The notes under the pieces: model-generated
Told to the model about the DNA's origin: nothing
Database searches by the model: none
What the model saw: the letters and a program-made list of their open reading frames with translations, nothing else
Translations under genes and position numbers: made by a program
In this document: positions 1 through 64,000 of the stretch, in pieces
Layout of the letters: each line of letters opens with the position of its first letter
Position numbering within the stretch: position 1 is the first letter of the stretch
NCBI GenBank assembly: GCA_021772935.1
Contig: JAJFLA010000052.1
Coordinates: forward strand, 1 to 64,000
Length of the DNA stretch: 64,000 nucleotides
Source of the DNA: Gammaproteobacteria bacterium
GTDB lineage: Bacteria; Pseudomonadota; Gammaproteobacteria; Xanthomonadales; SZUA-36
Reading direction: 5' to 3'

Positions 1-1
1 G

Positions 2-151
2 GCCATCCCAATTCTGGCAATGACTGCAAATGTCTTTGCTGAAGATCGTCAGGCTTGCCTGGACGCCGGTATGAATGATTTTGTAGGCAAGCCGGTTGAA
101 CCTGAGATACTGTTTGCAACGCTTGCGAATTGGTTGCCGCAAAAAGTCTAA
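2..151 (+). CDS. Response regulator receiver domain, C-terminal fragment (probably of a hybrid histidine kinase)
   Basis: The reading frame is open from the window edge and ends in TAA after 50 codons. The peptide reads [20 protein letters not shown] and continues with [17 protein letters not shown]. This is the beta4-alpha4-beta5-alpha5 end of a CheY-like receiver: the MTAN segment carries the conserved Thr/Ser region and GKP carries the invariant Lys-Pro. The protein ends about 18 residues after KP, so the receiver is the last domain, as in many hybrid kinases of the BarA/ArcB/TorS type that lack a terminal Hpt. The upstream domains lie outside the window, so the input signal is unknown. 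A stand-alone regulator is possible but the family habit favours a hybrid kinase. Confidence 0.85.
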
Positions 152-224
152 GGTCATGGCGTACAGCCATTATTTTAATTTTTCACCCTATTTTTTGATT
201 ATTCGTCTGCAAACCCATGCAAAC

Positions 225-230
225 TATACT
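225..230 (+). promoter_or_regulatory. Candidate -10 element (TATACT) for the 237-438 RNA
   Basis: TATACT differs from consensus at one position and lies 7 bases before the proposed RNA start. The direct repeat TGCAAAC (two copies about 10 bp apart) occupies the -35 area and could bind an activator. No consensus -35 is present, so an activator-dependent promoter is the likelier reading. Confidence 0.35.
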
Positions 231-236
231 TTTTCC

Positions 237-438
237 TGCAAAAGCCTGTCATTTTCTACAGTATGAGCAGACTTGCATCTGGAGCATTGTAGAGATGAGG
301 TTTAGAAAGCTTCATGGACGAAGACGGAATGGAAGCGAGACCTCAACACGGAAGTTAAATGAATCTCGAGCGATGAAGAGTAGCGCCTAAGCCAGAGTCG
401 GTAATCAAAAGGATTTGGTACCCGGCTCTGAAGCTTTT
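237..438 (+). ncRNA. Candidate CsrA/RsmA-sequestering small RNA (GGA-in-loop hairpins)
   Basis: This lies in a 397-bp gene-free stretch. Six GGA motifs occur within about 135 bases. Five can be placed in hairpin loops: CATCT/AGATG (276-280 with 293-297) has a loop starting GGA; GAGGT/ACCTC plus GCTTCAT/ATGGAAGC (297-344) has two GGA in its apical loop; AACACGGAAGTT (345-356) closely resembles the CsrA consensus ACARGGAUGU; and a long hairpin (391-403 with 419-430) has AAAAGGATT in its loop. The last is followed by TTTT at 435-438, a possible weak terminator. A TATACT -10 element sits at 225-230, giving a start near 237; no good -35 or GacA box was seen. RsmZ/CsrB identity is inferred from architecture only. 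Confidence 0.45.
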
Positions 439-548
439 GCACCCCAGCCCCCCAAGCTTACAGAAACAGAAGCAAACACTCTGAATCATTACCCTGTTAA
501 TGACGGAGGTTTTCTGCGTTTAAACCTGACCCTTCGATCCTTCAAGCT

Positions 549-2333
549 TTATTTTCGTTTAGGGATATAAAGATCCGTAATTGTTCCTTCAAACACCTCG
601 GCAGACATCGCTACAGTTTCTGAAAGTGTCGGGTGCGGGTGGATTGAAAGACCGATATCCCCAGCTTCACACCCCATCTCAATCGCCAGCACACATTCTG
701 CGATTAAATCACCTGCGTGAGCGCCGACAATGCCAGCACCTAATACTCTGTGGGTTTCAGGATCAAACAATAGCTTCGTGGATCCTTCGGTTCGCCCAAT
801 TCCCATGGCTCTACCACTGGCCGCCCAGGGAAATTTGCCCAGCTTGTAATCGATACCTTGTGCCTTTGCTTCTGTTTCCGTAAGACCCACCCAGGCAATT
901 TCAGGATTGGTATACGCTACAGAAGGGATAACCCGTGCCTCAAATGCACTTTTCATTCCGGCACAAACCTCTGCTGCGACCTTTGCCTCGTGTGTCGCCT
1001 TGTGCGCCAGCATTGGCTGGCCAACAATATCACCGATAGCAAAAATATGTGGCACATTGGTACGCATTTGCTTGTCCACAGGAATATATCCCTGTTCCGT
1101 GACCTCAACTCCTGCGAACTCAGCGCCTACCAGGTTTCCATTAGGTGTGCGCCCCGTTGAAACCAAAAGTCGGTCAAATACAGTATTTGTCGGTGTTTTT
1201 GAACCTTCAAAGGTCACACGCAGACCATCATCGAAAGGTTCAACCGATATCACCTTCGTATTTACAAAAATGCCGGCATAGCGGGCATTGATTCTCTTTT
1301 GTAGCGGCCTGACCAGGTCTTTATCGGTGCCGGGCATCAACTGCCCGGTCAACTCGACTACCGTGACCTCGCTGCCCAGACCTTGATAAACGCTGGCCAT
1401 TTCCAAACCGATTATGCCACCACCGACCACCAGCAGACGCTCTGGCACAGTCTTCAGTTCCAACGCATCGGTAGAGTCCATCACACGCGGATCATCCCAT
1501 GGCAGGCCAGGTAATTTAAACGGCTGTGAACCTGCGGCAATGATGGCCCGGCGAAAACTGACTGAGCGACTGCCATCCGATGTCTCAACCAGCATTTCAT
1601 GAACATCACTGAAACGCCCATTACCCTGAATAACAGTTACACCGCGTTGCTTTGACATGGAAGCAAGCCCACCGGTTAACTGTCCGACGACCTTTTCTTT
1701 CCAGTGACGTAATTTATTCAGATCAATTTCGGGTGAACCGAAAGTGACACCATGGTCTGCCATCTCGGCAGCTTCATCAATAACAGCGGTTGCGTGAAGC
1801 AAGGCCTTGGACGGTATACAGCCCACGTTAAGGCAAACCCCGCCCAGTGTTGGGTAACGCTCGATCAGGGCTACGTTTAACCCCAGGTCTGCTGCTCTAA
1901 ATGCAGCTGTGTAACCACCGGGGCCCGCCCCCAGCACCAGAACATCAAAATCATAATCAGCAGATGGATCGATCTCTTCATCCAACACGGTTTGTTGTGG
2001 CGGTTGGATAGTCTGCTTTTGTTCATTTGGTACATTTTCGATGACCGCCGATGCTTTTGAAGCATTGACTGCCACAACAATGGCTTCATCTGGTTCCAAA
2101 ATCGCAACCAGGGAGTCTTCCGAAACAAAGTCACCTTCAGCAACACCCAGTGAATGGACAATACCTGCGCCCGGTGATGGGATTTCCATGATGGCCTTTT
2201 CACTTTCCAGCGTGACCAGGGATTGTTCCGCAGTCACGCGGTCACCCGCACTTACCAGCACTTCGACAACCGGTATATCGGTAAAATCACCGATATCGGG
2301 CACGCGGATTTCAATCATATTGCTCATTATCAT
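549..2333 (-). CDS. lpdA: Dihydrolipoyl dehydrogenase (PDH complex E3) with N-terminal lipoyl domain
   Basis: This is the flavoprotein that reoxidises dihydrolipoyl groups of the pyruvate dehydrogenase complex with NAD+. Residues about 5-80 form a lipoyl domain with the lipoylation motif LESEKA (Lys46). A linker follows, then the FAD-binding GAGPGG (about 135-140), the redox disulfide CLNVGC (Cys167 and Cys172), an NAD-binding GGGIIGLE and the C-terminal His-Pro-His-Pro-Thr active-site segment. At 594 residues it is about 120 longer than a plain E3, the difference being the lipoyl domain; this layout is known for Neisseria and some other proteobacterial E3s. The start ATG overlaps the stop of the upstream protease gene as TAATG, implying translational coupling. 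It is the last gene of the maeB-aceE-aceF-protease-lpd block. Confidence 0.96.
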   Translation of the reverse strand: MIMSNMIEIRVPDIGDFTDIPVVEVLVSAGDRVTAEQSLVTLESEKAIMEIPSPGAGIVHSLGVAEGDFVSEDSLVAILEPDEAIVVAVNASKASAVIENVPNEQKQTIQPPQQTVLDEEIDPSADYDFDVLVLGAGPGGYTAAFRAADLGLNVALIERYPTLGGVCLNVGCIPSKALLHATAVIDEAAEMADHGVTFGSPEIDLNKLRHWKEKVVGQLTGGLASMSKQRGVTVIQGNGRFSDVHEMLVETSDGSRSVSFRRAIIAAGSQPFKLPGLPWDDPRVMDSTDALELKTVPERLLVVGGGIIGLEMASVYQGLGSEVTVVELTGQLMPGTDKDLVRPLQKRINARYAGIFVNTKVISVEPFDDGLRVTFEGSKTPTNTVFDRLLVSTGRTPNGNLVGAEFAGVEVTEQGYIPVDKQMRTNVPHIFAIGDIVGQPMLAHKATHEAKVAAEVCAGMKSAFEARVIPSVAYTNPEIAWVGLTETEAKAQGIDYKLGKFPWAASGRAMGIGRTEGSTKLLFDPETHRVLGAGIVGAHAGDLIAECVLAIEMGCEAGDIGLSIHPHPTLSETVAMSAEVFEGTITDLYIPKRK

Positions 2334-2851
2334 TAATTGCCCGTATTAACTTGCTTGATCACCAGCTTGCCGTCTTGTTGCTGCAAATTGTAGTGTTTAA
2401 GAAAGCTCATACCAAGCAAGATCCCGTTAAATTCTCCGGAGGTGATGCTGGCACGTACATTATTACGATGTATACCACCCACAACCACTTCATCCAACCG
2501 TGTCATCCATGCAGTCGATGGCCCTGCGGCCGTCATCACCTGTACTCTCGGTCCAAAATCCAAACCCAGAGCACGGGCAAGCGATTCAGGCAATGCAACA
2601 TCGGTTGCACCAGTATCAACCAGGAAAACAACTGGCTGGCCGTTGATAGTTCCTTCAGCTTCATAATGGCCATTGCGGTCCTGTTCCAGCACAACCATTG
2701 CCGCACCGCTAGAATCCACCGAAATGACCGTGCCACCGCCGTTTTCCAGTGCAGAAAACAATAGGTATAAGCCGCCCAAAAGACCCAATGCCGCGAACCA
2801 CAACATTCGCCGTCCAAGCTGTGAATCCGGTGTGTTTCTGGAATCAGTCAT
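2333..2851 (-). CDS. Membrane-anchored retropepsin-like aspartic protease (TIGR02281-type)
   Basis: This is a 172-residue protein with one N-terminal membrane segment (MLWFAALGLLGGLYLLF) followed by a single retropepsin-like domain. The catalytic signature VDTGATDVALP matches the D-T/S-G-A motif of clan AA peptidases, and GILLGMSFL is the second conserved motif of this bacterial family. Such half-size domains act as dimers, so the protein is probably an inner-membrane protease facing the periplasm; no substrate is known. ATG 2851 was preferred to the TTG one codon earlier. It lies 13 bp after aceF and overlaps lpdA by one base, so it is transcribed within the pyruvate dehydrogenase operon, which is an unexpected place for it. 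Confidence 0.88.
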   Translation of the reverse strand: MTDSRNTPDSQLGRRMLWFAALGLLGGLYLLFSALENGGGTVISVDSSGAAMVVLEQDRNGHYEAEGTINGQPVVFLVDTGATDVALPESLARALGLDFGPRVQVMTAAGPSTAWMTRLDEVVVGGIHRNNVRASITSGEFNGILLGMSFLKHYNLQQQDGKLVIKQVNTGN

Positions 2852-2864
2852 CAACGCTCGTCAA

Positions 2865-4214
2865 TTACAAATCCATATTCTTGAAGTCTTCGAGGCAAAC
2901 GGCAAGGTAACGTGTGAATCGTGCTCCATTTGCACCGTCAATCACCCGGTGGTCATAGGATAAACATAACGGCAGCATCAAACGTGGCTGAAACGCCTCG
3001 CCATCCCACTGCGGCCTGATGTTGGAACGAGAGACACCCAATATCGCCACTTCTGGCGCATTGATGATCGGGGTGAATGACGTACCACCAATACCACCCA
3101 GGCTGGATATAGAAAAACAGCCGCCTTGCATTTCGATCGGTTTAAGTTTCCCGTCACGTGCCCGCTGGCTGAGATCTGCCAGTTCTGCAGCCAACTGAAA
3201 GATGTCTTTCTGATCACAATCACGTATCACAGGCACCACCAATCCAGCGGGTGTATCCACTGCAATGCCAATATGAAAATATTTTTTCACCACCAGGTTT
3301 TCATGCGATGCATCCAGTGAAGCATTGAAAGTGGGGAATTTTTTAAGTGCTGCCACACTCGCCTTGATCAGAAAAACTAAAGGTGTCAATTTGGACCCCT
3401 GCTTCTGGGCTTTGTCGGTATTGGACTTTCGGTAAATCTCCATATCCGTGATGTCGGCCAGGTCATTCTGGGTGACATGGGGGATACTGACCCAGTTGCG
3501 ATGGAGATGTGCTCCGGAGACCTTTTGTATTTTTGATAAGGACTGGGTTTCAACCTCACCATACCGACTAAAATTAACTTTGGGTGGCGCCGGCAAATCA
3601 AAGCCCAGGCCAGCCGATGAGGGGCTCGCTTTACTCGTCAAGACAGACTTGACGAAAGCGGTGACATCATCTCGAACAATACGCCCACCACGGCTACTGC
3701 CAGTGACCCGCGACAGATCCACCCCCAATTCACGCGCAAAACGACGAACTGCCGGGCTGGCGTAAACTGCCTTAGACGGCAAAATCGCATTGGCATCCAT
3801 GGGCACAGGCAGCGACTGTCTGCTAGCCGTTGACGGCGGCGTAGACCGATTTGTATTGATGCCTGGCTGCCTGGCTAGTGCCTGCTGTGGAGTGGGTGAT
3901 GCAGTCTCCGCTGGCTGACCCTTGTTCGGTTCTGGTAGCTCGCCTGTCTCTGGTTCAGTCGATTCAGCAGCTTCATCAACTTCAATAACAGCGACAATAT
4001 CATGTTCCGATACCGCATCGTCCAACGCCACATGCAGTTCGCGGATTACGCCAGCTACTGGAGCAGGTACCTCCATTGTCGCTTTGTCGCTTTCCAACGT
4101 TACCAAAGATTGTTCAGCCTCAACAGAATCACCAACCACAACCAGCACTTCTATCACCGGTATGCCGTCAAAATCGCCGATATCCGGTACTTTGATTTCG
4201 ATTAGGTTTGTCAC
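2865..4214 (-). CDS. aceF: Dihydrolipoamide acetyltransferase (PDH complex E2)
   Basis: This is the core acetyltransferase of pyruvate dehydrogenase, passing the acetyl group from lipoyl-lysine to CoA. Residues 4-78 are one lipoyl domain (LESDKA, Lys44). An Ala/Pro-rich linker follows to about residue 140, then a peripheral-subunit-binding domain (YASPAVRRFARELGVDL, about 151-185). The catalytic domain from about 220 ends with the HRVIDG active site (His422, Asp426). It is 449 residues long; E. coli AceF has three lipoyl domains and about 630 residues, so this is a compact E2. The missing lipoyl capacity is partly supplied by the lipoyl domain on the E3 encoded downstream. The start is GTG at 4214. 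It follows aceE by 41 bp. Confidence 0.96.
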   Translation of the reverse strand: MTNLIEIKVPDIGDFDGIPVIEVLVVVGDSVEAEQSLVTLESDKATMEVPAPVAGVIRELHVALDDAVSEHDIVAVIEVDEAAESTEPETGELPEPNKGQPAETASPTPQQALARQPGINTNRSTPPSTASRQSLPVPMDANAILPSKAVYASPAVRRFARELGVDLSRVTGSSRGGRIVRDDVTAFVKSVLTSKASPSSAGLGFDLPAPPKVNFSRYGEVETQSLSKIQKVSGAHLHRNWVSIPHVTQNDLADITDMEIYRKSNTDKAQKQGSKLTPLVFLIKASVAALKKFPTFNASLDASHENLVVKKYFHIGIAVDTPAGLVVPVIRDCDQKDIFQLAAELADLSQRARDGKLKPIEMQGGCFSISSLGGIGGTSFTPIINAPEVAILGVSRSNIRPQWDGEAFQPRLMLPLCLSYDHRVIDGANGARFTRYLAVCLEDFKNMDL

Positions 4215-4255
4215 TGGCTGCTACCCATCCGTGTTTTATTGTCCATTTGCATTTT

Positions 4256-6928
4256 TTACGCTTTCAATGGATTAGGTTTGTCCGGATCAAGCTCCAGCTT
4301 ATTACGGGCCTTCACTAAATCATCAATAGACAAGGAACCCTGCTTACATAATGCCGACAAGGTGGAATAAACGATATTTTTACGATCAACCTCAAAGAAA
4401 CGTCGTAGGTTTTCACGTGTATCCGAGCGACCAAAACCATCCGTGCCAAGTACCGTGTAATCAGCTTGGGGCAGATATGGACGGATTTGTTCAGCATAGG
4501 CCCGAACATAATCTGTTGCTGCAACTATTGGCCCTTCATGCCCATCAAGACATTGCGTGACCCATGGGGCGCGTTGTTCTGCTTCCGGGTTGAGACGGTT
4601 ATACCGCTCAGCAGCAACACCATCGCGTTGCAATTCGGTAAAACTGGTCGTACTCCAAACCGTGGCACTGACTGAATAATCACGCTCAAGAATTTCCGCC
4701 GCCGCAATGACTTCGCGCAGAATCGCTCCGGAACCCATCAGCTGCACACTATGTTGGCCCGCACGACCCGCACGGAACCGGTACAGGCCTTTGCGAATTC
4801 CTTCTTCCGCCCCGGCAGGCATGCCTGGATGTGTGTAGTTTTCATTCATCACGGTGATGTAGTAATACACGTCTTCCTGGTCCTGGTACATCCGCCGCAT
4901 ACCATCTTGAAGGATTACCGCCAATTCATAAGCAAACGTTGGGTCATAGGAAACGCAATTGGGTACCAACCCGGAAATAACGTGGCTATTGCCATCTTCA
5001 TGCTGCAGACCCTCACCATTCAATGTAGTGCGACCCGATGTGCCACCCAACAGGAATCCACGGGCGCGCATGTCGCCGGCAGCCCAGGCAAGATCACCAA
5101 TGCGTTGAAAACCAAACATGGAATAAAAGATAAAGAAAGGGATCATTGGTACGCCACTGTTGGCGTAGCTGGTAGCAGCTGCAATCCACGATGACATCGC
5201 ACCAGCTTCGGAAATACCTTCCTGAAGAATCTGACCCTTGGTGTCCTCCTTGTAAAACATCAATTGGTCGGAATCTACTGGCGTATACAGCTGGCCCTTT
5301 GATGAATAAATACCCAACTGACGGAACATGCCTTCCATGCCGAATGTACGTGCCTCATCTGCCACGATGGGTACGATATGCTTGGCGATATTTTTGTCTC
5401 TGAGCATGATGGCCAAAGCTCTCACATAGGTCATCGTGGTGCTGATTTCGCGCTCACCAGTATCTTTGAGAAGAGACTCAAATGCCTCCAGTGCGGGGAC
5501 TTCCAGCGGGGTTTGTTGAACCCGACGTTGCGGTAAATAACCACCTAGAGCTTTCCGGCGCTCCTGCATATATTTTATTTCGACGCTGTCTTCGCCTGGG
5601 TGGTAGTACGGCATATCAGCAATGTCATCATCGGAGACCGGCACTTTAAAACGGTCACGGAATAGACGTATGGATTCCTCATCCATTTTCTTTTGCTGGT
5701 GAGAGATATTCAGTGCTTCCCCCGATTCTCCCATGCCATAACCTTTGACTGTTTTAGCCAGTACAACAGTTGGTTGTCCAGTATGTTGGGTTGCAGCGGC
5801 ATAAGCCGCGTAGATCTTGTGTGAGTCATGACCACCACGGTTAAGACGCCAGACATCTTCGTCGGTCAAATTGGCGACCATTTCTTCGAGCTCAGGGTAA
5901 GCACCAAAGAAGTGCTCTCGCGTATAGGCGCCGCCTTTGGCCTTGTAGTTCTGATACTCGCCATCGACCACTTCTTCCATACGCTTGCGCAACAAGCCAT
6001 CTTTATCTTTGGCCAATAAAGCATCCCACCGTGAACCCCAAATGACCTTGATTACATTCCAGCCCGCACCACGGAACACGCCTTCGAGCTCCTGAATGAT
6101 TTTACCATTGCCACGTACAGGGCCGTCCAGACGCTGCAAGTTGCAATTGACAACAAACACCAGGTTATCCAAACCTTCACGACCTGCCAGTGAAATCGCA
6201 CCCAGCGACTCCGGCTCATCGGTTTCACCATCACCCAGATAACACCAAACCTTGCGCTGTGAAGTATCCTCAATACCACGGTTGTGCAGGTATTTAAGGA
6301 AACGCGCCTGGTATATAGCCTGAATCGGTCCAAGACCCATCGATACTGTGGGCAGTTGCCAGAAATCTGGCATCAACCACGGGTGTGGGTACGAACTTAA
6401 ACCATTACCATCAACTTCCTGGCGAAAATGGTCCATTTGTTCGTTAGTGATCCGGCCTTCTAAAAAAGCCCGTGCGTAAATGCCCGGTGATGAGTGTCCC
6501 TGAATGTAGATCAGATCGCCACCACCTTCATGATCCGGGCCGCGAAAGAAATGATTAAAACCGACATCGTACAAAGAAGCTGCAGAAGCGAAGCTGGCGA
6601 TATGTCCACCCAACTCTCCACCCCGCTTGGCGGCACGCAAAACCATGGCCAACGCATTCCAGCGAATAAGGGCACGAATACGTCGTTCGATTTCATAATC
6701 CCCCGGTAATTTCGCGCTTTGACCGGGCGGAATCGTGTTGATATAGGCGGTGGTCGCATCATATGGGAGGTGACCACCTGAACGACGGGTATAATCCACC
6801 AGTAACTCCAGCAGAAAATGTGCACGCCCGAGTCCTTCACGCGCTATGACAGCCTGCATGGACTCCAACCATTCTTGTGTTTCAGCAGAATCGGTGTCCT
6901 GGTCCTGTAGAGAAGACTTGACGTTCAT
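4256..6928 (-). CDS. aceE: Pyruvate dehydrogenase E1 component (homodimeric type)
   Basis: This is the thiamine-diphosphate-dependent decarboxylase that acetylates the E2 lipoyl group. At 890 residues it is close to the 887 of E. coli AceE and is the single-chain alpha2 type. GDGETDEPES (about 232-241) is the TPP/Mg2+ motif start. GHSSPGIYAR, HLPYDATT and the C-terminal VLGTDGFGRSDTRENLR are family hallmarks. The start ATG follows the maeB stop directly (TGAATG), and AGAGG about 8 bases upstream, inside the maeB end, is its ribosome-binding site, so the two genes are probably co-translated. It provides acetyl-CoA from the pyruvate made by MaeB and by pyruvate kinase. Confidence 0.97.
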   Translation of the reverse strand: MNVKSSLQDQDTDSAETQEWLESMQAVIAREGLGRAHFLLELLVDYTRRSGGHLPYDATTAYINTIPPGQSAKLPGDYEIERRIRALIRWNALAMVLRAAKRGGELGGHIASFASAASLYDVGFNHFFRGPDHEGGGDLIYIQGHSSPGIYARAFLEGRITNEQMDHFRQEVDGNGLSSYPHPWLMPDFWQLPTVSMGLGPIQAIYQARFLKYLHNRGIEDTSQRKVWCYLGDGETDEPESLGAISLAGREGLDNLVFVVNCNLQRLDGPVRGNGKIIQELEGVFRGAGWNVIKVIWGSRWDALLAKDKDGLLRKRMEEVVDGEYQNYKAKGGAYTREHFFGAYPELEEMVANLTDEDVWRLNRGGHDSHKIYAAYAAATQHTGQPTVVLAKTVKGYGMGESGEALNISHQQKKMDEESIRLFRDRFKVPVSDDDIADMPYYHPGEDSVEIKYMQERRKALGGYLPQRRVQQTPLEVPALEAFESLLKDTGEREISTTMTYVRALAIMLRDKNIAKHIVPIVADEARTFGMEGMFRQLGIYSSKGQLYTPVDSDQLMFYKEDTKGQILQEGISEAGAMSSWIAAATSYANSGVPMIPFFIFYSMFGFQRIGDLAWAAGDMRARGFLLGGTSGRTTLNGEGLQHEDGNSHVISGLVPNCVSYDPTFAYELAVILQDGMRRMYQDQEDVYYYITVMNENYTHPGMPAGAEEGIRKGLYRFRAGRAGQHSVQLMGSGAILREVIAAAEILERDYSVSATVWSTTSFTELQRDGVAAERYNRLNPEAEQRAPWVTQCLDGHEGPIVAATDYVRAYAEQIRPYLPQADYTVLGTDGFGRSDTRENLRRFFEVDRKNIVYSTLSALCKQGSLSIDDLVKARNKLELDPDKPNPLKA

Positions 6929-9226
6929 TCAAGCTGCCTCTTCTTTTGAAGATTTTCGTCTTTCAAGTATTTGTTTTTCCATTACTGAAAATGCCGTCAT
7001 ATTAATCACCCGCCTTACAGATGCTGATGGCGTTAAAACGTGAGCCGGGTGTTCCAGCCCCATTAATATAGGTCCAATAGTCACTGCATCGCTGACAATT
7101 CGTGCAAAATTGAAAGTAATGTGGGCAGAATCAAGATTTGGCATGACCAGGAGGTTCGCAGGACCGCGCAACCTGGAGCTGGGGAACTGCTGTTTTTGAA
7201 AAGCGGCAGAAAGCGCCATATCTGCCGACATTTCGCCCTCAACCTCAAGCTCAGGTGCTACCTGGGATATTAACTCAGTTGCTCGTCTCATTTTGCATGC
7301 GCTGGCATCATCGTGACTGCCAAAAGAGGAATGCGATAGCAAGGCAACACGTGGTTCAATGCCAAACATACGTACTCTTTCAGCCGCCAATAACGTAATT
7401 TGAGCAATCTCTTCCGCATCTGGATCGGGATTAACGTGGGTATCACATATAAAGTAAATTCCACGATCAGTATTTAATACGCCCAGCGCTGCTACGGTGT
7501 TGCTACCCTGCTGTGGCCCCAGCACATCCCGCAAAAAAGCCAGCTTACTGTCATATCTGCCAACCAATCCCGTGATCATCGCGTCTGCATCTCCACGATA
7601 GACCGCGATAGCAGCAATGACTGTTGTACGTGTGCGCAAAAGGTCCTTGGCCGCACTGGGCGAAACACCCTTGCGTTCCATGATGGCATGGTAAGTGGTC
7701 CAGTAATCCCAGAAACGGGGATCAGACTCCGGATTGATAAGCTCAAAATCCTTTCCGGAAACCAACCGCAAACCCAGCTTTTTAACACGCTCTTCTATAA
7801 CCTGGGGGCGACCAATTAAAATGGGCACTGCAATGCCTTCATCCACGACCGACTGTACGGCACGCAAAACCACTTCTTCTTCACCTTCTGCATAAACAAC
7901 ACGCTTGGGATCTCTTTTTGCAGCATCGAAAACCGGTTTCATCACTAAACCAGTACGCCACAGAAACTGCATCAGTGTTTCCCGGTAAGCGTCGAGGTTC
8001 TCAATTGGCCTGGTGGCCACACCACTGCCCATCGCCGCCTTTGCCGTTGCAGGCGCCAGGTGTACTAACAAACGTGGGTCAAAGGGTTTCGGGATCAGAT
8101 ATTCAGGCCCGAATTGCAGGGACTTCCCACCGTAAGCCGTGGTGCTGATATCACTGGCTTCTAGTCGTGTTAATTCTGCAAGCGCATGCACACAGGCCAT
8201 TTGCATTTCGTCATTAACCGTGGTCGCGCCAACATCCAGCGCACCACGGAATATGTATGGGAAGCAAAGCACATTATTGACTTGGTTAGGATAGTCAGAA
8301 CGCCCCGTTGCGATAATGGCATCCGGGCGTGCAGCTCTGGCGACCTCAGGCATGATTTCGGGTATGGGGTTGGCCAGCGCCAGTATGACTGGCTGATCTG
8401 CCATAGTTTTAACCATGTCACTGCTAAGTACACCAGCAGCAGAAACACCCAGAAAAATGTCTGATCCATGCATGGCATCTTCAAGACTGCGCTTGTTCGT
8501 ATCACGTGCATAATCAAGCTTTCTTCCGGCCAGGTTTTCGCGGCCCTTATAAATAACCCCGCTACGGTCGATAACCAAAATGTTTTCTATGTTCATACCC
8601 AAATTGACCAACAAATCCAGGCATGCCATACCGGCAGCACCGGCACCAGAAGCCACTAACTTCACTTCTGAAATTTTCTTGCCGACTATATGCAATGCAT
8701 TGATCGTCGCAGCCGCCGTGATAATAGCCGTACCATGCTGATCATCGTGGAAGACCGGAATGGCGAGACGTTCTTTAAGCTTGGCTTCTACTTCAAAACA
8801 TTCCGGCGCCTTGATATCTTCGAGGTTGATGCCACCGAAGGTTGGTTCCAGCGATGCAATAATATCAACCAGACGATCGGGATCTTTTTCATCGATCTCG
8901 ATATCAAAAACATCAATATCAGCAAATTTCTTAAACAGGACCGCCTTACCTTCCATCACGGGTTTACTTGCCAACGGTCCGATATCACCCAGACCCAGCA
9001 CCGCCGTGCCATTGGTGATCACGGCAACCAAGTTGCCGCGTGAAGTCATATTGCTCGCTTCCGCAGGGTCTTTATGGATTAGTTCACATGGATAAGCCAC
9101 ACCTGGCGAATACGCCAAACCAAGGTCTTCCTGTGTGGTCAAAGGCTTGGTGGCTGCAATCCTGATTTTTCCGGCGGTTGGGTACTGATGGTAATCAAGC
9201 GCGTTTTGTTTCATTTTGTCATTCAT
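6929..9226 (-). CDS. maeB: NADP-dependent malic enzyme with C-terminal phosphotransacetylase-like domain
   Basis: This enzyme decarboxylates malate to pyruvate with NADP+. It is 765 residues, the normal size for the MaeB hybrid type. Residues 1 to about 430 form the malic enzyme part, with [27 protein letters not shown] and the nucleotide-binding [13 protein letters not shown]. Residues about 430-765 form a phosphate acetyl/butyryltransferase-like domain ([15 protein letters not shown] ends the first part; [14 protein letters not shown] lies in the second). In known MaeB proteins the second domain is regulatory, sensing acetyl-CoA, and not catalytic; that is inference here. GGAAG precedes the ATG by 6 bases. 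It is the first gene of the PDH block, so malate-derived pyruvate and acetyl-CoA formation are made together. Confidence 0.95.
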
Positions 9227-9298
9227 GGAATTCTTCCAATAAGTATAGACGACGCAGACCGGTTAAAAACCAAGCTGCTTTCATGCCTTGATTTTAAG

Positions 9299-9338
9299 AT
9301 CGGGTTGAAGGAGCACTAGTCAACACAACCCCGACCGA
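9299..9338 (-). terminator. Hairpin after pyruvate kinase (possible terminator)
   Basis: On the minus strand CGGGGTTG pairs with CAACCCG across an 18-base loop, starting right at the pyk stop codon. It is followed by TCTTAAAATC and not by a clear U run, so factor-independent termination is uncertain. It separates pyk from the maeB operon. Confidence 0.4.
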
Positions 9339-10808
9339 TCAAGCATTGTTCAGTGACGGGTTATAATCCAAATCACCCTCTTCTCCAACCTGCACCAGAC
9401 GTAGCGAGTTAGTGCCACCTTCGTCACCAGTGTGCTCACCCATTGTAAGGATAATTCGGTCACCCGCCTTGATATATTCTTGTTGAATCAGTAAGCGGAC
9501 ACCTTCAACCAACGCTTCTTCCACATCCGCACTCGGAAAATCATGAGCAACCGGATACACACCACGGTATAAAGCCATACGCCGAAGGCTGTCGCGAGCT
9601 GGCGACAGCGCAAAAATCGGCACGCTGGAGCGCACCCGTGATAACCATTGTGCGGTCGACCCAGACTCAGTCAAGGCAACGATCGCCTGAACAGAAACAT
9701 GGGTTGCCATGAACATTGCTGCCATCGCAATGGCCTGATCAATGCGTTGAAATTGCGCTGTTAACTGATCGATCTCCAGGTTGGTGTCAGCATGTCTCTC
9801 CGCACCCAGACAAATCCTGTTCATGGCTCCCACAACGGTTTGAGGATGACGTCCCACGGCAGTTTCGGCTGATAGCATAACGGCGTCAGTGCCATCAAAA
9901 ACCGAGTTGGCAACATCAAGAACCTCCGCCCGTGTGGGTATTGGACTCTCCACCATGGACTGCATCATTTGTGTCGCGGTAATCACCACACGATTTTGCT
10001 TAAGTGATTTGCTAGTGATGAGTTTTTGCAGCCCCGGCAATTCGGCATCGCCGATTTCCACACCCAGGTCACCACGAGCGATCAATACCGCGTCGGAAGC
10101 AGCGATTATTTCTTCCAGGTTTTCAATCGCCTCAGTGCGCTCTATTTTTGCCACCAGCCGCGCCTGACTTCCGACCATGCGTAATCGGCGGCGTGCCTCA
10201 TTCATATCGGCTGCATTGCGTGGGAAAGAAACCGCCAGGTAGTCAACACCCATGGCCGCTGCCCGAGGAATGTCCTCAATATCGTGTTTAGCGATTCCGG
10301 GTAGAGAAAGCCCACCACCCTGGACATTGATCCCTTTGCGATCACCCAACACACCGCCAATCTCAACTTTACAGATAATACCTTTGGCCTTGGTTTCGAC
10401 AACCCGCATCGTTAGCAAACCATCATCAAGCAACAAAAGATCACCGGCGGAAACGTCACCTGCCAGGCCTTTGTAAGTGAGCCCTACCCGAGACTGGTCG
10501 CCAGGGGCTGGCTCGGCAGAGACATCTAGTGTGAAAATGTCACCGGGTTCCAGCGAGATAGAACCATCAACAAATCTTTCAATACGAATCTTGGGTCCAC
10601 GCAGATCAGCGAGAATAGCGACTTCTTTTTTCAGTGCCTGGGCTACCTCCCTGACTTGCTTCGCGCGGTCGGCCTGTTCCTTATGCGTGCCATGAGAAAG
10701 ATTGAGTCGCAGGATGTCTGCTCCCGCCTCGATTACAGCTCTTAGTACGTCAGGTAAATCTGTTGCGGGGCCTAGTGTGGCGATGATTTTGGTGCGACGA
10801 ATTTGCAT
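9339..10808 (-). CDS. pyk: Pyruvate kinase
   Basis: This enzyme converts phosphoenolpyruvate and ADP to pyruvate and ATP, the last glycolytic step. It is 489 residues. RRTKIIATLGPATD is the canonical N-terminus, DLRGPKIR and ARGDLGVEIGDAELPGLQK belong to the (beta/alpha)8 barrel, the active-site lysine lies in LVAKIER, and TATQMMQSM is the substrate loop. A C-terminal regulatory domain follows from about residue 350 and includes the conserved GDRIILTMGE segment. Length and sequence fit the PykA-like bacterial type. It stands with its own gap of about 88 bp from the upstream small gene, and near the tkt-gap-pgk group, all on the minus strand. Confidence 0.95.
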   Translation of the reverse strand: MQIRRTKIIATLGPATDLPDVLRAVIEAGADILRLNLSHGTHKEQADRAKQVREVAQALKKEVAILADLRGPKIRIERFVDGSISLEPGDIFTLDVSAEPAPGDQSRVGLTYKGLAGDVSAGDLLLLDDGLLTMRVVETKAKGIICKVEIGGVLGDRKGINVQGGGLSLPGIAKHDIEDIPRAAAMGVDYLAVSFPRNAADMNEARRRLRMVGSQARLVAKIERTEAIENLEEIIAASDAVLIARGDLGVEIGDAELPGLQKLITSKSLKQNRVVITATQMMQSMVESPIPTRAEVLDVANSVFDGTDAVMLSAETAVGRHPQTVVGAMNRICLGAERHADTNLEIDQLTAQFQRIDQAIAMAAMFMATHVSVQAIVALTESGSTAQWLSRVRSSVPIFALSPARDSLRRMALYRGVYPVAHDFPSADVEEALVEGVRLLIQQEYIKAGDRIILTMGEHTGDEGGTNSLRLVQVGEEGDLDYNPSLNNA

Positions 10809-10896
10809 ATAACTTCCGAGTGATTATGGTTTTGTGGTGCGAGTATAGGCGATACTTCAACGAAGTCTTATTGTATTCGTAGTCATACGCAGCGCC

Positions 10897-11241
10897 CTAT
10901 TTCTTTATATTTTCATTTATTTCCCGCAACAAGCGATTCATCTCCAAAAATTCGTCCGTATAGTTCGTGCTATCAGCATACTCATTGACATATTGCTTGG
11001 CTTCCCCGAAATACTCTCCGACCACAGGAAGGTCTACGAGCATCGTCAGTATCCAAACAAAAACACCCAAAACAACGGTCATGCCAACCGTAACCCCAAA
11101 CCCCCTGGCTATTCCTGCTTTGAAATTGACCCACATGATTCTTTTGCCGGACTGCAGATATTCCAGATAATCCACAACTCCTGCTGCTTCAAATATGCGA
11201 ACCAGTTCCTTTTCGGGTGAAGATTTTGGGATGGATTTCAT
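10897..11241 (-). CDS. Small membrane protein, DUF5665-like
   Basis: This is a 114-residue protein. Residues 1-35 are a soluble helix (PEKELVRIFEAAGVVDYLEYLQ). KRIMWVNFKAGIARGFGVTVGMTVVLG leads into a hydrophobic region at about 45-75 that can form one or two membrane helices. A charged, coiled-coil-prone C-terminus ends NRLLREINENIKK. The fixed-length N-terminal helix, the RGxG before the membrane region and the short coiled tail fit the DUF5665 family, whose function is unknown. This assignment is from memory of the family pattern. It sits between pyk and a DUF4136 lipoprotein on the same strand but with large gaps, so it may have its own promoter. Confidence 0.7.
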   Translation of the reverse strand: MKSIPKSSPEKELVRIFEAAGVVDYLEYLQSGKRIMWVNFKAGIARGFGVTVGMTVVLGVFVWILTMLVDLPVVGEYFGEAKQYVNEYADSTNYTDEFLEMNRLLREINENIKK

Positions 11242-11544
11242 TTTGACACCTCTGCTTTTGTAAGGCGCACACTATATGAGAGAGCCGAAGGCATATCAAT
11301 TCAAACAAATCAAACGGACCTTGTTTGAAATTAGCACTGGAGCCACTGAAAAAAGCCACAAAGCTGCAACCGGAGTACAGGTCGAAGCAATTGTTCAATG
11401 CCACTGAATGACCGTTTGAAGTCATTAAATCAGGAAGCCTCTGATTCATGAATAGACCAGAGGTCAGCTAGGTAAAACGGGAAACCCGAAGAAACACGGA
11501 GCGACCAGCCAGGTAAGTTCCTGGCCCGACGATTTAGCATATAT
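11242..11544. other. 303-bp gap with several hairpins, no gene
   Basis: No ORF here has a convincing start or codon pattern. Three perfect short hairpins cluster near the end of the upstream DUF4136 gene: CCTCTG/CAGAGG around 11435-11460, CGGG-AAA-CCCG around 11479-11489, and GCCAGG/CCTGGC at 11508-11525. The last may act as a 3-prime-end stabilising or terminating hairpin for the lipoprotein mRNA on the minus strand; it has no U tract. No known riboswitch or small-RNA family was recognised. Confidence 0.35.
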
Positions 11545-12141
11545 TTACTGGCCAGCCCGGAACGGGTACCCCGCAAACATCCCTTGAACACTGGAATAGA
11601 TATCAGCCCGCGCATCTTCATTGGTCTTTTTCTCATTAACACGACCTACTGCAATGCCTTCCCAGACCATACGTTTTACCTCGCGGTCAACCACATCTAC
11701 GTTGACAGTGCCTTCTGTGTAGTTGAATACATGCGTCGAGGCATTATAACCATAACCACCCCAGGCACCATAAGCACCCCTGCGATACCCGTAATAGCCA
11801 CCACCTATATAAGGATCATAATTGCTTGCCACCCTGGTCTTGTCTCGTAAACGACCGGAAACGTTTATCATCAAATCTGGCTTGTCAGACTGCTTGTAAC
11901 CCCTGGTCTCCATCTCTTTGCTGATCGCGTCGCGGAAAATTGAGCCATAGATACTAGAATAATCAGGATTTTCAATACCCATAGGGTTAAAGAAGCCATA
12001 GGTTCTATACTGGCTGAAATCAATCGTATGGTCATAGTCACTTTTAATTGAAGGCTGGGAAACACAACTTAGTAACAGAATGGTTGTGCTTGTGAATAAT
12101 ATGATACGGGATAATATTTTGAAAACCGAATTAGCTTGCAT
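11545..12141 (-). CDS. DUF4136 lipoprotein
   Basis: This is a 198-residue putative outer-membrane or periplasmic lipoprotein. The N-terminal hydrophobic stretch ends in a lipobox, LLSC, at about residue 26. The following YDHTIDFSQYRTYGFF is the start of the DUF4136 domain (family opening D-F-S-x-Y-x-T-Y-x-F/W). The middle is rich in Gly and Tyr (GGGYYGYRRGAYGAWGGYGYN), and VDVVDREVKRMVWEG is the conserved second half. Members of the family are common in gammaproteobacterial envelopes and have no established function. It stands alone between pgk and the DUF5665 gene. Confidence 0.88.
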   Translation of the reverse strand: MQANSVFKILSRIILFTSTTILLLSCVSQPSIKSDYDHTIDFSQYRTYGFFNPMGIENPDYSSIYGSIFRDAISKEMETRGYKQSDKPDLMINVSGRLRDKTRVASNYDPYIGGGYYGYRRGAYGAWGGYGYNASTHVFNYTEGTVNVDVVDREVKRMVWEGIAVGRVNEKKTNEDARADIYSSVQGMFAGYPFRAGQ

Positions 12142-12345
12142 GGTCCAATCCTCAAATTAGTGTATTAGAAAGGGTGATACCTTTACCCATAATTGGTTGA
12201 AGCCTATTTGATGTCAAGGTTTTGGGCACGACCATAATATCCATGCTGGCTTATTTATCTTAAATTGCAGACATGGATCATGGTCAGAATGGCAGGTAAT
12301 AAATACCCCGCTTGGCATCAGGCTGACAGTCCCATTAATTATTGC

Positions 12346-13524
12346 TTAACCCTTATAACGGGCTTCGAGTGCCGCGACAGCGGGCAGTGCCTTGCCTTCC
12401 ATGTATTCAAGAAACGCACCGCCCCCGGTTGAGATATAGCTGACGCCATCGGCTAGATTGAATTGATCGATGGCAGCCAGCGTATCGCCCCCGCCCGCAA
12501 TACTGAAGTTATTGGAAATTTCGATCGCATCAGCGATTGCACGTGTGCCAGCAGCGAACTTATCAAATTCGAAAACGCCGACCGGCCCATTCCAGATCAC
12601 GGTGCCAGCACCCTGGATCATAGCGGCATAGTCCACCGCAGTCAGCGGGCCAATATCAAGAATCATTTCGTTAACCTGTACTTCATCAACCAAACGCACA
12701 TAGGCTTCTGCATCCTTTGAAAAGGACGTTGCGACAACAACATCTTTTGGGATAGGGATTTCGCCGCCCTTTTTATGCGCCATACGGATCAACCGTTGAG
12801 CCTCATGAATAAGATCCCGTTCATACAATGACTTGCCAACATCATGTCCAGTGGCCGCGATAAAAGTATTTGCAATGCCGCCTCCAACAATTAATTGATC
12901 CACACGGGACATCAACGATTCGAGCACCGTCAACTTGGTGGAAACCTTGGAGCCACCTACGATGGCAAGCATGGGCCGCGCAGGCTCGGTCAGTGCACTT
13001 TCAAGCTCATACAACTCACGGCTGAGCAAAGGTCCAGCACATGATTCTGCCGCAAATCGTATGACGCCCTCTGTTGAAGCCTGGGCGCGGTGGGCAGTAC
13101 CAAATGCATCCATGACAAAAACATCACACAGGGATGCCATGGACCTGGCTAAAGCTTCATCATTGTCCTTCTCACCGACATTGAAACGTACGTTTTCACA
13201 CAAAACAATTTCACCGGGTTGAACATCAACACCAGCAAGCCAGTTTTTTTGCAGCCTCACTGCCTGCCCCAGCAAGCCGGACAGGTGCTCGGCCACTGGT
13301 GCCAGCGAAAATTCATCACTGTATAGACCTTCAACAGGTCGTCCCAGATGGGATAACAAGATCACAGCCGCGCCGCCATCCACTGCCATCTGAACGGTCG
13401 GTAAAGCAGCCCTTAGCCGGGCATCCGACGTCACCCTACCCGCCTCCAGAGGAACATTGAAATCCTCTCGGATCATCACGCGCTTGCCGCCAAGCTTCAT
13501 TTCATCCATACGCAGGAATGACAT
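12346..13524 (-). CDS. pgk: Phosphoglycerate kinase
   Basis: This enzyme interconverts 1,3-bisphosphoglycerate and ADP with 3-phosphoglycerate and ATP. It is 392 residues, near the E. coli length of 387. [13 protein letters not shown] is the signature of the N-domain; LLSHLGRP and [10 protein letters not shown] are substrate-binding segments; [27 protein letters not shown] and GGGDTLAA form the nucleotide domain. It is the third gene of a tkt-gap-pgk run, 12 bp after gap, so the three are almost certainly one transcript. A fructose-bisphosphate aldolase gene often follows in this arrangement but is not in the window. Confidence 0.97.
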
Positions 13525-13536
13525 GAATTTTCTCCG

Positions 13537-14544
13537 TCAGGCGTTAACCAGCGCAAGTGTGGTATCGAGCATGCGATTACTGAATCCCCACTCGTTATCG
13601 TACCAGCTTAATACCTTGACCAACGTACCTTCCATGACTTTGGTCAGGCTGGCATCAAATATTGAAGAATGTGGGTTGTGATTGAAGTCGATAGAAACCA
13701 GCGGAGCTTCATTGTAATCCATCACACCTCTCATATTTCCTGCAACAGCAGCCTTTACGATCGCGTTAACCTCTTCCACAGAAGTTGACCGACTGGCAGT
13801 GAAACACAAATCCACCACCGACACATTAATGGTCGGGACCCGCATTGAAAAACCATCCAGTTTGCCATTAAGTTCAGGTAGCACTAAGCCAACCGCAGCG
13901 GCGGCACCGGTCTTTGTCGGAATCTGGCTCATCGTTGCCGAACGTGCACGGCGCAGGTCGCTGTGGAAAACATCCGTCAGGACCTGATCGTTGGTATAGG
14001 CGTGAATGGTAGTCATAAGACCATGTTCAATACCAATTCCTTCGTGCAACACTTTTGCCAGAGGGGCGAGGCAGTTGGTCGTACACGATGCGTTGGAAAT
14101 TACTATATCGGTGGGTTTCAAGGTGTCATGATTGACACCATAAACAATGGTATTGTCCACACCCTTACCGGGGGCCGAAATGACAACTTTTTTTGCCCCG
14201 GCACGAATATGTGCACTGGCTGCTTCCTTACTGGAAAAAAAGCCGGTTGACTCCATTACAACATCAACACCCAACTCCGCCCATGGCAATTGCGCAGGGT
14301 CGCGTTGAGCAAATACTTTCACCCGGTCACCGTTCACCATCAAGTCACCACCATCCACTTTTACCGTTCCAGGGAACTTACCGTGTGCGGTATCATACTG
14401 AGTTAGATGGGCATTACTGTTTGCGTCACCCAGATCATTAATGGCTACTATGGAAATTTCATCTGTGCGGCCCGACTCATACAAGGCCCGCATGATATTG
14501 CGGCCAATACGCCCATAACCATTAATTGCAACTTTAACTGTCAT
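13537..14544 (-). CDS. gap: Glyceraldehyde-3-phosphate dehydrogenase, type I
   Basis: This is a phosphorylating NAD-dependent GAPDH. The start is placed at ATG 14544 ([16 protein letters not shown]), which has AGGAGT 6 bases upstream; the open frame upstream adds 23 residues that do not fit the family. The resulting 335 residues match the family. SNASCTTNC (Cys154) is the catalytic site, and AINDLGD after the second strand of the Rossmann fold is the usual NAD-specific sequence. [12 protein letters not shown] closes the protein. It lies 22 bp after tkt and 12 bp before pgk. Erythrose-4-phosphate dehydrogenase (Epd) is a relative sometimes found here, but the sequence reads as true GAPDH. Confidence 0.95.
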
Positions 14545-14566
14545 TTTGTTACTCCTGATTCCTGGT

Positions 14567-16570
14567 TCAGTCAGTTTTAAGCAGTTCACGCACTGTATTG
14601 CTGACGTTCCCAATCGTTAAACCAAAATATTCAAATAATTCAGATGCCGGTGCAGACGCACCAAAACTATCTATCGCGATGATGCGGCCGTGATCACCAA
14701 CAAACGGATACCAATAATGTCCAACGCCGGCTTCGATGACCACCCTGGCTTGACAAGCTGAAGGCAAGACAGCTTCGCGATACTCACGTTCTTGTGCCAT
14801 AAACCGCCCAGGGTTTGGCATGGACACAACACGCACATTGATGCCTTGTTCAGCTAATTCTTTCGCGGCAGCCATTGCCATACCGACCTCAGAGCCGGTC
14901 GCGATGATTATGGCATCACACGGACCAGCCGCTTCAAGCAAAATATAACCTCCACGCCCGATCGCTGTGACCTGTGTGTCATCACGATGCTGGTGAGGCA
15001 GATTCTGGCGTGTAAACACCAAAGCGCTGGGGCCCGAACTCTCTTCAATTGCACACTTCCAGGCAACCGCTGACTCAACCGTATCGCAGGGCCGCCAGAC
15101 ACTCAGATTTGGAATCAGGCGCAGACTGGATAAATGTTCTACCGGTTGGTGTGTAGGGCCATCCTCGCCCAGCCCAATGGAATCGTGTGTGTAAACATGA
15201 ATATTATGTGCGGGAATCAGGGCTGACATACGCACCGCGTTGCGAGCATAATCTGAAAAAACCAGAAAAGTCGCGTTGTAAGGAACAAAACCACCATGTA
15301 AACCCAAACCATTACAGATGGCGGCCATACCAAACTCACGCACACCGAAATAGACGTAATTACCATCCGCGGTGCCGTTGCGAACATCCACACTCTGTTT
15401 CCAAATCGTATTGTTTGAGCCGGCCAAATCTGCCGAGCCTCCAATCAACTCCGGCAACAACGGACCATATGCGTCCAGTACCATTTGTGACGCCTTGCGT
15501 GTTGCCACGCTCGCACCGTTTTCCTGTAATTCGGCGATGGTCTGTCCCGTCGCTTTTTGCCAGTTGACAGGCAGATCACCATGCATTCTGCGGCTGAATT
15601 CAGCCGCCAATTCAGGATGACCCTCCTGATAGAAAGCAAAACGCTTATTCCAGTCAGACTCTGACACCGAACCGCTTAAGCGTGCATCCCAACCAGAATA
15701 GATATCATCTGGAATTTCAAAGGCCGAATAATTCCATCCCAGAGCGTCCCGCACCGCAATGATTTCTTCGGCGCCCAGCGGGGACCCATGTGCCGCCGAT
15801 GTTCCTTGCTTGTTGGGCGAACCAAAACCAATCACCGTTCTACAACAAATCAGGGTGGGCCGATCTATTTCCGCCCGCGCGGTATCTATTGAGAGTTTGA
15901 TCTCTTCCGGATCATGCCCATCCACATCACGTATCACCTGCCAGCCATATGCTTCAAAACGTGCAGGGGTATCGTCGGTAAACCAGCCCTGTACTTCACC
16001 ATCAATGGAGATACCGTTGTCATCCCAAAAAGCGATTAGTTTGCCAAGCCCCAAGGTTCCCGCCAATGAGCAGGCTTCATGCGAAACCCCTTCCATTAAA
16101 CAGCCATCACCCATGAACACCCATGTGTGATGATCAACGATTGAGTGGCCACTTTGGTTAAATCGGTTGGCCAGCACTTTTTCCGCCAGTGCCATACCGA
16201 CAGCATTAGCAATGCCCTGCCCCAATGGACCGGTCGTCGTTTCTACACCTGGTGCTTCACCACGTTCGGGGTGTCCTGCAGTTTTAGAGTGCAACTGTCG
16301 GAAATCGCGTATCTCCGACATCGGCAAATCATAGCCACTCAAATGCAATACGGAATACAACAGCATGGACGCATGTCCATTGGAAAGCACGAAGCGATCG
16401 CGATCCCACCAATCGGGGTTAGCCGGGTTATGCTTTAAGTGATCGTTCCAAAGAACTTCAGCGATATCGGCCATACCCATGGGTGCGCCAGGATGACCTG
16501 AGTTGGCCTGCTGTATTGCATCCATGGATAGAGCACGGATGGCATTTGCGAGTTCACGTCGAGTGGACAT
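14567..16570 (-). CDS. tkt: Transketolase
   Basis: This thiamine-diphosphate enzyme of the pentose phosphate pathway transfers two-carbon ketol units. The chosen start is ATG 16570 ([20 protein letters not shown]), preceded by AGGAAG; the frame continues 14 codons further upstream without support. It is 667 residues; E. coli TktA has 663. [17 protein letters not shown], the TPP motif [13 protein letters not shown], and the [16 protein letters not shown] loop of the second domain are all intact. It is the first gene of tkt-gap-pgk. A hairpin at 16679-16706 separates it from the symporter upstream. Confidence 0.97.
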
Positions 16571-16678
16571 TGAAGCTTCCTGATCCTGGATTATTGGGCA
16601 ACCGGGCAACACATTTAAAACGCCTGCACCGGCAAAGTAACCAGTCTGTGATTCTCGCTGATGAGACCGTGTTTAAGC

Positions 16679-16706
16679 AAGAGCCAACACACAAATGTTA
16701 GCTCTT
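16679..16706 (-). terminator. Terminator-like hairpin between the symporter and tkt
   Basis: An 11-bp stem pairs AAGAGCCAACA with TGTTAGCTCTT (one G-U pair read on the minus strand) around a 6-base loop. It lies just after the symporter stop. The T tract on the minus strand is short, so it may be a partial terminator. Confidence 0.5.
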
Positions 16707-16729
16707 TATTATAGATTCCTTGAAAGAAG

Positions 16730-18259
16730 TCAGCTTACCGTGGTTTTCACCAGTCTGCCTGACTTGTAGTCTGCCCAGTATTCGTTCAATTCCTTTTTCA
16801 CCACTGGCAACAGGAAATAACAACCTAACAGGTTGGGAAATGCCATGGCAAAAATCATTGCATCCGAGAAATCGATCACCGAACCCAGTTGCATGGATGA
16901 ACCAACAACTACAAAAAACAGGAACAATATTTTGAAGCTCGCATCCGTTACCTTGTTCTCACCAAACAGGAAGGTCCACGCCTTCAAACCGTAATACGAC
17001 CACGATATCATGGTAGAGAACGCAAACAGTGTTACTGCTACTGTCAACACCCACGGGAACCAGGAAAATGCTGATTCAAACGCAGTGGAAGTGAGTTGAA
17101 CCCCAGCACTTGGGTCAACCGAAGGATCCCAGGTGCCGGTCACAATAATCACCAGGGCCGTAATTGTACAAACAACGATGGTATCAATGAATGGCTCATA
17201 TAACGCCACAAACCCTTCGGTTACGGGGCGTTTGGTCTGAACCGCCGAGTGCGCAATGGCTGCAGAACCAACACCGGCCTCGTTAGAAAATGCGGCACGT
17301 TTGAAACCCTGGAAAAGCACACCGATTACTCCCCCCGAAATACCCTGGGCGGTAAAAGCGCCGGCTATAATCGAACCGAATGCCGCCGGTACCTGAGAAT
17401 AATTAAGCAATATGATGGCCAGCCCTGCAGTGACATAGACAACTGCCATGAAGGGCACGATTTTTGACGTAACCCGGGCGATGCCCTTAATGCCACCAAT
17501 GATGACCATGCCAACCAGGCTTGCTACGATTAAACCAAACAGCCAACCTTTATCGGCCATCCAACTGGCTTCTCCGCCGGTCACGTTTACCAACTGGGCG
17601 AAACTCTGGTTGGCCTGGAACATATTGCCACCACCGAATGCACCGCCTACGCAAAAAACAGCGAACATAACTGCTAACACTTTACCAAGTTTGGCAAAAC
17701 CCGGGCCCTTTTCGGCCAAACCCTTGGTCAGGTAATACATTGGACCACCTGAAACTGTGCCATCCGGTAATTCGTTGCGGTATTTCACACCCAGTGTGCA
17801 TTCAGTGAATTTGGATGACATACCCAAAAACCCGGCCAGTATCATCCAGAATGTCGCACCCGGCCCGCCCAGCGATACTGCAATGGCAACACCAGCAATA
17901 TTACCCAACCCAACCGTGCCTGATAACGCGGTGGCAAGGGCCTGGAAATGCGTTACTTCGCCCGCAGCTTCCGGATCGTGGTAGTCACCCCGCACTAATT
18001 CAAACCCGTGTTTGAATGCCCGCAGGTTAATAAATTTAAAATAAAATGTAAAAATCGTAGCGGCGACAATCAACCAAACCAACACAAATGGAATCCCTAC
18101 GCCGCCTACAGTAAATGAAGAAAAAACGGCTCCAGCAACAGCATCTGCAAATGGCTTGATCGCCAGATTGATTTTTTCATCAATTCCTACATCTGCGATA
18201 ACTGAAAAACTGGCTAACAGACCAACAAGGGTGGTGATTCCCACTCTTAATTTTGACAT
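16730..18259 (-). CDS. Sodium:alanine symporter family protein (AGCS)
   Basis: This is a 509-residue inner-membrane protein with about ten hydrophobic segments and an N-terminal signal-like helix. [22 protein letters not shown] is the AGCS family signature (G-N-I-A-G-V-A around residue 115), and [15 protein letters not shown] is the second conserved motif with substrate-binding residues. The family imports alanine or glycine with Na+. The C-terminus is cytoplasmic and charged. There is no regulatory gene next to it. Alanine versus glycine preference cannot be told from sequence. It is followed by the hairpin at 16679 and then by tkt. Confidence 0.93.
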
Positions 18260-18417
18260 TAACTATCTCCAATCAGGTCGACAGGCAACAAAAGCAGCCG
18301 CGACTATAGCACCATAATCAAGACAATGAAGACACCACGGCTTAAACCGATCAATAAATTCATTGTTAACCGCTATTCGGGTCTGCATGAAAGTACCAAT
18401 GAAACAACACACTATGC

Positions 18418-18969
18418 TTAGCGCCATTTAATTGAACAACCCACCGAGGGAATCTGGTGATCGGGACCTCGACCCGTCACAGCGATTTGTTGCATGGCAT
18501 CAAACAGTTCCCGTGGTTGGCTGTCATCATCAGATTTAGGACCGGCAGCATCAAGACGACCACGATACTGCAGTTTCATATCTGCGTTGTAACCGAAAAA
18601 ATCAGGTGTGCAAACTGCCCCATAAGCCCTGGCAATTTCTTGGGTTTCATCCAGCAAGTAAGGAAAAGGAAACTTAAACTCTTTTGAAATTCGTAACATA
18701 TTCTTAGTGGAATCGTCAGGATAAGCAACCGTATCATTGGGCATGATGGCAACACTGTTGATGCCCAACGCCACCAATTCACCTGTGTCTCGCACAAGTT
18801 TTTTGCGTATTGCTTTTACATAGGGACAATGGTTGCTGATGAACATAAGCAACAAGCCACGGTTTCCCTTGCACTCATCCAACGTCCATCGCCGTTGGTC
18901 CACGCCCAACAATGTAAAATCAACTGCCTTTTTCCCAAACTCACATACGGGTGTTTGCAAGCTCACCAT
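18418..18969 (-). CDS. Thioredoxin-fold AhpC/TSA-like protein
   Basis: This is a 183-residue predicted cytoplasmic protein. ATG 18969 is chosen because AAGGAGT precedes it by 8 bases. The segment GLLLMFISNHCPYVKAIRKKL holds a single peroxiredoxin-type Cys in an N-H-C-P-Y-V motif; there is no CxxC, so this is not a classical thioredoxin. YLLDETQEIARAYGAVCTPDFFGYN has the cis-Pro region. Family members are annotated as thioredoxin-family proteins of unknown partner and often occur as single genes. A thiol-dependent peroxidase or reductase role is inferred. It is divergent from the barrel gene at 19171. Confidence 0.85.
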   Translation of the reverse strand: MVSLQTPVCEFGKKAVDFTLLGVDQRRWTLDECKGNRGLLLMFISNHCPYVKAIRKKLVRDTGELVALGINSVAIMPNDTVAYPDDSTKNMLRISKEFKFPFPYLLDETQEIARAYGAVCTPDFFGYNADMKLQYRGRLDAAGPKSDDDSQPRELFDAMQQIAVTGRGPDHQIPSVGCSIKWR

Positions 18970-19170
18970 ATTCAAATACTCCTTACGCTGCACACCTTAA
19001 AGGCTCACAGGTCATCTAAAATCGATAAAAAACGCAGTATATCAGGCAATACGGGCAATCTGGACCAGCAAAATGTTATGAATTTTGTTATGATCGACAT
19101 AGAACTTATTCGCCGGTGGGAGCTCTATAAAGTAGCAACCCCAAGGGATTGGTATTCGGTGAGGACAAGA

Positions 19171-20343
19171 GTGAAGCAACAAAGGCAAATTACATTCAAA
19201 CTTCTGGTCAGCCTATTGGCTGGTTTTGTTGTGTGCCTGTCATCCATAATTTCTGTCGCCGACACCGCCGACAATCCTGCCTGGAAAGTATTCGGAAATG
19301 ACCAACCACCGGGTGAGAATCAGCCGTTGGTGATATTGCCGTTACAAAAAAAGCAATCCTCAGCCAGTCTCGCGTTTGACCTCGGTGGGTCTGAAGCACG
19401 TAAGCTTGAACTGCAGTTGTCCAAACCGCTCATGCTTAACCTCAATAATAAGCTGCAAAGAACGTCCTCCGGCCTCGGCTCAGTTTTTCTTGATAGCTCC
19501 TTGAGCCTACGCCTTAACGACAACATTGATATCACTACCAGCCTGGGCGCTGGTAAAAGCCAGGCTGCATTTCAACCATTGGGCAGCATTCATTGCCAAA
19601 ACGGCGTACTTGACCAAGGTTCCTATCGTGCATCCGATTGCTACTTTATCAACCAGGCAAATGTATTAAAACAAGATCAGGTTGCCCTGGGTTTGCGCTA
19701 TGGTAAAGACAAGCTCAAAACCGCCGTCAGCATGTTCCGGAAAAAATCTGGTGTGGGCCAACAGAATGTCATCAATCACGCATTGCCGATGAACAATACG
19801 ATTTTGGGTGCCGACCTATTAACACCCGGACGAGGTAATCCACTACTCTCAACAATTGGCCCCGCACAAACACTTAGCTACCAGAGAAGTGAAGCTTCAG
19901 GTCTTGATATAGAGTTTCAGCTCGGCCTGACAACAGATAGCTCGGGCGATATACGGCTTGGACTCCAGTTGACTCATATCCTGGATGCATCCTATGAAGC
20001 CACATCTGCTTACATGCCCGGTCTTCAGAGTTGGACCGTCACCAACCCTTTCGATAGCGCAAAGGTAAATTTCGACTGGAGCAAAGGCAATTTTAGCGGC
20101 GGTTTACAAGGTTTTTATCGTGAACAGGTACAGTTTTTAAATCGCGAAGATCTGGATAGCTCCACCACTTTCGACGTGCACTTCACCTGGCGAGCACCGT
20201 GGAATGCCAACCTCAGCGTTGGAACCAGCAACTTACTCAATGCCGGCACTGAAGACAAGAGCAAGTCAGACAATGGCCTGCAGGATCCATTTGAATCAAT
20301 TTATGGTCGCATTCCCTACGTTCGGTACCAACAGGACCTATAG
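19171..20343 (+). CDS. Plugless outer-membrane beta-barrel protein, TonB-receptor C-terminus-like
   Basis: The start is placed at GTG 19171, preceded by GAGGACAAGA; the frame is open much further upstream, but only this start puts the signal sequence (FKLLVSLLAGFVVCLSSIISVADT) at the N-terminus. The mature protein of about 360 residues consists of alternating short amphipathic strands. The last 60 residues (FTWRAPWNANLSVGTSNLLN, then YGRIPYVRYQQDL) look like the terminal strands of TonB-dependent receptors, including the aromatic-rich end. No plug domain or TonB box is present. It is probably an outer-membrane porin-like protein; the gene could also be a decayed receptor. No ligand can be inferred. 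Confidence 0.65.
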   Translation: MKQQRQITFKLLVSLLAGFVVCLSSIISVADTADNPAWKVFGNDQPPGENQPLVILPLQKKQSSASLAFDLGGSEARKLELQLSKPLMLNLNNKLQRTSSGLGSVFLDSSLSLRLNDNIDITTSLGAGKSQAAFQPLGSIHCQNGVLDQGSYRASDCYFINQANVLKQDQVALGLRYGKDKLKTAVSMFRKKSGVGQQNVINHALPMNNTILGADLLTPGRGNPLLSTIGPAQTLSYQRSEASGLDIEFQLGLTTDSSGDIRLGLQLTHILDASYEATSAYMPGLQSWTVTNPFDSAKVNFDWSKGNFSGGLQGFYREQVQFLNREDLDSSTTFDVHFTWRAPWNANLSVGTSNLLNAGTEDKSKSDNGLQDPFESIYGRIPYVRYQQDL

Positions 20344-20502
20344 GGAGCCTCTGAATAAGTCTATAGTACCTCTGCGTGGTCTGAGGCGTGCCACCTGCTG
20401 CGTCACATAAAACGTCCACTATTTTGGCTAATAGTGCGCTGACGATACATGATAAGCTTGCGCCATCGCATCACCGTACTTCCAATTTACCAGGATGTTT
20501 AA

Positions 20503-21015
20503 ATGAAAAAACTGTTGTTTTTTATTCTCGCTTTCTCAATACACATCGCGGCCACGGCCGCCGATAGCTTTTCTACCCTTGAAGAGCGTATGTCCGGCAA
20601 AGAATTCAAAGAAACAGGACTGGGCAAACTAACGGATGATGAACTCGCTGCTCTTAATGATTGGGTGAGACGTCATTCAGTGGCAACATTGGAGAATGCC
20701 TCAGCCCGCCCAGCCAGCAGCACGACAAATGCCGGTTCCACGACAGATTCGCGGGGCTTTGAGAACCAACCAAAAAACAGCCCGATGGGTAAGGTTGTCA
20801 ATGGCACTATCGCTGGAACATTTAACGGGTGGAGCGGCAAGGGGACTCTCTTTAAACTAACCAATGGCATGGTCTGGCAGCAAACAGAAAAGGATACTTT
20901 TTATGTCAAACCCGTGGAAAATGCCGAAATAACGATTCGAAAAGGTCTTCTGGGAAACTGGCGATTGTCAATGGTGGGTCATGGTTCAGCGGTGGGGGTT
21001 AAACGCATTAAATAG
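20503..21015 (+). CDS. Secreted protein with N-terminal charged helix and C-terminal SH3-like domain, function unknown
   Basis: This is a 170-residue protein with a clear signal peptide (MKKLLFFILAFSIHIAATAA). After cleavage come a helical motif, FKETGLGKLTDDELAALNDW, and a Ser/Thr-rich linker. A compact beta domain follows at about 100-170: GTFNGWSGKGTLFKLTNGMV, WQQTEKDTFY, AEITIRKGLLGNW, VGVKRIK. I know this pattern (LTxEELxALNxWL followed by a GxGTxFxLxNGQxW domain) from uncharacterised gammaproteobacterial and xanthomonad periplasmic proteins. A periplasmic role is inferred. It is a single gene, 160 bp after the barrel gene and convergent with the zinc-ribbon gene. Confidence 0.8.
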   Translation: MKKLLFFILAFSIHIAATAADSFSTLEERMSGKEFKETGLGKLTDDELAALNDWVRRHSVATLENASARPASSTTNAGSTTDSRGFENQPKNSPMGKVVNGTIAGTFNGWSGKGTLFKLTNGMVWQQTEKDTFYVKPVENAEITIRKGLLGNWRLSMVGHGSAVGVKRIK

Positions 21016-21049
21016 CGTATGACACAAATACAAATTGACGCCTAAATTA

Positions 21050-21391
21050 TCAGAAGTTGAATTTTCTCAAAGCTGCTTTGGATTTGTATAAATATAACCG
21101 TATGACCATATAACATACCGCCCCAGCGGCAAATAATACGTACGGGCCCACGGACGATCTATACTGAAAACCGGACGTATCTATCAGATACCAACCAAAT
21201 GCCGCGATTAAAAGTGTCAATGCCACGTAACTGGCCATCTTCAAATGGTATACACGGTCCCTTAATTTCCGACGTCGGAATTCTCTTAGCTCTTCATCAG
21301 TGACTTCACCCCGTTGATACCCACAGTACGGGCACAATTGTGTGCGACTGGAGATGTCTTTGTCACAATTGGGACATAAAAAAATGACCAT
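21050..21391 (-). CDS. Zinc-ribbon membrane protein, function unknown
   Basis: This is a 113-residue protein. Residues 6-24 hold a CPNCDKDISSRTQLCPYCG zinc ribbon (two CxxC pairs spaced 12 apart), followed by a charged helix and two membrane segments at about 52-70 and 83-100. Both termini probably lie in the cytoplasm. Proteins of this build are common and not characterised. It lies 41 bp downstream of the sensor kinase on the same strand and could be the last gene of that operon. Confidence 0.8.
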   Translation of the reverse strand: MVIFLCPNCDKDISSRTQLCPYCGYQRGEVTDEELREFRRRKLRDRVYHLKMASYVALTLLIAAFGWYLIDTSGFQYRSSVGPYVLFAAGAVCYMVIRLYLYKSKAALRKFNF

Positions 21392-21432
21392 GATTTGATC
21401 CTTCTACCGGGCTAAAAAAATTCAAACATCAA

Positions 21433-22713
21433 CTAATCAGTACCAAAAAACCTCAGCTCTGCACGCAAACCACCACTTTTTCGGTTTTCGAAGTGTATTG
21501 ACCAGCCATATAACTCACACAAGCGCTGAACAATCGCCAGCCCCAAACCTGATCCCTTGCCAGAAATGCCTTCACCACGATAGTGCCTTTCCATTACTTG
21601 CGACAACTCCGACTCCGGAATACCTGGCCCCGTATCTTCCACCAGGATACGTCCACTGCCAATGGTACACACCACCTCGCCGGATGACGTGTAACGGATC
21701 GCATTACTGATCAGGTTGCCAACAGTGACTGCGATAACAGACTCCGGGGCAATCACACTGACCCTGTCTTCTCCGATTATTTTTAATTCGAGCGGCTTGT
21801 TATCCAACAGAGGCTTGTGTAAATGCAGCAACTTATCAACGATCTTACAAACATTGTGAGCTTCGCTGTCATCGTTGGTACCCTGCTCGGCACGAACAAG
21901 GTGTAGCAATGCTGTTGTGATATCCGTGGATTGTCTGGCTGCCCTGGCTATACGTAAAATTCTGGTTTTTGTTTTTTCCGCCAAATCCTTTTGTGCCAAC
22001 AACAACTCCGTGGCACCGGAAATAACTGCCAATGGCGTTCTCAATTCATGGCTGACATCCGCGTTGAATTCCCGGTCCCGCTCAACCAGTTGGTGCACAC
22101 GTTCCGCATAGGCGTCCAGTGCTGCAGCCAACTGCCCAACTTCATCATCCGGAAACCATCTTGCCAGTCCTGGTGATGGTGTCTCTTCACCCAATTGACT
22201 TAACCGTTCCGCCAAGTCACTCACAGGTTTCATTACCCTGCTGGAAGACCATAACCCCAAAGCCAGTGACAACATTGAAAATACGAGCACCGCTGCCACC
22301 AGCGACCAGATAAGCCGATTGGTTAAGCGTTGGTTTTCCGTGATGTCATAGATCAAGAACGCCCATAAATCGTCATCTTTACGTACCGCAGCCTTAAAGT
22401 AGCCTTCCGCCGTTTCAACCTCGTGCACACCTGTGTCGAGGTTTCTGATTTGTGCGATGACACTGTGGTGGGGGTCTCCCGGTCGGGTGACAAAGCCCTG
22501 GATACGAGTATGGAAAGGCTCTACGAGCGTGGGGTCCCGGTGTAACTGGACCAGGTAATCATCAAGCTCCTGCTTCAGCGTAGAGCCAATGAGTTCATCT
22601 TCGAGGTTGCTTTGCAGAAAAAGTGTGCTGATCGCAAACAAACTGCTAAGGAGCGTACCAAACAGCAGAAAGGAAAATATGATGCGGCTGCGGAGCCTAC
22701 GCCGGTATAGCAT
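21433..22713 (-). CDS. Sensor histidine kinase (OmpR-partner type)
   Basis: This is an inner-membrane sensor of 426 residues. ATG 22713 is chosen because GGAG lies about 6 bases upstream; it overlaps the regulator by 17 bp. There are two membrane helices (about 10-35 and 135-155) around a periplasmic sensor of roughly 100 residues. A HAMP linker (SSRVMKPVSDLAERLSQLGE) follows, then the dimerisation/phosphorylation site DVSHELRTPLAVISGATELL (His near 222), the N box NLISNAIRYTSSGEV, the G1 box DTGPGIPE and the G2 box GKGSGLGLAIVQRLCE. The PhoQ/PmrB/QseC type is nearest in form. The stimulus is unknown. Confidence 0.93.
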   Translation of the reverse strand: MLYRRRLRSRIIFSFLLFGTLLSSLFAISTLFLQSNLEDELIGSTLKQELDDYLVQLHRDPTLVEPFHTRIQGFVTRPGDPHHSVIAQIRNLDTGVHEVETAEGYFKAAVRKDDDLWAFLIYDITENQRLTNRLIWSLVAAVLVFSMLSLALGLWSSSRVMKPVSDLAERLSQLGEETPSPGLARWFPDDEVGQLAAALDAYAERVHQLVERDREFNADVSHELRTPLAVISGATELLLAQKDLAEKTKTRILRIARAARQSTDITTALLHLVRAEQGTNDDSEAHNVCKIVDKLLHLHKPLLDNKPLELKIIGEDRVSVIAPESVIAVTVGNLISNAIRYTSSGEVVCTIGSGRILVEDTGPGIPESELSQVMERHYRGEGISGKGSGLGLAIVQRLCELYGWSIHFENRKSGGLRAELRFFGTD

Positions 22714-23383
22714 TTGACTCCAAAAGACGGTAACCAATGCCGTGACGGGTCTGGATCATTTTGCTACCAAATGGTTTGTCGATAACCGAACGCAAGGAGT
22801 GAATATGTACTCGCAGACTGTCGCTATCAGGCATTTCTTCGCCCCATACCTCTTTCTCAAGCTCAGTCCGGGTCACAACGTTGGGGGAAGCCTCCATCAG
22901 GCAACGCAGTAGTTTTAAGCCAATCGGATTAAGCTCTATTTCGTGATCATTACGGCTAACAATGAGTGTATCGACATTAAACAACAGGTCACCAATCTGG
23001 ATCTCCTTGCTCGCACGTCGGATACCCCGCGTGGTCAGAACCTCCAACCTTACTTCAACTTCCTGCAATTCAAACGGTTTGACCAGGTAGTCATCCGCTC
23101 CGGTCTCAAAACCAGCTAATTTGTCTTCAAGACGATCCCTGGCAGTCAACATCAGCACAGGGGTGTTTTTGCCTGCTTCCTGACGCAGCTTGCGACATAC
23201 CTCCAGCCCATCCATGCCGGGTAACGCAAGGTCAAGAACGATCGCATCAAAATCATTGACAATGGCCAGATGCAAACCCGTTATACCATCACCTGCAAAA
23301 TCTACGGTATGCCCTTTTTCATCCAGATAATCACCAATATTAGCTGCAATGTCTGGATTGTCTTCAATAATTAATATGCGCAC
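22697..23383 (-). CDS. OmpR/PhoB-family response regulator
   Basis: The protein is 228 residues with GTG as start. The receiver holds EDNPDI (acid pocket), the phosphorylated Asp51 in IVLDLALPGMDG, Thr80 and Lys102 in DDYLVKPF. The winged-helix DNA-binding domain runs from about residue 130 to 222 (LNPIGLKLLRCLMEASPNVV, then RVHIHSLRSVIDKPFGSKMI). It is the partner of the kinase whose start lies within its last codons. The gap upstream (23384-23624) carries its promoter. Targets are unknown. Confidence 0.95.
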   Translation of the reverse strand: MRILIIEDNPDIAANIGDYLDEKGHTVDFAGDGITGLHLAIVNDFDAIVLDLALPGMDGLEVCRKLRQEAGKNTPVLMLTARDRLEDKLAGFETGADDYLVKPFELQEVEVRLEVLTTRGIRRASKEIQIGDLLFNVDTLIVSRNDHEIELNPIGLKLLRCLMEASPNVVTRTELEKEVWGEEMPDSDSLRVHIHSLRSVIDKPFGSKMIQTRHGIGYRLLESNAIPA

Positions 23384-23624
23384 ATTCGGTACCCGTGTTT
23401 TGTGAACTTGAAATAGGAAAAGCCCAGACAGATGATATTACCACCGTGCCTGGGCCCGAAACGCCCTGTAAACCATATTCACAGCAGGAAATGCTGTATT
23501 TTAATACGAAAAAGCTTTTACCTGAAGTAGCAAGCCGATAATAGTGTATGCGCAAACGCGTTAAATATTGGTTAATCGAAGTGGAATTTTCCGTTAAAGC
23601 AATTTCTCAAATCACACATGCCAA

Positions 23625-24746
23625 CTAAATGTCCAGAAGCTCTACGTCCTTGAGGCGTTCCGAAAGTGATTCTGCATCCCCACCTTCTGACATTTTAACA
23701 GCCAAGCGGACTTCATTGGCCGAATCGGCATAACGAATGGCATCGTCGTAGGTAATCTTGCCCTCTTTATACATCTCAAAGAGACACTGATCAAAAGTGA
23801 TCATACCGTGGTGACCGGACTCCTTCATTATCTTCTTCAGTTCAGTAATTTCACCATTACGAATTTTTTCCTGTACCAATGGTGTAGCTAGAAGCACCTC
23901 AACTGCGGCCCAGCGTCGGGTCTTGTCTGCTGAGGGGACCAATTGCTGCGCGACGATTGCCCGCATGTTAAAAGACAAATCGAGTAAGATCTGTTCCTTT
24001 ACATCGTCTGGGAAGAAATGAAGGATACGCTCAAGTGTCTGGTTTGCGTTATTTGCATGCAACGTACACAGCACAAGGTGACCTGTTTCAGCAAAGGTGA
24101 TTGCGTACTCCATGGTCTTGCGCGTGCGAATCTCGCCAATCATGATGACATCTGGCGCTTGGCGCAATGTGTTACGAAGTGCCACTTCAAATGAATCTGT
24201 ATCAATACCAACTTCACGCTGGGTAACCAGGCTTTTTCCATGGTGATGCACGTATTCAATCGGGTCCTCGACAGAAATAATGTGCCCACTCAGTCGCTTG
24301 TTACGATAACCAATCATGGCCGCCAGGGAAGTGGACTTACCAGTGCCGGTGGCACCCACAAACAATATGATGCCGCGCTTGGTCAATGAAAGCTCGGTCA
24401 GTAATTCCGGCAAGCCAAGCTCTTCAAACGTCGGGATGGTAGTTTCAATACGACGACACACCATACCAACATGTCCCTGTTGATAAAATGCACTGACACG
24501 GAAACGCACTTCGTCGCCAAGTGAGATAGCAAACTGGCACTCCAGCTTTTCATCAAATTCTCTGGCTTGTTTCCTCGTCATGAGGCTATGAACGATTTCA
24601 TCGACTTCTTCCGGTAACAACACTTCAGTCGAAACCGCCTGGATCTTACCATTGACTTTAATGCACGGCGGTGCGTTCGCAGTAACAAAAAGGTCAGAGC
24701 CTTTCTCCTCGTGAAGTTTCCGTAACCAGTCTTCTACTACACTCAT
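23625..24746 (-). CDS. pilU: Twitching-motility ATPase PilU
   Basis: This is a hexameric AAA-type secretion ATPase that supports type IV pilus retraction as an accessory to PilT. It is 373 residues. An N-terminal PAS-like domain precedes the Walker A motif GATGTGKS (131-138), an Asp box with SVEDPIEYVHHH, and the Walker B/His-box segment PDVIMIGEIRTRKTMEYAIT. PilU differs from PilT by the FxSAFYQQGHVGM stretch and the longer C-terminus. It lies 57 bp after pilT on the same strand, the usual order. No pilin or pilus-assembly genes are in the window. Confidence 0.95.
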   Translation of the reverse strand: MSVVEDWLRKLHEEKGSDLFVTANAPPCIKVNGKIQAVSTEVLLPEEVDEIVHSLMTRKQAREFDEKLECQFAISLGDEVRFRVSAFYQQGHVGMVCRRIETTIPTFEELGLPELLTELSLTKRGIILFVGATGTGKSTSLAAMIGYRNKRLSGHIISVEDPIEYVHHHGKSLVTQREVGIDTDSFEVALRNTLRQAPDVIMIGEIRTRKTMEYAITFAETGHLVLCTLHANNANQTLERILHFFPDDVKEQILLDLSFNMRAIVAQQLVPSADKTRRWAAVEVLLATPLVQEKIRNGEITELKKIMKESGHHGMITFDQCLFEMYKEGKITYDDAIRYADSANEVRLAVKMSEGGDAESLSERLKDVELLDI

Positions 24747-24803
24747 CTAAGTCACTCCAAGTTGAAACCGCCGATGGTCATGTAAAAACAGACCAGCAAA
24801 CCT

Positions 24804-25841
24804 TTACATAAACAGTTTGCGGTCTACAGCCTTCCGTGCTGCTTCCTGACGGGAAACGATACTTCGGGAAACCAAACCTTCAAGATACTGATCGAGCGTG
24901 TGCATACCAAGGTTCTGACCGGTCTGAATAGCCGAGTACATTTGTGCCACTTTGTCCTCACGTATCAGGTTCCTGATCGCTGGTGTAGCCAACATGACTT
25001 CATGAGCTGCGATACGCCCACCACCAATTCGTTTCATCAGTGTTTGCGCCACAACCGCACGCAATGATTCTGACAACATTGATCGCACCATAACCTTCTC
25101 ACCTTCAGGAAAAACATCGATGATACGGTTAATCGTCTTGGCCGCTGAACTTGTATGCAATGTTCCAAAAACCAGGTGGCCGGTTTCTGCCGCGGTCAAG
25201 GCCAGACGGATCGTCTCAATATCACGCATCTCACCCACGAGGATAATATCCGGATCTTCACGCAAGGCTGACCGCAGTGCCTGGTTGAAGCCATGGGTGT
25301 CACGGTTGACTTCACGCTGGTTGATCAAACATTTGCGTGAAACATGTACAAATTCAATCGGATCTTCAATTGTCAGGATATGCCCGGCCAAGGTGTGATT
25401 GATGTGATCAATCATTGCGGCGAGCGTGGTGGTTTTACCTGAGCCGGTCGGGCCGGTTACCAGTACCAAGCCACGTGGGACATTGATAATATCCTTAAAA
25501 GCCGATGGTGCACCAATATCTTCCAGGGTCCAGACCTTGGCTGGTATGGTACGAAACGCACCGCCAACACCCCGGTCATGGTGAAAACAATTAACACGAA
25601 AGCGCGCCAGCCCTGGTACCGCATAGGAAAAATCCAGCTCCAGGTTTGCTTCAAAGTCACGTCGTTGATGATCGTTCAACGTGCTATAAAGCAGCTCGGT
25701 TAACTGCTGATTGTCCAATGCTGGTAAATTTAATTGGCGCAAGTCGCCATCTACACGAATCATGGGTGGCAGACCCGACGACAGGTGAAGATCCGACGCC
25801 TTGTTTTTTACCGCAAAAGCAAGCAGTTCAGCAATATCCAT
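24804..25841 (-). CDS. pilT: Type IV pilus retraction ATPase PilT
   Basis: This is the motor that depolymerises pili during twitching and DNA uptake. It is 345 residues; ATG 25841 has AGGAGGG 5 bases upstream, against only 2 for the TTG just before it. Walker A is GPTGSGKT (130-137), the Asp box is TIEDPIEFVH, Walker B is DPDIILVGEMRD, and AIRNLIREDK with the C-terminal helix is the PilT-specific AIRNLIRE motif needed for retraction. It is divergent from yggS, as in Pseudomonas and other gammaproteobacteria. Confidence 0.97.
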   Translation of the reverse strand: MDIAELLAFAVKNKASDLHLSSGLPPMIRVDGDLRQLNLPALDNQQLTELLYSTLNDHQRRDFEANLELDFSYAVPGLARFRVNCFHHDRGVGGAFRTIPAKVWTLEDIGAPSAFKDIINVPRGLVLVTGPTGSGKTTTLAAMIDHINHTLAGHILTIEDPIEFVHVSRKCLINQREVNRDTHGFNQALRSALREDPDIILVGEMRDIETIRLALTAAETGHLVFGTLHTSSAAKTINRIIDVFPEGEKVMVRSMLSESLRAVVAQTLMKRIGGGRIAAHEVMLATPAIRNLIREDKVAQMYSAIQTGQNLGMHTLDQYLEGLVSRSIVSRQEAARKAVDRKLFM

Positions 25842-25974
25842 CAAACCCTCCTTGTAGGGATACTGGTCGCGTTACAATACATTATGATCCAACATCAGAA
25901 AAATGCGTGAAGCCGTATCTCTGATTTATATTGTAACAAAAGCAACCATAGACAAAGCATACACTCGCTGCAAC

Positions 25975-26661
25975 ATGAATAAACCAATTGAAAGACTAAA
26001 ATCTGTCCGGCAAAGAATAGAAAAAGCCTGCATTGCCGCTGGCAGACAGCCCGGTGAAGTTTCTCTACTTGCTGTCAGCAAAAGACATACGTCTGACAAT
26101 ATTATTATTTTCAATGGCTTAGGTCTTGTCTCTTTTGGTGAAAACCAACTTCAAGAGGCTCTACAAAAGCAAGGTGAACTGAACAAACTGGATTTGCAAT
26201 GGCATTTTATCGGCACCATACAATCAAATAAAACTCACGCCATTGCAGAACATTTTCAATGGGTACAAAGTGTTGACAGACAAAAAATCCTAAAACGGCT
26301 ATCGGCACAACGACCGGACCACTTGGCACCACTCAACATCTGTTTACAGGTTAATATCGATCAGGAACCACAAAAGGCCGGGGCAAACCCCGAAGAAATA
26401 TTGCAATTGGCAGAACTGGCCCACGGTCTCAATAATATAAAGCTGAGAGGTTTGATGGCCATTCCCAGAATGACAACTGTTCCAACACAGCAACACGACA
26501 GCTTCAACAAGGTGAAAGCACTTTTTGAAAAACTAAAAAACGCAGGTCACGACATTGATACCCTGTCCATGGGCATGTCATCTGACCTGGAAGTGGCCAT
26601 CGCTGAAGGAAGTACGATGGTGCGTATCGGCACAGACTTACTTGGAAAACGAGATACATGA
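25975..26661 (+). CDS. yggS: PLP homeostasis protein (YggS/PLPBP family)
   Basis: This is a fold-type III PLP-binding protein that buffers pyridoxal phosphate. ATG 25975 begins MNKPIERLKSVRQRIEKAC, which matches the family, giving 228 residues. Lys36 in LLAVSKRHTSDNI is the PLP-binding lysine; HFIGTIQSNKTHAIAEHF and MGMSSDLEVAIAEGSTMVRIGTDLLG are family motifs. It starts a plus-strand operon with proC (22 bp later) and yggT, an order seen throughout the Gammaproteobacteria. The window also encodes PdxH, another B6 gene. Confidence 0.95.
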   Translation: MNKPIERLKSVRQRIEKACIAAGRQPGEVSLLAVSKRHTSDNIIIFNGLGLVSFGENQLQEALQKQGELNKLDLQWHFIGTIQSNKTHAIAEHFQWVQSVDRQKILKRLSAQRPDHLAPLNICLQVNIDQEPQKAGANPEEILQLAELAHGLNNIKLRGLMAIPRMTTVPTQQHDSFNKVKALFEKLKNAGHDIDTLSMGMSSDLEVAIAEGSTMVRIGTDLLGKRDT

Positions 26662-26683
26662 AATCTATTCACAAGGACAAAAC

Positions 26684-27499
26684 ATGAGAATTGCATTTAT
26701 TGGTGGGGGCAACATGGCCACAGCACTCATCAGCAGGCTGTTTGCATCCCGTCATAATGTTGACCGCATACAAGTCGCCGACCCCGGAACCGGGGTTAGA
26801 GAACGTTTACAAAAGCAATGGCCGGTCACTTGTTTTAAACAAACCGCCGATGCACTAAAAGGAATGGATGCTATTGTTCTGGCAGTTAAACCACAGGTGT
26901 TACCAATGGTACTTGAGGAGATCGGGAGCCTCGTCACCAGTGAACAACTGGTGATATCCATCGTTGCCGGCATACCCACCAGTCAGATTGCTGCACGACT
27001 AAAATCCAACCCACCCATTGTCCGCACTATGCCAAATACGCCTGCTCTGATCGGCCTGGGCATTACCGGCATCTACGCTCGCGTCAACTGTAGTCTTGCA
27101 CAACGTGAGATGACACAAAATTTGATGGAATCCGCTGGCGAAGTTATTTGGTTGGACAAGGAAAGTCTTCTGGATGTTGTGACTGCTGTATCGGGCAGCG
27201 GACCAGCCTATTTTTATTACCTGATTGAATCCTTACGCAACGCTGGAACACGATTGGGCTTACCGGTGGATGTAGCAGCCAAGCTTGCACTGTATACCGC
27301 CTACGGCGCCAGTACTATGGCAGTACAAAGTGATCTGGATGTCACTGAACTCCGCCACCGGGTAACAACGAAAGGCGGCACTACGGAGGCAGCGCTGGAG
27401 CAACTCAATGCTGGTCATTTTGAGCAATTGATAGATTCAGCTATCAATGCCGCAACCAAACGCGGACAAGAGCTTGCAAATAAGGCTGAACGTTTATGA
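26684..27499 (+). CDS. proC: Pyrroline-5-carboxylate reductase
   Basis: This enzyme carries out the last step of proline synthesis, reducing pyrroline-5-carboxylate with NAD(P)H. ATG 26684 starts MRIAFIGGGNMATALISRL with an AAGGA ribosome site; the open frame upstream overlaps yggS and is rejected. It has 271 residues. GGGNMA is the nucleotide loop, IVRTMPNTPALIGLGITG and VTAVSGSGPAYFYYLIE are signatures, and LRHRVTTKGGTTEAAL is the C-terminal P5CR motif. It overlaps yggT by 4 bases (ATGA). Confidence 0.96.
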   Translation: MRIAFIGGGNMATALISRLFASRHNVDRIQVADPGTGVRERLQKQWPVTCFKQTADALKGMDAIVLAVKPQVLPMVLEEIGSLVTSEQLVISIVAGIPTSQIAARLKSNPPIVRTMPNTPALIGLGITGIYARVNCSLAQREMTQNLMESAGEVIWLDKESLLDVVTAVSGSGPAYFYYLIESLRNAGTRLGLPVDVAAKLALYTAYGASTMAVQSDLDVTELRHRVTTKGGTTEAALEQLNAGHFEQLIDSAINAATKRGQELANKAERL

Positions 27500-28032
27500 A
27501 CCCGACTGGCGCATTCATTTTTCTGATCAGTACGACAACAGACCTTTATGTCTCAGCTATCTTGCTACGTCTGCTGTTACAGTGGGCAAGAGCTGATTTT
27601 TACAACCCATTGAGTCAGTTTCTTATCAAAATAACCAACCCAGTGCTGGTCCCCGCCCGCCGGATCATTCCATCAATCGGCAAGCTGGATACCGCTTCAG
27701 TAGTAATCATGCTGCTGCTGGAACTGGTACAGCTTGTTATCATCAACCAGCTCAGCGGGACCAGTTATGACTTACTGTTTCTGATGCTGTTTGCTGTTCA
27801 AAAACTGGTGATTACATTGCTATTGACCTATTTTGTTCTGATTATTGCCAGGGTCATTGTCAGCTGGGTTGCGAGCCAGTCGCGACACCCATTGATACCA
27901 CTGCTTCACCAACTGACCGAACCGGTATTAAGACCATTCTACAAACTTGTTCCACCACTAGGCGGAATCGATCTTTCACCATTGTTTGCGCTGATTGCAC
28001 TACGTTTTCTTTTGCTTCTGCTAGGATGGTAA
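27496..28032 (+). CDS. yggT: YggT family integral membrane protein
   Basis: This is a 178-residue inner-membrane protein with two copies of the YGGT repeat. Each repeat has an amphipathic segment and hydrophobic helices: LLLRLLLQWARADFYNPLSQ with NPVLVPARRIIPSIGKLD, and ARVIVSWVASQSRHPLIPLL with EPVLRPFYKLVPPLGGIDLS. The family is linked to osmotic stress tolerance and, in plastids, to thylakoid or chromosome distribution; the bacterial role is not settled. It overlaps proC by 4 bases. A strong terminator follows at 28049. Confidence 0.93.
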   Translation: MNPTGAFIFLISTTTDLYVSAILLRLLLQWARADFYNPLSQFLIKITNPVLVPARRIIPSIGKLDTASVVIMLLLELVQLVIINQLSGTSYDLLFLMLFAVQKLVITLLLTYFVLIIARVIVSWVASQSRHPLIPLLHQLTEPVLRPFYKLVPPLGGIDLSPLFALIALRFLLLLLGW

Positions 28033-28048
28033 GTAACAGGCAACATGA

Positions 28049-28081
28049 AGGCTTCCTGTACGTGTCGGAAGTCTTTTTTTA
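28049..28081 (+). terminator. Rho-independent terminator after yggT
   Basis: GGCTTCC pairs with GGAAGTC (one G-U) around a 9-base loop and is followed directly by seven T at 28074-28080. It closes the yggS-proC-yggT operon, so the DUF4426 gene downstream would need its own promoter or read-through. Confidence 0.8.
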
Positions 28082-28113
28082 AAAACAAGCTGAAGTCTCT
28101 AGAAAGGATCTAA

Positions 28114-28560
28114 ATGATGAAAATGCTGTTAAAAATACTAATTCTACTTACCGTTTTGGCATCGTTACCTGTCATCGCGCAACAGGCACAGGAGTTTGAA
28201 GACTATGTGGTTCACTACAACGCCCTGAGCGCCAGTCTGATCACGCCTGAAATAGCCAAAGCCTACGGCATTCGTCGTTCTGACAGTCGCGCCCTGATCA
28301 ATATTTCGGTTTTGAAAAATACTGTAGATCAATCAGCCACTGCTGTAAAAGCGGCTGTAACCGCTTCCGGTCGTAACTTGACTGGCCAGACCCGTAACGT
28401 AGAGATGAGAGAAATCAACGAAAGCGATGGTGCCATCTATTACATCGGTGAATTATCCGTCAGGAATATGGAAACCTTTGATTTCACTGTATTGGTCACG
28501 CCCGAGGGCAAAAAAACCCCTTTTAAGGTAAAATTCAGACAACAGTTTTATACCGAATAG
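28114..28560 (+). CDS. DUF4426 periplasmic protein
   Basis: This is a 148-residue protein with a signal peptide (ILILLTVLASLPVIAQQA). The mature part begins FEDYVVHYNALSASLITPEI and AKAYGIRRSDSRALINISVL, the hallmark of DUF4426, and ends in a beta-rich half (FDFTVLVTPEGKKTPFKVKF). The family is restricted to gammaproteobacteria and nearly always lies next to yggT/proC or metW, as here. Its function is unknown. AAAGGATC precedes the start. It is convergent with pdxH. Confidence 0.92.
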   Translation: MMKMLLKILILLTVLASLPVIAQQAQEFEDYVVHYNALSASLITPEIAKAYGIRRSDSRALINISVLKNTVDQSATAVKAAVTASGRNLTGQTRNVEMREINESDGAIYYIGELSVRNMETFDFTVLVTPEGKKTPFKVKFRQQFYTE

Positions 28561-28659
28561 CCCACATACATTCGTTTATCAGAAACAACGCTCACTGACC
28601 CAGAACAGGCCAGGTAAAGGGCTTCACGCGGCACCCCAAATACACAAATTTGATAATGC

Positions 28660-29244
28660 TTATGGGTAAAGCCGCTGCCGCACCCACTCATTATCCTGCA
28701 GTGTAAAACGGAACCGGTCGTGTAGCCGGCTTTCCATCCCATACCAAAATTCAATCATGTCCGGCAAAACCCGGTAACCGGACCAGTGAGGGGGTCTCGG
28801 CACATCGGTGCTGGCAAATTTCTGTTCAAACTCTGCCACCCGTTGCTCCAGTCTATCGCGACTGTCCAGAACTTCCGATTGCATGGAAGCCCACGCACCA
28901 ATCTGACTACCACGCGGCCGACTGGCGAAGTAAGTATCCGCTTCAGTATCTGTTACAGGCTCAACCTTGCCTTCTACCAACACCTGTTGAAAAATTGATT
29001 TCCACAAAACACACAACGCAGCCTGCGGATGTTGTCCGAGTTGTTGTCCTTTATTGCTTAGGGTATTGGTATAAAATACAAAACCCTTCTCATCGAAATC
29101 CTTCAGCAGCATGGTACGCACCGATAGTGTTCCCGATGTCGAGGCAGTAGCCAACGACATGGCCGTGGGCTCCGGTTCCGCCGCTGCCTCGGCGGCCTGC
29201 ATTGCCTGCTCAAATCGCTCGATAACTTCAGTTGGAAAGTTCAT
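28660..29244 (-). CDS. pdxH: Pyridoxamine/pyridoxine 5'-phosphate oxidase
   Basis: This FMN enzyme oxidises PNP and PMP to pyridoxal 5'-phosphate. It has 194 residues, slightly shorter than the E. coli protein (218) at the N-terminus, as in some other proteobacterial PdxH proteins. MLLKDFDEKGFVFYTNTLSNKG binds FMN; VEGKVEPVTDTEADTYFASRP and GAWASMQSEVL are signatures; PHWSGYRVLP and the end DRFRFT..WVRQRLYP with the terminal RLYP are diagnostic. Its start overlaps the SDR gene stop by 4 bases (ATGA), so it is the last gene of an xrtH-SDR-pdxH operon. Confidence 0.96.
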   Translation of the reverse strand: MNFPTEVIERFEQAMQAAEAAAEPEPTAMSLATASTSGTLSVRTMLLKDFDEKGFVFYTNTLSNKGQQLGQHPQAALCVLWKSIFQQVLVEGKVEPVTDTEADTYFASRPRGSQIGAWASMQSEVLDSRDRLEQRVAEFEQKFASTDVPRPPHWSGYRVLPDMIEFWYGMESRLHDRFRFTLQDNEWVRQRLYP

Positions 29245-30074
29245 GTTTTTTCCTCTAGCTTAAGTATTGCACCATAACCCACGCGATAATTCGGATAGGA
29301 CATTATGAATCCGCTATCACGTAATCTTTGGTTATTTACGCGCTTACCAGCGCTTGCATGTTCATCGGTCAAGCCAATTGGTGCAAGTCTTCCCTGTACA
29401 TTTGCCAACCATTCGACAACTTCATACCGGGGGACTGGCTGATCGTCTGTCGCCAGATACAAAGCCTTCGGCTCATCAATTTCCAGTAAATGCTTCAATA
29501 CAGCTGCGACGTCATCACGGTGTATTCGATTAGTAAAATAAGGAGGAAATTGTTGAATTTCAATCCCTCCAGATGCGGCCAGCCTGATTAAACTTTCACG
29601 TCCCGGCCCGTAGATGCCTGAAACTCTTACGACAACAAGATTTTCTGTACAACGACTTGCAAGTTGTTCCATGTGCAACAGTACCTTACCGTTAAAACTG
29701 GTCGGGTCGGGCTTTGTCTCTTCATTTACAATGCAGCCACCCGACTCTCCAAATACCGCCGTGCTGGAAACCAACAACGTTCGGGTGGGTGCTTGTTTCA
29801 GACTGGCCCACACATTCTTCCAACCTTGAATAAAAATGGCTTCATAAGCGGCTTGGTCACGAACAGCGGGCGTCGGCATAAATACCAAACTATCAATTTC
29901 TATCGGCAGGTTGGTGAGTGTGTCGGGACACAAAAGGTCAGCCTGGACTGCCTGGACTCCCTCAGGCAAGGTTGATGTATCACGCTTCAAGCCATAAACG
30001 ACATGACCGTCTTGCAGTAACAATGCTGCCAAAACGTTGCCTACGTCACCACAGCCGGCTATCAGCACTCGCAT
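29241..30074 (-). CDS. SDR family oxidoreductase (YeeZ-like, extended/atypical SDR)
   Basis: This is a 277-residue protein of the NAD(P)-binding Rossmann type. The N-terminal MRVLIAGCGDVGNVLAALLL is a GxGxxG nucleotide fold, and YGPGRESLIRLAASG has the Tyr of the SDR active site (V-S-G-I-Y-G-P). It resembles the YeeZ/NAD-dependent epimerase group of unknown substrate. The start overlaps the xrtH stop as TAATG and its own stop overlaps the pdxH start, so translation of all three genes is coupled. A link to polysaccharide or B6 metabolism cannot be decided. Confidence 0.85.
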   Translation of the reverse strand: MRVLIAGCGDVGNVLAALLLQDGHVVYGLKRDTSTLPEGVQAVQADLLCPDTLTNLPIEIDSLVFMPTPAVRDQAAYEAIFIQGWKNVWASLKQAPTRTLLVSSTAVFGESGGCIVNEETKPDPTSFNGKVLLHMEQLASRCTENLVVVRVSGIYGPGRESLIRLAASGGIEIQQFPPYFTNRIHRDDVAAVLKHLLEIDEPKALYLATDDQPVPRYEVVEWLANVQGRLAPIGLTDEHASAGKRVNNQRLRDSGFIMSYPNYRVGYGAILKLEEKT

Positions 30075-30604
30075 TACGCCGGTTCCTGCTCCAAATCATC
30101 CGGACTGGGATGCGAAACCGGCAACGTTCTCAACCATATCAACCAAACCACCAGTGCATCGAGAATGATCAAAGCCTGCCATAAATACAGATGGAACCAT
30201 TCAAACGCGGTGTAATTCCACTGACCAAGGTAATATAGGCTTATGATTCTTACCAAGTTGAGGATTTGGATGGCAAAAAACCCGGCAACAAAGCCAATCA
30301 GTTTGTTTTTAAACGGTGCAGGAAATGCAAATATGGCCGAGAACAAAATTATTACGGCCTCAAGCCCGTTACAGCCACGCTCAATACGTACACCAAAGCC
30401 GGAGACCTTATCACGGAGCACATTGCCGGTAGCAATGACGTTGTCGTCAAACACCTGCACAATCCAGACACTGATATCCGCGATCATTGATGTGAACGGG
30501 AGGATGACGTACTTTTCCGCGGGCTGTAAAATCTCTAGCGTGAACAGCCCAATCAGCAGTACTGAGAATATGACAAAAAATCGAAGCATTAAACTGGTCA
30601 CCAT
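30074..30604 (-). CDS. xrtH: Exosortase H (XrtH), protein-sorting transpeptidase
   Basis: This is a 176-residue membrane protein with about five hydrophobic helices. The exosortase catalytic triad is intact: Cys78 in IERGCNGLEA, Arg119 in LNLVRI and His138 in FEWFHLYLWQ. The short length and the ERGCNGLEAVIIL core fit XrtH, the exosortase known to act on IPTLxxWG-CTERM proteins. It would cut and anchor or release such proteins at the inner membrane. No IPTLxxWG protein is encoded in the window, so targets lie elsewhere. It is the first gene of an operon with an SDR and pdxH, not with polysaccharide genes as many exosortases are. Confidence 0.9.
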   Translation of the reverse strand: MVTSLMLRFFVIFSVLLIGLFTLEILQPAEKYVILPFTSMIADISVWIVQVFDDNVIATGNVLRDKVSGFGVRIERGCNGLEAVIILFSAIFAFPAPFKNKLIGFVAGFFAIQILNLVRIISLYYLGQWNYTAFEWFHLYLWQALIILDALVVWLIWLRTLPVSHPSPDDLEQEPA

Positions 30605-30684
30605 ACCTATTCAACGGACCAGGGTAATGGTACCCAAAGCCAAACCGGCTTGCACGCCGTAAATTATGGTCAACACCTGATACG

Positions 30685-31251
30685 ATGAGTCAAGTGCGTC
30701 AAAACATAATCCTGATTGGCCCGATGGGTTCAGGCAAAACCACGATTGGAAAACATCTGGCAAAAATGCTCAAGTTCGATTTTTATGATTGTGATCATGA
30801 ACTTGAGCGTTTGACTGGTGCTAGTGTCAACCTGATATTTGATCTTGAAGGTGAGGCAGGGTTTCGCTTGAGAGAACACCTTCTTCTCAAACAACTGACT
30901 GCAAAAAGGGGCGTGTTAATATCAACCGGCGGCGGCACGATCTGTAACGAAGATAATCGGCGCATATTGCGCTCGCGAGGGTTTGTCGTTTATTTGAAAA
31001 CCAGTATAGAAAACCAGCTTAAAAGATTGGGCAAGGACAAAAGTCGACCATTGCTGCAAACCGCAGACAGGAAGCAACGGCTACAGCATCTCGCCCAGGT
31101 ACGAAATCCACTTTATGATGCCACCGCCGACCTGGTTTTCAGCAGTCGTAACTCAAGCGTTTATGCAAGCGCAAAAGCGCTTTATTCCACCTTATTAGAG
31201 CAGGTGGACCCACTCAGGCCGGAGAAGCCATATGCAGACAGTCAGCGTTGA
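30685..31251 (+). CDS. aroK: Shikimate kinase
   Basis: This enzyme phosphorylates shikimate with ATP in the aromatic amino-acid pathway. It has 188 residues. GPMGSGKT (13-20) is the P-loop, FYDCDHELE carries the shikimate-binding Asp pair, GEAGFRLREHLLLKQL is the FRxxE segment, and STGGG is the Gly-rich substrate loop. It overlaps aroB by 20 bp, so the two are translated from one message; this aroK-aroB pair is standard in gammaproteobacteria. Confidence 0.96.
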   Translation: MSQVRQNIILIGPMGSGKTTIGKHLAKMLKFDFYDCDHELERLTGASVNLIFDLEGEAGFRLREHLLLKQLTAKRGVLISTGGGTICNEDNRRILRSRGFVVYLKTSIENQLKRLGKDKSRPLLQTADRKQRLQHLAQVRNPLYDATADLVFSSRNSSVYASAKALYSTLLEQVDPLRPEKPYADSQR

Positions 31252-32320
31252 CCTGGCAGACCGTAGTTACACGGTATACATCGGTTCCGGCATACTCGGC
31301 AAGGAGCAAACCCCTTTAAATATCGCGAGCGGAAGCACGGTTCTAATTGTCAGTAATGAAACCGTGGCCCCCCTGTATCTGGATACGCTTGCAAATACAG
31401 TGGAAAACGCAGTTGTTCACAGCCTGATTCTACCGGATGGTGAGTCCTATAAAACATTGAAACACTGGTCACAGATTATCGACAAACTGGTCGAGATACG
31501 TGCCACCCGGGATGCAACAATATTAACTTTAGGAGGCGGCGTTATCGGTGATATGGGCGGCTTCGCTGCAGCAAGTTACATGCGAGGAATTAGCTTTATA
31601 CAGATACCAACCAGTTTATTATCACAGGTAGACGCCTCGGTAGGTGGCAAGACAGGTTTTAATCATGCATCAGGGAAAAACCTGATTGGTGCATTCCACC
31701 AGCCAAGCGCAGTACTGGTCGATATCGATACACTGGAAACATTACCTGCACGTGAATTCTCAGCAGGACTGGCAGAAGTGGTAAAAATCGCGGCCATACG
31801 TGATGAAGAATTTTTGCTCTGGCTTGAAAATAACGCTACGGCCATCATGGCCAGAGATGCTAAAGCACTTACCAGCATGATCAAGCGCAGCATCATCAAC
31901 AAGGCCAGTGTTGTCACCGAAGATGAACGGGAGTCCGGTGTCCGTGCGCTTTTAAACTTTGGCCACAGTTTTGCCCATGCCCTGGAAACCTTGACTGGCT
32001 ACCGGCAATATCTACATGGAGAGGCTGTTGCCATTGGCATGATGGTGGCGAGTAGACTTAGTGAAATAAGAGGGTGTTGCGAAACCGGTTTCAGTGACCG
32101 ACTGGGCAAACTACTACAATTGTTTGCCTTGCCTCTGGAACTTCCTGGAAGACTGGATCCCATCGCAATGCTTGAAACAATGAAACTGGATAAGAAAGTA
32201 ATCGCAGGCTCAGCCAGGCTGATACTGGTAAAATCAGCTGGTCAGGGATTTATTGATAGTACCTCTGATAAACAACAAATTTTCGAGGCGATCAGCGCCA
32301 GCCAAACAGAATCCTGTTAA
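31232..32320 (+). CDS. aroB: 3-dehydroquinate synthase
   Basis: This enzyme converts DAHP to 3-dehydroquinate with NAD+ and a divalent metal. It has 362 residues. LPDGESYKTLKHW, LGGGVIGDMGGFAAASYMRG, QIPTSLLSQVDASVGGKTGFNH and NFGHSFAHALETLTGYR (metal-ligand histidines) are all intact. It begins inside the last codons of aroK. A hairpin spanning its stop codon (32317-32362) separates it from hemE. Confidence 0.97.
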   Translation: MQTVSVDLADRSYTVYIGSGILGKEQTPLNIASGSTVLIVSNETVAPLYLDTLANTVENAVVHSLILPDGESYKTLKHWSQIIDKLVEIRATRDATILTLGGGVIGDMGGFAAASYMRGISFIQIPTSLLSQVDASVGGKTGFNHASGKNLIGAFHQPSAVLVDIDTLETLPAREFSAGLAEVVKIAAIRDEEFLLWLENNATAIMARDAKALTSMIKRSIINKASVVTEDERESGVRALLNFGHSFAHALETLTGYRQYLHGEAVAIGMMVASRLSEIRGCCETGFSDRLGKLLQLFALPLELPGRLDPIAMLETMKLDKKVIAGSARLILVKSAGQGFIDSTSDKQQIFEAISASQTESC

Positions 32321-32362
32321 GGAAACTATGAATAACTTATGAGCTATTCAGAGCTTCCTTAA
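32317..32362 (+). terminator. Hairpin at the aroB stop, possible attenuating terminator
   Basis: TTAAGGAA pairs perfectly with TTCCTTAA, with an inner GAATA/TATTC pair. There is no U tract, so it may slow or protect the message and not end it. It could separate hemE expression from aroKB. Confidence 0.4.
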
Positions 32363-32383
32363 CATTAATCCAATGGGACCAAC

Positions 32384-33454
32384 ATGAACTCACCATTAAA
32401 GAACGATTTATACATCAGGGCATTACTTCGCCAACCGACTGAGCGAACGCCCATCTGGGTCATGCGCCAAGCTGGACGTTACCTACCGGAATACCGCCAA
32501 ATTCGCACTGAAGCGGGAAGCTTTATGAATTTGTGCACCAACCCGGAACTCGCGTGTGAAGTCACAATGCAGCCGCTACGCAGGTTTCCGTTGGATGCCG
32601 CAATTCTGTTTTCAGATATCCTTACCATACCGGATGCGATGGGTCTGGGACTTTATTTTGCCGAAGGTGAAGGTCCGAAGTTTAATAAAGTGATCAACTC
32701 CATAGCGGATATCAAACAACTTAAACGACCAGATCCTTCAGTGTCACTGGCTTACGTCATGGACGCAGTGGCATTGATCCATAAAACCCTCAACGGCGAT
32801 GTTCCCTTAATTGGCTTCAGTGGCAGCCCATGGACCCTGGCCACTTACATGGTTGAAGGTGGCTCCAGCAAAACTTTCTCGAAAATCAAGAACATGATCT
32901 ATAGTGAACCGCATACAGCCCATCTTCTACTCGACAAGCTTGCTGATGCAGTGATCGATTATCTCAATGCTCAAATTGAAAGCGGTGCACAAGCCGTACA
33001 AATTTTTGATACCTGGGGCGGGGTACTGGCACCTGATATGTTCAAAGAGTTTTCCTTACATTACCTGGAAAAAATAGTAGCCGGGTTACACCGCTCATAC
33101 AACGGCTCAACCATCCCCGTGGTCTTGTTTTGTAAAGCTTGTAATTCGCACCTCGAAGCAGTCGCCGACACCGGCTGCGATGGTCTTGGTGTGGACTGGA
33201 CAATCACCCTGTCCGAGGCGAGAGCGAGAGTGGGTGACCGTGTCGCCCTGCAAGGTAATCTCGACCCCGTCATTATGCTGACGAATCCAGAAACCATTGA
33301 AACCCAAGTGAAAGCAACACTCGCCAGCTTCGGTAAGGGTCATGGACATGTTTTCAACCTCGGACATGGAATAACACCCGAAGTTGACCCCTTGCATATG
33401 ACTATTCTCACTGAAGGCGTTCGTCAACACAGCCCCGCGTGGCATATAGACTGA
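32384..33454 (+). CDS. hemE: Uroporphyrinogen decarboxylase
   Basis: This heme-pathway enzyme decarboxylates uroporphyrinogen III to coproporphyrinogen III. It is 356 residues, the usual length. [16 protein letters not shown] is the PROSITE-type signature with the key Arg residues, [12 protein letters not shown] holds the catalytic Asp, and [17 protein letters not shown] is the second signature. Its position after aroKB is common in this class. Confidence 0.97.
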
Positions 33455-33532
33455 ATTTACAGGCAATACTTTCGTCACTGGCTCGTTGCTCGATGCTTTC
33501 TTAGAATAAGGCAGATCAGGGAGACATTGTTT

Positions 33533-34993
33533 ATGCGTGTTCGACTACTATTGTTCATTAGCGTAATGCTGGTAGCCGTCGTGACGCTATTTCTGTTGCT
33601 ACTTGCCACCGACACAGCACTATCGGTATGGCAGCGTCTAAGCGAAGCGCCTTTATGGTTACAGATAGCTTACACGCTGGTACTGCTGTTGATTTCCAGC
33701 GCTACACTCTGGCTTTCGTGGCGCTGGCTGAGACCTGTTGCCAAGAAGATGCCAAACGAAAACCAAAGCCTGGACCCTCATTCTCTACAGGCGGATCTGC
33801 TGGAGTCTGCAAACGCTGGTGTTGATGTCAGTGCGGCTTTTGAAGAAATTAAAGAGCAGCAAAGACGCAAACAAAGTGGCGAGGTATTCATTGCCATTTT
33901 TGGCGAGATAAGCACTGGAAAAAGCAGCCTGGTTAGAGCATTGTTGCCCAAGGCTGATATGCAGACAGACCCCAGGGGTGGCACCACCCAGAGTATCAGC
34001 CATTACCGATGGCAGGCCGGTTCCGGGGATTCAGTCATCATCGCCGACTTACCGGGTTTTAACCTGGAGAATAACCCTAAGATTCTCGAAGAGGCACGTC
34101 GCGCACACCTCGTTGTATTCCTTTGCGATAGTGACATAACACGCAGCCAGATGAGCCAGCTGGAAAGTCTACTTTCCATACAAAAACCATTGCTGGTTGC
34201 GCTTAACAAAGTGGATCAATTCACAGGTAAAGAAGCACAATCGATCGCCAGGAATATTTCACAACGAATCAGTATCAATCGGGATGATATCGTTTTTATC
34301 CAAACAGGTGGCCATGAAGAGGTGATTAAGCTGTTGAGTGATGGTGGAGAGGAAATCATTGAACAGGACCGCAAACAGGATATTGAACCGCTTCGTGGCG
34401 CACTACAACGTAAGCTGGACAGCAATCATGAGTTAATGGAGCAGCTTCGCGATACTTCGGTCTTGCTGCTGGCCGCCGAAAAGCTGGAACAGGCACGCGA
34501 TGTTCATCGTCAGCAACAAGCAGCTGAGCTGGTGCAGGCTTATTCCAAACGAGCCGTTGTCGGTGCTCTGGCTGCCGTAGCGCCGGGTTCCGATCTCATT
34601 ATCCAGGGCTTGCTGGCCACACGCCTGATAAAGGCCTTGTGTGAGGTTTATGGCGTGTCTGTAAAAGAGGTGGAAATCGAATCATTTCTCAGACTCGCCG
34701 GTGGTAAAGTCAAAAAACTGACCGCCATTACACTGGCCATCATCGGCAATGCGCTTAAGGCTTTCCCTGGGATCGGCACACTGACCGGTGGACTGATACA
34801 CGCCATCGCATATGGCATGATCTTCGACAGCCTTGGTCGGGCGGCTGCAGAAACCCTCGCCAGCCGGGGTGAATTACGTGCATATCCAGCAGCAAAGGCC
34901 TTTGAGGAGATACTGAGTGACAATTTTGAAACAGGTGCAATCCGTTTTGCAAAACTTGCCCTGGCTGAAAAAGGTAAAGACGAAAGACCCTGA
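33533..34993 (+). CDS. Membrane-anchored GTPase, Era-like with DUF697-type C-terminus (first of pair)
   Basis: This is a 486-residue protein starting at ATG 33533 (GGGAG upstream). Two membrane helices lie at about 4-25 and 43-63. The GTPase domain follows: G1 GEISTGKS (124-131), G3 DLPG (172-175) and G4 NKVD (225-228). The C-terminal third is hydrophobic (AVVGALAAVAPGSDLIIQGL, then LTAITLAIIGNALKAFPGIG) and resembles DUF697. The cytoplasmic GTPase domain would therefore be tethered at both ends. Function is unknown; related families act in membrane or envelope maintenance. Its last 77 bases overlap the next gene. Confidence 0.85.
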   Translation: MRVRLLLFISVMLVAVVTLFLLLLATDTALSVWQRLSEAPLWLQIAYTLVLLLISSATLWLSWRWLRPVAKKMPNENQSLDPHSLQADLLESANAGVDVSAAFEEIKEQQRRKQSGEVFIAIFGEISTGKSSLVRALLPKADMQTDPRGGTTQSISHYRWQAGSGDSVIIADLPGFNLENNPKILEEARRAHLVVFLCDSDITRSQMSQLESLLSIQKPLLVALNKVDQFTGKEAQSIARNISQRISINRDDIVFIQTGGHEEVIKLLSDGGEEIIEQDRKQDIEPLRGALQRKLDSNHELMEQLRDTSVLLLAAEKLEQARDVHRQQQAAELVQAYSKRAVVGALAAVAPGSDLIIQGLLATRLIKALCEVYGVSVKEVEIESFLRLAGGKVKKLTAITLAIIGNALKAFPGIGTLTGGLIHAIAYGMIFDSLGRAAAETLASRGELRAYPAAKAFEEILSDNFETGAIRFAKLALAEKGKDERP

Positions 34994-36266
34994 ACAGCAC
35001 CTGATAAATGCCAACCAGCAAATCCAGACATTGCTGACAGATACCGGCGTACCCTCTGCGGTACGGCAGGAATTGCTCCAGGAATTTTCTGAGATGGAAG
35101 CCATCTCGGAAAAATTACAACAAAGTGAGATACATATTGCCGCTTTTGGTCGTGTTGGAACCGGTAAATCATCATTATTGAACGCCTTGCTTGGGCGCAA
35201 GGTGTTTTCCACCAGCCCCTTGCATGGCGAGACGCAATTCAAACAACGTAGCCAGTGGGACTCTGTAAATTCAGACCATGTTGTGTTGGTTGACACACCG
35301 GGTATCGATGAGCTCGATGGTGAAGCGCGTGAAAAAATGGCCACATCTGTGGCCCAAATTTCTGATATCGTCTTGATGGTTTGTGAGGGTGATCTGACAG
35401 AAACCGAATTGACAGCCGTTCGCAACCTCGCTGGGCGTAAACGACCGCTATTATTGGTATTGAACAAGTCAGACCGTTACAGCAGGGATGAACTGAACAC
35501 TTTGTTGAAACACCTGAAAGATCGCTGTAAAAGCTTCATCAACCCCGAAAACGTCCTCAGTTGCAGCGCTGATCCCAGACCCGAAAACATTATCCAGATT
35601 GATCCAGCAGGTAACGAGCATCGTGACGAACGCCCCCGCACCACTGATATCAATGATTTGAAGGTACACCTTTGGAATATTTTGGAAAAAGAAGGCAAAA
35701 CCCTGGCAGCTCTGAACGCGGCATTGTTCACCTCTGAACTGGACGGTCGAATAGCCAGCAAAATTGTGCTCGCCAGGAAAACTGTCGCAGAAAAAATCAT
35801 CCGAAATTATTGCCTGGGCAAAGGTCTGGTAGTGGCGGTAAACCCGATTCCTGTGGCTGATTTACTGGCCGCAGCCGGCACCGATGTCGCGATGATCGTG
35901 CACCTCGGTAATGTGTATGGATTCCAGTTATCCAGGCGCGATGCCAGTAAGTTACTCCTGACCATCTCGGCACAAATGCTTTTGTTGATGAGTGCCTACT
36001 GGGGTGTAAACATGGTTTCCGCAGCGATGAAGACCATTAGTGCCGGCATGTCTGCCGCGCTAACCGCTGGCGCCCAGGGTACCTTGGCCTGGTATGCAAC
36101 CTATGTAACTGGCCGCGCAGCAGAGACCTGGTTTGCAAAGGGTAAATCATGGGGTTCGTCAGGACCTAAAGAAACCATCAATGAAATACTTGACTCACTG
36201 GATCAGGATTCAATTTTACAGTTCGCTCGTAGCGATATTATGGGCAAACTCAAAGGTATACGCTAA
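34917..36266 (+). CDS. GTPase with DUF697-type C-terminus (second of pair)
   Basis: This is a 449-residue protein beginning at GTG 34917, preceded by GAGGAGA, inside the end of the first GTPase gene. There is no N-terminal membrane helix. G1 is GRVGTGKS (78-85), G3 DTPG (126-129) and G4 NKSD (183-186). The C-terminal half contains the DUF697 signature region (GLVVAVNPIPVADLLAAAGT, DVAMIVHLGNVYG) with hydrophobic segments and ends with a soluble tail. The long gene overlap implies a fixed ratio to its partner, so a heteromeric membrane GTPase is likely; no substrate is known. Convergent 4-base overlap with the sulfotransferase at 36263. Confidence 0.87.
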   Translation: MTILKQVQSVLQNLPWLKKVKTKDPEQHLINANQQIQTLLTDTGVPSAVRQELLQEFSEMEAISEKLQQSEIHIAAFGRVGTGKSSLLNALLGRKVFSTSPLHGETQFKQRSQWDSVNSDHVVLVDTPGIDELDGEAREKMATSVAQISDIVLMVCEGDLTETELTAVRNLAGRKRPLLLVLNKSDRYSRDELNTLLKHLKDRCKSFINPENVLSCSADPRPENIIQIDPAGNEHRDERPRTTDINDLKVHLWNILEKEGKTLAALNAALFTSELDGRIASKIVLARKTVAEKIIRNYCLGKGLVVAVNPIPVADLLAAAGTDVAMIVHLGNVYGFQLSRRDASKLLLTISAQMLLLMSAYWGVNMVSAAMKTISAGMSAALTAGAQGTLAWYATYVTGRAAETWFAKGKSWGSSGPKETINEILDSLDQDSILQFARSDIMGKLKGIR

Positions 36267-37846
36267 TCTACGCAGATGCCTGCATTCTCAAGGTACGCTT
36301 TCAAGGGCTGTAATTCACTGGCGAAATTTTTCCATTTATTAACTGATCTGGTATGTGCTTTCTCACGCACCTGCACCGCGCTTGCAGTGGCACTGGGGGT
36401 TTCATTCTGATCAAAATCAAGACAAGCCTGTTCAAAGTCCAACCCCAGTTTACCCAACAAGCTGCGGATCTGGCCTTCCTGGTCAGCAACCAGTGATTCG
36501 TATTCCACTTCAATCACGCGGTTGCCTAAAACTTCCTGCCAATGACAGCGTAAACGGTCATAGGCCACGTAATACCTGCCCAGGCTTTCCAGTGTATAGG
36601 CATACTTGAAAAAAGATTGTTTATACATCGCAAAGCAACTGTCCATCGGGTTTCGCCGGAGATGGATAATATGCGCATCCGGAAAAGCCTTGGCAATAAA
36701 GCCCAGGTAAAGGTAGTTCTCAGGATACTTCTCGATAAAAATGGATTTGTCACTGAGCTTGTAATCCACTGCATTCAAGTATCCATTGGCAATCAGTTTG
36801 ACGTCTTTTTTCGCTGCAGCTGAAATCATTGCTGAACTCATGGTGTCCTTACTTTGAATGCCGCTCACGCGTTTGATCAGGTTCTGCAAAATATAGGTTT
36901 CTTCAGCACTTTCAACCTGTGAATGACTGGAGATAATCCGTTCGGTCAGCGTCGTGCCAGTGCGTGGCAGACCGACTATAAATATGGGGGTTTTGCTTTG
37001 CTTTACCGGCGCGGCTTTACTGCCGCTAGCTGACAGCCACTCTGAATTACAGGTGTCGATAATCTTGTCAATTAACTCGATGTCGGTGCCGACATCGTAG
37101 TCTGCCACCTGGGTAACCGCATCACCCGCCAGTTTGTAGTAGTGAAAGGCCTCCTGCCAACGTTGTAAATCTTCAAGCTCCTTGCCTATTGCGTAGTAAA
37201 TGAAGATGTTCTTTTCCGCTGGCAGCCTGGTGGCATTCAAAACTTCTAACATCTGCTCAAGGTGTGAAGAGTCTTCCACCTTTTCCAGGCGGGATAATTC
37301 GTAATGGTTGCGCTGGTGATTGGGGTGTCGTGCAAGCAAACCCTGGTAGATGGTTTTTGCTTGCTTGATTTTACCCAGGTAGACCGCGCTTGCAGCCAGG
37401 TTTGCCTGGAACATATCCAGGCCCGGCTGTAATTCATTGGCTTTTTGATACAAGGGCCAGGCGCGTGCGTGTAAGCCGAGCCTTGAATAAATATTCGCGG
37501 CCATATCGAGATAAAGCGGACTGTTACCCAAATGGGTTTCATATCGCTTTAACAGCCTCAATGTCTCGCCATGACGCTGCACAATTGCATACTGGTTAGC
37601 TAGTTCTATCGCTGCATCATAACGGCCAGCATCAAGACTCAGCGCTTTCGAAAATGCAGCCATAGCCTTGACACCTTTTCCAGCAGCTTTAGCCACCAGG
37701 CCGGACAGGAAATAACCTTCAGGGTTTTTTTTAGCCAACTTGGTTATCCGGTTGGCATACATACTAACCGCTGCCCAATCTCCAGCCTGGACAGCTTTCC
37801 TTGCGATGGCGCTAAACCTTGAGAGATTACTATTCACATGATTCAT
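36263..37846 (-). CDS. TPR-containing sulfotransferase (tandem copy 1)
   Basis: This is a 527-residue protein. Residues 1 to about 240 hold TPR-like repeats of helical hairpins (AMAAFSKALSLDAGRYDAAI, and LYQKANELQPGLDMFQANLA). The sulfotransferase domain starts near 285 with the PAPS 5-prime phosphosulfate loop VGLPRTGTTLTERI (292-299 core) and has the 3-prime phosphate motif HLRRNPMDSCFAMYK (395-409). Both are intact, so it is probably active with PAPS. The GLPRTGTT loop and TPR partner domain recall bacterial and eukaryotic tyrosine-sulfotransferase-like enzymes, which suggests a peptide or protein acceptor; that is inference. It is 42 bp from a paralogue of equal length on the same strand. 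Confidence 0.88.
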   Translation of the reverse strand: MNHVNSNLSRFSAIARKAVQAGDWAAVSMYANRITKLAKKNPEGYFLSGLVAKAAGKGVKAMAAFSKALSLDAGRYDAAIELANQYAIVQRHGETLRLLKRYETHLGNSPLYLDMAANIYSRLGLHARAWPLYQKANELQPGLDMFQANLAASAVYLGKIKQAKTIYQGLLARHPNHQRNHYELSRLEKVEDSSHLEQMLEVLNATRLPAEKNIFIYYAIGKELEDLQRWQEAFHYYKLAGDAVTQVADYDVGTDIELIDKIIDTCNSEWLSASGSKAAPVKQSKTPIFIVGLPRTGTTLTERIISSHSQVESAEETYILQNLIKRVSGIQSKDTMSSAMISAAAKKDVKLIANGYLNAVDYKLSDKSIFIEKYPENYLYLGFIAKAFPDAHIIHLRRNPMDSCFAMYKQSFFKYAYTLESLGRYYVAYDRLRCHWQEVLGNRVIEVEYESLVADQEGQIRSLLGKLGLDFEQACLDFDQNETPSATASAVQVREKAHTRSVNKWKNFASELQPLKAYLENAGICVD

Positions 37847-37888
37847 CAGCTATTAACAGGCATCAACAAAGCTTCGGCCGGTAATGAT

Positions 37889-39472
37889 TTAATCAACCCT
37901 GATACCCGCTTTTTCAAGGTGTTCCTTCAACGGTTGCAACTGTTTCGCGTACCGTGTCCATTTATTGACTGATTTGTTGTGGACTTTTTCCCGTACTTGC
38001 ACAGAACTTGCGGTAGCGCTGGGTGCTTCATTCTTATCAAAATCCAGGCAGGCCTGCTCAAACTCCAGTCCCAGCTTGTCCAGCAGGATACGTGTTTGGT
38101 TTTCCTGATCGCCCACCAAGGATTCGTATTCAACTTCGATGAGACGGTCTTTCAACACATCTCGCCAGTGACGACGCAGCCGATCATAGGCCACAAAGTA
38201 CTGACCCAAACCATCGAGCGAATAGGAAAACTTATAAGCCCATGTAAATACCTGTTTATACATTGAAAAACAAGAATCCATCGGGTTTCTACCAAGATGA
38301 ACGATACGCGCATTCGGCCAGGCTTTAGCGATCAACCCAAGAAAAAGAAAATTGAATGGCAGCTTGTCGATGAACATGGGCTTATCACCGAGTCTGTAGC
38401 TCACCGTGTCCAGATAGCCTTTTGCAATCAACGCCAAATCTTTTTTTGTTACGGCCTCAATCATCTCCGGATTCATGTTCTCAATACTCTGAATACCACT
38501 TTCCTTTCGCAATACCATCTGCAGAAACATCGTCTCACCAACACTTTCCACCTGTGAATGACTGGAAACAATTCGTTCGGTCAGCGTTGTGCCGGTACGC
38601 GGCAAACCAACGATAAATATCGGTGTTTTTTCGGTTTCATCTACTGTTGGTTTGCCTGTCTCGCTTGCCAGCCAGTCAGCACTGCAAACCTCGATGATTT
38701 TATCGATAAGTGCAATATCCGCAGCAACATCATAATTGGCAACACTGCTTACAGCGTCACCAGCCTTCTTGTAATACTCGAATGATTGCTGCCATTGCTC
38801 CAGGTCTTCCAGTTCCTTGCCCAGTGCGTAATACAAAAAGATATTTTTGTCCGCGGTATCTGCATTGCCCTGAAGAAGCGTCTCCATCTGTTCAATATGT
38901 GTGGTGTCCTTTGCCTTACCCAGCCGGGATAACTGGTAATGGTTCCGCCGGTGGTTTGGAAAACGTTTTAACAGCGTCCGGTAAATATCGCGGGCTTCTT
39001 CAATTTCCCCCAGGTAAACACTACAGGCGGCGAGGTTTGCCTGAAACAGGTCAACACCCGGCTGCAAAACGTTAGCTTTTTTAAACAAAGGCCAGGCTTT
39101 TTGGGGCATGCCGATTTCCGTGTAAACAGTGCCGGCCAAATCCAGGTACATAGGACTGTTGTCCAGCTTTCCTTCGTATTTTTCAAGAAGCGCGAGCACC
39201 TCATTGTTGCGCCGTGCAACCGAATACTGATTAGCCAGCTCAATTGCAGCATCATATCGATCTGCATCCAATGACAATGCCTTCTCAAATGCGGCCGCAG
39301 CTTTTGCAGGCCTTTGTGAAACTCTTTGAACGATACCAGTCAGAAAGTACCCCTCCGCGCTGTCGCTGTTTCGCAGGAGAATTTCATTGGCACAACTGGC
39401 GACTGTCGACCAATCCTGTGATTGAACGGCTCTTCTGGCCACATCGCTGATTTGTGAGAGTTCGATTTTCAT
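37889..39472 (-). CDS. TPR-containing sulfotransferase (tandem copy 2)
   Basis: This too is 527 residues and aligns end to end with copy 1 without apparent large gaps: TPR-like repeats to about 240, VGLPRTGTTLTERIVSSHSQ for the PAPS loop and HLGRNPMDSCFSMYKQ for the second PAPS motif. The first Arg of the latter motif (LRRNP in copy 1) is LGRNP here. The C-termini are nearly the same (KWxxxxxxLQPLKxxLExAGIxVD). This is a tandem duplication that has diverged. It is transcribed first in the pair and is divergent from the methyltransferase gene at 39577, with a shared promoter region. Confidence 0.88.
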   Translation of the reverse strand: MKIELSQISDVARRAVQSQDWSTVASCANEILLRNSDSAEGYFLTGIVQRVSQRPAKAAAAFEKALSLDADRYDAAIELANQYSVARRNNEVLALLEKYEGKLDNSPMYLDLAGTVYTEIGMPQKAWPLFKKANVLQPGVDLFQANLAACSVYLGEIEEARDIYRTLLKRFPNHRRNHYQLSRLGKAKDTTHIEQMETLLQGNADTADKNIFLYYALGKELEDLEQWQQSFEYYKKAGDAVSSVANYDVAADIALIDKIIEVCSADWLASETGKPTVDETEKTPIFIVGLPRTGTTLTERIVSSHSQVESVGETMFLQMVLRKESGIQSIENMNPEMIEAVTKKDLALIAKGYLDTVSYRLGDKPMFIDKLPFNFLFLGLIAKAWPNARIVHLGRNPMDSCFSMYKQVFTWAYKFSYSLDGLGQYFVAYDRLRRHWRDVLKDRLIEVEYESLVGDQENQTRILLDKLGLEFEQACLDFDKNEAPSATASSVQVREKVHNKSVNKWTRYAKQLQPLKEHLEKAGIRVD

Positions 39473-39516
39473 ATTAATTAGACCAGGTTCATGAGCACTG
39501 TAAAAAGTTGGGAGTA

Positions 39517-39543
39517 TTGTTATCGAATTACGATTGTTATACT
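39517..39543 (+). promoter_or_regulatory. Candidate promoter for the methyltransferase operon
   Basis: TTGTTA (39517-39522) and TATACT (39538-39543) are separated by 15 bp, which is short; TATTGT two bases upstream gives 17 bp. The -10 element is good. It lies 34 bp before the methyltransferase ATG in the divergent region. Confidence 0.4.
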
Positions 39544-39576
39544 AGTACATTAAGCCACGCAAACAATTCCAAACGC

Positions 39577-40548
39577 ATGAACAAACAAAACCCTGACAAC
39601 TCACAGGTAGCCAGTAGCTGGAACTCTTACTGGCACGGCACTGGCGATGTTGGCGCCTACTCAAGTGGTGGTGTCAACCACCCGGTTATCCTGGCATTCT
39701 GGAAAGATTTCTTTCAGAGTGTAAAACAGGATTACGCTCAACCAAGAGTCATCGACATCGCCAGTGGCAACGGTGCTGTGGTTGAACACGCGATGGCCGC
39801 ACTCGGTAATCAATACCCCGATTTCACCTGCCTGGACGTATCCGAAGCGGCTATTGCAAATATTCGCGGTAGGTTTCCCCAGGTAAACGGTATTGTTACC
39901 GATGCACGCAGCATTCCATATGATCAAGGCAGTTTTGACATTGCCACCAGCCAGTTTGGCGTTGAATACGCCGGTGTGGAGGCCATCAATGAGACTGCGC
40001 GTTTGCTGGCAGTCGGGGGGCGGCTTGCGTTTTTATTGCACAATCAGGCGGGTAGTATCCATCAGGAATGTTTGGAAAGCCTGGACGCCGTCGTTTGCTT
40101 GAAAGAATCCCGGTTTATTCCGTATGCAATCGAAATGTTCGACGCCGGTTTCAAGGCTGTACGTGGTGCGGATCGAACGGCGTATGAACTAGCTGCAAAA
40201 AATCTTGCGCCAGCGATCAGCGCACTTGAGGCCGTTATGAAAAAGTATGGTCAGCACGTTGCCGGCGATACCATATCTCGTCTTTATAATGATGTCGGCC
40301 AAATTCATGAGAGAATTCAACATTATGATCCAAGTGAGATTCTGGGCTGGCTGAATGAAATGGATGGCGAGCTTAACGCCTACGCAGGACGTATGTCATC
40401 CATGAGCAAGTCTGCCATCGACAGCGCATCATTTAAGCAAATACGCGAAGGACTCCGTAACCGGGGCCTCACGATAGACCGCGCAGAGCCTTTAGTTATT
40501 CCGAACCAGGAGCTGCCGTTGGCCTGGGTCCTCATCGCGACAAATTAA
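39577..40548 (+). CDS. Class I SAM-dependent methyltransferase
   Basis: This is a 323-residue protein; ATG 39577 (MNKQNPDNSQVASSW) was chosen over the longer open frame. Motif I is VIDIASGNGAV, followed by the acidic FTCLDVSEAAI and ATSQFGVEYAGV for motifs II and III, as in the UbiE/type-11 methyltransferases. The second half (after about residue 165) is helical and unique to this group. The substrate is unknown. It heads a plus-strand run of four genes and is a candidate tailoring enzyme in the sulfotransferase locus. Confidence 0.85.
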   Translation: MNKQNPDNSQVASSWNSYWHGTGDVGAYSSGGVNHPVILAFWKDFFQSVKQDYAQPRVIDIASGNGAVVEHAMAALGNQYPDFTCLDVSEAAIANIRGRFPQVNGIVTDARSIPYDQGSFDIATSQFGVEYAGVEAINETARLLAVGGRLAFLLHNQAGSIHQECLESLDAVVCLKESRFIPYAIEMFDAGFKAVRGADRTAYELAAKNLAPAISALEAVMKKYGQHVAGDTISRLYNDVGQIHERIQHYDPSEILGWLNEMDGELNAYAGRMSSMSKSAIDSASFKQIREGLRNRGLTIDRAEPLVIPNQELPLAWVLIATN

Positions 40549-40583
40549 ACACATTAATTGCTGATTAAAACAAGGTTACAGAT

Positions 40584-41039
40584 ATGGAAAAAAACACGGA
40601 AAAGCCGGGACGGAAAGAGCTGGACGTCTGGATAAAAAAGCAACTCGATGCAGCAGTGCGAAAATTGATGAAAGAGGGTGTTGTTGACAGCCTAATTGTT
40701 GAGGCAAAACCATCCTGGGTACTGCCATTTCAGATATTGATCGGCAAAATTCGTGCACAAGCCCAATCAAATGATTTCGAATGGTTTATTTGCGGTGAAG
40801 TTCCGACAGACTACGTGGCTGCTACCGCGGCATCTACACCCAGAGAGACAGCAAAACATTTTGCACTGAAATGGCAACTCGCTGCGGCCAGGCATGAAGA
40901 AAAGATGGCACAAGATCAAACTGAAACGACCGGGGAAACACAACAAGTTGATTCCAGCCGTCAACTCATCGGTCACGCGGAGGCATTGTATGAACTGGTA
41001 GAAATTGACGGCTTGTGGTTGACACAAAGCAATTCGTGA
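40584..41039 (+). CDS. DUF4826-like protein, function unknown
   Basis: This is a 151-residue predicted cytoplasmic protein. WIKKQLDAAVRKLMKEGVV, WVLPFQILIGKIRAQ, DFEWFICGEVPTDYV and STPRETAKHFALKWQLAA match the layout I know for DUF4826 (W-V/I-x-Q/K, then W-x-I-G-G-x-x-P-T-D, then A-R-E-x-x-x-H-F-x-L-x-W-Q). The family is widespread in gammaproteobacteria with no role assigned. It is 35 bp after the methyltransferase and 41 bp before the next gene, so it is in the same transcript. The tie to the locus may be accidental. Confidence 0.7.
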   Translation: MEKNTEKPGRKELDVWIKKQLDAAVRKLMKEGVVDSLIVEAKPSWVLPFQILIGKIRAQAQSNDFEWFICGEVPTDYVAATAASTPRETAKHFALKWQLAAARHEEKMAQDQTETTGETQQVDSSRQLIGHAEALYELVEIDGLWLTQSNS

Positions 41040-41080
41040 GCCATGCGCAACGTAAAAAACAGCTTTGATCCGGAAATAGA

Positions 41081-42157
41081 ATGCTCATAAAAACAACGGA
41101 TTTCCAAATTACCCCGTCGGCGTTGCTGTTTGACCCGGAATACTACATTTTTGATTTTATGCCGGAAAAGGATTTGACCAGATTTCTCGCGGTCGACGAA
41201 AGCAATCTGGCGCTTGCGCCTTTTGTGGACATTCGCTTTGAACCGCTTGCACAAGGTCGGTTTTCCATGTCCACAAAAGAATTATTGGCGCTGGAGGGAA
41301 CGCACAATATCCAGCGTCCTGAAACGGTCTTTATCTTTCATCATGCTTTTGTCTGTTCAACCTTGCTGGCACGTTGTCTGAATCAGATCGATGCTTTTTT
41401 CAGCCTCAAAGAACCCTGGATTTTAAGACGTCTGTCTGATTTTAAGCGCACACAGGGGCGGAAAATACCGCGTAATCAGTGGCGTAGAATGTTCACTTGT
41501 TATGTAAATCTACTGGCTAAAAACTATCACGGTGGCAGGACGCCCGTCATTAAGGTTACGAATGTAGCAAACAATCTGATCACAGACGTACGAAAATATC
41601 TGCCAACACGGAAAATTTTATACCTGTACTCTGATCTGGATAGTTTTTTAGTTTCAAACCTGAAAAAACCACACGACACCCAAATAAAAATGCCTGGTCT
41701 GGCGAATGCATTTCTGTCAGATGGTAATTTTGCACAGAGATTCCCTCATTTCAGTGATGTAAAAAAACTGTCTTTTCTGCAAGTATGCACGTTGATCTGG
41801 CTGATAAACCTATACAACTTCCAACGCAGCACCGCAAAGTTTGATCCGGCGCAGATTAGAACACTCAAAATGGAAGATTTCCTCGCTGATATGGCTGGAA
41901 GTTTGCATAGTCTCAGTCGCTTTTTTGGGCACAAGGTCTCGCCATCGGAGATCAAAAAAATGCTGGCCCCGGAAGTTACTCAAACAGATGCCAAACACCA
42001 GCACGTTTCTTATGGCAGGCACACAAAAGAGGCGGAACATGTGCAGGTTTTGAACAAGTACAGTGTTGAAATTGAAAAGGTTCAGCGCTGGATCACCCCC
42101 CTGATTGAGGAGCTCGGGGTGTTGGATTACTGCAGGAATAACCAACTTGGAAAATAG
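41081..42157 (+). CDS. Divergent sulfotransferase-like protein
   Basis: This is a 358-residue protein. VFIFHHAFVCSTLLARCLNQ has the position and hydrophobic frame of a sulfotransferase PAPS loop, but the Gly-Ser/Thr core is replaced (V-C-S-T-L-L where R-x-G-S/T-T is usual). A second segment, LPTRKILYLYSDLDSFLVSNLK, resembles the 3-prime phosphate motif. Such proteins are grouped with P-loop sulfotransferase-like families of unknown activity. It may still bind PAPS or may act as a pseudoenzyme partner of the true sulfotransferases here. It precedes a short ORF and the 2OG oxygenase. Confidence 0.65.
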   Translation: MLIKTTDFQITPSALLFDPEYYIFDFMPEKDLTRFLAVDESNLALAPFVDIRFEPLAQGRFSMSTKELLALEGTHNIQRPETVFIFHHAFVCSTLLARCLNQIDAFFSLKEPWILRRLSDFKRTQGRKIPRNQWRRMFTCYVNLLAKNYHGGRTPVIKVTNVANNLITDVRKYLPTRKILYLYSDLDSFLVSNLKKPHDTQIKMPGLANAFLSDGNFAQRFPHFSDVKKLSFLQVCTLIWLINLYNFQRSTAKFDPAQIRTLKMEDFLADMAGSLHSLSRFFGHKVSPSEIKKMLAPEVTQTDAKHQHVSYGRHTKEAEHVQVLNKYSVEIEKVQRWITPLIEELGVLDYCRNNQLGK

Positions 42158-42160
42158 ATA

Positions 42161-42217
42161 ATGACTGACTTTACCCATACGAACCCACTGGCTGAACGAA
42201 CCTGGGGAAACAAGTGA
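42161..42217 (+). CDS. Short ORF (18 codons) coupled to the oxygenase gene
   Basis: ATG 42161 lies 3 bases after the previous stop. The frame encodes MTDFTHTNPLAERTWGNK and ends in TGA that overlaps the oxygenase GTG as GTGA. The GGGG ribosome site of the oxygenase lies inside it. GGAAAATAGATA is a weak ribosome site for it. It could be a leader peptide for translational coupling, a small precursor peptide for the neighbouring enzymes, or chance. There is no Tyr, so it is not a tyrosine-sulfation substrate. Confidence 0.3.
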   Translation: MTDFTHTNPLAERTWGNK

Positions 42218-42933
42218 TAAATCCAAATCTGGACACAAGCAAGCTCGCTCAGTCATTTAGAATAGACGAACGGCTAATGATTGATAACTTTTTGCTGCCT
42301 GAAGCGGCGGAACGAGTTCACGATGCCTGTCTTGATAGTATTCCCTATAGCCTCCAGTATGTACTCGATGGACAGTACCAGAGCAAAAGCCCCGAGGAGA
42401 TTGCAAAGCTTAGCCCCCAGGAAGGGCAGGATATCAACACCAGGATTTCGGCAGCCGCGAGCCAGGGTGTCGGTTTTCTTTACGATGCTTACCTGAAAAG
42501 CAAAGTGAAAGCCGACCCGGAGCGAGCACATAATGAGAAGTTGGCATTTCTCCATCATGTTTTTAATTATATTTGCAGCGAAGAAGTCCTTTCCCGCATT
42601 CGCGATATTACCGGCGATGACGACATCACCGGGGCCGAACCGCAATATACACGCTTTTCACCCGGACACTTTCTCACTCGGCACCAGGACGTGGTGCCCG
42701 GAAGAGAACGACGTATTGTATTCATGCTCGGAATGAGCAAAGACTGGCATCCGGACTGGGGCGGTTTACTGCAATTTTATGAAGAAAATGGTACCCCCCG
42801 CGACGCCTGGGTACCCCGGTTTAATGTGTTGTCTATCTTCGCTGTGAAACATATACACGCGGTGACCTATGTCACGCCCTATGCAACAGCACCAAGACTA
42901 TGCTTATCCGGTTGGTTTGTGGCGAGGGCTTGA
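42214..42933 (+). CDS. 2-oxoglutarate/Fe(II)-dependent oxygenase (prolyl 4-hydroxylase-like)
   Basis: This is a 239-residue protein starting at GTG 42214; an in-frame TGA 19 bases upstream excludes a longer form. The jelly-roll domain has the iron ligands His157-x-Asp159 (RHQD), the distal His215 in HIHAVTYV, and Arg228 for 2-oxoglutarate. YTRFSPGHFLTRHQD and VFMLGMSKDWHPDWGGLLQF match the P4Hc/PKHD-type family that acts on peptidyl or small-molecule substrates. All catalytic residues are present. It is co-transcribed with the methyltransferase-sulfotransferase-like set and is convergent with the sulfotransferase at 42970. Confidence 0.85.
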   Translation: MINPNLDTSKLAQSFRIDERLMIDNFLLPEAAERVHDACLDSIPYSLQYVLDGQYQSKSPEEIAKLSPQEGQDINTRISAAASQGVGFLYDAYLKSKVKADPERAHNEKLAFLHHVFNYICSEEVLSRIRDITGDDDITGAEPQYTRFSPGHFLTRHQDVVPGRERRIVFMLGMSKDWHPDWGGLLQFYEENGTPRDAWVPRFNVLSIFAVKHIHAVTYVTPYATAPRLCLSGWFVARA

Positions 42934-42969
42934 AACAAAGGCTCTCTGGAAAACAGGTAAGTCTGCTAT

Positions 42970-43815
42970 TTACAGGAATTTCGGCGGGATGTATTTGAAC
43001 CTTTGCATTTGTTGTCGGTGACTTTCTACGATTCGCTCCACTTGCGCATCACTGAGTTCATCAACCCACTGGTTTTTCCGACCCTTACGAAAAAATTTCT
43101 TTGAATTCTGGCTGCACTCAATAAAACCTGTGTCCATTTCCTGTTTTTTTAATTCAGCAAAAGAAGAAAACTGGATAGCTCGCTTAATTCCATTCTTGTC
43201 TTTCCCTCGTCCCAGCAGCCTGGCAACCTGCCCAAAAGCCTTGAGTGGTTTATCCAACATATCCTCGTAACGTACCACCACGACCTGCTTGTGCGGCTTA
43301 CCGGTCCAGCTTTCAACATGATTGGACCATGAGCCGAGAAAGCTAACCATGTTTTCCATATTACTGGGTGTGCCGGTCTCTTCATTAGCCATAAAATTAA
43401 TAGCGTCATCAACAGCAAGACCAAAATGATCGGCCGTTGAAAGCACAACATCCAGGGGGTTTCTAACGATGTAAATTGCAGCCGACATAACAGAGACGTT
43501 ATGTAGTGGGTGGCCATTGAACTTGCCAAAGCGGTTGTGGGTCTTGGTGAAAATGCTGCCGCGTGGCCGTGAGGCCGCAATCTGGCGATGCACAGCGCTT
43601 TTGAGACTGATGATTTCTTCATCGTCGCATTCTTCCGGCGACTTGCCAGCCAGCATTGGTATATACCATCGTGGATCTGACTCGGATTCAAAATAGTCTG
43701 TCAGTATAGCGATCCGTCCCGGTTTTGAGGGCTGTTCTATCAGGTTATAAAGAAAGGCCCTTAGCCATGTATTACCGGATTTTGGATAAGTTGCAAGCCA
43801 GACAATGTTTCCCAT
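42970..43815 (-). CDS. PAPS-dependent sulfotransferase (classic sulfotransfer_1 type)
   Basis: This is a 281-residue enzyme. WLATYPKSGNTWLRAFLYNL is a textbook PAPS 5-prime loop (YPKSGNTW), TKTHNRF has the catalytic-base His of cytosolic sulfotransferases, and YIVRNPLDVVLSTADHFG is the 3-prime phosphate motif (RNP). KKFFRKGRKNQWVDEL near the C-terminus matches the conserved RKGxxxxW region. Acceptors of this type are hydroxyl or amine groups of small molecules or glycans. It is read toward the 2OG oxygenase and follows the TonB receptor terminator. Confidence 0.93.
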   Translation of the reverse strand: MGNIVWLATYPKSGNTWLRAFLYNLIEQPSKPGRIAILTDYFESESDPRWYIPMLAGKSPEECDDEEIISLKSAVHRQIAASRPRGSIFTKTHNRFGKFNGHPLHNVSVMSAAIYIVRNPLDVVLSTADHFGLAVDDAINFMANEETGTPSNMENMVSFLGSWSNHVESWTGKPHKQVVVVRYEDMLDKPLKAFGQVARLLGRGKDKNGIKRAIQFSSFAELKKQEMDTGFIECSQNSKKFFRKGRKNQWVDELSDAQVERIVESHRQQMQRFKYIPPKFL

Positions 43816-43939
43816 GCATCACACCTTCACGCAAATCAGGATAGAACCGAATGATTATCTCATCTTCAGATAGCATTATCAGACACCGACTTCAAAAGCA
43901 CATATATATCGAAGACATATTTAGATATTTTAAACAACA

Positions 43940-43965
43940 AAACCCCGGTTAAAAAACCGGGGTTT
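43940..43965 (-). terminator. Rho-independent terminator after the TonB receptor
   Basis: An 11-bp perfect stem (AAACCCCGGTT with AACCGGGGTTT) with a 4-base loop, followed on the minus strand by TTTTGTTGTTT. A second perfect GCCGCC/GGCGGC hairpin lies just before it at 43981-43996. Confidence 0.85.
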
Positions 43966-44031
43966 GTCTTGGATCTGCGAGCCGCCCTTAGGCGGCCCTT
44001 CTTCGTAACTAACTAAGCAATAACCAGCTTA

Positions 44032-46953
44032 TCAATAAGCCCACTTAAGGCGCAGGAAATACCCGGTACCAAACAAGCGGTAGGTTGATGGATCTGTGGA
44101 TCCATTAAAACCAGTTTCGATAAATGGTGGAGCTTTATCAGTGATGTTGGTGATACCAGCAGTTATGCTAGTTGTGCTACCAAATGAATCAAACGTGTAA
44201 CTGGCAGTTATATCATGATATAGGAAAGAGTTAATATCCTGAATATAGGTGCCATCCGGTCGGTTTCCGGCGCCACAATTACAGAAGGTATCCGCATCCA
44301 GACTACTGATGAACTCTGCCAGGTAATTGATTGTGAGATCATTCCTGGACCATGCAAAACTGAAGTTGGCTTTATCTTCAGCAAATGCAGCACCTTGTGC
44401 ACTACTATATCGACCGACAAAATCTTCTGATGGAACAGCGTCAGAATTCTGAATTTCACGATCCAAGTTGTGAGTCCACAAAAGAGAGGCCTTAAACAGA
44501 CCAATATCGGTTGCGGTATCCCAACGAAATTCTGTATCAATACCGCTGGCGGACTCAGTAGAAACATTCAGGTTAGCATTCAGAATGTTATTAATGGAAT
44601 AATCTGAATCGTTATTACGCGTAATCAATGCGCATGCAGCCGCATCCGAATTAAGATAACACTGGTCCAGGATAAATTGAACACCAAGTGCACCAATGCC
44701 CTCGTCCAGATCAATCTGCCAGTAATCAACAATCACAGTAAAGTTATGATCGCCAAACTCGGGTGTCCACACAACACCTGCTGTGAATGTTTCACCGGTT
44801 TCCGGCTGAAGGTCTGGATTACCACCAACACGTGCCAATACCTGTGTATCAGTCTGGTTACTCACCTGACTACAACCGGCTGGCAGTGTCTGTCCAGCGC
44901 CAATAGCACATGGGTCGGTAAACTGCGGGAAGCTGTCAACCACGCCACCGAACAAATTACCGATGGTCGGGGCCCGGAAAACAGTACCAAAGGTTGCTCT
45001 AAGCTTCAACGATTCTGCTGCTACTACCTCGAGACCTATCTGGTAGGTTTCGTCACTACCAAAGGCATCCCAATCGTCATAACGCACACCACCTTTTAAA
45101 TCGATTCTTTGTGTACCGTTATCATATAGCGGTGCCAGGAACTCACCATAAAAGGCGTTGTTAGTCAGGTGGCCGTCAGTACTCGCACCCACATTACCGG
45201 TTACCGCACCGATGGTCTTGGCCGAATCAAGAATAACAGCCAGCTCCTGTTTCCAGTAGCTCCAGCCAAAGGCCCAACCGATTTCACCACCTGGCAACTC
45301 AAAACTCGAGCCTGCCAGACTCGCACCGGCGGTACGCTGTCTTTGGCTGATGGAATCAATGGTATCAAGGCTGATGTAATCCAGCATCTCTTGAGTCAAT
45401 GTTGTAAGGGTGGGAGTACCACCCGCATCAACAACGCCACCACCGAACAAATTCAGAGGCACACAGCCCACGATTAAGGTAGATGGATTGTTGATGTCCG
45501 CATAACATTCAGGTGCGCCATCGCCATTTAGATCAGCTGATGGTCCCAAAGCATTAAACAGGCGACTTCCGGCAAATTGACCGAAGTCCCGACTTTGATT
45601 GTTGCGATGACCTTCATTGATGAAAACGTCCCAGTTCATATCGTTGAACTCGCCCTCAAGACCTGCAGTCCACTGATACTGGGTGATTTCTTGTTCAAAA
45701 CGACGATTGGTTTCGATCATACGCCGACGTGGATTAACCACAGGTTCATAGCGCAAAGATGTACCGTTGGCCGCATTGTAGGCATCAACTGCCCGGCGCA
45801 GGTAGAAGTTATCCTGAGAAATACCGGTAAAAGCTACGGTTTCTCCTGTATCCGGATCATCAAAAAAGCCGTTGAACATTGGATCGCCACCGGTAAACGG
45901 TAACGGTGCCAGTTGCTGTGCTGATTCGCGGAAATTGCCACGGAATTCTGAGTTAAAACGAATGTTGTCTGTCAGGTCAAAGTGACCTTCAGCAAATATA
46001 TTGGTTCGCTCATATGGTGTTTGCAGGAAGTTAACCGGCGCATAATTGTATGTACGACCATCGTGCGGAGTCATCAAACCAACTTCGTTGGGTGATGATG
46101 CCGGGGTACCGATCAGGAACAAACCCTGGGTTAAAAATGGCAGACGGCTCTCTGGAATACGTGAAGAACCAATCGGGTAACAACCACCTGTTGGCGTACC
46201 ATCGTAAGGTGCTGCAACCTGATTTTCGCAACCTTCAGGATAGATGTAGAACGAATTCTGCATGAAGTCCCAAGGTGTATCACGTTGGAAAGCTTCCTCT
46301 TGCTTCACAAACTCGGCACCAAAAACGAAGTTGCCCTTGTCAAACTCTCTACCGGCGATCAGTGAAAATGAATCCTGCTGACCTGCAGTGTCAAACCAGT
46401 CATTTGTCTGTGCAGTCACTTCGATGCCTGTGAAATCACGCCGAGTGATGATATTTACAACACCCGATACCGCATCAGCACCGTAGATGGCTGAAGCACC
46501 ATCTTTCAAAATTTCTACGCGTTCAATCATGGTTGACGGAATGGCCTGAAAATCACCACCATCTACAACACGTCTGCCGTTAACCATCGTCAGGGTACGG
46601 GATGTGCCCATACCGCGAAGGTCAATCGTTACTGAACCGTTACCACCATTGTTGGTCGTGGTACCGATAGGCGAACCAGACATGGAAGGTATGCTTTGTA
46701 GCAGATCACCAATATCGGTCAGACCCTGCATTTCCAAATCTGCTTGATCAAGAACGGTTACCGGGCTTGCGCTATCAATGTTTGCGCGCCTGATACGTGA
46801 ACCCGTGATAATCACCTCTTCAATCGCGAGATCTTCATCCGCATCCGCGTCGGCTTCCTGTGCGAAAACATTGGGTGCTGAAAAAGCCAGCACACCCGTG
46901 CTTACGCCCAGCGCGAGCTGAATCGCTAATTTTAAATTACTGTTTGTTGACAT
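44032..46953 (-). CDS. TonB-dependent receptor, large
   Basis: This is a 973-residue outer-membrane transporter. The signal peptide runs to about residue 31 (VFAQEAD). EEVIITGSRIRRANIDSASP is the start of the plug after an acidic stretch, and IERVEILKDGASAIYGADAV is the plug end. The barrel follows with Cys pairs in extracellular loops (GCENQVAAPYDGTPTGGCYP). There is no FecA-type STN domain, so no direct sigma signalling. The C-terminus ends LRLKWAY, typical of beta-barrel proteins. Receptors of this GSRI type in Alteromonas-, Sphingomonas- and Caulobacter-like groups often lie beside TPR-sulfotransferase or 2OG-oxygenase genes; ligand type is unknown. AGAGGA precedes the ATG. Confidence 0.94.
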   Translation of the reverse strand: MSTNSNLKLAIQLALGVSTGVLAFSAPNVFAQEADADADEDLAIEEVIITGSRIRRANIDSASPVTVLDQADLEMQGLTDIGDLLQSIPSMSGSPIGTTTNNGGNGSVTIDLRGMGTSRTLTMVNGRRVVDGGDFQAIPSTMIERVEILKDGASAIYGADAVSGVVNIITRRDFTGIEVTAQTNDWFDTAGQQDSFSLIAGREFDKGNFVFGAEFVKQEEAFQRDTPWDFMQNSFYIYPEGCENQVAAPYDGTPTGGCYPIGSSRIPESRLPFLTQGLFLIGTPASSPNEVGLMTPHDGRTYNYAPVNFLQTPYERTNIFAEGHFDLTDNIRFNSEFRGNFRESAQQLAPLPFTGGDPMFNGFFDDPDTGETVAFTGISQDNFYLRRAVDAYNAANGTSLRYEPVVNPRRRMIETNRRFEQEITQYQWTAGLEGEFNDMNWDVFINEGHRNNQSRDFGQFAGSRLFNALGPSADLNGDGAPECYADINNPSTLIVGCVPLNLFGGGVVDAGGTPTLTTLTQEMLDYISLDTIDSISQRQRTAGASLAGSSFELPGGEIGWAFGWSYWKQELAVILDSAKTIGAVTGNVGASTDGHLTNNAFYGEFLAPLYDNGTQRIDLKGGVRYDDWDAFGSDETYQIGLEVVAAESLKLRATFGTVFRAPTIGNLFGGVVDSFPQFTDPCAIGAGQTLPAGCSQVSNQTDTQVLARVGGNPDLQPETGETFTAGVVWTPEFGDHNFTVIVDYWQIDLDEGIGALGVQFILDQCYLNSDAAACALITRNNDSDYSINNILNANLNVSTESASGIDTEFRWDTATDIGLFKASLLWTHNLDREIQNSDAVPSEDFVGRYSSAQGAAFAEDKANFSFAWSRNDLTINYLAEFISSLDADTFCNCGAGNRPDGTYIQDINSFLYHDITASYTFDSFGSTTSITAGITNITDKAPPFIETGFNGSTDPSTYRLFGTGYFLRLKWAY

Positions 46954-47318
46954 GAACTTTTCCTCTGTGCAAAGAGTAAATAAACCAGTTTGACGTTTCT
47001 TCCGAACATGTAGCCGGTTTGTTAAAAATATACCTGCTAATTATGTCACACCTGCGTGTGAATTTAACTATTATTTAATAACTGAACTTCCTGACGGAGG
47101 CTTTATACCATTAAACACCACCACAGTAAACATTAACGCCTCCGTTCCAACAGGTTCGAATAGCGGTAATTGCTTTGGGTATTAATTCGTGGGGGGGGGG
47201 TTACACAAGGCTGGACTTGCCGGGTTCAGGGCACAGCTACTCAAAATTGGCCGCAGTTGTCACAAGAGCATGATTCGTTGACCAGCCCCTACCAACGACT
47301 GCGGACCGGATGGTTTAA
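46954..47318 (-). other. 365-bp gap upstream of the TonB receptor: palindromes and G10 tract
   Basis: No gene was found. A 16-bp palindrome TCACACCTGCGTGTGA (47047-47062) lies 94 bp before the receptor start, flanked by AT-rich sequence and a possible TATATT -10. A further inverted repeat, ACGGAGGC/GCCTCCGT (47095-47102 with 47139-47146), and ten consecutive G (47191-47200) lie upstream. Near the DUF4097 stop, CCGCAGT/ACTGCGG can form a hairpin. Confidence 0.5.
47047..47062. promoter_or_regulatory. Palindromic operator-like site before the TonB receptor gene
   Basis: TCACAC and GTGTGA are exact inverted halves with 4 bases between. The position, near a probable promoter, suits a dimeric repressor or a CRP-like activator (TGTGA half). 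No cognate regulator is adjacent. Confidence 0.45.
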
Positions 47319-48197
47319 TTAATCATGTTTCAATTTTATGTTGCCACTGAAACTTTCGACCCGAATTTCAGCACCATCGCTACCGGAAACATGTTTTAAA
47401 TGACTGCCTGGACCATGTTTCGCATGATTAACCGAGCCAAAATCTGTGTATATTCGGCCGCTGAAACTCTGGGCTTTGAACAGGCCGGACTGGGATACCG
47501 GTAAGATAATGATGACATCACCGCTCATACTTTCAGCACTCAATCGTCCGTTGCCGGAAATTTCGCCTGTTGCCGTTATGTCGCCAGATACCGTTTCCAG
47601 TTTGGCACTTTCCACGGCACCTGCGTACAACACCATATCGCCGGAAACCGTGGTAGCTGCAATCTCTCTGGAAATATCAGATAAATCAATATCGCCCGAT
47701 ACTGATTCGGCAGAGATGCGCTCGGTATGACCACTAAAGTCAACATCTCCACTAACCGATTCAATAGATACCCACTGACTTGACGCATCGATATCAACAT
47801 CACCACTGACAGAATCTGCAGTCAGTTTTTCATTATCCAAACCTGAAACCTCAATATCTGCACTGACTGCTGAAGCATTTACATTCGCTCCGTTCGGAAC
47901 CATTAACTTCAAATAAGTGCTATCTATATTCCTTTCATTCCGGTTAACCACATTGATTTGTAAATTGGATTTAGTTGCGCTTATTTCCACTTCGTCAACA
48001 CTATTTCCCAATTCGCCAGTCAGCTGAGCTTCACTTCGCTCCCAACCCTCGATAACAATTTTCCCAGCAACATTCTCGATGGAAATTGTTGCTTTCGCGT
48101 CGATGTCCCAGCGTTCATCAATAGACTCTCCAGCGAATGCTAACAATGGTGTCAGCGCCAGCAAGGCACCGATAAACTTCAGATTTCCCGTACTCAT
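47319..48197 (-). CDS. DUF4097 beta-helix envelope protein
   Basis: This is a 292-residue protein. ATG 48197 (MSTGNLKFIGALLALTPLLA) overlaps the upstream stop as ATGA and has GGAGAAGG; it has a signal peptide ending at AFAGES. The mature protein repeats a short unit of the type SVSGDVDI, VSGDIDL, SMSGDVII, SFSGNIKL, typical of DUF4097/DUF4098 right-handed beta-helix proteins. Related proteins sit next to ECF sigma/anti-sigma pairs or PspC-type membrane stress systems. Here it is the third gene after the sigma and the anti-sigma-like genes, suggesting it is either an effector or a sensor of that regulon. Confidence 0.87.
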   Translation of the reverse strand: MSTGNLKFIGALLALTPLLAFAGESIDERWDIDAKATISIENVAGKIVIEGWERSEAQLTGELGNSVDEVEISATKSNLQINVVNRNERNIDSTYLKLMVPNGANVNASAVSADIEVSGLDNEKLTADSVSGDVDIDASSQWVSIESVSGDVDFSGHTERISAESVSGDIDLSDISREIAATTVSGDMVLYAGAVESAKLETVSGDITATGEISGNGRLSAESMSGDVIIILPVSQSGLFKAQSFSGRIYTDFGSVNHAKHGPGSHLKHVSGSDGAEIRVESFSGNIKLKHD

Positions 48198-48742
48198 GTC
48201 CTTCTCCAATTATTTTGCTCCAGCAACGCAAGCTGTTTAACGAACTGTAATTGCTGCGATCTCAAATCCAGCAGTTTTCCGTTCAAATAAATATTCGATG
48301 GGTATTGCCGCAAAGCGGCCAGCAAAGAAGTTTCTGCTTGTTGTAAACCTTCCCAACTTGCCCTCAAAGCATCTGGCTCTTCACCTTCAAGACGAAGACC
48401 GGAATAATCAAGTGGTACCAGTTCACGAAAGGCGGCCTGGTACTCTCGCTCAGTCGCCTCTACTGTGCCAACCAGTGCGAACTCCCACATGGTTTGCAGT
48501 GGCTGCCCAGCTGGCCCCGTACCCACCCCGCGACCAATGAAAATACCGGTGGCCAATGCCAGTAAAACTGCCGCCGCCATCGCTGGCGTACGCCATAGTG
48601 GTGCCTTGTAAAAAGTATTGTCGACATTGCCAACCGTCCCTAGCCGCTTGTTGATACCAGACCACAAATCACGTTGTGGCTTGATGCTACGTGGCAATGC
48701 CGCGATTGCACTTTGTAATTCAGTTTCATTCATCTCTTTCAC
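48194..48742 (-). CDS. Probable anti-sigma factor (single membrane helix)
   Basis: This is a 182-residue protein, 8 bp after the ECF sigma gene. A short N-terminal cytoplasmic part (ELQSAIAALPRSIKPQRDLW SGI) precedes a membrane helix at about 50-68 (PAMAAAVLLALATGIFIGRG). The C-terminal 110 residues are helical and would lie in the periplasm. There is no zinc-binding HxxxCxxC motif, so it is not a ZAS-type factor; the assignment relies on size, topology and position. Start is GTG 48742 or ATG 48733. Confidence 0.7.
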   Translation of the reverse strand: MKEMNETELQSAIAALPRSIKPQRDLWSGINKRLGTVGNVDNTFYKAPLWRTPAMAAAVLLALATGIFIGRGVGTGPAGQPLQTMWEFALVGTVEATEREYQAAFRELVPLDYSGLRLEGEEPDALRASWEGLQQAETSLLAALRQYPSNIYLNGKLLDLRSQQLQFVKQLALLEQNNWRRT

Positions 48743-48750
48743 AACATCCT

Positions 48751-49344
48751 TCAGCTATTGTCAGTATCCTTCAATACTTTCCTGACTAATTTCCGGGCAC
48801 GATGTAATTGTGCCTTGGAAGAACCAACCGCCATTCCGGTCATTTCTGCAATTTCACTGTGCTGGTAACCTTCGATGTCATATAACACCAGCACTGTTCT
48901 TGCTCTTTCCGGTAACTGGGCAATGGCGGCTTCGAGGTCTCTTCTCAAACCCGCTGACACATCCCGCTCACCAACCAATGTGCGATCCAGATCATCGCTC
49001 AATTCTCGTTCACGTTGTAGCCGTTTTAACTGGCTACGGCGATCACTCAAAACAACATTAACCGTCAAACGGTGTAGCCAGGTTCCGAACTTGCTATCAC
49101 CTCGAAACAGGTCAAGCTTGTTCCATGCCCGGACAAACGCTTCCTGCACCATGTCTTCCGCCAACGCCTTGTCACCACCACACATACGCCAGCAAAGTCC
49201 GTATATTCTTCCGCAATGGCTGCGGTAAATCTGTTCAAATGCAAGATGATCTCCGGCCCGAGCCTTCTCGACCCAACGCGTTTCGGTGGCGGACAATTCT
49301 TTCTTGTCGTGCTGCCACGTTGTCACCGCTTGCATTCCTCCCAT
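48751..49344 (-). CDS. ECF RNA polymerase sigma factor
   Basis: This is a 197-residue sigma-70 family factor. Region 2 is FEQIYRSHCGRIYGLCWRMC followed by AEDMVQEAFVRAWNKLDLF and GTWLHRLTVNVVLSDRR; region 4 is IAQLPERARTVLVLYDIEGY QHSEIAEMTGMAVGSSKAQL. It is of the RpoE/group with SigW-type length. The 49345-49699 gap carries its promoter. It heads an operon with a membrane anti-sigma-like protein and a DUF4097 protein, so the likely trigger is an envelope signal. The exact start is uncertain: the GGGAGGA site lies between the two N-terminal Met codons. Confidence 0.92.
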   Translation of the reverse strand: MGGMQAVTTWQHDKKELSATETRWVEKARAGDHLAFEQIYRSHCGRIYGLCWRMCGGDKALAEDMVQEAFVRAWNKLDLFRGDSKFGTWLHRLTVNVVLSDRRSQLKRLQRERELSDDLDRTLVGERDVSAGLRRDLEAAIAQLPERARTVLVLYDIEGYQHSEIAEMTGMAVGSSKAQLHRARKLVRKVLKDTDNS

Positions 49345-49509
49345 GAAAATTTAGATGTAAACCAGCTCAAATGGTTTAAACCCAGCTTATAGCGGAGAAA
49401 GTTAACACGCCAGCCTGCGCATCACTAATTAATTGAAGTGTCTGATAATTCGATAATATTCGGACTACAGGCCCCGAATGGGGCCCGTATTGGTCAGGAA
49501 CAAAAAAAA

Positions 49510-49649
49510 AGGATCAGATTCATAAAAACCCCGGGGTCAGATTCAAATGCACCTGGCACAATTCAAAAACCAAACGGGCATTAATGCATTTGAGTCTGAC
49601 CCCGATTCCGAAACAGGCATAAATGCATCTGAGTCTGACCCCGATTCTG
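49510..49649. repeat. Cluster of REP-like inverted and direct repeats
   Basis: Two 34-bp direct repeats (49577-49610 and 49616-49649) differ at few positions and share the core TGAGTCTGACCCCGATTC. An inverted copy of the core, GGGGTCAGATTCAAATGC, is at 49533-49550, and a weaker one (GGATCAGATTCAT) at 49511-49523. This G-G-G-G-T-C-A-G-A-T/C-T core is common in scattered repeats tied to REP-associated transposases and to insertion-sequence remnants in gammaproteobacteria. No transposase is nearby. The rest of the 355-bp gap (49345-49699) holds the sigma-gene promoter and shows nothing else. Confidence 0.7.
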
Positions 49650-49699
49650 CAAAAGCTGGATGAGCCGTGTGTGCGACCTAATTCGTTTCCAAAAGCAAG

Positions 49700-51430
49700 C
49701 TACCCCAGATCAGCAACAACCTGATCCAGTTCTTTCAACATTTGATTAGGCAAGCGGTCGCCGTATTGTTCAAGGTATTCTCTGATTTGCTCCATTTCAA
49801 CAGACCATGCATCGCGATCAACTTCCAACAGGGCTCCAAGATCAGTATCAAGACCATTGACATTGATATCTGATGAGTGCGGCATACCCCCGATAGCAGT
49901 GGGCTTGATATCAACTTCACCTTTGCTGCGCTTGATGACCCACTCGATGACACGCATATTATCGCCAAATCCCGGCCACATAAATTGACCGGCTTCATCT
50001 TTTCTGAACCAGTTTACGTGGAAGATTGGGGGCAGGTGGTTGCTTCGATCAGCGAAAGACAGCCAATGTGCCCAGTAGTCTGCGAAGTTGTAGCCGCAAA
50101 ACGGTTTCATGGCCATTGGATCACGACGCACGACACCCACCTCGCCGATGGCTGCTGCTGTCGTTTCAGACGCCATGCTTGCACCGAGTAAGACCCCGTG
50201 CTGCCAGGATTTACTTTCAATCACCAATGGCACCAGTCGCTCCCGGCGACCACCAAACATGATGGCAGAAATCGGTACACCACGGGGGGCTTCAGCCTTG
50301 TCCGAATAACTTGGACACTGCTTCATAGGTACCGTAAAACGGGAATTTGCTTGTGCCGCCGGCCCGACTTCAGGGTCATAAGGATTGCCTCTCCAATCGG
50401 TTACGGGCACCATCTCATCCTTACCTTCCCACCAAGGCTGATTATCAGCCGTAACGCCGACGTTGGTAAAAATTGCATTGCTGTTGAGCGAGGCTAATGC
50501 ATTAGGGTTCGTGTTTTTACTGGTCCCTGGGGCAACACCAAAAAAACCGGCTTCCGGATTAATCGCCCATAGACGGCCATCTTCACCCGGCTGCATCCAA
50601 CAGATATCGTCACCGACAGTCCAGACTTTCCAACCGTCATATTCTGCTGGCGGAATCAACATGGCGAGATTGGTCTTGCCGCAAGCTGACGGGAAAGCTG
50701 CAGCCACATAATGTGTCTCACCTTGTGGGTTTTCGATACCTACAATCAACATATGCTCAGCCAGCCAGCCTTCACTACGGGCCTGAAAACTTGCAATTCT
50801 TAATGCATGACATTTCTTGCCCAGTAATGCGTTACCGCCGTAACCGGAACCAAAGCTCTGAATCATCAGGTCTTCAGGAAAATGCATGATAAAGCGGCGA
50901 TCTGGATCCAGTTCACCAATAGAATGTAAGCCTTTGACAAAAGTACCTTCACGCTCAATTCGAGCCAAAGCAGCACTGCCCATACGGGTCATCATGCGCA
51001 TATTGACCACAACATATGGACTGTCAGTAATCTCAACACCGCATCGTGATAAGGGTGAATCAATCGGGCCCATGCAATAGGGAACGACATAGAGTGTACG
51101 TCCTTGCATACAACCATCATAAAGATCACGCATCTTGGCTTTGGCTTCAGTGGGCTCCATCCAATGATTGTTCGGACCAGCGTCCTCACGCTCAGGTGTG
51201 CAGATGAATGTCACGTGCTCTACCCTGGCGACGTCATCCGGATCCGAGCGATGTAAGTAGCACCCTGGGTGTGTTTCCTTGCTCAGCTCAATCAATTCCC
51301 CGTTACCCAACATGCCATTAACCAACTGTTGATTTTCTTCATCGCTACCGCAACACCAATGAATATTATCCGGCTGGGTTAACTCACGGACTTCATCAAC
51401 CCATTGCTTCAAAATTTCGTTACTGGTCAC
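49700..51430 (-). CDS. pckG: Phosphoenolpyruvate carboxykinase (GTP)
   Basis: This enzyme forms PEP from oxaloacetate and GTP, the first committed step of gluconeogenesis. GTG 51430 has GAGGT about 7 bases upstream and gives 576 residues, close to the family; the open frame runs 16 codons further. YVAAAFPSACGKTNLAMLIPP is the GTP-PEPCK signature with the kinase-1a loop, and YVVVNMRMMTRMG and DWRGNPYDPEVGPAAQANSRF lie in the active site. The GTP-dependent type is less usual than PckA in gammaproteobacteria but occurs in xanthomonads and others. It provides the reverse flux to the Pyk/MaeB genes of the window. Confidence 0.95.
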   Translation of the reverse strand: MTSNEILKQWVDEVRELTQPDNIHWCCGSDEENQQLVNGMLGNGELIELSKETHPGCYLHRSDPDDVARVEHVTFICTPEREDAGPNNHWMEPTEAKAKMRDLYDGCMQGRTLYVVPYCMGPIDSPLSRCGVEITDSPYVVVNMRMMTRMGSAALARIEREGTFVKGLHSIGELDPDRRFIMHFPEDLMIQSFGSGYGGNALLGKKCHALRIASFQARSEGWLAEHMLIVGIENPQGETHYVAAAFPSACGKTNLAMLIPPAEYDGWKVWTVGDDICWMQPGEDGRLWAINPEAGFFGVAPGTSKNTNPNALASLNSNAIFTNVGVTADNQPWWEGKDEMVPVTDWRGNPYDPEVGPAAQANSRFTVPMKQCPSYSDKAEAPRGVPISAIMFGGRRERLVPLVIESKSWQHGVLLGASMASETTAAAIGEVGVVRRDPMAMKPFCGYNFADYWAHWLSFADRSNHLPPIFHVNWFRKDEAGQFMWPGFGDNMRVIEWVIKRSKGEVDIKPTAIGGMPHSSDINVNGLDTDLGALLEVDRDAWSVEMEQIREYLEQYGDRLPNQMLKELDQVVADLG

Positions 51431-51554
51431 TGTTAGTACCTCATCAGAATTGTACGCACCAGCACGAACTGAGTGCATCTTGAAAAGCGACGGAAAAACC
51501 GTACGCCAGTTGTTTTCATTGTGCCCGAACCGAAACCCGTGGGCGGAACTTACA

Positions 51555-52142
51555 CTACTTTTCCGGAATTAAAGTCGCAATGACGTGGGTCATATAGGCT
51601 TCAAACTCTTCAGAACTCAGATTGGGGGCCTGGTGCTGTCTTTGCAACTGCAAAAACCCCAAGTAAGTTGAATAGGTTAGCCGCGCACGATGTAATGCTT
51701 CTTCAGCTGCGAACCCGATTTCACCAAAGGCTGCTTCAATGTGTTTCATGCGACGTTCCGCCACCCTTTCCAGCAGTGGCTCAACCTTTGGGTGATCAGA
51801 AGCCGTACACAATGAACTGTAAACATCGTGAGTCAACTTTTCACGGCCTGTTCGTCTGAAAAACGACCTCAATCGCTCGCGCGGGTCCGATATAGCCCCT
51901 AACGATGCTTGTAGATTGGTTTCATCATGTTTTTCCCAGCGCAGCAACGACTGTTCCAGCAAGGCATCCCGATTAGGGAAGTGCCAGTAAAAGCTACCCT
52001 TGGTAACACCCATACGCCTGGCAAGTGACTCAACGGCAACCGCCCGGATACCTTGTTCCGCAATCAACACCAAAGCCTGCTGTTCCCAGTCACCCGCGCT
52101 GAGAGTTGATCGTTCTTTCTTTTTTGACACTGGTTGAGTCAC
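51555..52142 (-). CDS. TetR/AcrR family transcriptional regulator
   Basis: This is a 195-residue dimeric repressor. The N-terminal helix-turn-helix is AVAVESLARRMGVTKGSFYWHFPNRDALLEQSLLRW. The C-terminal ligand domain starts about residue 80 and is not specific. The start is GTG 52142. It is divergent from fadE, and the palindrome at 52243-52260 lies on the fadE promoter, so it probably represses fadE and may respond to an acyl-CoA or fatty acid. PsrA-like function is a guess. Confidence 0.92.
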   Translation of the reverse strand: MTQPVSKKKERSTLSAGDWEQQALVLIAEQGIRAVAVESLARRMGVTKGSFYWHFPNRDALLEQSLLRWEKHDETNLQASLGAISDPRERLRSFFRRTGREKLTHDVYSSLCTASDHPKVEPLLERVAERRMKHIEAAFGEIGFAAEEALHRARLTYSTYLGFLQLQRQHQAPNLSSEEFEAYMTHVIATLIPEK

Positions 52143-52220
52143 AAATGCTACCTGACACCGGATTGAATTGAACGACTAAGGATAACCGACAAAGACATTT
52201 CAATACACCTTCGATAGTGG

Positions 52221-52249
52221 TTGACTCAGGACAAAGTCTTTACCATACT
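52221..52249 (+). promoter_or_regulatory. Promoter of fadE
   Basis: TTGACT (52221-52226) and CATACT (52244-52249) are spaced 17 bp, both close to sigma-70 consensus. The predicted transcript starts near 52256, giving a leader of about 100 bases to the fadE ATG at 52360. Confidence 0.65.
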
Positions 52250-52260
52250 CTGGCGTATGG
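52243..52260. promoter_or_regulatory. Palindrome CCATAC-N6-GTATGG, probable operator of the TetR regulator
   Basis: An exact 6-bp inverted repeat with a 6-bp spacer covers the -10 of the fadE promoter and the start site. This is the position expected for a repressor encoded divergently. Confidence 0.6.
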
Positions 52261-52359
52261 AATGAGGTTTTCATATCGTAGTCTCAAAGTGTATGGGCCA
52301 TGGTCCATGTAAGAGCTATCACAGGAAACCGGTATGAGTATTTTTGGAGGGTAGTAGCA

Positions 52360-54828
52360 ATGTTCTGGATTCTGATTGCAAGTTTGCTGGGGTTATCAGT
52401 CACTGCAGCATTTCGTGGCGTAAACCTGTTGAACTGGTCACTGGGAATGGCGCTGATATTGACAGGATTTACCGCTTTCACAAACGTTTCAACACCGGCA
52501 GTCATTGTCCTGTCAGTTTTATTGGCTGCCATTGTCGTACCACTGAATATCAAACCCTTGCGTCGAAGCTGGCTGAGTGAGCCATTTCTGGCCTTGTATC
52601 GCAAAATGTTACCGACTCTCTCAGATACAGAAAAGGTTGCATTGGAAGCAGGAACAGTAGGCTGGGAAGGTGAGTTATTTGCTGGCAACCCAGACTGGGA
52701 TTCATTGCTGGAACAGAAATGGCCAGAACTTAATGAAACAGAACAGGCTTTTGTGGACGGACCAGTCGAAGAACTGTGCCATATGCTCAAGCCTTGGGAG
52801 ATATCACACGAACTTGCTGACCTGCCACCTGAAGTCTGGAGCTTTCTAAAGGAAAACCGGTTTTTCGGCATGATCATCCCAAAAGAATATGGTGGCCTGG
52901 GCTTGTCTGCACTGGCGCACCGGGCGGTGCTGCAGAAAATTGCTTCGGTTTGTCCGGTCGCTGGCAGCACAGTGGCGGTCCCCAACTCACTGGGTCCAGC
53001 TGAGCTTCTAGTGCACTATGGTACGGACGAGCAAAAAAACCACTACCTACCGCGTCTTGCCAAAGGTGAAGAAATTCCCTGTTTCGGCTTGACCGGCCCC
53101 ACAGCGGGTTCAGACGCAACTTCCATTCCAGATACCGGAATCATTTGCAAACGTAAATACAAGGGAAAGGAAGTACTGGGTATGCGCCTGAGTTTTGATA
53201 AGCGCTATATCACCTTAGCACCCGTTGCAACGATCGTTGGCCTAGCCTTCAAATTGTATGACCCGGATGGTCTGGTCGGTGATAAAAAAGACCTTGGCAT
53301 CAGTGTCGCCCTGGTACCCAGCGAAACCCCAGGGCTGGAAATTGGCTCACGCCACTTTCCGTTGAATGTACCTTTCCACAACGGTCCGATTCGTGGCAAA
53401 GATGTATTTGTCCCATTAGACGCCCTGGTCGGCGGCATTGATATGGCCGGTCATGGCTGGCGTATGCTGATTGAACTCTTGTCCGTTGGCAGAGCCATCA
53501 CGCTGCCATCTTCTTCTGGCGGAGGTGCTAAATTATGTACGCTTTCGACCGGAGCCTATGCCCGTATTCGCAAACAATTTAATTTGCCGATAGGCCGTTT
53601 TGAAGGTGTTGAAGCTGCGATGTCAAGGATTGCGGGCTATACCTACGCAATATCTGCCTTGTCCCGAATGACTGCGACAGCAGTAGATCTGGGTGAAAAA
53701 CCTGCGGTCCCTTCAGCCATCGCCAAGTACCATGCGACCGAGATGAGTCGCCAGGTTCTAACCGATGCCATGGATGTGCACGGTGGCAAAGGCATCGTCA
53801 TGGGCCCACGTAACTACCTCGGTCGAGGTTGGCAGGGCATGCCCATCTGGATTACCGTGGAAGGCGCCAATATTCTGACTCGTAGCATGATGATTTTCGG
53901 CCAGGGCGCCATCCGTTGTCATCCATACGTATTGAAGGAAATGCACGCCGCCAGGATGGAAGATCAGGCAAAGGGTCTTGAGGAATTCGATCACAACCTG
54001 TTTGCTCACATTGGCTACAGTATCAGCAATGCGGTACGCAGTATGGTACTCGGTCTGAGTTTTGCTCATTTTGCAGCAGTTCCGACTGACCGCAAAACGG
54101 CACGTTATTACCGCAAATTGACCCGTTACTCAGCCGCTCTCGCCTTTGCATCCGATGTCGCCATGCTGTCACTCGGCGGTAAGCTGAAATACAAAGAACA
54201 TATATCTGCACGCCTCGGCGACGTCTTGAGCCAACTGTATATCTGTTCTGCCATGTTGAAACGGTTTGAGATACAAGGCCGACCGGCCGCTGACCAACCC
54301 ATATTGGCATGGGCATTCCACGATGCTATTTACAAGATACAGACCGCCTTGGGCAGTGTAGTGGATAACTTCCCCAACCGCGCTATTCGCGGCTTATTGA
54401 GACTATTTGTTTTTCCTTTCGGCCGACACGAGCGCCAACCGGGCGACCGGCTTGGTCACAAGGTATCTCAATTACTGATGTCACCTTCAGCAACTCGCAA
54501 TCGTCTGACCGATGGTGTATTCATCTCTGATAAAGCCAGCAATCCCATTGGCCTTTTAGAATTAGCCTTGCCTCGGGTGATCGCGATGGAGCCATTGGAA
54601 CGCCGCCTTCTCAAAGCTGAAATCAATGCTGGACTCGATGCCGGTGACCCGCAGACAACATTGGAAAAGGCGGTTGAACAATCCATCATTACAGCCAAAG
54701 AAGCACAGGAGCTGAAAGCTGTGAGGGCAATGGTCACTGAGATTGTAGCCGTCGATGAATTTGAAAGTAGCTACCTGAGGATGGGTAAAAGCGGTGACGC
54801 AGACCCCATAAAAGTACAAGCAGCCTGA
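52360..54828 (+). CDS. fadE: Acyl-CoA dehydrogenase FadE-like
   Basis: This enzyme catalyses the first oxidation of fatty-acid beta-oxidation, alpha,beta-dehydrogenation of acyl-CoA with FAD. ATG 52360 (MFWILIASLLGLSVTAAF) has GGAGG 9 bases upstream; 822 residues fits E. coli FadE (814). N-terminal membrane segments are followed by the ACAD domain (FFGMIIPKEYGGLGLSALAH, then DVHGGKGIVMGPRNYLGRGW) and the C-terminal DUF1974 extension (FGRHERQPGDRLGHKVSQLL). It is under a TetR-type repressor. Other beta-oxidation genes are not in the window. Confidence 0.94.
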   Translation: MFWILIASLLGLSVTAAFRGVNLLNWSLGMALILTGFTAFTNVSTPAVIVLSVLLAAIVVPLNIKPLRRSWLSEPFLALYRKMLPTLSDTEKVALEAGTVGWEGELFAGNPDWDSLLEQKWPELNETEQAFVDGPVEELCHMLKPWEISHELADLPPEVWSFLKENRFFGMIIPKEYGGLGLSALAHRAVLQKIASVCPVAGSTVAVPNSLGPAELLVHYGTDEQKNHYLPRLAKGEEIPCFGLTGPTAGSDATSIPDTGIICKRKYKGKEVLGMRLSFDKRYITLAPVATIVGLAFKLYDPDGLVGDKKDLGISVALVPSETPGLEIGSRHFPLNVPFHNGPIRGKDVFVPLDALVGGIDMAGHGWRMLIELLSVGRAITLPSSSGGGAKLCTLSTGAYARIRKQFNLPIGRFEGVEAAMSRIAGYTYAISALSRMTATAVDLGEKPAVPSAIAKYHATEMSRQVLTDAMDVHGGKGIVMGPRNYLGRGWQGMPIWITVEGANILTRSMMIFGQGAIRCHPYVLKEMHAARMEDQAKGLEEFDHNLFAHIGYSISNAVRSMVLGLSFAHFAAVPTDRKTARYYRKLTRYSAALAFASDVAMLSLGGKLKYKEHISARLGDVLSQLYICSAMLKRFEIQGRPAADQPILAWAFHDAIYKIQTALGSVVDNFPNRAIRGLLRLFVFPFGRHERQPGDRLGHKVSQLLMSPSATRNRLTDGVFISDKASNPIGLLELALPRVIAMEPLERRLLKAEINAGLDAGDPQTTLEKAVEQSIITAKEAQELKAVRAMVTEIVAVDEFESSYLRMGKSGDADPIKVQAA

Positions 54829-54891
54829 TATTGGATAGTGCCAGTAACTGTACTCATCCCAGTCATTGACGGGGTGAGTGTTCACTACGAT

Positions 54892-55443
54892 TTAAAGCAT
54901 TCCAGTTTCCAACTTGGCCGCCTCGGTCATCATCTGGTAATTCCACAACGGTTCAAATGTCAGTTCGACATCCACCTTAAACACCGTTGGTATGATTTGA
55001 ATCTTGCTGCGTACATCTTCAACGATGATATCCCCCATACCACAGCCTGGCGCAGTCAATGTCATGGTAACGGAAACCTCTCTTTGACCCTGCCCGTTTT
55101 TATTCAACCCACATGAGTAAACCAGGCCGAGGTCTACGATATTGACCGGAATCTCTGGGTCATAGCAAGTTTTCATCTGAGACCAGACCAGCTTTTCTAC
55201 ATCATCATCACTGGCATTATCTGGCAGAGCCGGTGGTAATACGGGCTCTTTACCGATGGCATCAGCATCAATTCCAGCCACGCGAAACAAGTTGCCATCG
55301 ATAAAAACAGTGAAGCTGCCACCCAGGGATTGGGTGATATACCCCACCGTTCCGGCTGGCATTGTTAATTCATCACCAGAAGGAATCATGACAACGGCAC
55401 AGTCTCGTTCGAACTGGCAGGGTTGGCTGGTATGGCTAAACAT
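54892..55443 (-). CDS. sufT: Fe-S assembly protein SufT (MIP18/DUF59 type)
   Basis: This is a 183-residue protein. The N-terminal part (GYITQSLGGSFTVFIDGNLF) is the SufT-specific domain, and the C-terminal part is a DUF59/MIP18 domain with CYDPEIPVNIVDLGLVYSCG and TLTAPGCGMGDIIVEDV, including the conserved DPE and the active-site Cys of TxPxC. The family aids iron-sulfur cluster maturation. Its ATG lies in the end of the bfr stub and lacks a clear ribosome-binding site (GCTAATTACCACAACTC before ATG), so translation may be coupled to the stub. The Fur-controlled promoter at 55752-55781 would read into it. Confidence 0.9.
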   Translation of the reverse strand: MFSHTSQPCQFERDCAVVMIPSGDELTMPAGTVGYITQSLGGSFTVFIDGNLFRVAGIDADAIGKEPVLPPALPDNASDDDVEKLVWSQMKTCYDPEIPVNIVDLGLVYSCGLNKNGQGQREVSVTMTLTAPGCGMGDIIVEDVRSKIQIIPTVFKVDVELTFEPLWNYQMMTEAAKLETGML

Positions 55444-55519
55444 GAGTTGTGGTAATTAGCCCATTTTGGCTGCGTAACACGGCATTGAGGAACTCAATAA
55501 CCTTACGGTCGCCTTTCAT
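55436..55519 (-). pseudogene. Bacterioferritin 5-prime stub
   Basis: The 27-codon ORF starts MKGDRKVIEFLNAVLR, which is the bacterioferritin N-terminus (MKGDxxVIxxLNxxL) as I know it from many Bfr proteins. It has an AGGAGT ribosome site 8 bases upstream. After residue 16 the sequence departs (SQNGLITTTHV) and ends at TAG. The rest of a Bfr, about 140 residues, is absent. Its end overlaps the sufT start. I read it as what is left after deletion of the bfr body. Confidence 0.65.
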
Positions 55520-55613
55520 CAGGCCAGACTCCTTAGAAACTTGGTAGCAAATAGATACGGTTGTCATTTTGGTCAATTAAGCCAAAGAATAACTTACTCA
55601 GTTTGTGCCTATT

Positions 55614-55724
55614 TTAGCAGGTGTTAATAGTGACCCGCATACTCTGGTAGAGTCTGAAATCCAGGCTAATTACATGACCGGCAGTAAACGTTGCGTTTGC
55701 TGCGTTGCAGACACAAACGCACAT
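55614..55724 (-). pseudogene. Bacterioferritin-associated ferredoxin (bfd) 5-prime stub
   Basis: The 36-codon ORF begins MCVCVCNA, matching the start of Bfd (MYVCxCxA/G). AAAGGGAAG precedes its ATG. The match stops after about 8 codons, and the later residues show none of the CxxC or helix patterns of Bfd. With the Fur site upstream and the bfr stub downstream it fits the order bfd-bfr. A short real peptide rich in Cys is the alternative. Confidence 0.5.
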
Positions 55725-55751
55725 GAAACTTCCCTTTAATTTAATAAAAAC

Positions 55752-55781
55752 ATTTTAAATGTTAATGAGAATGATTGTCAA
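55752..55781 (-). promoter_or_regulatory. Promoter reading toward the bfd/bfr stubs and sufT
   Basis: On the minus strand TTGACA (55781-55776) and TAAAAT (55757-55752) are spaced 18 bp. TTGACA is a perfect -35. The Fur box overlaps it. The transcript would start about 20 bases before the stub ATG at 55724. Confidence 0.65.
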
Positions 55782-55782
55782 T
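55764..55782. promoter_or_regulatory. Fur box
   Basis: TGAGAAT-G-ATTGTCA (55766-55780) matches the 7-1-7 Fur consensus TGATAATnATTATCA at 12 of 14 positions. It overlaps the -35 of the minus-strand promoter, so iron-loaded Fur should repress it. Confidence 0.8.
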
Positions 55783-55829
55783 TAGCTTTAAAAACTATTT
55801 GACCTTCTTACGGAATGTTGCTGAAAAGA

Positions 55830-56109
55830 TAGTGCCATGTCAAGCCTGTAGTGTAGGGTTCAGAGCTACCCAGATGGTCCAAGACAAGACGCAGCCCGCA
55901 GGGAATGGCGTGTCCTTTTCAAGGGCTGCAACGCCGTATTGGAGCATCTGGGTAGCTCCCTTCGGGCAAGCCGTGAAGCGGTGTTACGCCTCTGGGCAAG
56001 GACCAGGCCATTGCCGGCGAGACGTGCCTCGCCTCAAGCGCCTACTCTTGGTGCGCCCAACCACTTCACGGCTCGCTGAACCCCACACTACAGGCTTGAC
56101 ATGACACTA
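55830..56109. mobile_element. MITE-like element with TA target duplications (IS630/Tc1-type)
   Basis: The termini are 33-bp inverted repeats (55831-55863 and 56076-56108) matching at 31 of 33 positions. TA flanks the remaining terminal GTG/CAC on both sides (55830-55831 and 56108-56109), so the element proper is 55832-56107, 276 bp. Inside are two further perfect pairs: GAGCTACCCAGATG (55863-55876) with its complement (55945-55958), and AGCCGTGAAG (55969-55978) with CTTCACGGCT (56064-56073). The whole folds into a three-armed structure. There is no ORF of transposase type. The right junction forms the stop of the M28 gene. The gap on the left (55444-55829) holds the iron-operon stubs. Confidence 0.85.
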
Positions 56110-57510
56110 GTCTGATGGCTCCACCGGCCCAAACGTACCCGACCCGCTTGTGGTCAGATATACCAATGTAACCCAGGCAGCCAGATTTTGGCGCAGGAAT
56201 TCCGGGTTGACTTTTGCCAGTGTATCGTTGGCCGTATGGTGCAAATCAAAATACAGGCTGGCATCCTGGTTCAGATCAATAACAGCCATACCGAGCTTTC
56301 TCATTTGACCGACATCGGCACCACCACCCGCTGGTTCAGTGTCTTCACGCTTGATACCCAATCTTTTCAGGTGTCTGGCCAGGTTTTCAATTGTCGCCTC
56401 AGCCTGTGGCAGCACCCGGGTTTTGAAACCATAAATGCGGTCGGCACCCAAATCCGACTCGGCACCTATGAGGTGGTCGTGCATATTCAATTGATGTAAT
56501 TTAGCATAGGCTTTGCCGCCATAAATGCCTTGTTCTTCATTGGCGTACAACACCACTCGTGTGCCATAACGCGGGCGCACAGACAAATTGGAAATCAGTT
56601 TGGCCGTAGCTAAAACAATTGCAACACCCGCGCCATCATCAACAGCGCCCGTGCCGAGGTCCCATGAATCGAGGTGCGCGCCCAGCAGGAACCGTTCTGT
56701 GAGATCTTCACTGCCATCAAACTCCCCGATGACGTTGTAGGACGTTGCTTCGCCTTCAAAACCAACATCAAGGTTCAGACGAACATTTACAGGCTCTTCA
56801 CGGCTCAGCATGATCATCAGATTATCGGCGTCCGGGTTTGACATCGCTGCTGAAGGAACGCGCGGCCCCGGCTCAGAACCAGACATCATGCCGGTATGAG
56901 GCAAACGGTCTCTATCCGTGCCAACAGAACGAATCAATAATGCGGATGCTCCTTTCTTTGCTGCCTCAAATGGACCACGACTACGGTTTACAACCGTCTC
57001 ACCGTAACCACTTCCTTCGCGGGATTTACGCATCCGTGTGGAAAGAAAAACAATTTTACCGGTCACATCTTCAATGCTTGCCGCCTGTAGGTCCTCAAGG
57101 CTATCAAATTGAATCACTTCAGCATCAATCGGCCCACCCGTTGACGGACTGCCACCCAATGCAGTAACCATCAGGCGTTGCGCAGCGGGAGCCAAAACTT
57201 CAGCACTCTCATTGTTTCTTACCCAGCGCGGAAAAGTGACTGGTTCGGTCCAGACACGATCAAAACCCATGCTGTGCATCTTATCCACAGCCCAGATTAC
57301 AGCACGACCATCAGACTCGGAGCCACCCATTCTGGGACCGACCTCGGAGGTCAATGATGCCAATATTTGCCAGGCCAAATCACTGGACAAGGCAAGCTGT
57401 TGTAACTGCTCCACCACATCGTCCGAAGCAGTCTTGCGGTGTAAACCAGTTTGGCAGCCTGTCAGTAAACTGACCAGGATTAAGGTCAAGGTTACAAATA
57501 TACGTTTCAA
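56107..57510 (-). CDS. M28 family zinc aminopeptidase, lipoprotein
   Basis: This is a 467-residue enzyme; TTG 57510 was chosen because AGGAGG lies 6 bases upstream and it places the lipobox (LLTGC) at residue 18-ish. The peptidase domain has metal ligands GAHLDSWDLGTGAVDDGAG, the NEEQGIYGG carboxylate pair, an SDLGADR and a terminal HHTANDTLAKV histidine. A protease-associated insert lies between (about 110-260). It probably cleaves amino-terminal residues or dipeptides in the periplasm. Its TAG stop is made from the TA duplication plus one base of the mobile element, so the C-terminus may have been altered by insertion. Confidence 0.92.
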   Translation of the reverse strand: MKRIFVTLTLILVSLLTGCQTGLHRKTASDDVVEQLQQLALSSDLAWQILASLTSEVGPRMGGSESDGRAVIWAVDKMHSMGFDRVWTEPVTFPRWVRNNESAEVLAPAAQRLMVTALGGSPSTGGPIDAEVIQFDSLEDLQAASIEDVTGKIVFLSTRMRKSREGSGYGETVVNRSRGPFEAAKKGASALLIRSVGTDRDRLPHTGMMSGSEPGPRVPSAAMSNPDADNLMIMLSREEPVNVRLNLDVGFEGEATSYNVIGEFDGSEDLTERFLLGAHLDSWDLGTGAVDDGAGVAIVLATAKLISNLSVRPRYGTRVVLYANEEQGIYGGKAYAKLHQLNMHDHLIGAESDLGADRIYGFKTRVLPQAEATIENLARHLKRLGIKREDTEPAGGGADVGQMRKLGMAVIDLNQDASLYFDLHHTANDTLAKVNPEFLRQNLAAWVTLVYLTTSGSGTFGPVEPSD

Positions 57511-57670
57511 AGTATTCCTCCTAAAAGCATCTGTAATAGGCCACAAAACCTGTAAAGCAGCACTTAAAGCCACTGTTCATTATGTTGCTTAAGGAGCCTG
57601 CCTCGGGTACTTGGTGCACAAGATACAGGCAAGCAACGATGAACCATGCCGGGTGAAAATTACCAGGTCA

Positions 57671-58153
57671 TCAAGGACAGCTTGTATCCATCATCGGCTC
57701 AAGCAATGTCAGGGCCTGCCGATAGACCCGACGCTTGAACCGAATAACATTGTCAGCGGGATACCAAAAATCCACCCAGCGAAAACCCTGGAATTCCGGT
57801 TCCTTGGTTGTTTTGAAATTAAATTGCACATTGTCATCACGTAGCTTCAATAAAAACCACACCTGCTTCTGACCAATACACAAGGGCTTGCTACCAGCCC
57901 GCTGGAAGCGACGCGGCAGCTGGTAACGTAACCAACCGGGTGTAGAACCCAGCATCTCGACATTTTTTGCGTTCAGGCCAGTTTCTTCATGCAATTCACG
58001 GTACATCGCCTCCACCGGAGTTTCATCCGTATTCATACCGCCCTGGGGGAATTGCCAGCCATCATTGTTTAAACGCTGGGCCCAGAATACCCGGCCTTCA
58101 TTATTCATGATGACCATGGCTACATTGGGTCTGAAACCGTCAGGATCGATCAT
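57671..58153 (-). CDS. rppH: RNA pyrophosphohydrolase RppH (Nudix)
   Basis: This enzyme converts the 5-prime triphosphate of mRNA to a monophosphate and so opens it to RNase E. It has 160 residues, as in E. coli (176). [20 protein letters not shown] is the RppH-specific start, and [20 protein letters not shown] with TGL is the Nudix box. [20 protein letters not shown] is the C-terminal signature. Confidence 0.96.
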
Positions 58154-58261
58154 CAGCGTTTTATTTTTTTGAATCTATTCATGGTCGATGTTATGAGTAA
58201 GCTAAATACGTGCGATAATTTTAAGTCTCATGATACAAACCATGTTAATCAATCCTGCAGA

Positions 58262-59248
58262 ATGATTCCAACTACATTACACCGATCATTGCTTTTTTTA
58301 TTGCTACTGATGTCAATTGGCAGCATTTTTTTTGCCAGCGCGACAGGCTCGGTATCCCTGGATTGGTATGAATGGCTGGCAGCGATTCAGAACGCTGGCA
58401 GTCAACATGGCGAATTGATCTGGCGCCTCCGTCTGCCGCGCGCACTGGCCGCCTGGGTAGTGGGCTCGATGCTGGCTATGTCTGGCTGCCTGATGCAGGT
58501 ACTGTTACGCAATCCATTGGCAGACCCTTATGTCCTTGGCGTTTCCGGTGGTGCTGCATTCGCCACGCTATTGGGCATGGTATTTGGTGTCGCGGTCGCG
58601 TTGTTGCCATGGCTGGCCATACTGGGAGCACTGGTCTCCATATTGATAGTTTTTGGCCTTGCCCGCGGCACTGGCCCATGGAGCGGCACACGTTTGTTGC
58701 TCACCGGCGTGGTAACCGCTTCCGGCTGGGCGGCATTGATCAGCCTGATTCTCTCATTGAGTCCAGATAACAGCCTGCGTGGAATGTTATTCTGGTTAAT
58801 GGGGGACCTGAGTTACGCTACACTGCCATTATGGTCATTACTGGTACTGGGTGGTAGCTTCATACTGACGCTGGGCCTGGCGCGTAGTCTGAATGTGCTG
58901 GCGATGGGAGAAACCACCGCACGATTACTGGGGGAGCCAACCCGTCATATGTTATGGCTGGTCTACCTGCTTGCCTCAGTGTTGACTGCGACGGCAGTAT
59001 CCATTGCCGGCAGTATTGGCTTTGTGGGTTTGATCGTTCCACACTTGATGCGAATGTTGGTTGGTTCCGACCATCGCACGCTGATTCCGTCTGCAACCCT
59101 GTTTGGCGGCCTGTTCCTGGTATTGTCCGATACACTCGCACGTACCGTACTGAGCCCGCAGCAATTACCGGTCGGTGTGATCACGGCATTACTCGGGGTG
59201 CCATTGTTTCTATTGCTGTTAAACCGTGCACGGTTAAAGGGCGTATGA
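58262..59248 (+). CDS. FecCD-type ABC transporter permease (BtuC-like)
   Basis: This is a 328-residue inner-membrane permease; ATG 58262 places the first helix at the start and excludes an unlikely 31-residue extension. About ten membrane helices are present. LIWRLRLPRALAAWVVGSML with MSGCLMQVLLRNPLADPYVL and GVSGGAAFAT are signatures of the BtuC/FhuB/FecCD family, and GSIGFVGLIVPHLMRMLVGS is the ATPase-coupling motif. It works with the ATPase at 59245. No substrate-binding protein or TonB receptor adjoins, so vitamin B12 versus iron-siderophore or heme uptake cannot be chosen. Confidence 0.9.
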   Translation: MIPTTLHRSLLFLLLLMSIGSIFFASATGSVSLDWYEWLAAIQNAGSQHGELIWRLRLPRALAAWVVGSMLAMSGCLMQVLLRNPLADPYVLGVSGGAAFATLLGMVFGVAVALLPWLAILGALVSILIVFGLARGTGPWSGTRLLLTGVVTASGWAALISLILSLSPDNSLRGMLFWLMGDLSYATLPLWSLLVLGGSFILTLGLARSLNVLAMGETTARLLGEPTRHMLWLVYLLASVLTATAVSIAGSIGFVGLIVPHLMRMLVGSDHRTLIPSATLFGGLFLVLSDTLARTVLSPQQLPVGVITALLGVPLFLLLLNRARLKGV

Positions 59249-60015
59249 CTTCGCTGATCTGTCAATCTCTTGATGTCAACATTGCCAGCACAAACATCTG
59301 CAGCAAGTTGAATCTGGAGCTTGCGCCAGGACAGTTCTGGGGCATGCTGGGACCCAATGGCATTGGCAAAACCACGCTGCTCAAATGCATGGCGGGTTTA
59401 TCTCCACCCGATAGCGGGACCGTGCTACTTGAAAACCAGATAATAGACAATCTACCGCGCCGCGCCATCGCCCGTTTGCTTGGTATGCTACAACAGCACA
59501 CAGTTTACGTTTTTGATGCCAGCGTGCTCGAAACAGCTCTCACCGGACGACATCCCCACCTCGCTTACTGGGAACGCGAAGGCCCGCAAGACAAACAAAA
59601 GGCGCTGGATGCCATCCGAGCCGTTGATCTGGAAGGTTTTGAATCCCGCAGTGTCACAGGGTTATCCGGTGGAGAAGCGCGCCGTTTGGCATTTGCTTCC
59701 CTGATCGTACAGGAACCGGCCATTCTCCTTTTGGATGAACCCACCAACCACCTTGATATGAAGCACCAGATTCGCATTATGGACCACGTTGAAATGCAGG
59801 TAACCGGGGAACAGCGGGCGGCCATGATCGCTTTGCATGACGTCAACCTGGCCGCTCGTTATTGCAGCCATATTGTTATGCTGTTTGGAGACGGACTTTG
59901 GCAGGCAGGTCCAGCTAAAGAATTGCTGAACCTGGAAAACCTCGAAAGACTCTACCAATGTCCGGTTGAGTCTGTGCAAACCTCAAGCGGCCAGCGATTT
60001 TTACCAGGAAACTGA
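59245..60015 (+). CDS. ABC transporter ATP-binding protein (BtuD/FepC-like)
   Basis: This is the 256-residue ATPase of the importer. It starts at ATG 59245, overlapping the permease stop by 4 bases (ATGA). Walker A is GPNGIGKTT, the signature is LSGGEARRLAFASLIVQE (an ABC motif with SGGE), Walker B is ILLLDEPTNHLD, and the switch His is in IALHDVNLAARYC. The proteins form a typical BtuCD or FecDE pair. Confidence 0.93.
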   Translation: MTSLICQSLDVNIASTNICSKLNLELAPGQFWGMLGPNGIGKTTLLKCMAGLSPPDSGTVLLENQIIDNLPRRAIARLLGMLQQHTVYVFDASVLETALTGRHPHLAYWEREGPQDKQKALDAIRAVDLEGFESRSVTGLSGGEARRLAFASLIVQEPAILLLDEPTNHLDMKHQIRIMDHVEMQVTGEQRAAMIALHDVNLAARYCSHIVMLFGDGLWQAGPAKELLNLENLERLYQCPVESVQTSSGQRFLPGN

Positions 60016-60171
60016 GCCTGGTTAACTCTAATGTGGCGATTAAGAGCCCCGCGATTCCACTTCACCTGGGGTTTCATACCCAAAAGGTTGACATATGAAA
60101 TCAAAGGATCGGTTGATGTCTTTCACTGCCAGGGTTATGTGGCTTAAACCATTGATCATCAACTTTCCCTG

Positions 60172-61113
60172 TCAAAGCTCAAGGCGAATGCCTTCCAGCG
60201 CAACATTAAAACCAGCAGATCGGACAAGTTTACTCTCTTCACTATTTGTATTGAGTAATGGGTTGGTGTGGTTCATATGAATAAACCACACTTTGTTGCG
60301 CTCCTTTAAAGCAAGCGCTTCTAATGTCTTCATACTCTCAAGCACAAATGGATGTGGTATTTTTGACATGTCACGACCCGGCAACTCACCGTCCGCATAA
60401 AAGGTTCCGTCAATCAAAGCATAGTCCACCGTTTTTAACAGTCCGGATAAATCAGTTCGCCACTTTGTCCACTTATCTATATCCGGGATAAATACCGCAG
60501 ATTTATGTGGGCCATCGATACGGTAACCCACCGTTTCAGAATATTCATCCCGGTGAGGCACCAAAAATGGTGTCACCTTAAGTGACCCAAGTGATTCAAC
60601 CCGGTCGGTTTGTAACGCCGTCAAAACAATATTCCTGTAAGAAACCAATTGGCTCCAGGGCCCATTTGTTTTTAAAAAATCGAACATTCCAGGCATGGCA
60701 TAGACAGGTATACCTAACGCTCCCATCGCTTCATGACCCAGGAACATCAAGCCTGTGTAATGACCAATGTGGGCATGGGTCAGAAATATTCCCGCAAGCT
60801 TAAAGTCTGCAGAAGGCGCTTCCTTCTCAAGCTCGTATAACTGCGCTGGAAAATCGGGTGTTGCCTCAAACATATATTTTTTATGGGAGCCAGGATCAAT
60901 CAACCCTAACGATACTGCACCCCGTCTCAAACCCGGCTCGACCCAAGCCGGCATGCAGTGGGTTTCATAACATCCGGTTTGGGGGTAACCAGCGTCTTGA
61001 GTGACACCCAAAATATAAAGATAAGGGTCATTGTCATGCGCAGTCACTAAGGGGATGGCAATAAAACAAACCGTTATAAGCAATAGGTATTTAAATATTT
61101 TATTTTTTGACAT
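60172..61113 (-). CDS. Periplasmic MBL-fold protein, PqqB-like
   Basis: This is a 313-residue protein with a signal peptide (FKYLLLITVCFIAIPLVTAH). ATG 61113 was chosen. YILGVTQDAGYPQTGCYETHC resembles the PqqB start (LGSAAGGGxPQxxC). The metal motif is LTHAHIGHYTGL: the HxHxDH Asp is Gly, so only one zinc site is expected. The rest (LIDGTFY, IPHPFV, WFIHMNHTNPL) keeps the fold. A PQQ-synthesis role is unlikely because no other pqq genes are present. It overlaps the GNAT gene by 14 bp. Confidence 0.82.
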   Translation of the reverse strand: MSKNKIFKYLLLITVCFIAIPLVTAHDNDPYLYILGVTQDAGYPQTGCYETHCMPAWVEPGLRRGAVSLGLIDPGSHKKYMFEATPDFPAQLYELEKEAPSADFKLAGIFLTHAHIGHYTGLMFLGHEAMGALGIPVYAMPGMFDFLKTNGPWSQLVSYRNIVLTALQTDRVESLGSLKVTPFLVPHRDEYSETVGYRIDGPHKSAVFIPDIDKWTKWRTDLSGLLKTVDYALIDGTFYADGELPGRDMSKIPHPFVLESMKTLEALALKERNKVWFIHMNHTNPLLNTNSEESKLVRSAGFNVALEGIRLEL

Positions 61114-61522
61114 GATCAGCTCTCTGTTGATCAGACTTGGGCCAGATGAATGCTGACTTTTGCCTCTGCCAACCTTGCTTAAGATAAAAAGACTCCTTGC
61201 CAGCAGCCGATGACAATGTGGTAAAAAGATAGCTATCAAGCTGCTCCCTTAAATCAGCAAGTATCTTTTTGCCAATACCCATCTTTTGAAAATCGGGAGA
61301 CACCACCAAATCAACAATAAGCGCATAATACTTTCCATCATCTACAGTGCGCCCAAAACCAACAAGTCTTCCATTGCAAAAGGCAAACCGGAGGTATGAA
61401 CTGGTCTCGAACGCTTTGCGTATTTCTTCGGGGTCTTTGACACCCCACCCCACGAGCTGAAACAGCTCTGATACATCTTGCCAGTTGATCCCTTCGACAT
61501 TGTTTCTATATTCAATTTTCAT
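61100..61522 (-). CDS. GNAT family N-acetyltransferase
   Basis: This is a 140-residue single-domain enzyme; ATG 61522 (MKIEYRNNVEGINWQDVSEL) with AAGGT upstream is preferred to the longer frame. VDLVVSPDFQKMGIGKKILA contains the acetyl-CoA loop Q-x-x-G-x-G, and AGKESFYLKQGWQRQKSAFI is the family C-terminal motif. The acceptor is unknown. It is read just before the PqqB-like gene. Confidence 0.88.
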   Translation of the reverse strand: MKIEYRNNVEGINWQDVSELFQLVGWGVKDPEEIRKAFETSSYLRFAFCNGRLVGFGRTVDDGKYYALIVDLVVSPDFQKMGIGKKILADLREQLDSYLFTTLSSAAGKESFYLKQGWQRQKSAFIWPKSDQQRADHVKK

Positions 61523-61650
61523 TAGTGACCTTGTATGCCTGATATCAGAATTGACCGCTACATGAAATACAGTACGACGGTATCGCGTCTCTCGATTTTC
61601 CCGCACCGGTTGAATAAATTGTCAGGTATGTCGAATGTATCTGCATAGAG

Positions 61651-62523
61651 TTACTCATTCTCACCGTTAGGGTCTAGCTGTACCTGTAAGAAATTGATTG
61701 TACGCAGAATAATCTCTCGTGACCTTTGATCATCTTTTTCCAGATCAAAACCGTGGGGACCTGTTGGATGATTCCAGTACTCAAGCTTCCAACCATTTAT
61801 TAGAGCCGTCTGCGCAAATTGCTGTAAACCTGCGTTGAGTGCTGCATTATCCTTCCCCGCCTCAGCTATAAAAAATGCCGGATCCCAATCCGACTTGGAC
61901 TCCAATAATGGAAACGGATCTAACCCCACTCGTTGAGCATCAGGTACCTTTTCACCTGTGTTCTCCCAAACTTCAGGCCCAAGAATTGCGTAATAAATGG
62001 CCATACATTTAAGCCATTTTGGCCGCTCCGAGAGAAATGGTGCTACAAAGCTTCCAGCACCAGAAAAAAACCACAGACAGATACGATCTTTATCGATTGA
62101 ATACTTCTCGGAATTTGCCCGTACAAATTCCACCGCCGCCCGGATGTCACCGTTAGCGGTTTGCAGGTCGTTTAAGCTATTGAATCTATGATTGAACACG
62201 ACACCTGCAAGCCCTGCACTGGCCACTAAATAACCGTAGGACTGAAAAAACTGCCAGTCTTTTGCCGCTGGTAGGTTTTTTGGTATCGGACCACCATGAA
62301 CAAATATCACGGCCGCTTGTTTTTTGTCTGAACCAGTAGGTAGAAAAATATCTGCAAGTGTTCGACCCTCTGCAGTATCCAGATAAACGAGGTTTTTATG
62401 GGTCTTGAATTCACCTGGATTGGGAGTAGAAACTACAATTGGTCGAGTGAAGAATTCATCTTCTGGCTTTGCTGTCGAAATAAAACAGAGAGCAATAATG
62501 GTGGTGAACAAAACCCGCTTCAC
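61651..62523 (-). CDS. Alpha/beta hydrolase, secreted
   Basis: This is a 290-residue protein with a signal peptide (VLFTTIIALCFISTA). The catalytic parts are FVHGGP (oxyanion region), CLWFFSGAGSFVAPF (nucleophile Ser with a Gly-Ala-Gly following; the usual first Gly of GxSxG is Phe) and TGPHGFDLEKD for the His. It resembles dienelactone- or esterase-type hydrolases. The substrate is unknown. The genes at 60172-62523 are on one strand and may be co-expressed. Confidence 0.83.
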   Translation of the reverse strand: MKRVLFTTIIALCFISTAKPEDEFFTRPIVVSTPNPGEFKTHKNLVYLDTAEGRTLADIFLPTGSDKKQAAVIFVHGGPIPKNLPAAKDWQFFQSYGYLVASAGLAGVVFNHRFNSLNDLQTANGDIRAAVEFVRANSEKYSIDKDRICLWFFSGAGSFVAPFLSERPKWLKCMAIYYAILGPEVWENTGEKVPDAQRVGLDPFPLLESKSDWDPAFFIAEAGKDNAALNAGLQQFAQTALINGWKLEYWNHPTGPHGFDLEKDDQRSREIILRTINFLQVQLDPNGENE

Positions 62524-62573
62524 AAACGATACTCCTATTGCCCGTGTATTAGTTATGTGGCCTGACGTATGAA

Positions 62574-63827
62574 CTACCCGGCAGCTGAATCCATCCGACT
62601 TTTTAATTGCGTATAGGCCTTACCCAGGTGCCAGGCGCCGATACCCCAGCACGCCATTATTGGAACATAAATCCATGCCACCTGACTAATTGAAAGTCCC
62701 GCCGTCATCATGCCTTTGAACAACCAGCTAGCGGTCACATCACTGCCACGATAAACCACGGTATCAATGAAATTTTTGCTCTTGTATTTGGTTTCGCGTT
62801 CAACCACCGTAAACAGCATCTCCTTGACCGGCCCCACCAAACCATAATTCAGTGCCCGCTGCGCTACCTGAACGGCAGCGAACAACACCAAACCAAGCGA
62901 ACTGCCCAGCAGCACAAAACCAGCGGCCAACAGGATTGGAGGCAAAATTGCGGTGCGCGGCATGCCGAGGTGTATCACCAGTCGTGATGTAATCAGAAAC
63001 TGAAGTAGAAACGCCAGCACCTGCACGATCAAGTCGACATAACTGAAAAACCGGGTGCGCTCGTCAAACCCAATTATGTTCTGGTCAACCAATACCGCCA
63101 GACCGTTATACAAAAAAGTTGATGTCAGGTTATGGGACAACATTAACAGGCAGATCAATAATAAGTATTTAGATTTGAAGACATGTACCGCACCCTCCCA
63201 GATACTGCCTCCAATTACTGGCGTGGGCAGGTACTGGTGACGTTGGCGTTCGAACCGGCCAAGGGTAATGGAGAACGCTGTCGCAACCAGCAAGCAGAGA
63301 ATCGCCAGCGTCATAACACCTCCGGAGCCGATCGTTTCAATCCAGTTGGCCGTCAGCAACGGGCCGCAAATCGCACCCATGCTGCCACCTGCCATGATGC
63401 TGCCAAACAGGCGTTGTGCCTGACCCGGTTGGAAGATATCTGCCATGAAACTCCAGAATATCGACACCACGAACAGGTTGAACACGCTCACCCAGACATA
63501 AAAGCTGTACTGAACCCAATCACTGGTCGCATCACCTTTAAAGGTATATGCGAAAAATATCAGGTTTGAAATGAAGAACAGGTAAATTCCAGGTATAAAC
63601 CGACCGCGCCGGAATTTTGAAACCAGCCAGCCGAATACCGGCACCAGCAACAACATCGATACAAATGTCGCCGTATACAACCAGTGCAAGGATTCGGAGT
63701 GATTAGATGCAACCGTGCCCCGAATGGGCCTAAGCATGAAATAACCAGCCAACAACAAAAAGAAATAACTGAAAGCCAGCAGAAAGCGTGGCCACTCATG
63801 CTTGCGGATATCTATCAGCTTGAACAG
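62574..63827 (-). CDS. MFS-type transporter related to NTP/NDP exchange proteins, CTG start
   Basis: This is a 417-residue membrane protein of about 12 helices. LLAGYFMLRPIRGTVASNHS is the start of the first helix region, and AEQ-free loops with FWSFMADIFQPGQAQRLFGS and GGSMGAICGPLL are family motifs. An in-frame TAA at 63831-63833 limits the N-terminus. The homology-expected start (LFKLIDIRKHEWPRFLLAFS) begins at CTG 63827, with GGAGGG 7 bases upstream. The alternative TTG at 63758 falls in the middle of the first helix. It follows an RND adaptor gene by 3 bp. Confidence 0.8.
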   Translation of the reverse strand: MFKLIDIRKHEWPRFLLAFSYFFLLLAGYFMLRPIRGTVASNHSESLHWLYTATFVSMLLLVPVFGWLVSKFRRGRFIPGIYLFFISNLIFFAYTFKGDATSDWVQYSFYVWVSVFNLFVVSIFWSFMADIFQPGQAQRLFGSIMAGGSMGAICGPLLTANWIETIGSGGVMTLAILCLLVATAFSITLGRFERQRHQYLPTPVIGGSIWEGAVHVFKSKYLLLICLLMLSHNLTSTFLYNGLAVLVDQNIIGFDERTRFFSYVDLIVQVLAFLLQFLITSRLVIHLGMPRTAILPPILLAAGFVLLGSSLGLVLFAAVQVAQRALNYGLVGPVKEMLFTVVERETKYKSKNFIDTVVYRGSDVTASWLFKGMMTAGLSISQVAWIYVPIMACWGIGAWHLGKAYTQLKSRMDSAAG

Positions 63828-63830
63828 AGG

Positions 63831-64000
63831 TTAACCCTCCATGATGGAAACCGTTTGTCCCGGTCGCAGTCGTTCATTCCCCCGGATAATCACCGTGTCG
63901 CCATCGTTCAAATCACCGAAGACTTCGATCCTGTCACCTGCGCCGATTCCGGTCGTCACCGTCAGCTGTTTTGCCTTCTGCTGCTTATCGACCACAAAAA
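63831..64000 (-). CDS. RND efflux periplasmic adaptor subunit, C-terminal fragment
   Basis: The frame enters from the window edge and ends with TAA. It encodes FVVDKQQKAKQLTVTTGIGA followed by a stretch ending GNERLRPGQTVSIMEG, the membrane-proximal domain at the end of MFP/HlyD-type adaptors (the GxxL-x-G-D-x-V-I-x-x-G pattern is modified to GDLNDGDTVIIRG). The remainder lies outside. Its stop is 3 bp before the transporter start. Confidence 0.85.
   Translation of the reverse strand, partial: FVVDKQQKAKQLTVTTGIGAGDRIEVFGDLNDGDTVIIRGNERLRPGQTVSIMEG

Follow-up and report, generated by a model that had tools for sequence, protein, structure and literature searches.

Two TPR-bearing sulfotransferases encoded in tandem (TPR-ST1 and TPR-ST2) and one TonB-dependent receptor (TBDR) form the conserved core of a gene cassette in the 64,000-nt stretch of DNA analyzed here (the window), and receptor cassettes are exchanged at the chromosomal site that it occupies. 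We infer, with a probability of roughly 0.4, that this is a mobile cassette whose cytoplasmic enzymes would modify a polypeptide, the cassette's own receptor being the likeliest target.

All eight open reading frames of the cassette were confirmed at their noted positions, and domains were assigned to the eight proteins by Pfam search (Table 1). For the two TPR-sulfotransferases, methyltransferase (MTase), P4H-like oxygenase, classic sulfotransferase (ST1), and TonB receptor named in a first-pass annotation of this DNA, reading frames and Pfam agree; every gene that it named is there, although it overlooked the DUF4826 gene. Alignment against the empty sites of relatives places the inserted stretch at 36267-47318. 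The PAPS supply to which the annotation had drawn attention is represented by APS kinase domains in one 642-aa frame and one 185-aa frame elsewhere in the genome.

Table 1. Cassette genes and flanking genes, in window coordinates
Feature	Position	Strand	Assignment
TPR-ST1	36263..37846	-	TPR + PF13469 Sulfotransfer_3, 3.5e-45; second of tandem pair
TPR-ST2	37889..39472	-	TPR superhelix + TPST-like sulfotransferase domain; PF13469 Sulfotransfer_3, 2.8e-45
Class I SAM methyltransferase (MTase)	39508..40548	+	PF13649, 7.8e-11
DUF4826 protein	40584..41039	+	PF16108, 3.2e-21
ST_HH, divergent sulfotransferase-fold protein (predicted)	41081..42157	+	Pfam: no family; loop FIFHHAFVCSTLLARCL
2OG-Fe(II) oxygenase, P4H-like	42214..42933	+	PF13661 2OG-FeII_Oxy_4, 1.2e-20
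ST1, classic sulfotransferase	42970..43815	-	PF00685, 1.4e-27
TonB-dependent receptor (TBDR), GSRI motif	44032..46953	-	Plug + TonB_dep_Rec barrel
DUF697 GTPase, left flank of insertion site, outside cassette	34917..36266	+	
Genes for DUF4097, a hypothetical protein, and an ECF sigma factor; right flank of insertion site, outside cassette	47319..49344	-	

The linkage of the core genes is conserved. An orthologous TBDR (50-76% identity) shares the gene block with TPR-ST2 in 27/29 loci, the two loci without it being cut by contig ends, and a second TPR-ST accompanies TPR-ST2 equally often (27/29; fragmented in L129). When the TBDR was used for a reciprocal search (369 genomes, E ≤ 1e-150, non-self orthologues), all 3/3 orthologues had MTase and TPR-ST2 alongside, one of them apparently being the L120 contig. 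The core set also recurs away from the insertion site, both in additional families and with its genes differently arranged. In some loci, such as those of Alteromonas (L135) and Mangrovimicrobium (L134), only the core TBDR-TPR-ST2-TPR-ST1 is present. The proposal of a candidate new locus at 36263-46953 is borne out by this linkage, as the core genes are not scattered in related genomes. That all of the enzymes form one set holds for the linked core but not for ST1, which occurs in 0/29 loci and thus stands outside the conserved block. Between these extremes, the MTase is present in 20/29 loci, DUF4826 in 16/29, the 2OG oxygenase in 8/29, and ST_HH in 4/29 plus L269, where the core is joined by ST_HH and a distant 2OG oxygenase (28%) in a new gene order. 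Mirror-tree correlations (TBDR vs TPR-ST2, r = 0.61, 22 loci; TBDR vs TPR-ST1, r = 0.60, 17 loci; TPR-ST2 vs TPR-ST1, r = 0.90, 19 loci) were discarded as evidence because shared descent accounts for much of them.

Across the order, a TBDR lay within 6.5 kb of a TPR-ST at 23/40 sites against 0/20 controls (Fisher p = 3.8e-6, valid if sites are independent), with 17/40 sites having no visible TBDR. Two of the 20 controls (L182 and L184) carry long sulfotransferase frames, with the TBDR absent. MTase-like (4), ST1-like (1), and Asp-hydroxylase-like (1) partners were found at the 40 sites, 2OG and ST_HH at 0/40, and all of these partners at 0/20 controls; a recurrence of non-TBDR partners was not borne out by the 40-site count. 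Within the source genome, three loci contain PF13469 frames longer than 500 aa, and in each of them the gene block includes a TBDR. Sulfotransfer_3 proteins occur in 52/61 genomes drawn from the order. Many Sulfotransfer_3 frames in the order are long enough for a TPR arm.

The insertion site, bounded by the GTPase and the DUF4097-ECF genes, is empty in 7 and filled in 9 of the 16 family genomes with both flanks resolved, and a TBDR lies inside 8/9 filled sites. As the ECF, hypothetical, and DUF4097 genes are also there at empty sites, they belong to the site and not to the cassette. In L262 the site is occupied by genes that look, by eye, RND-efflux-like, and in L251 by a TBDR accompanied by a hydrolase.

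TPR-ST2 consists of a TPR superhelix followed by a TPST-like catalytic domain. Its closest solved relatives are TPST1/2 and OGT; the best sulfotransferase match of the catalytic domain is human TPST (3ap1, 1.5e-10), and TM-scores by target against human TPST chains are 0.62-0.71 among the matches listed. The catalytic residues R78, E99, K158, and S285 of TPST2, as given in PMC5562738, all align with R292, E313, K370, and S489 of TPR-ST2 (positions hand-counted), which are invariant in 47/47 sequences. In contrast to human TPST1 and TPST2, TPR-ST2 is bacterial and carries its TPR superhelix N-terminal of the catalytic domain; inspection of its sequence revealed no apparent signal or anchor. O-GlcNAc transferase and SPINDLY share this layout, with the TPR superhelix on the N-terminal side of the transferase domain, but their domain transfers glycosyl groups and that of TPR-ST2 sulfuryl groups.

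The protein at 41081 had been called a degenerate sulfotransferase. When the profile of ST_HH was compared with those of the TPR-STs and of ST1 (42970), no significant match emerged, and a fold search was used instead. The structure model (pLDDT 78.5, from an alignment of 5 sequences) adopts a sulfotransferase fold; at E ≤ 0.001 it has 24 PDB matches, every one a sulfotransferase, with moderate TM-scores. The earlier label stands as a predicted sulfotransferase fold with an altered 5'-phosphosulfate loop, although not as a profile match to its neighbours. For the 2OG oxygenase, the solved relatives are weak matches, 4iw3 (1.6e-4) and 4nhx (1.2e-3), which are prolyl hydroxylases acting on EF-Tu and on a ribosomal protein. 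A TBDR or TPR-ST was recognised in 4/16 stretches around distant matches of ST_HH and in 8/20 around those of the 2OG oxygenase, by a check that is insensitive. Homologues of ST1 have one or the other nearby in 7/11 stretches (L233-L243; L241 via L273), and also in L164; at the two closest homologues (74% and 62%; L233 and L234), neither was in sight.

In the reading that we favor, the cassette would be a functionally coherent unit, with a core of one TBDR and tandem TPR-sulfotransferases and with extras (methyltransferase, DUF4826, 2OG oxygenase, and further sulfotransferases) that vary. The TPR arm of each sulfotransferase would bind a cytoplasmic polypeptide, much as O-GlcNAc transferase does, and the TPST-like domain would sulfate it, with PAPS as donor; further marks may come from the oxygenase, the methyltransferase, and the remaining sulfotransferases. 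The substrate would most likely be the unfolded precursor of the cassette's receptor, whose surface loops would then be altered by the time it arrives in the outer membrane. The first-pass annotation had suggested modification of a peptide, glycan, metabolite, or the receptor itself. Among these, the peptide or receptor branch is better supported than the others because TPR-ST2 has protein sulfotransferases as its nearest solved relatives and the 2OG oxygenase, by weak matches, has protein hydroxylases. As points against the receptor model, TPST-like sulfotransferases may act on non-peptides, and the first fold match of ST_HH is a polyketide sulfotransferase. The 17/40 order-wide sites with no visible TBDR, the two controls with long sulfotransferase frames, and the distant homologues of the extra genes, which lie for the most part outside such blocks, also weigh against it.

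The receptors themselves were compared as candidate substrates. Acidic tyrosine sites numbered 1.32 and 1.41 per 1000 aa in 22 core and 25 order-wide TPR-ST-linked TBDRs, against 1.49 in 36 unlinked frames of the source genome (33 with a plug hit; p = 0.57 and 0.74); this lack of enrichment speaks against acidic tyrosines as sulfation sites, although such enrichment does not strictly define a TPST-like protein sulfotransferase. Tyrosine content was higher in linked TBDRs (4.5% vs 3.3%), an excess that may be only a subfamily effect. Among TBDR residues tracking the 2OG gene, the best column showed a difference of 0.82, where random sets have a 95% level of 0.72 (five residue types only), a result that we did not count because 2OG-bearing receptors are mostly mutual relatives, confounding it by descent. 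For ST_HH, the best column equaled its random-set level (0.76) and was likewise not counted.

A possible, if somewhat unlikely, alternative is small-molecule tailoring, in which a metabolite (e.g., one resembling a siderophore, or an aromatic that is imported) is sulfated, methylated, and hydroxylated and the TBDR imports the product or the starting compound. The UbiE/BioC-like sequence matches of the MTase and the first fold match of ST_HH, the curacin PKS sulfotransferase, are consistent with it, as is a likeness to methanobactin operons, which carry a TonB-dependent transporter adjoined in some cases by the sulfotransferase MbnS (PMC3621798). The cassette differs from these: the scan of 20 proteins found neither MbnB/MbnC nor a MATE domain, and the cassette encodes instead a methyltransferase, a 2OG oxygenase, and four proteins of sulfotransferase type. 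Against tailoring, TPR-ST2 has its nearest solved relatives among enzymes with protein substrates, and no backbone enzyme, carrier protein, exporter, or inner-membrane transporter is found among the 8 cassette and 12 flanking proteins of the window. Nor did these 20 proteins or the intergenic spaces examined contain a precursor peptide or NRPS/PKS backbone gene, in agreement with the annotation, which had seen no carrier-protein, NRPS, or PKS gene. Arylsulfate sulfotransferases differ in kind from the TPR-STs. A TonB gene lies near one of them in a gut bacterium, according to PMC10932419.

It is quite unlikely that a RiPP or secreted protein encoded elsewhere is modified and that the TBDR is its receptor, as proposed for RaxST. 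The RaxST system of Xanthomonas resembles the cassette, by description and not by sequence, in combining a functional bacterial tyrosine sulfotransferase with PAPS supply and a proposed polypeptide modification (PMC4216712), and the TPST-like domain of TPR-ST2 would suit this role. The cassette differs in its TBDR and TPR domain, and no secretion genes, including type I, were found among the 20 window proteins. A distant precursor is possible, but inspection by eye of the two longest gaps between genes, and of the space that separates the divergent TPR-ST2 and MTase genes, showed no conserved small ORF. Sequences upstream of the TBDR, compared by eye between the window and 10 loci, have nothing in common except a cold-shock-like gene that occurs in L111 and L115. 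A RiPP precursor within the cassette was rejected, as short-ORF listings and this upstream comparison gave none.

Other PF13469 and PF00685 members act on glycans, and TPR-ST1 gives a weak partial match to the nodulation protein NoeE (5.6e-10, 38.5 bits; cut-off 500). We nevertheless consider it very unlikely that a surface glycan or lipopolysaccharide is modified, with the receptor incidental or importing that glycan: the best solved sulfotransferase matches are TPSTs, and among the 20 window proteins scanned there is no glycosyltransferase, polymerase, or glycan transporter, nor any of the glycoside hydrolases or sulfatases that accompany the TBDR in a polysaccharide utilization locus. Independent neighbours in a gene-trading hotspot, without joint function, would fit the other genes seen at the site (L262, L251) and the extra genes' homologues, often elsewhere and away from TBDRs, but are highly improbable given the off-site recurrence of the core and the TBDR-free control sites.

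Beyond this locus, we consider it tentative, and on present evidence unlikely, that Proteobacteria harbor widespread exchangeable "receptor-editing" cassettes, in which a TBDR travels with TPR-armed cytoplasmic enzymes and their companions, which together sulfate, hydroxylate, and methylate that receptor. The TPR-armed enzymes would be sulfotransferases and 2OG oxygenases, and their companions methyltransferases, further sulfotransferases, and sometimes a radical-SAM/B12 enzyme. Such editing could change ligand choice or hide the receptor from phages and bacteriocins, and a sulfated outer-membrane receptor would be a bacterial counterpart of the tyrosine sulfation that eukaryotes apply to their surface receptors. 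If receptors are sulfated, genome inventories of TonB receptors would have to be read anew, and ideas on ligand specificity and on how phages use these receptors would need rethinking as well. In the literature searched (preprints excluded, few subscription journals), titles and abstract openings among the matches listed contained no link between TPR-sulfotransferases and TonB receptors and no assigned substrate for TPR-bearing Sulfotransfer_3 proteins; the recurrent pairing gives these enzymes a concrete, testable partner.

Signatures of mobility were few. The window contains no tRNA genes, GC content shows no clear shift, and direct repeats are short and imperfect only (17 nt, 88%, at 36202 and 47322). 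Searches against phage families returned one weak, general methyltransferase match among six proteins. The defence-family search matched 2/8 proteins, the MTase to mad2 (1.2e-9) and another to a CRISPR-associated 2OG model (7.1e-13), both being general enzyme domains. By eye, an ATG at ~39577 is a likelier MTase start than the TTG at 39508. A sister cassette (L253) carries a TPR-PF13759 oxygenase fusion.

Conserved linkage of the core genes, whose lack the first-pass annotation had named as refuting its proposal of a new locus, was borne out in close relatives. Scanning a species-genome collection with the second of the tandem TPR-sulfotransferases (TPR-ST2), a search that recovers close relatives only, yielded 29 loci, some apparently on the same contigs as examined stretches of G014, G026, G031, and G034. 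By tblastn, 27 of these contain an orthologous TonB-dependent receptor (TBDR), the two exceptions (L112 and L128) being cut by contig ends, and 27 contain a second TPR-ST, which is missing in L127 and L133 (the latter near a contig end) and fragmented in L129. The remaining genes were scored less often: the methyltransferase (MTase) in 20/29, DUF4826 in 16/29, the P4H-like oxygenase (2OG) in 8/29, the 41081-42157 protein (ST_HH) in 4/29, and the 42970 sulfotransferase (ST1) in 0/29. The smallest versions (e.g., L135, L137, and L138) carry TBDR, TPR-ST2, and TPR-ST1 on the same strand; in L138, ~57 bp separate the TBDR match from that of TPR-ST2. For the window and its nearest relatives, MTase, DUF4826, ST_HH, and 2OG sit between the TBDR and the TPR-ST pair on the opposite strand; in L132 and L134 the receptor flanks the pair from the opposite side. 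An Asp/Asn-hydroxylase-like gene (PF05118, confirmed in L119) and a PF13469 sulfotransferase replace 2OG and ST_HH in L117 and L119. These loci range from Woeseiaceae MAGs through Alteromonas, Mangrovimicrobium, and Hellea. In orthologous loci L111 and L115 a cold-shock-like gene of 66 aa lies upstream of the TBDR; none was seen in the window.

The eight open reading frames of the region were all located at the coordinates given, with Pfam assigning seven; the first-pass annotation's gene list omitted DUF4826 at 40584-41039. Its suggested check of PAPS supply returned APS kinase domains on two contigs of the window's genome (G000), one within a 642-aa frame on C26 and one on C54 directly adjoining a PF00685 sulfotransferase domain (G000:C54:135322-136442; L003, L109).

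The reciprocal search, with the receptor against 369 class genomes (E ≤ 1e-150), matched three genomes besides G000, and MTase and TPR-ST2 lay alongside in all three. L271, one of these matches, apparently duplicates the L120 contig. In L269, a locus of another family, the gene order differs, with TBDR, DUF4826, MTase, TPR-ST2, a second TPR-ST, ST_HH, and a distant 2OG (28%) all present; a single TPR-ST was matched in L270.

The association extends across the order, where PF13469 occurs in 52/61 genomes (the highest number of matches, 27, is in G007, of the same genus). Among the matches listed, we took the first 40 distinct sites by score that lay outside the family, had frames of 500 aa or more, and started above 8 kb; controls were 20 stretches taken 100 kb upstream, one for each of the first 20 sites where this was possible. 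With a TBDR plug profile iterated over every stretch examined, controls included, a plug was found at 23/40 sites versus 0/20 controls (Fisher p=3.8e-6, same-genome sites not being independent), two of the stretches being cut by contig ends. The TBDR adjoins a sulfotransferase frame at 18 of the 23 (manual count). Two of the controls, L182 and L184, contain long sulfotransferase frames but no TBDR. G000 encodes 38 TBDR plugs, and its loci with PF13469 frames >500 aa share a gene block with a TBDR in 3/3 cases. L164, from another family, brings together as neighbors a frame the size of a TPR-ST, an ST1 homologue, a TBDR with the GSRI motif, and a methyltransferase-like gene.

The cassette occupies a site between a DUF697 GTPase, present in 24/39 family genomes, and DUF4097-hypothetical-ECF genes. 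We surveyed the downstream stretches of 18 GTPase genomes plus the window, L089/L245 (G018), L240 (G010), and L093 (G002), leaving out G033 and G023 (contig ends). Both flanks were resolved in 16 genomes; the other eight sites meet contig ends (G002, G010, G017, G023, G033, and G038) or gave no DUF4097 match after the GTPase in the sequence read (G003 and G027). Seven of the 16 are empty (L249, L250, L252, L254, L255, L256, and L259), with a GTPase-DUF4097 gap of at most ~135 bp, and nine, including the window, are filled. A TBDR is present in 8/9 fillings, and in 7/9 it comes with one or more sulfotransferase, oxygenase, or methyltransferase genes.

Fillings of the GTPase-DUF4097 site other than that of the window
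Site	Contents	Coordinates
L246	four TPR-STs, MTase, TBDR, ST1 homologue	
L248	TBDR, PF13759 oxygenase	
L089+L245 (G018)	ST_HH, MTase, two TBDRs, regulators	
L251	TBDR, hydrolase	
L253	TPR-ST, 629-aa TPR-PF13759 2OG oxygenase fusion, TBDR	3064-4953 (629-aa protein)
L258	TPR-ST, 629-aa protein resembling that of L253 in size, start, and position, TBDR	2893-4782 (629-aa protein)
L257	PF13759 oxygenase, MTase, TBDR	
L262 (G021)	RND-efflux-like genes (by eye), without TBDR	1368-5746

In G014 the site is empty (L256) and the orthologous block lies on a different contig (L068), an arrangement consistent with the block moving as one piece. L085 and L093, from two genomes of the genus, share the DHQS/URO-D/GTPase neighborhood of window 31232-36266; in both, TPR-ST and ST_HH genes, joined by 2OG in L085, lie in the URO-D/GTPase1 interval, so insertion is not confined to a single point.

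TPR-ST2, modeled at pLDDT 93, groups by Foldseek and phmmer with OGT/SPINDLY-type TPRs in its N-terminal half and with TPST1/2 in its C-terminal half; TPST1/2 ranked above polyketide and mycobacterial sulfotransferases by fold and above a cytosolic sulfotransferase by sequence. The TPST2 catalytic residues given in PMC5562738 (R78, E99, K158, and S285) align with R292, E313, K370, and S489 of TPR-ST2. These four are invariant in 47/47 sequences of an alignment (A2) that takes in both tandem copies. ST_HH is predicted to adopt a sulfotransferase fold (pLDDT 78.5). The nearest solved structures to 2OG, both weak matches, are 4iw3, which we take to be a bacterial EF-Tu prolyl hydroxylase, and 4nhx, presumably OGFOD1.

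We favor a polypeptide as the substrate on which the cassette enzymes would act, with the cassette's own receptor the likeliest candidate, since the cassette showed no sign of a precursor peptide, backbone enzyme, exporter, or inner-membrane transporter, and the receptor is its sole non-enzyme gene, DUF4826 (function unknown) aside. The proximity of the TPR-ST catalytic domain to TPST, the TPR arms on the sulfotransferases, and the TPR arm on a sister cassette's oxygenase argue likewise. When sequences were tested directly for acidic tyrosine sites the result was negative, and a test associating residues with genes proved confounded. The Rax and methanobactin loci are likewise bacterial sulfotransferase systems, but their defining features are missing from the cassette wherever checked. 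The component families are known; their conserved, exchangeable combination appears undescribed in the literature covered, which was without preprints and most subscription journals.

Away from the block, homologues of the extra genes keep company with TBDR or TPR-ST less faithfully than the core does. Compared with the window's proteins only, TBDR or TPR-ST was recognized in 8/20 stretches around 2OG matches and 4/16 around ST_HH. Near ST1 homologues the count was 7/11 (L235-L241), where TBDR support is weak in L238, L239 has a TPR-ST alone, and the ST1 of L241 was seen through L273; the stretches of the closest ST1 homologues, L233 and L234, contain neither. Beside the TBDR/sulfotransferase set of L240 lies a protein with radical-SAM and B12-binding domains (L240:4154-6724), and a protein with a similar start is found beside such a set in another family (L235:9298-11823); the two are possibly a further modifying enzyme.
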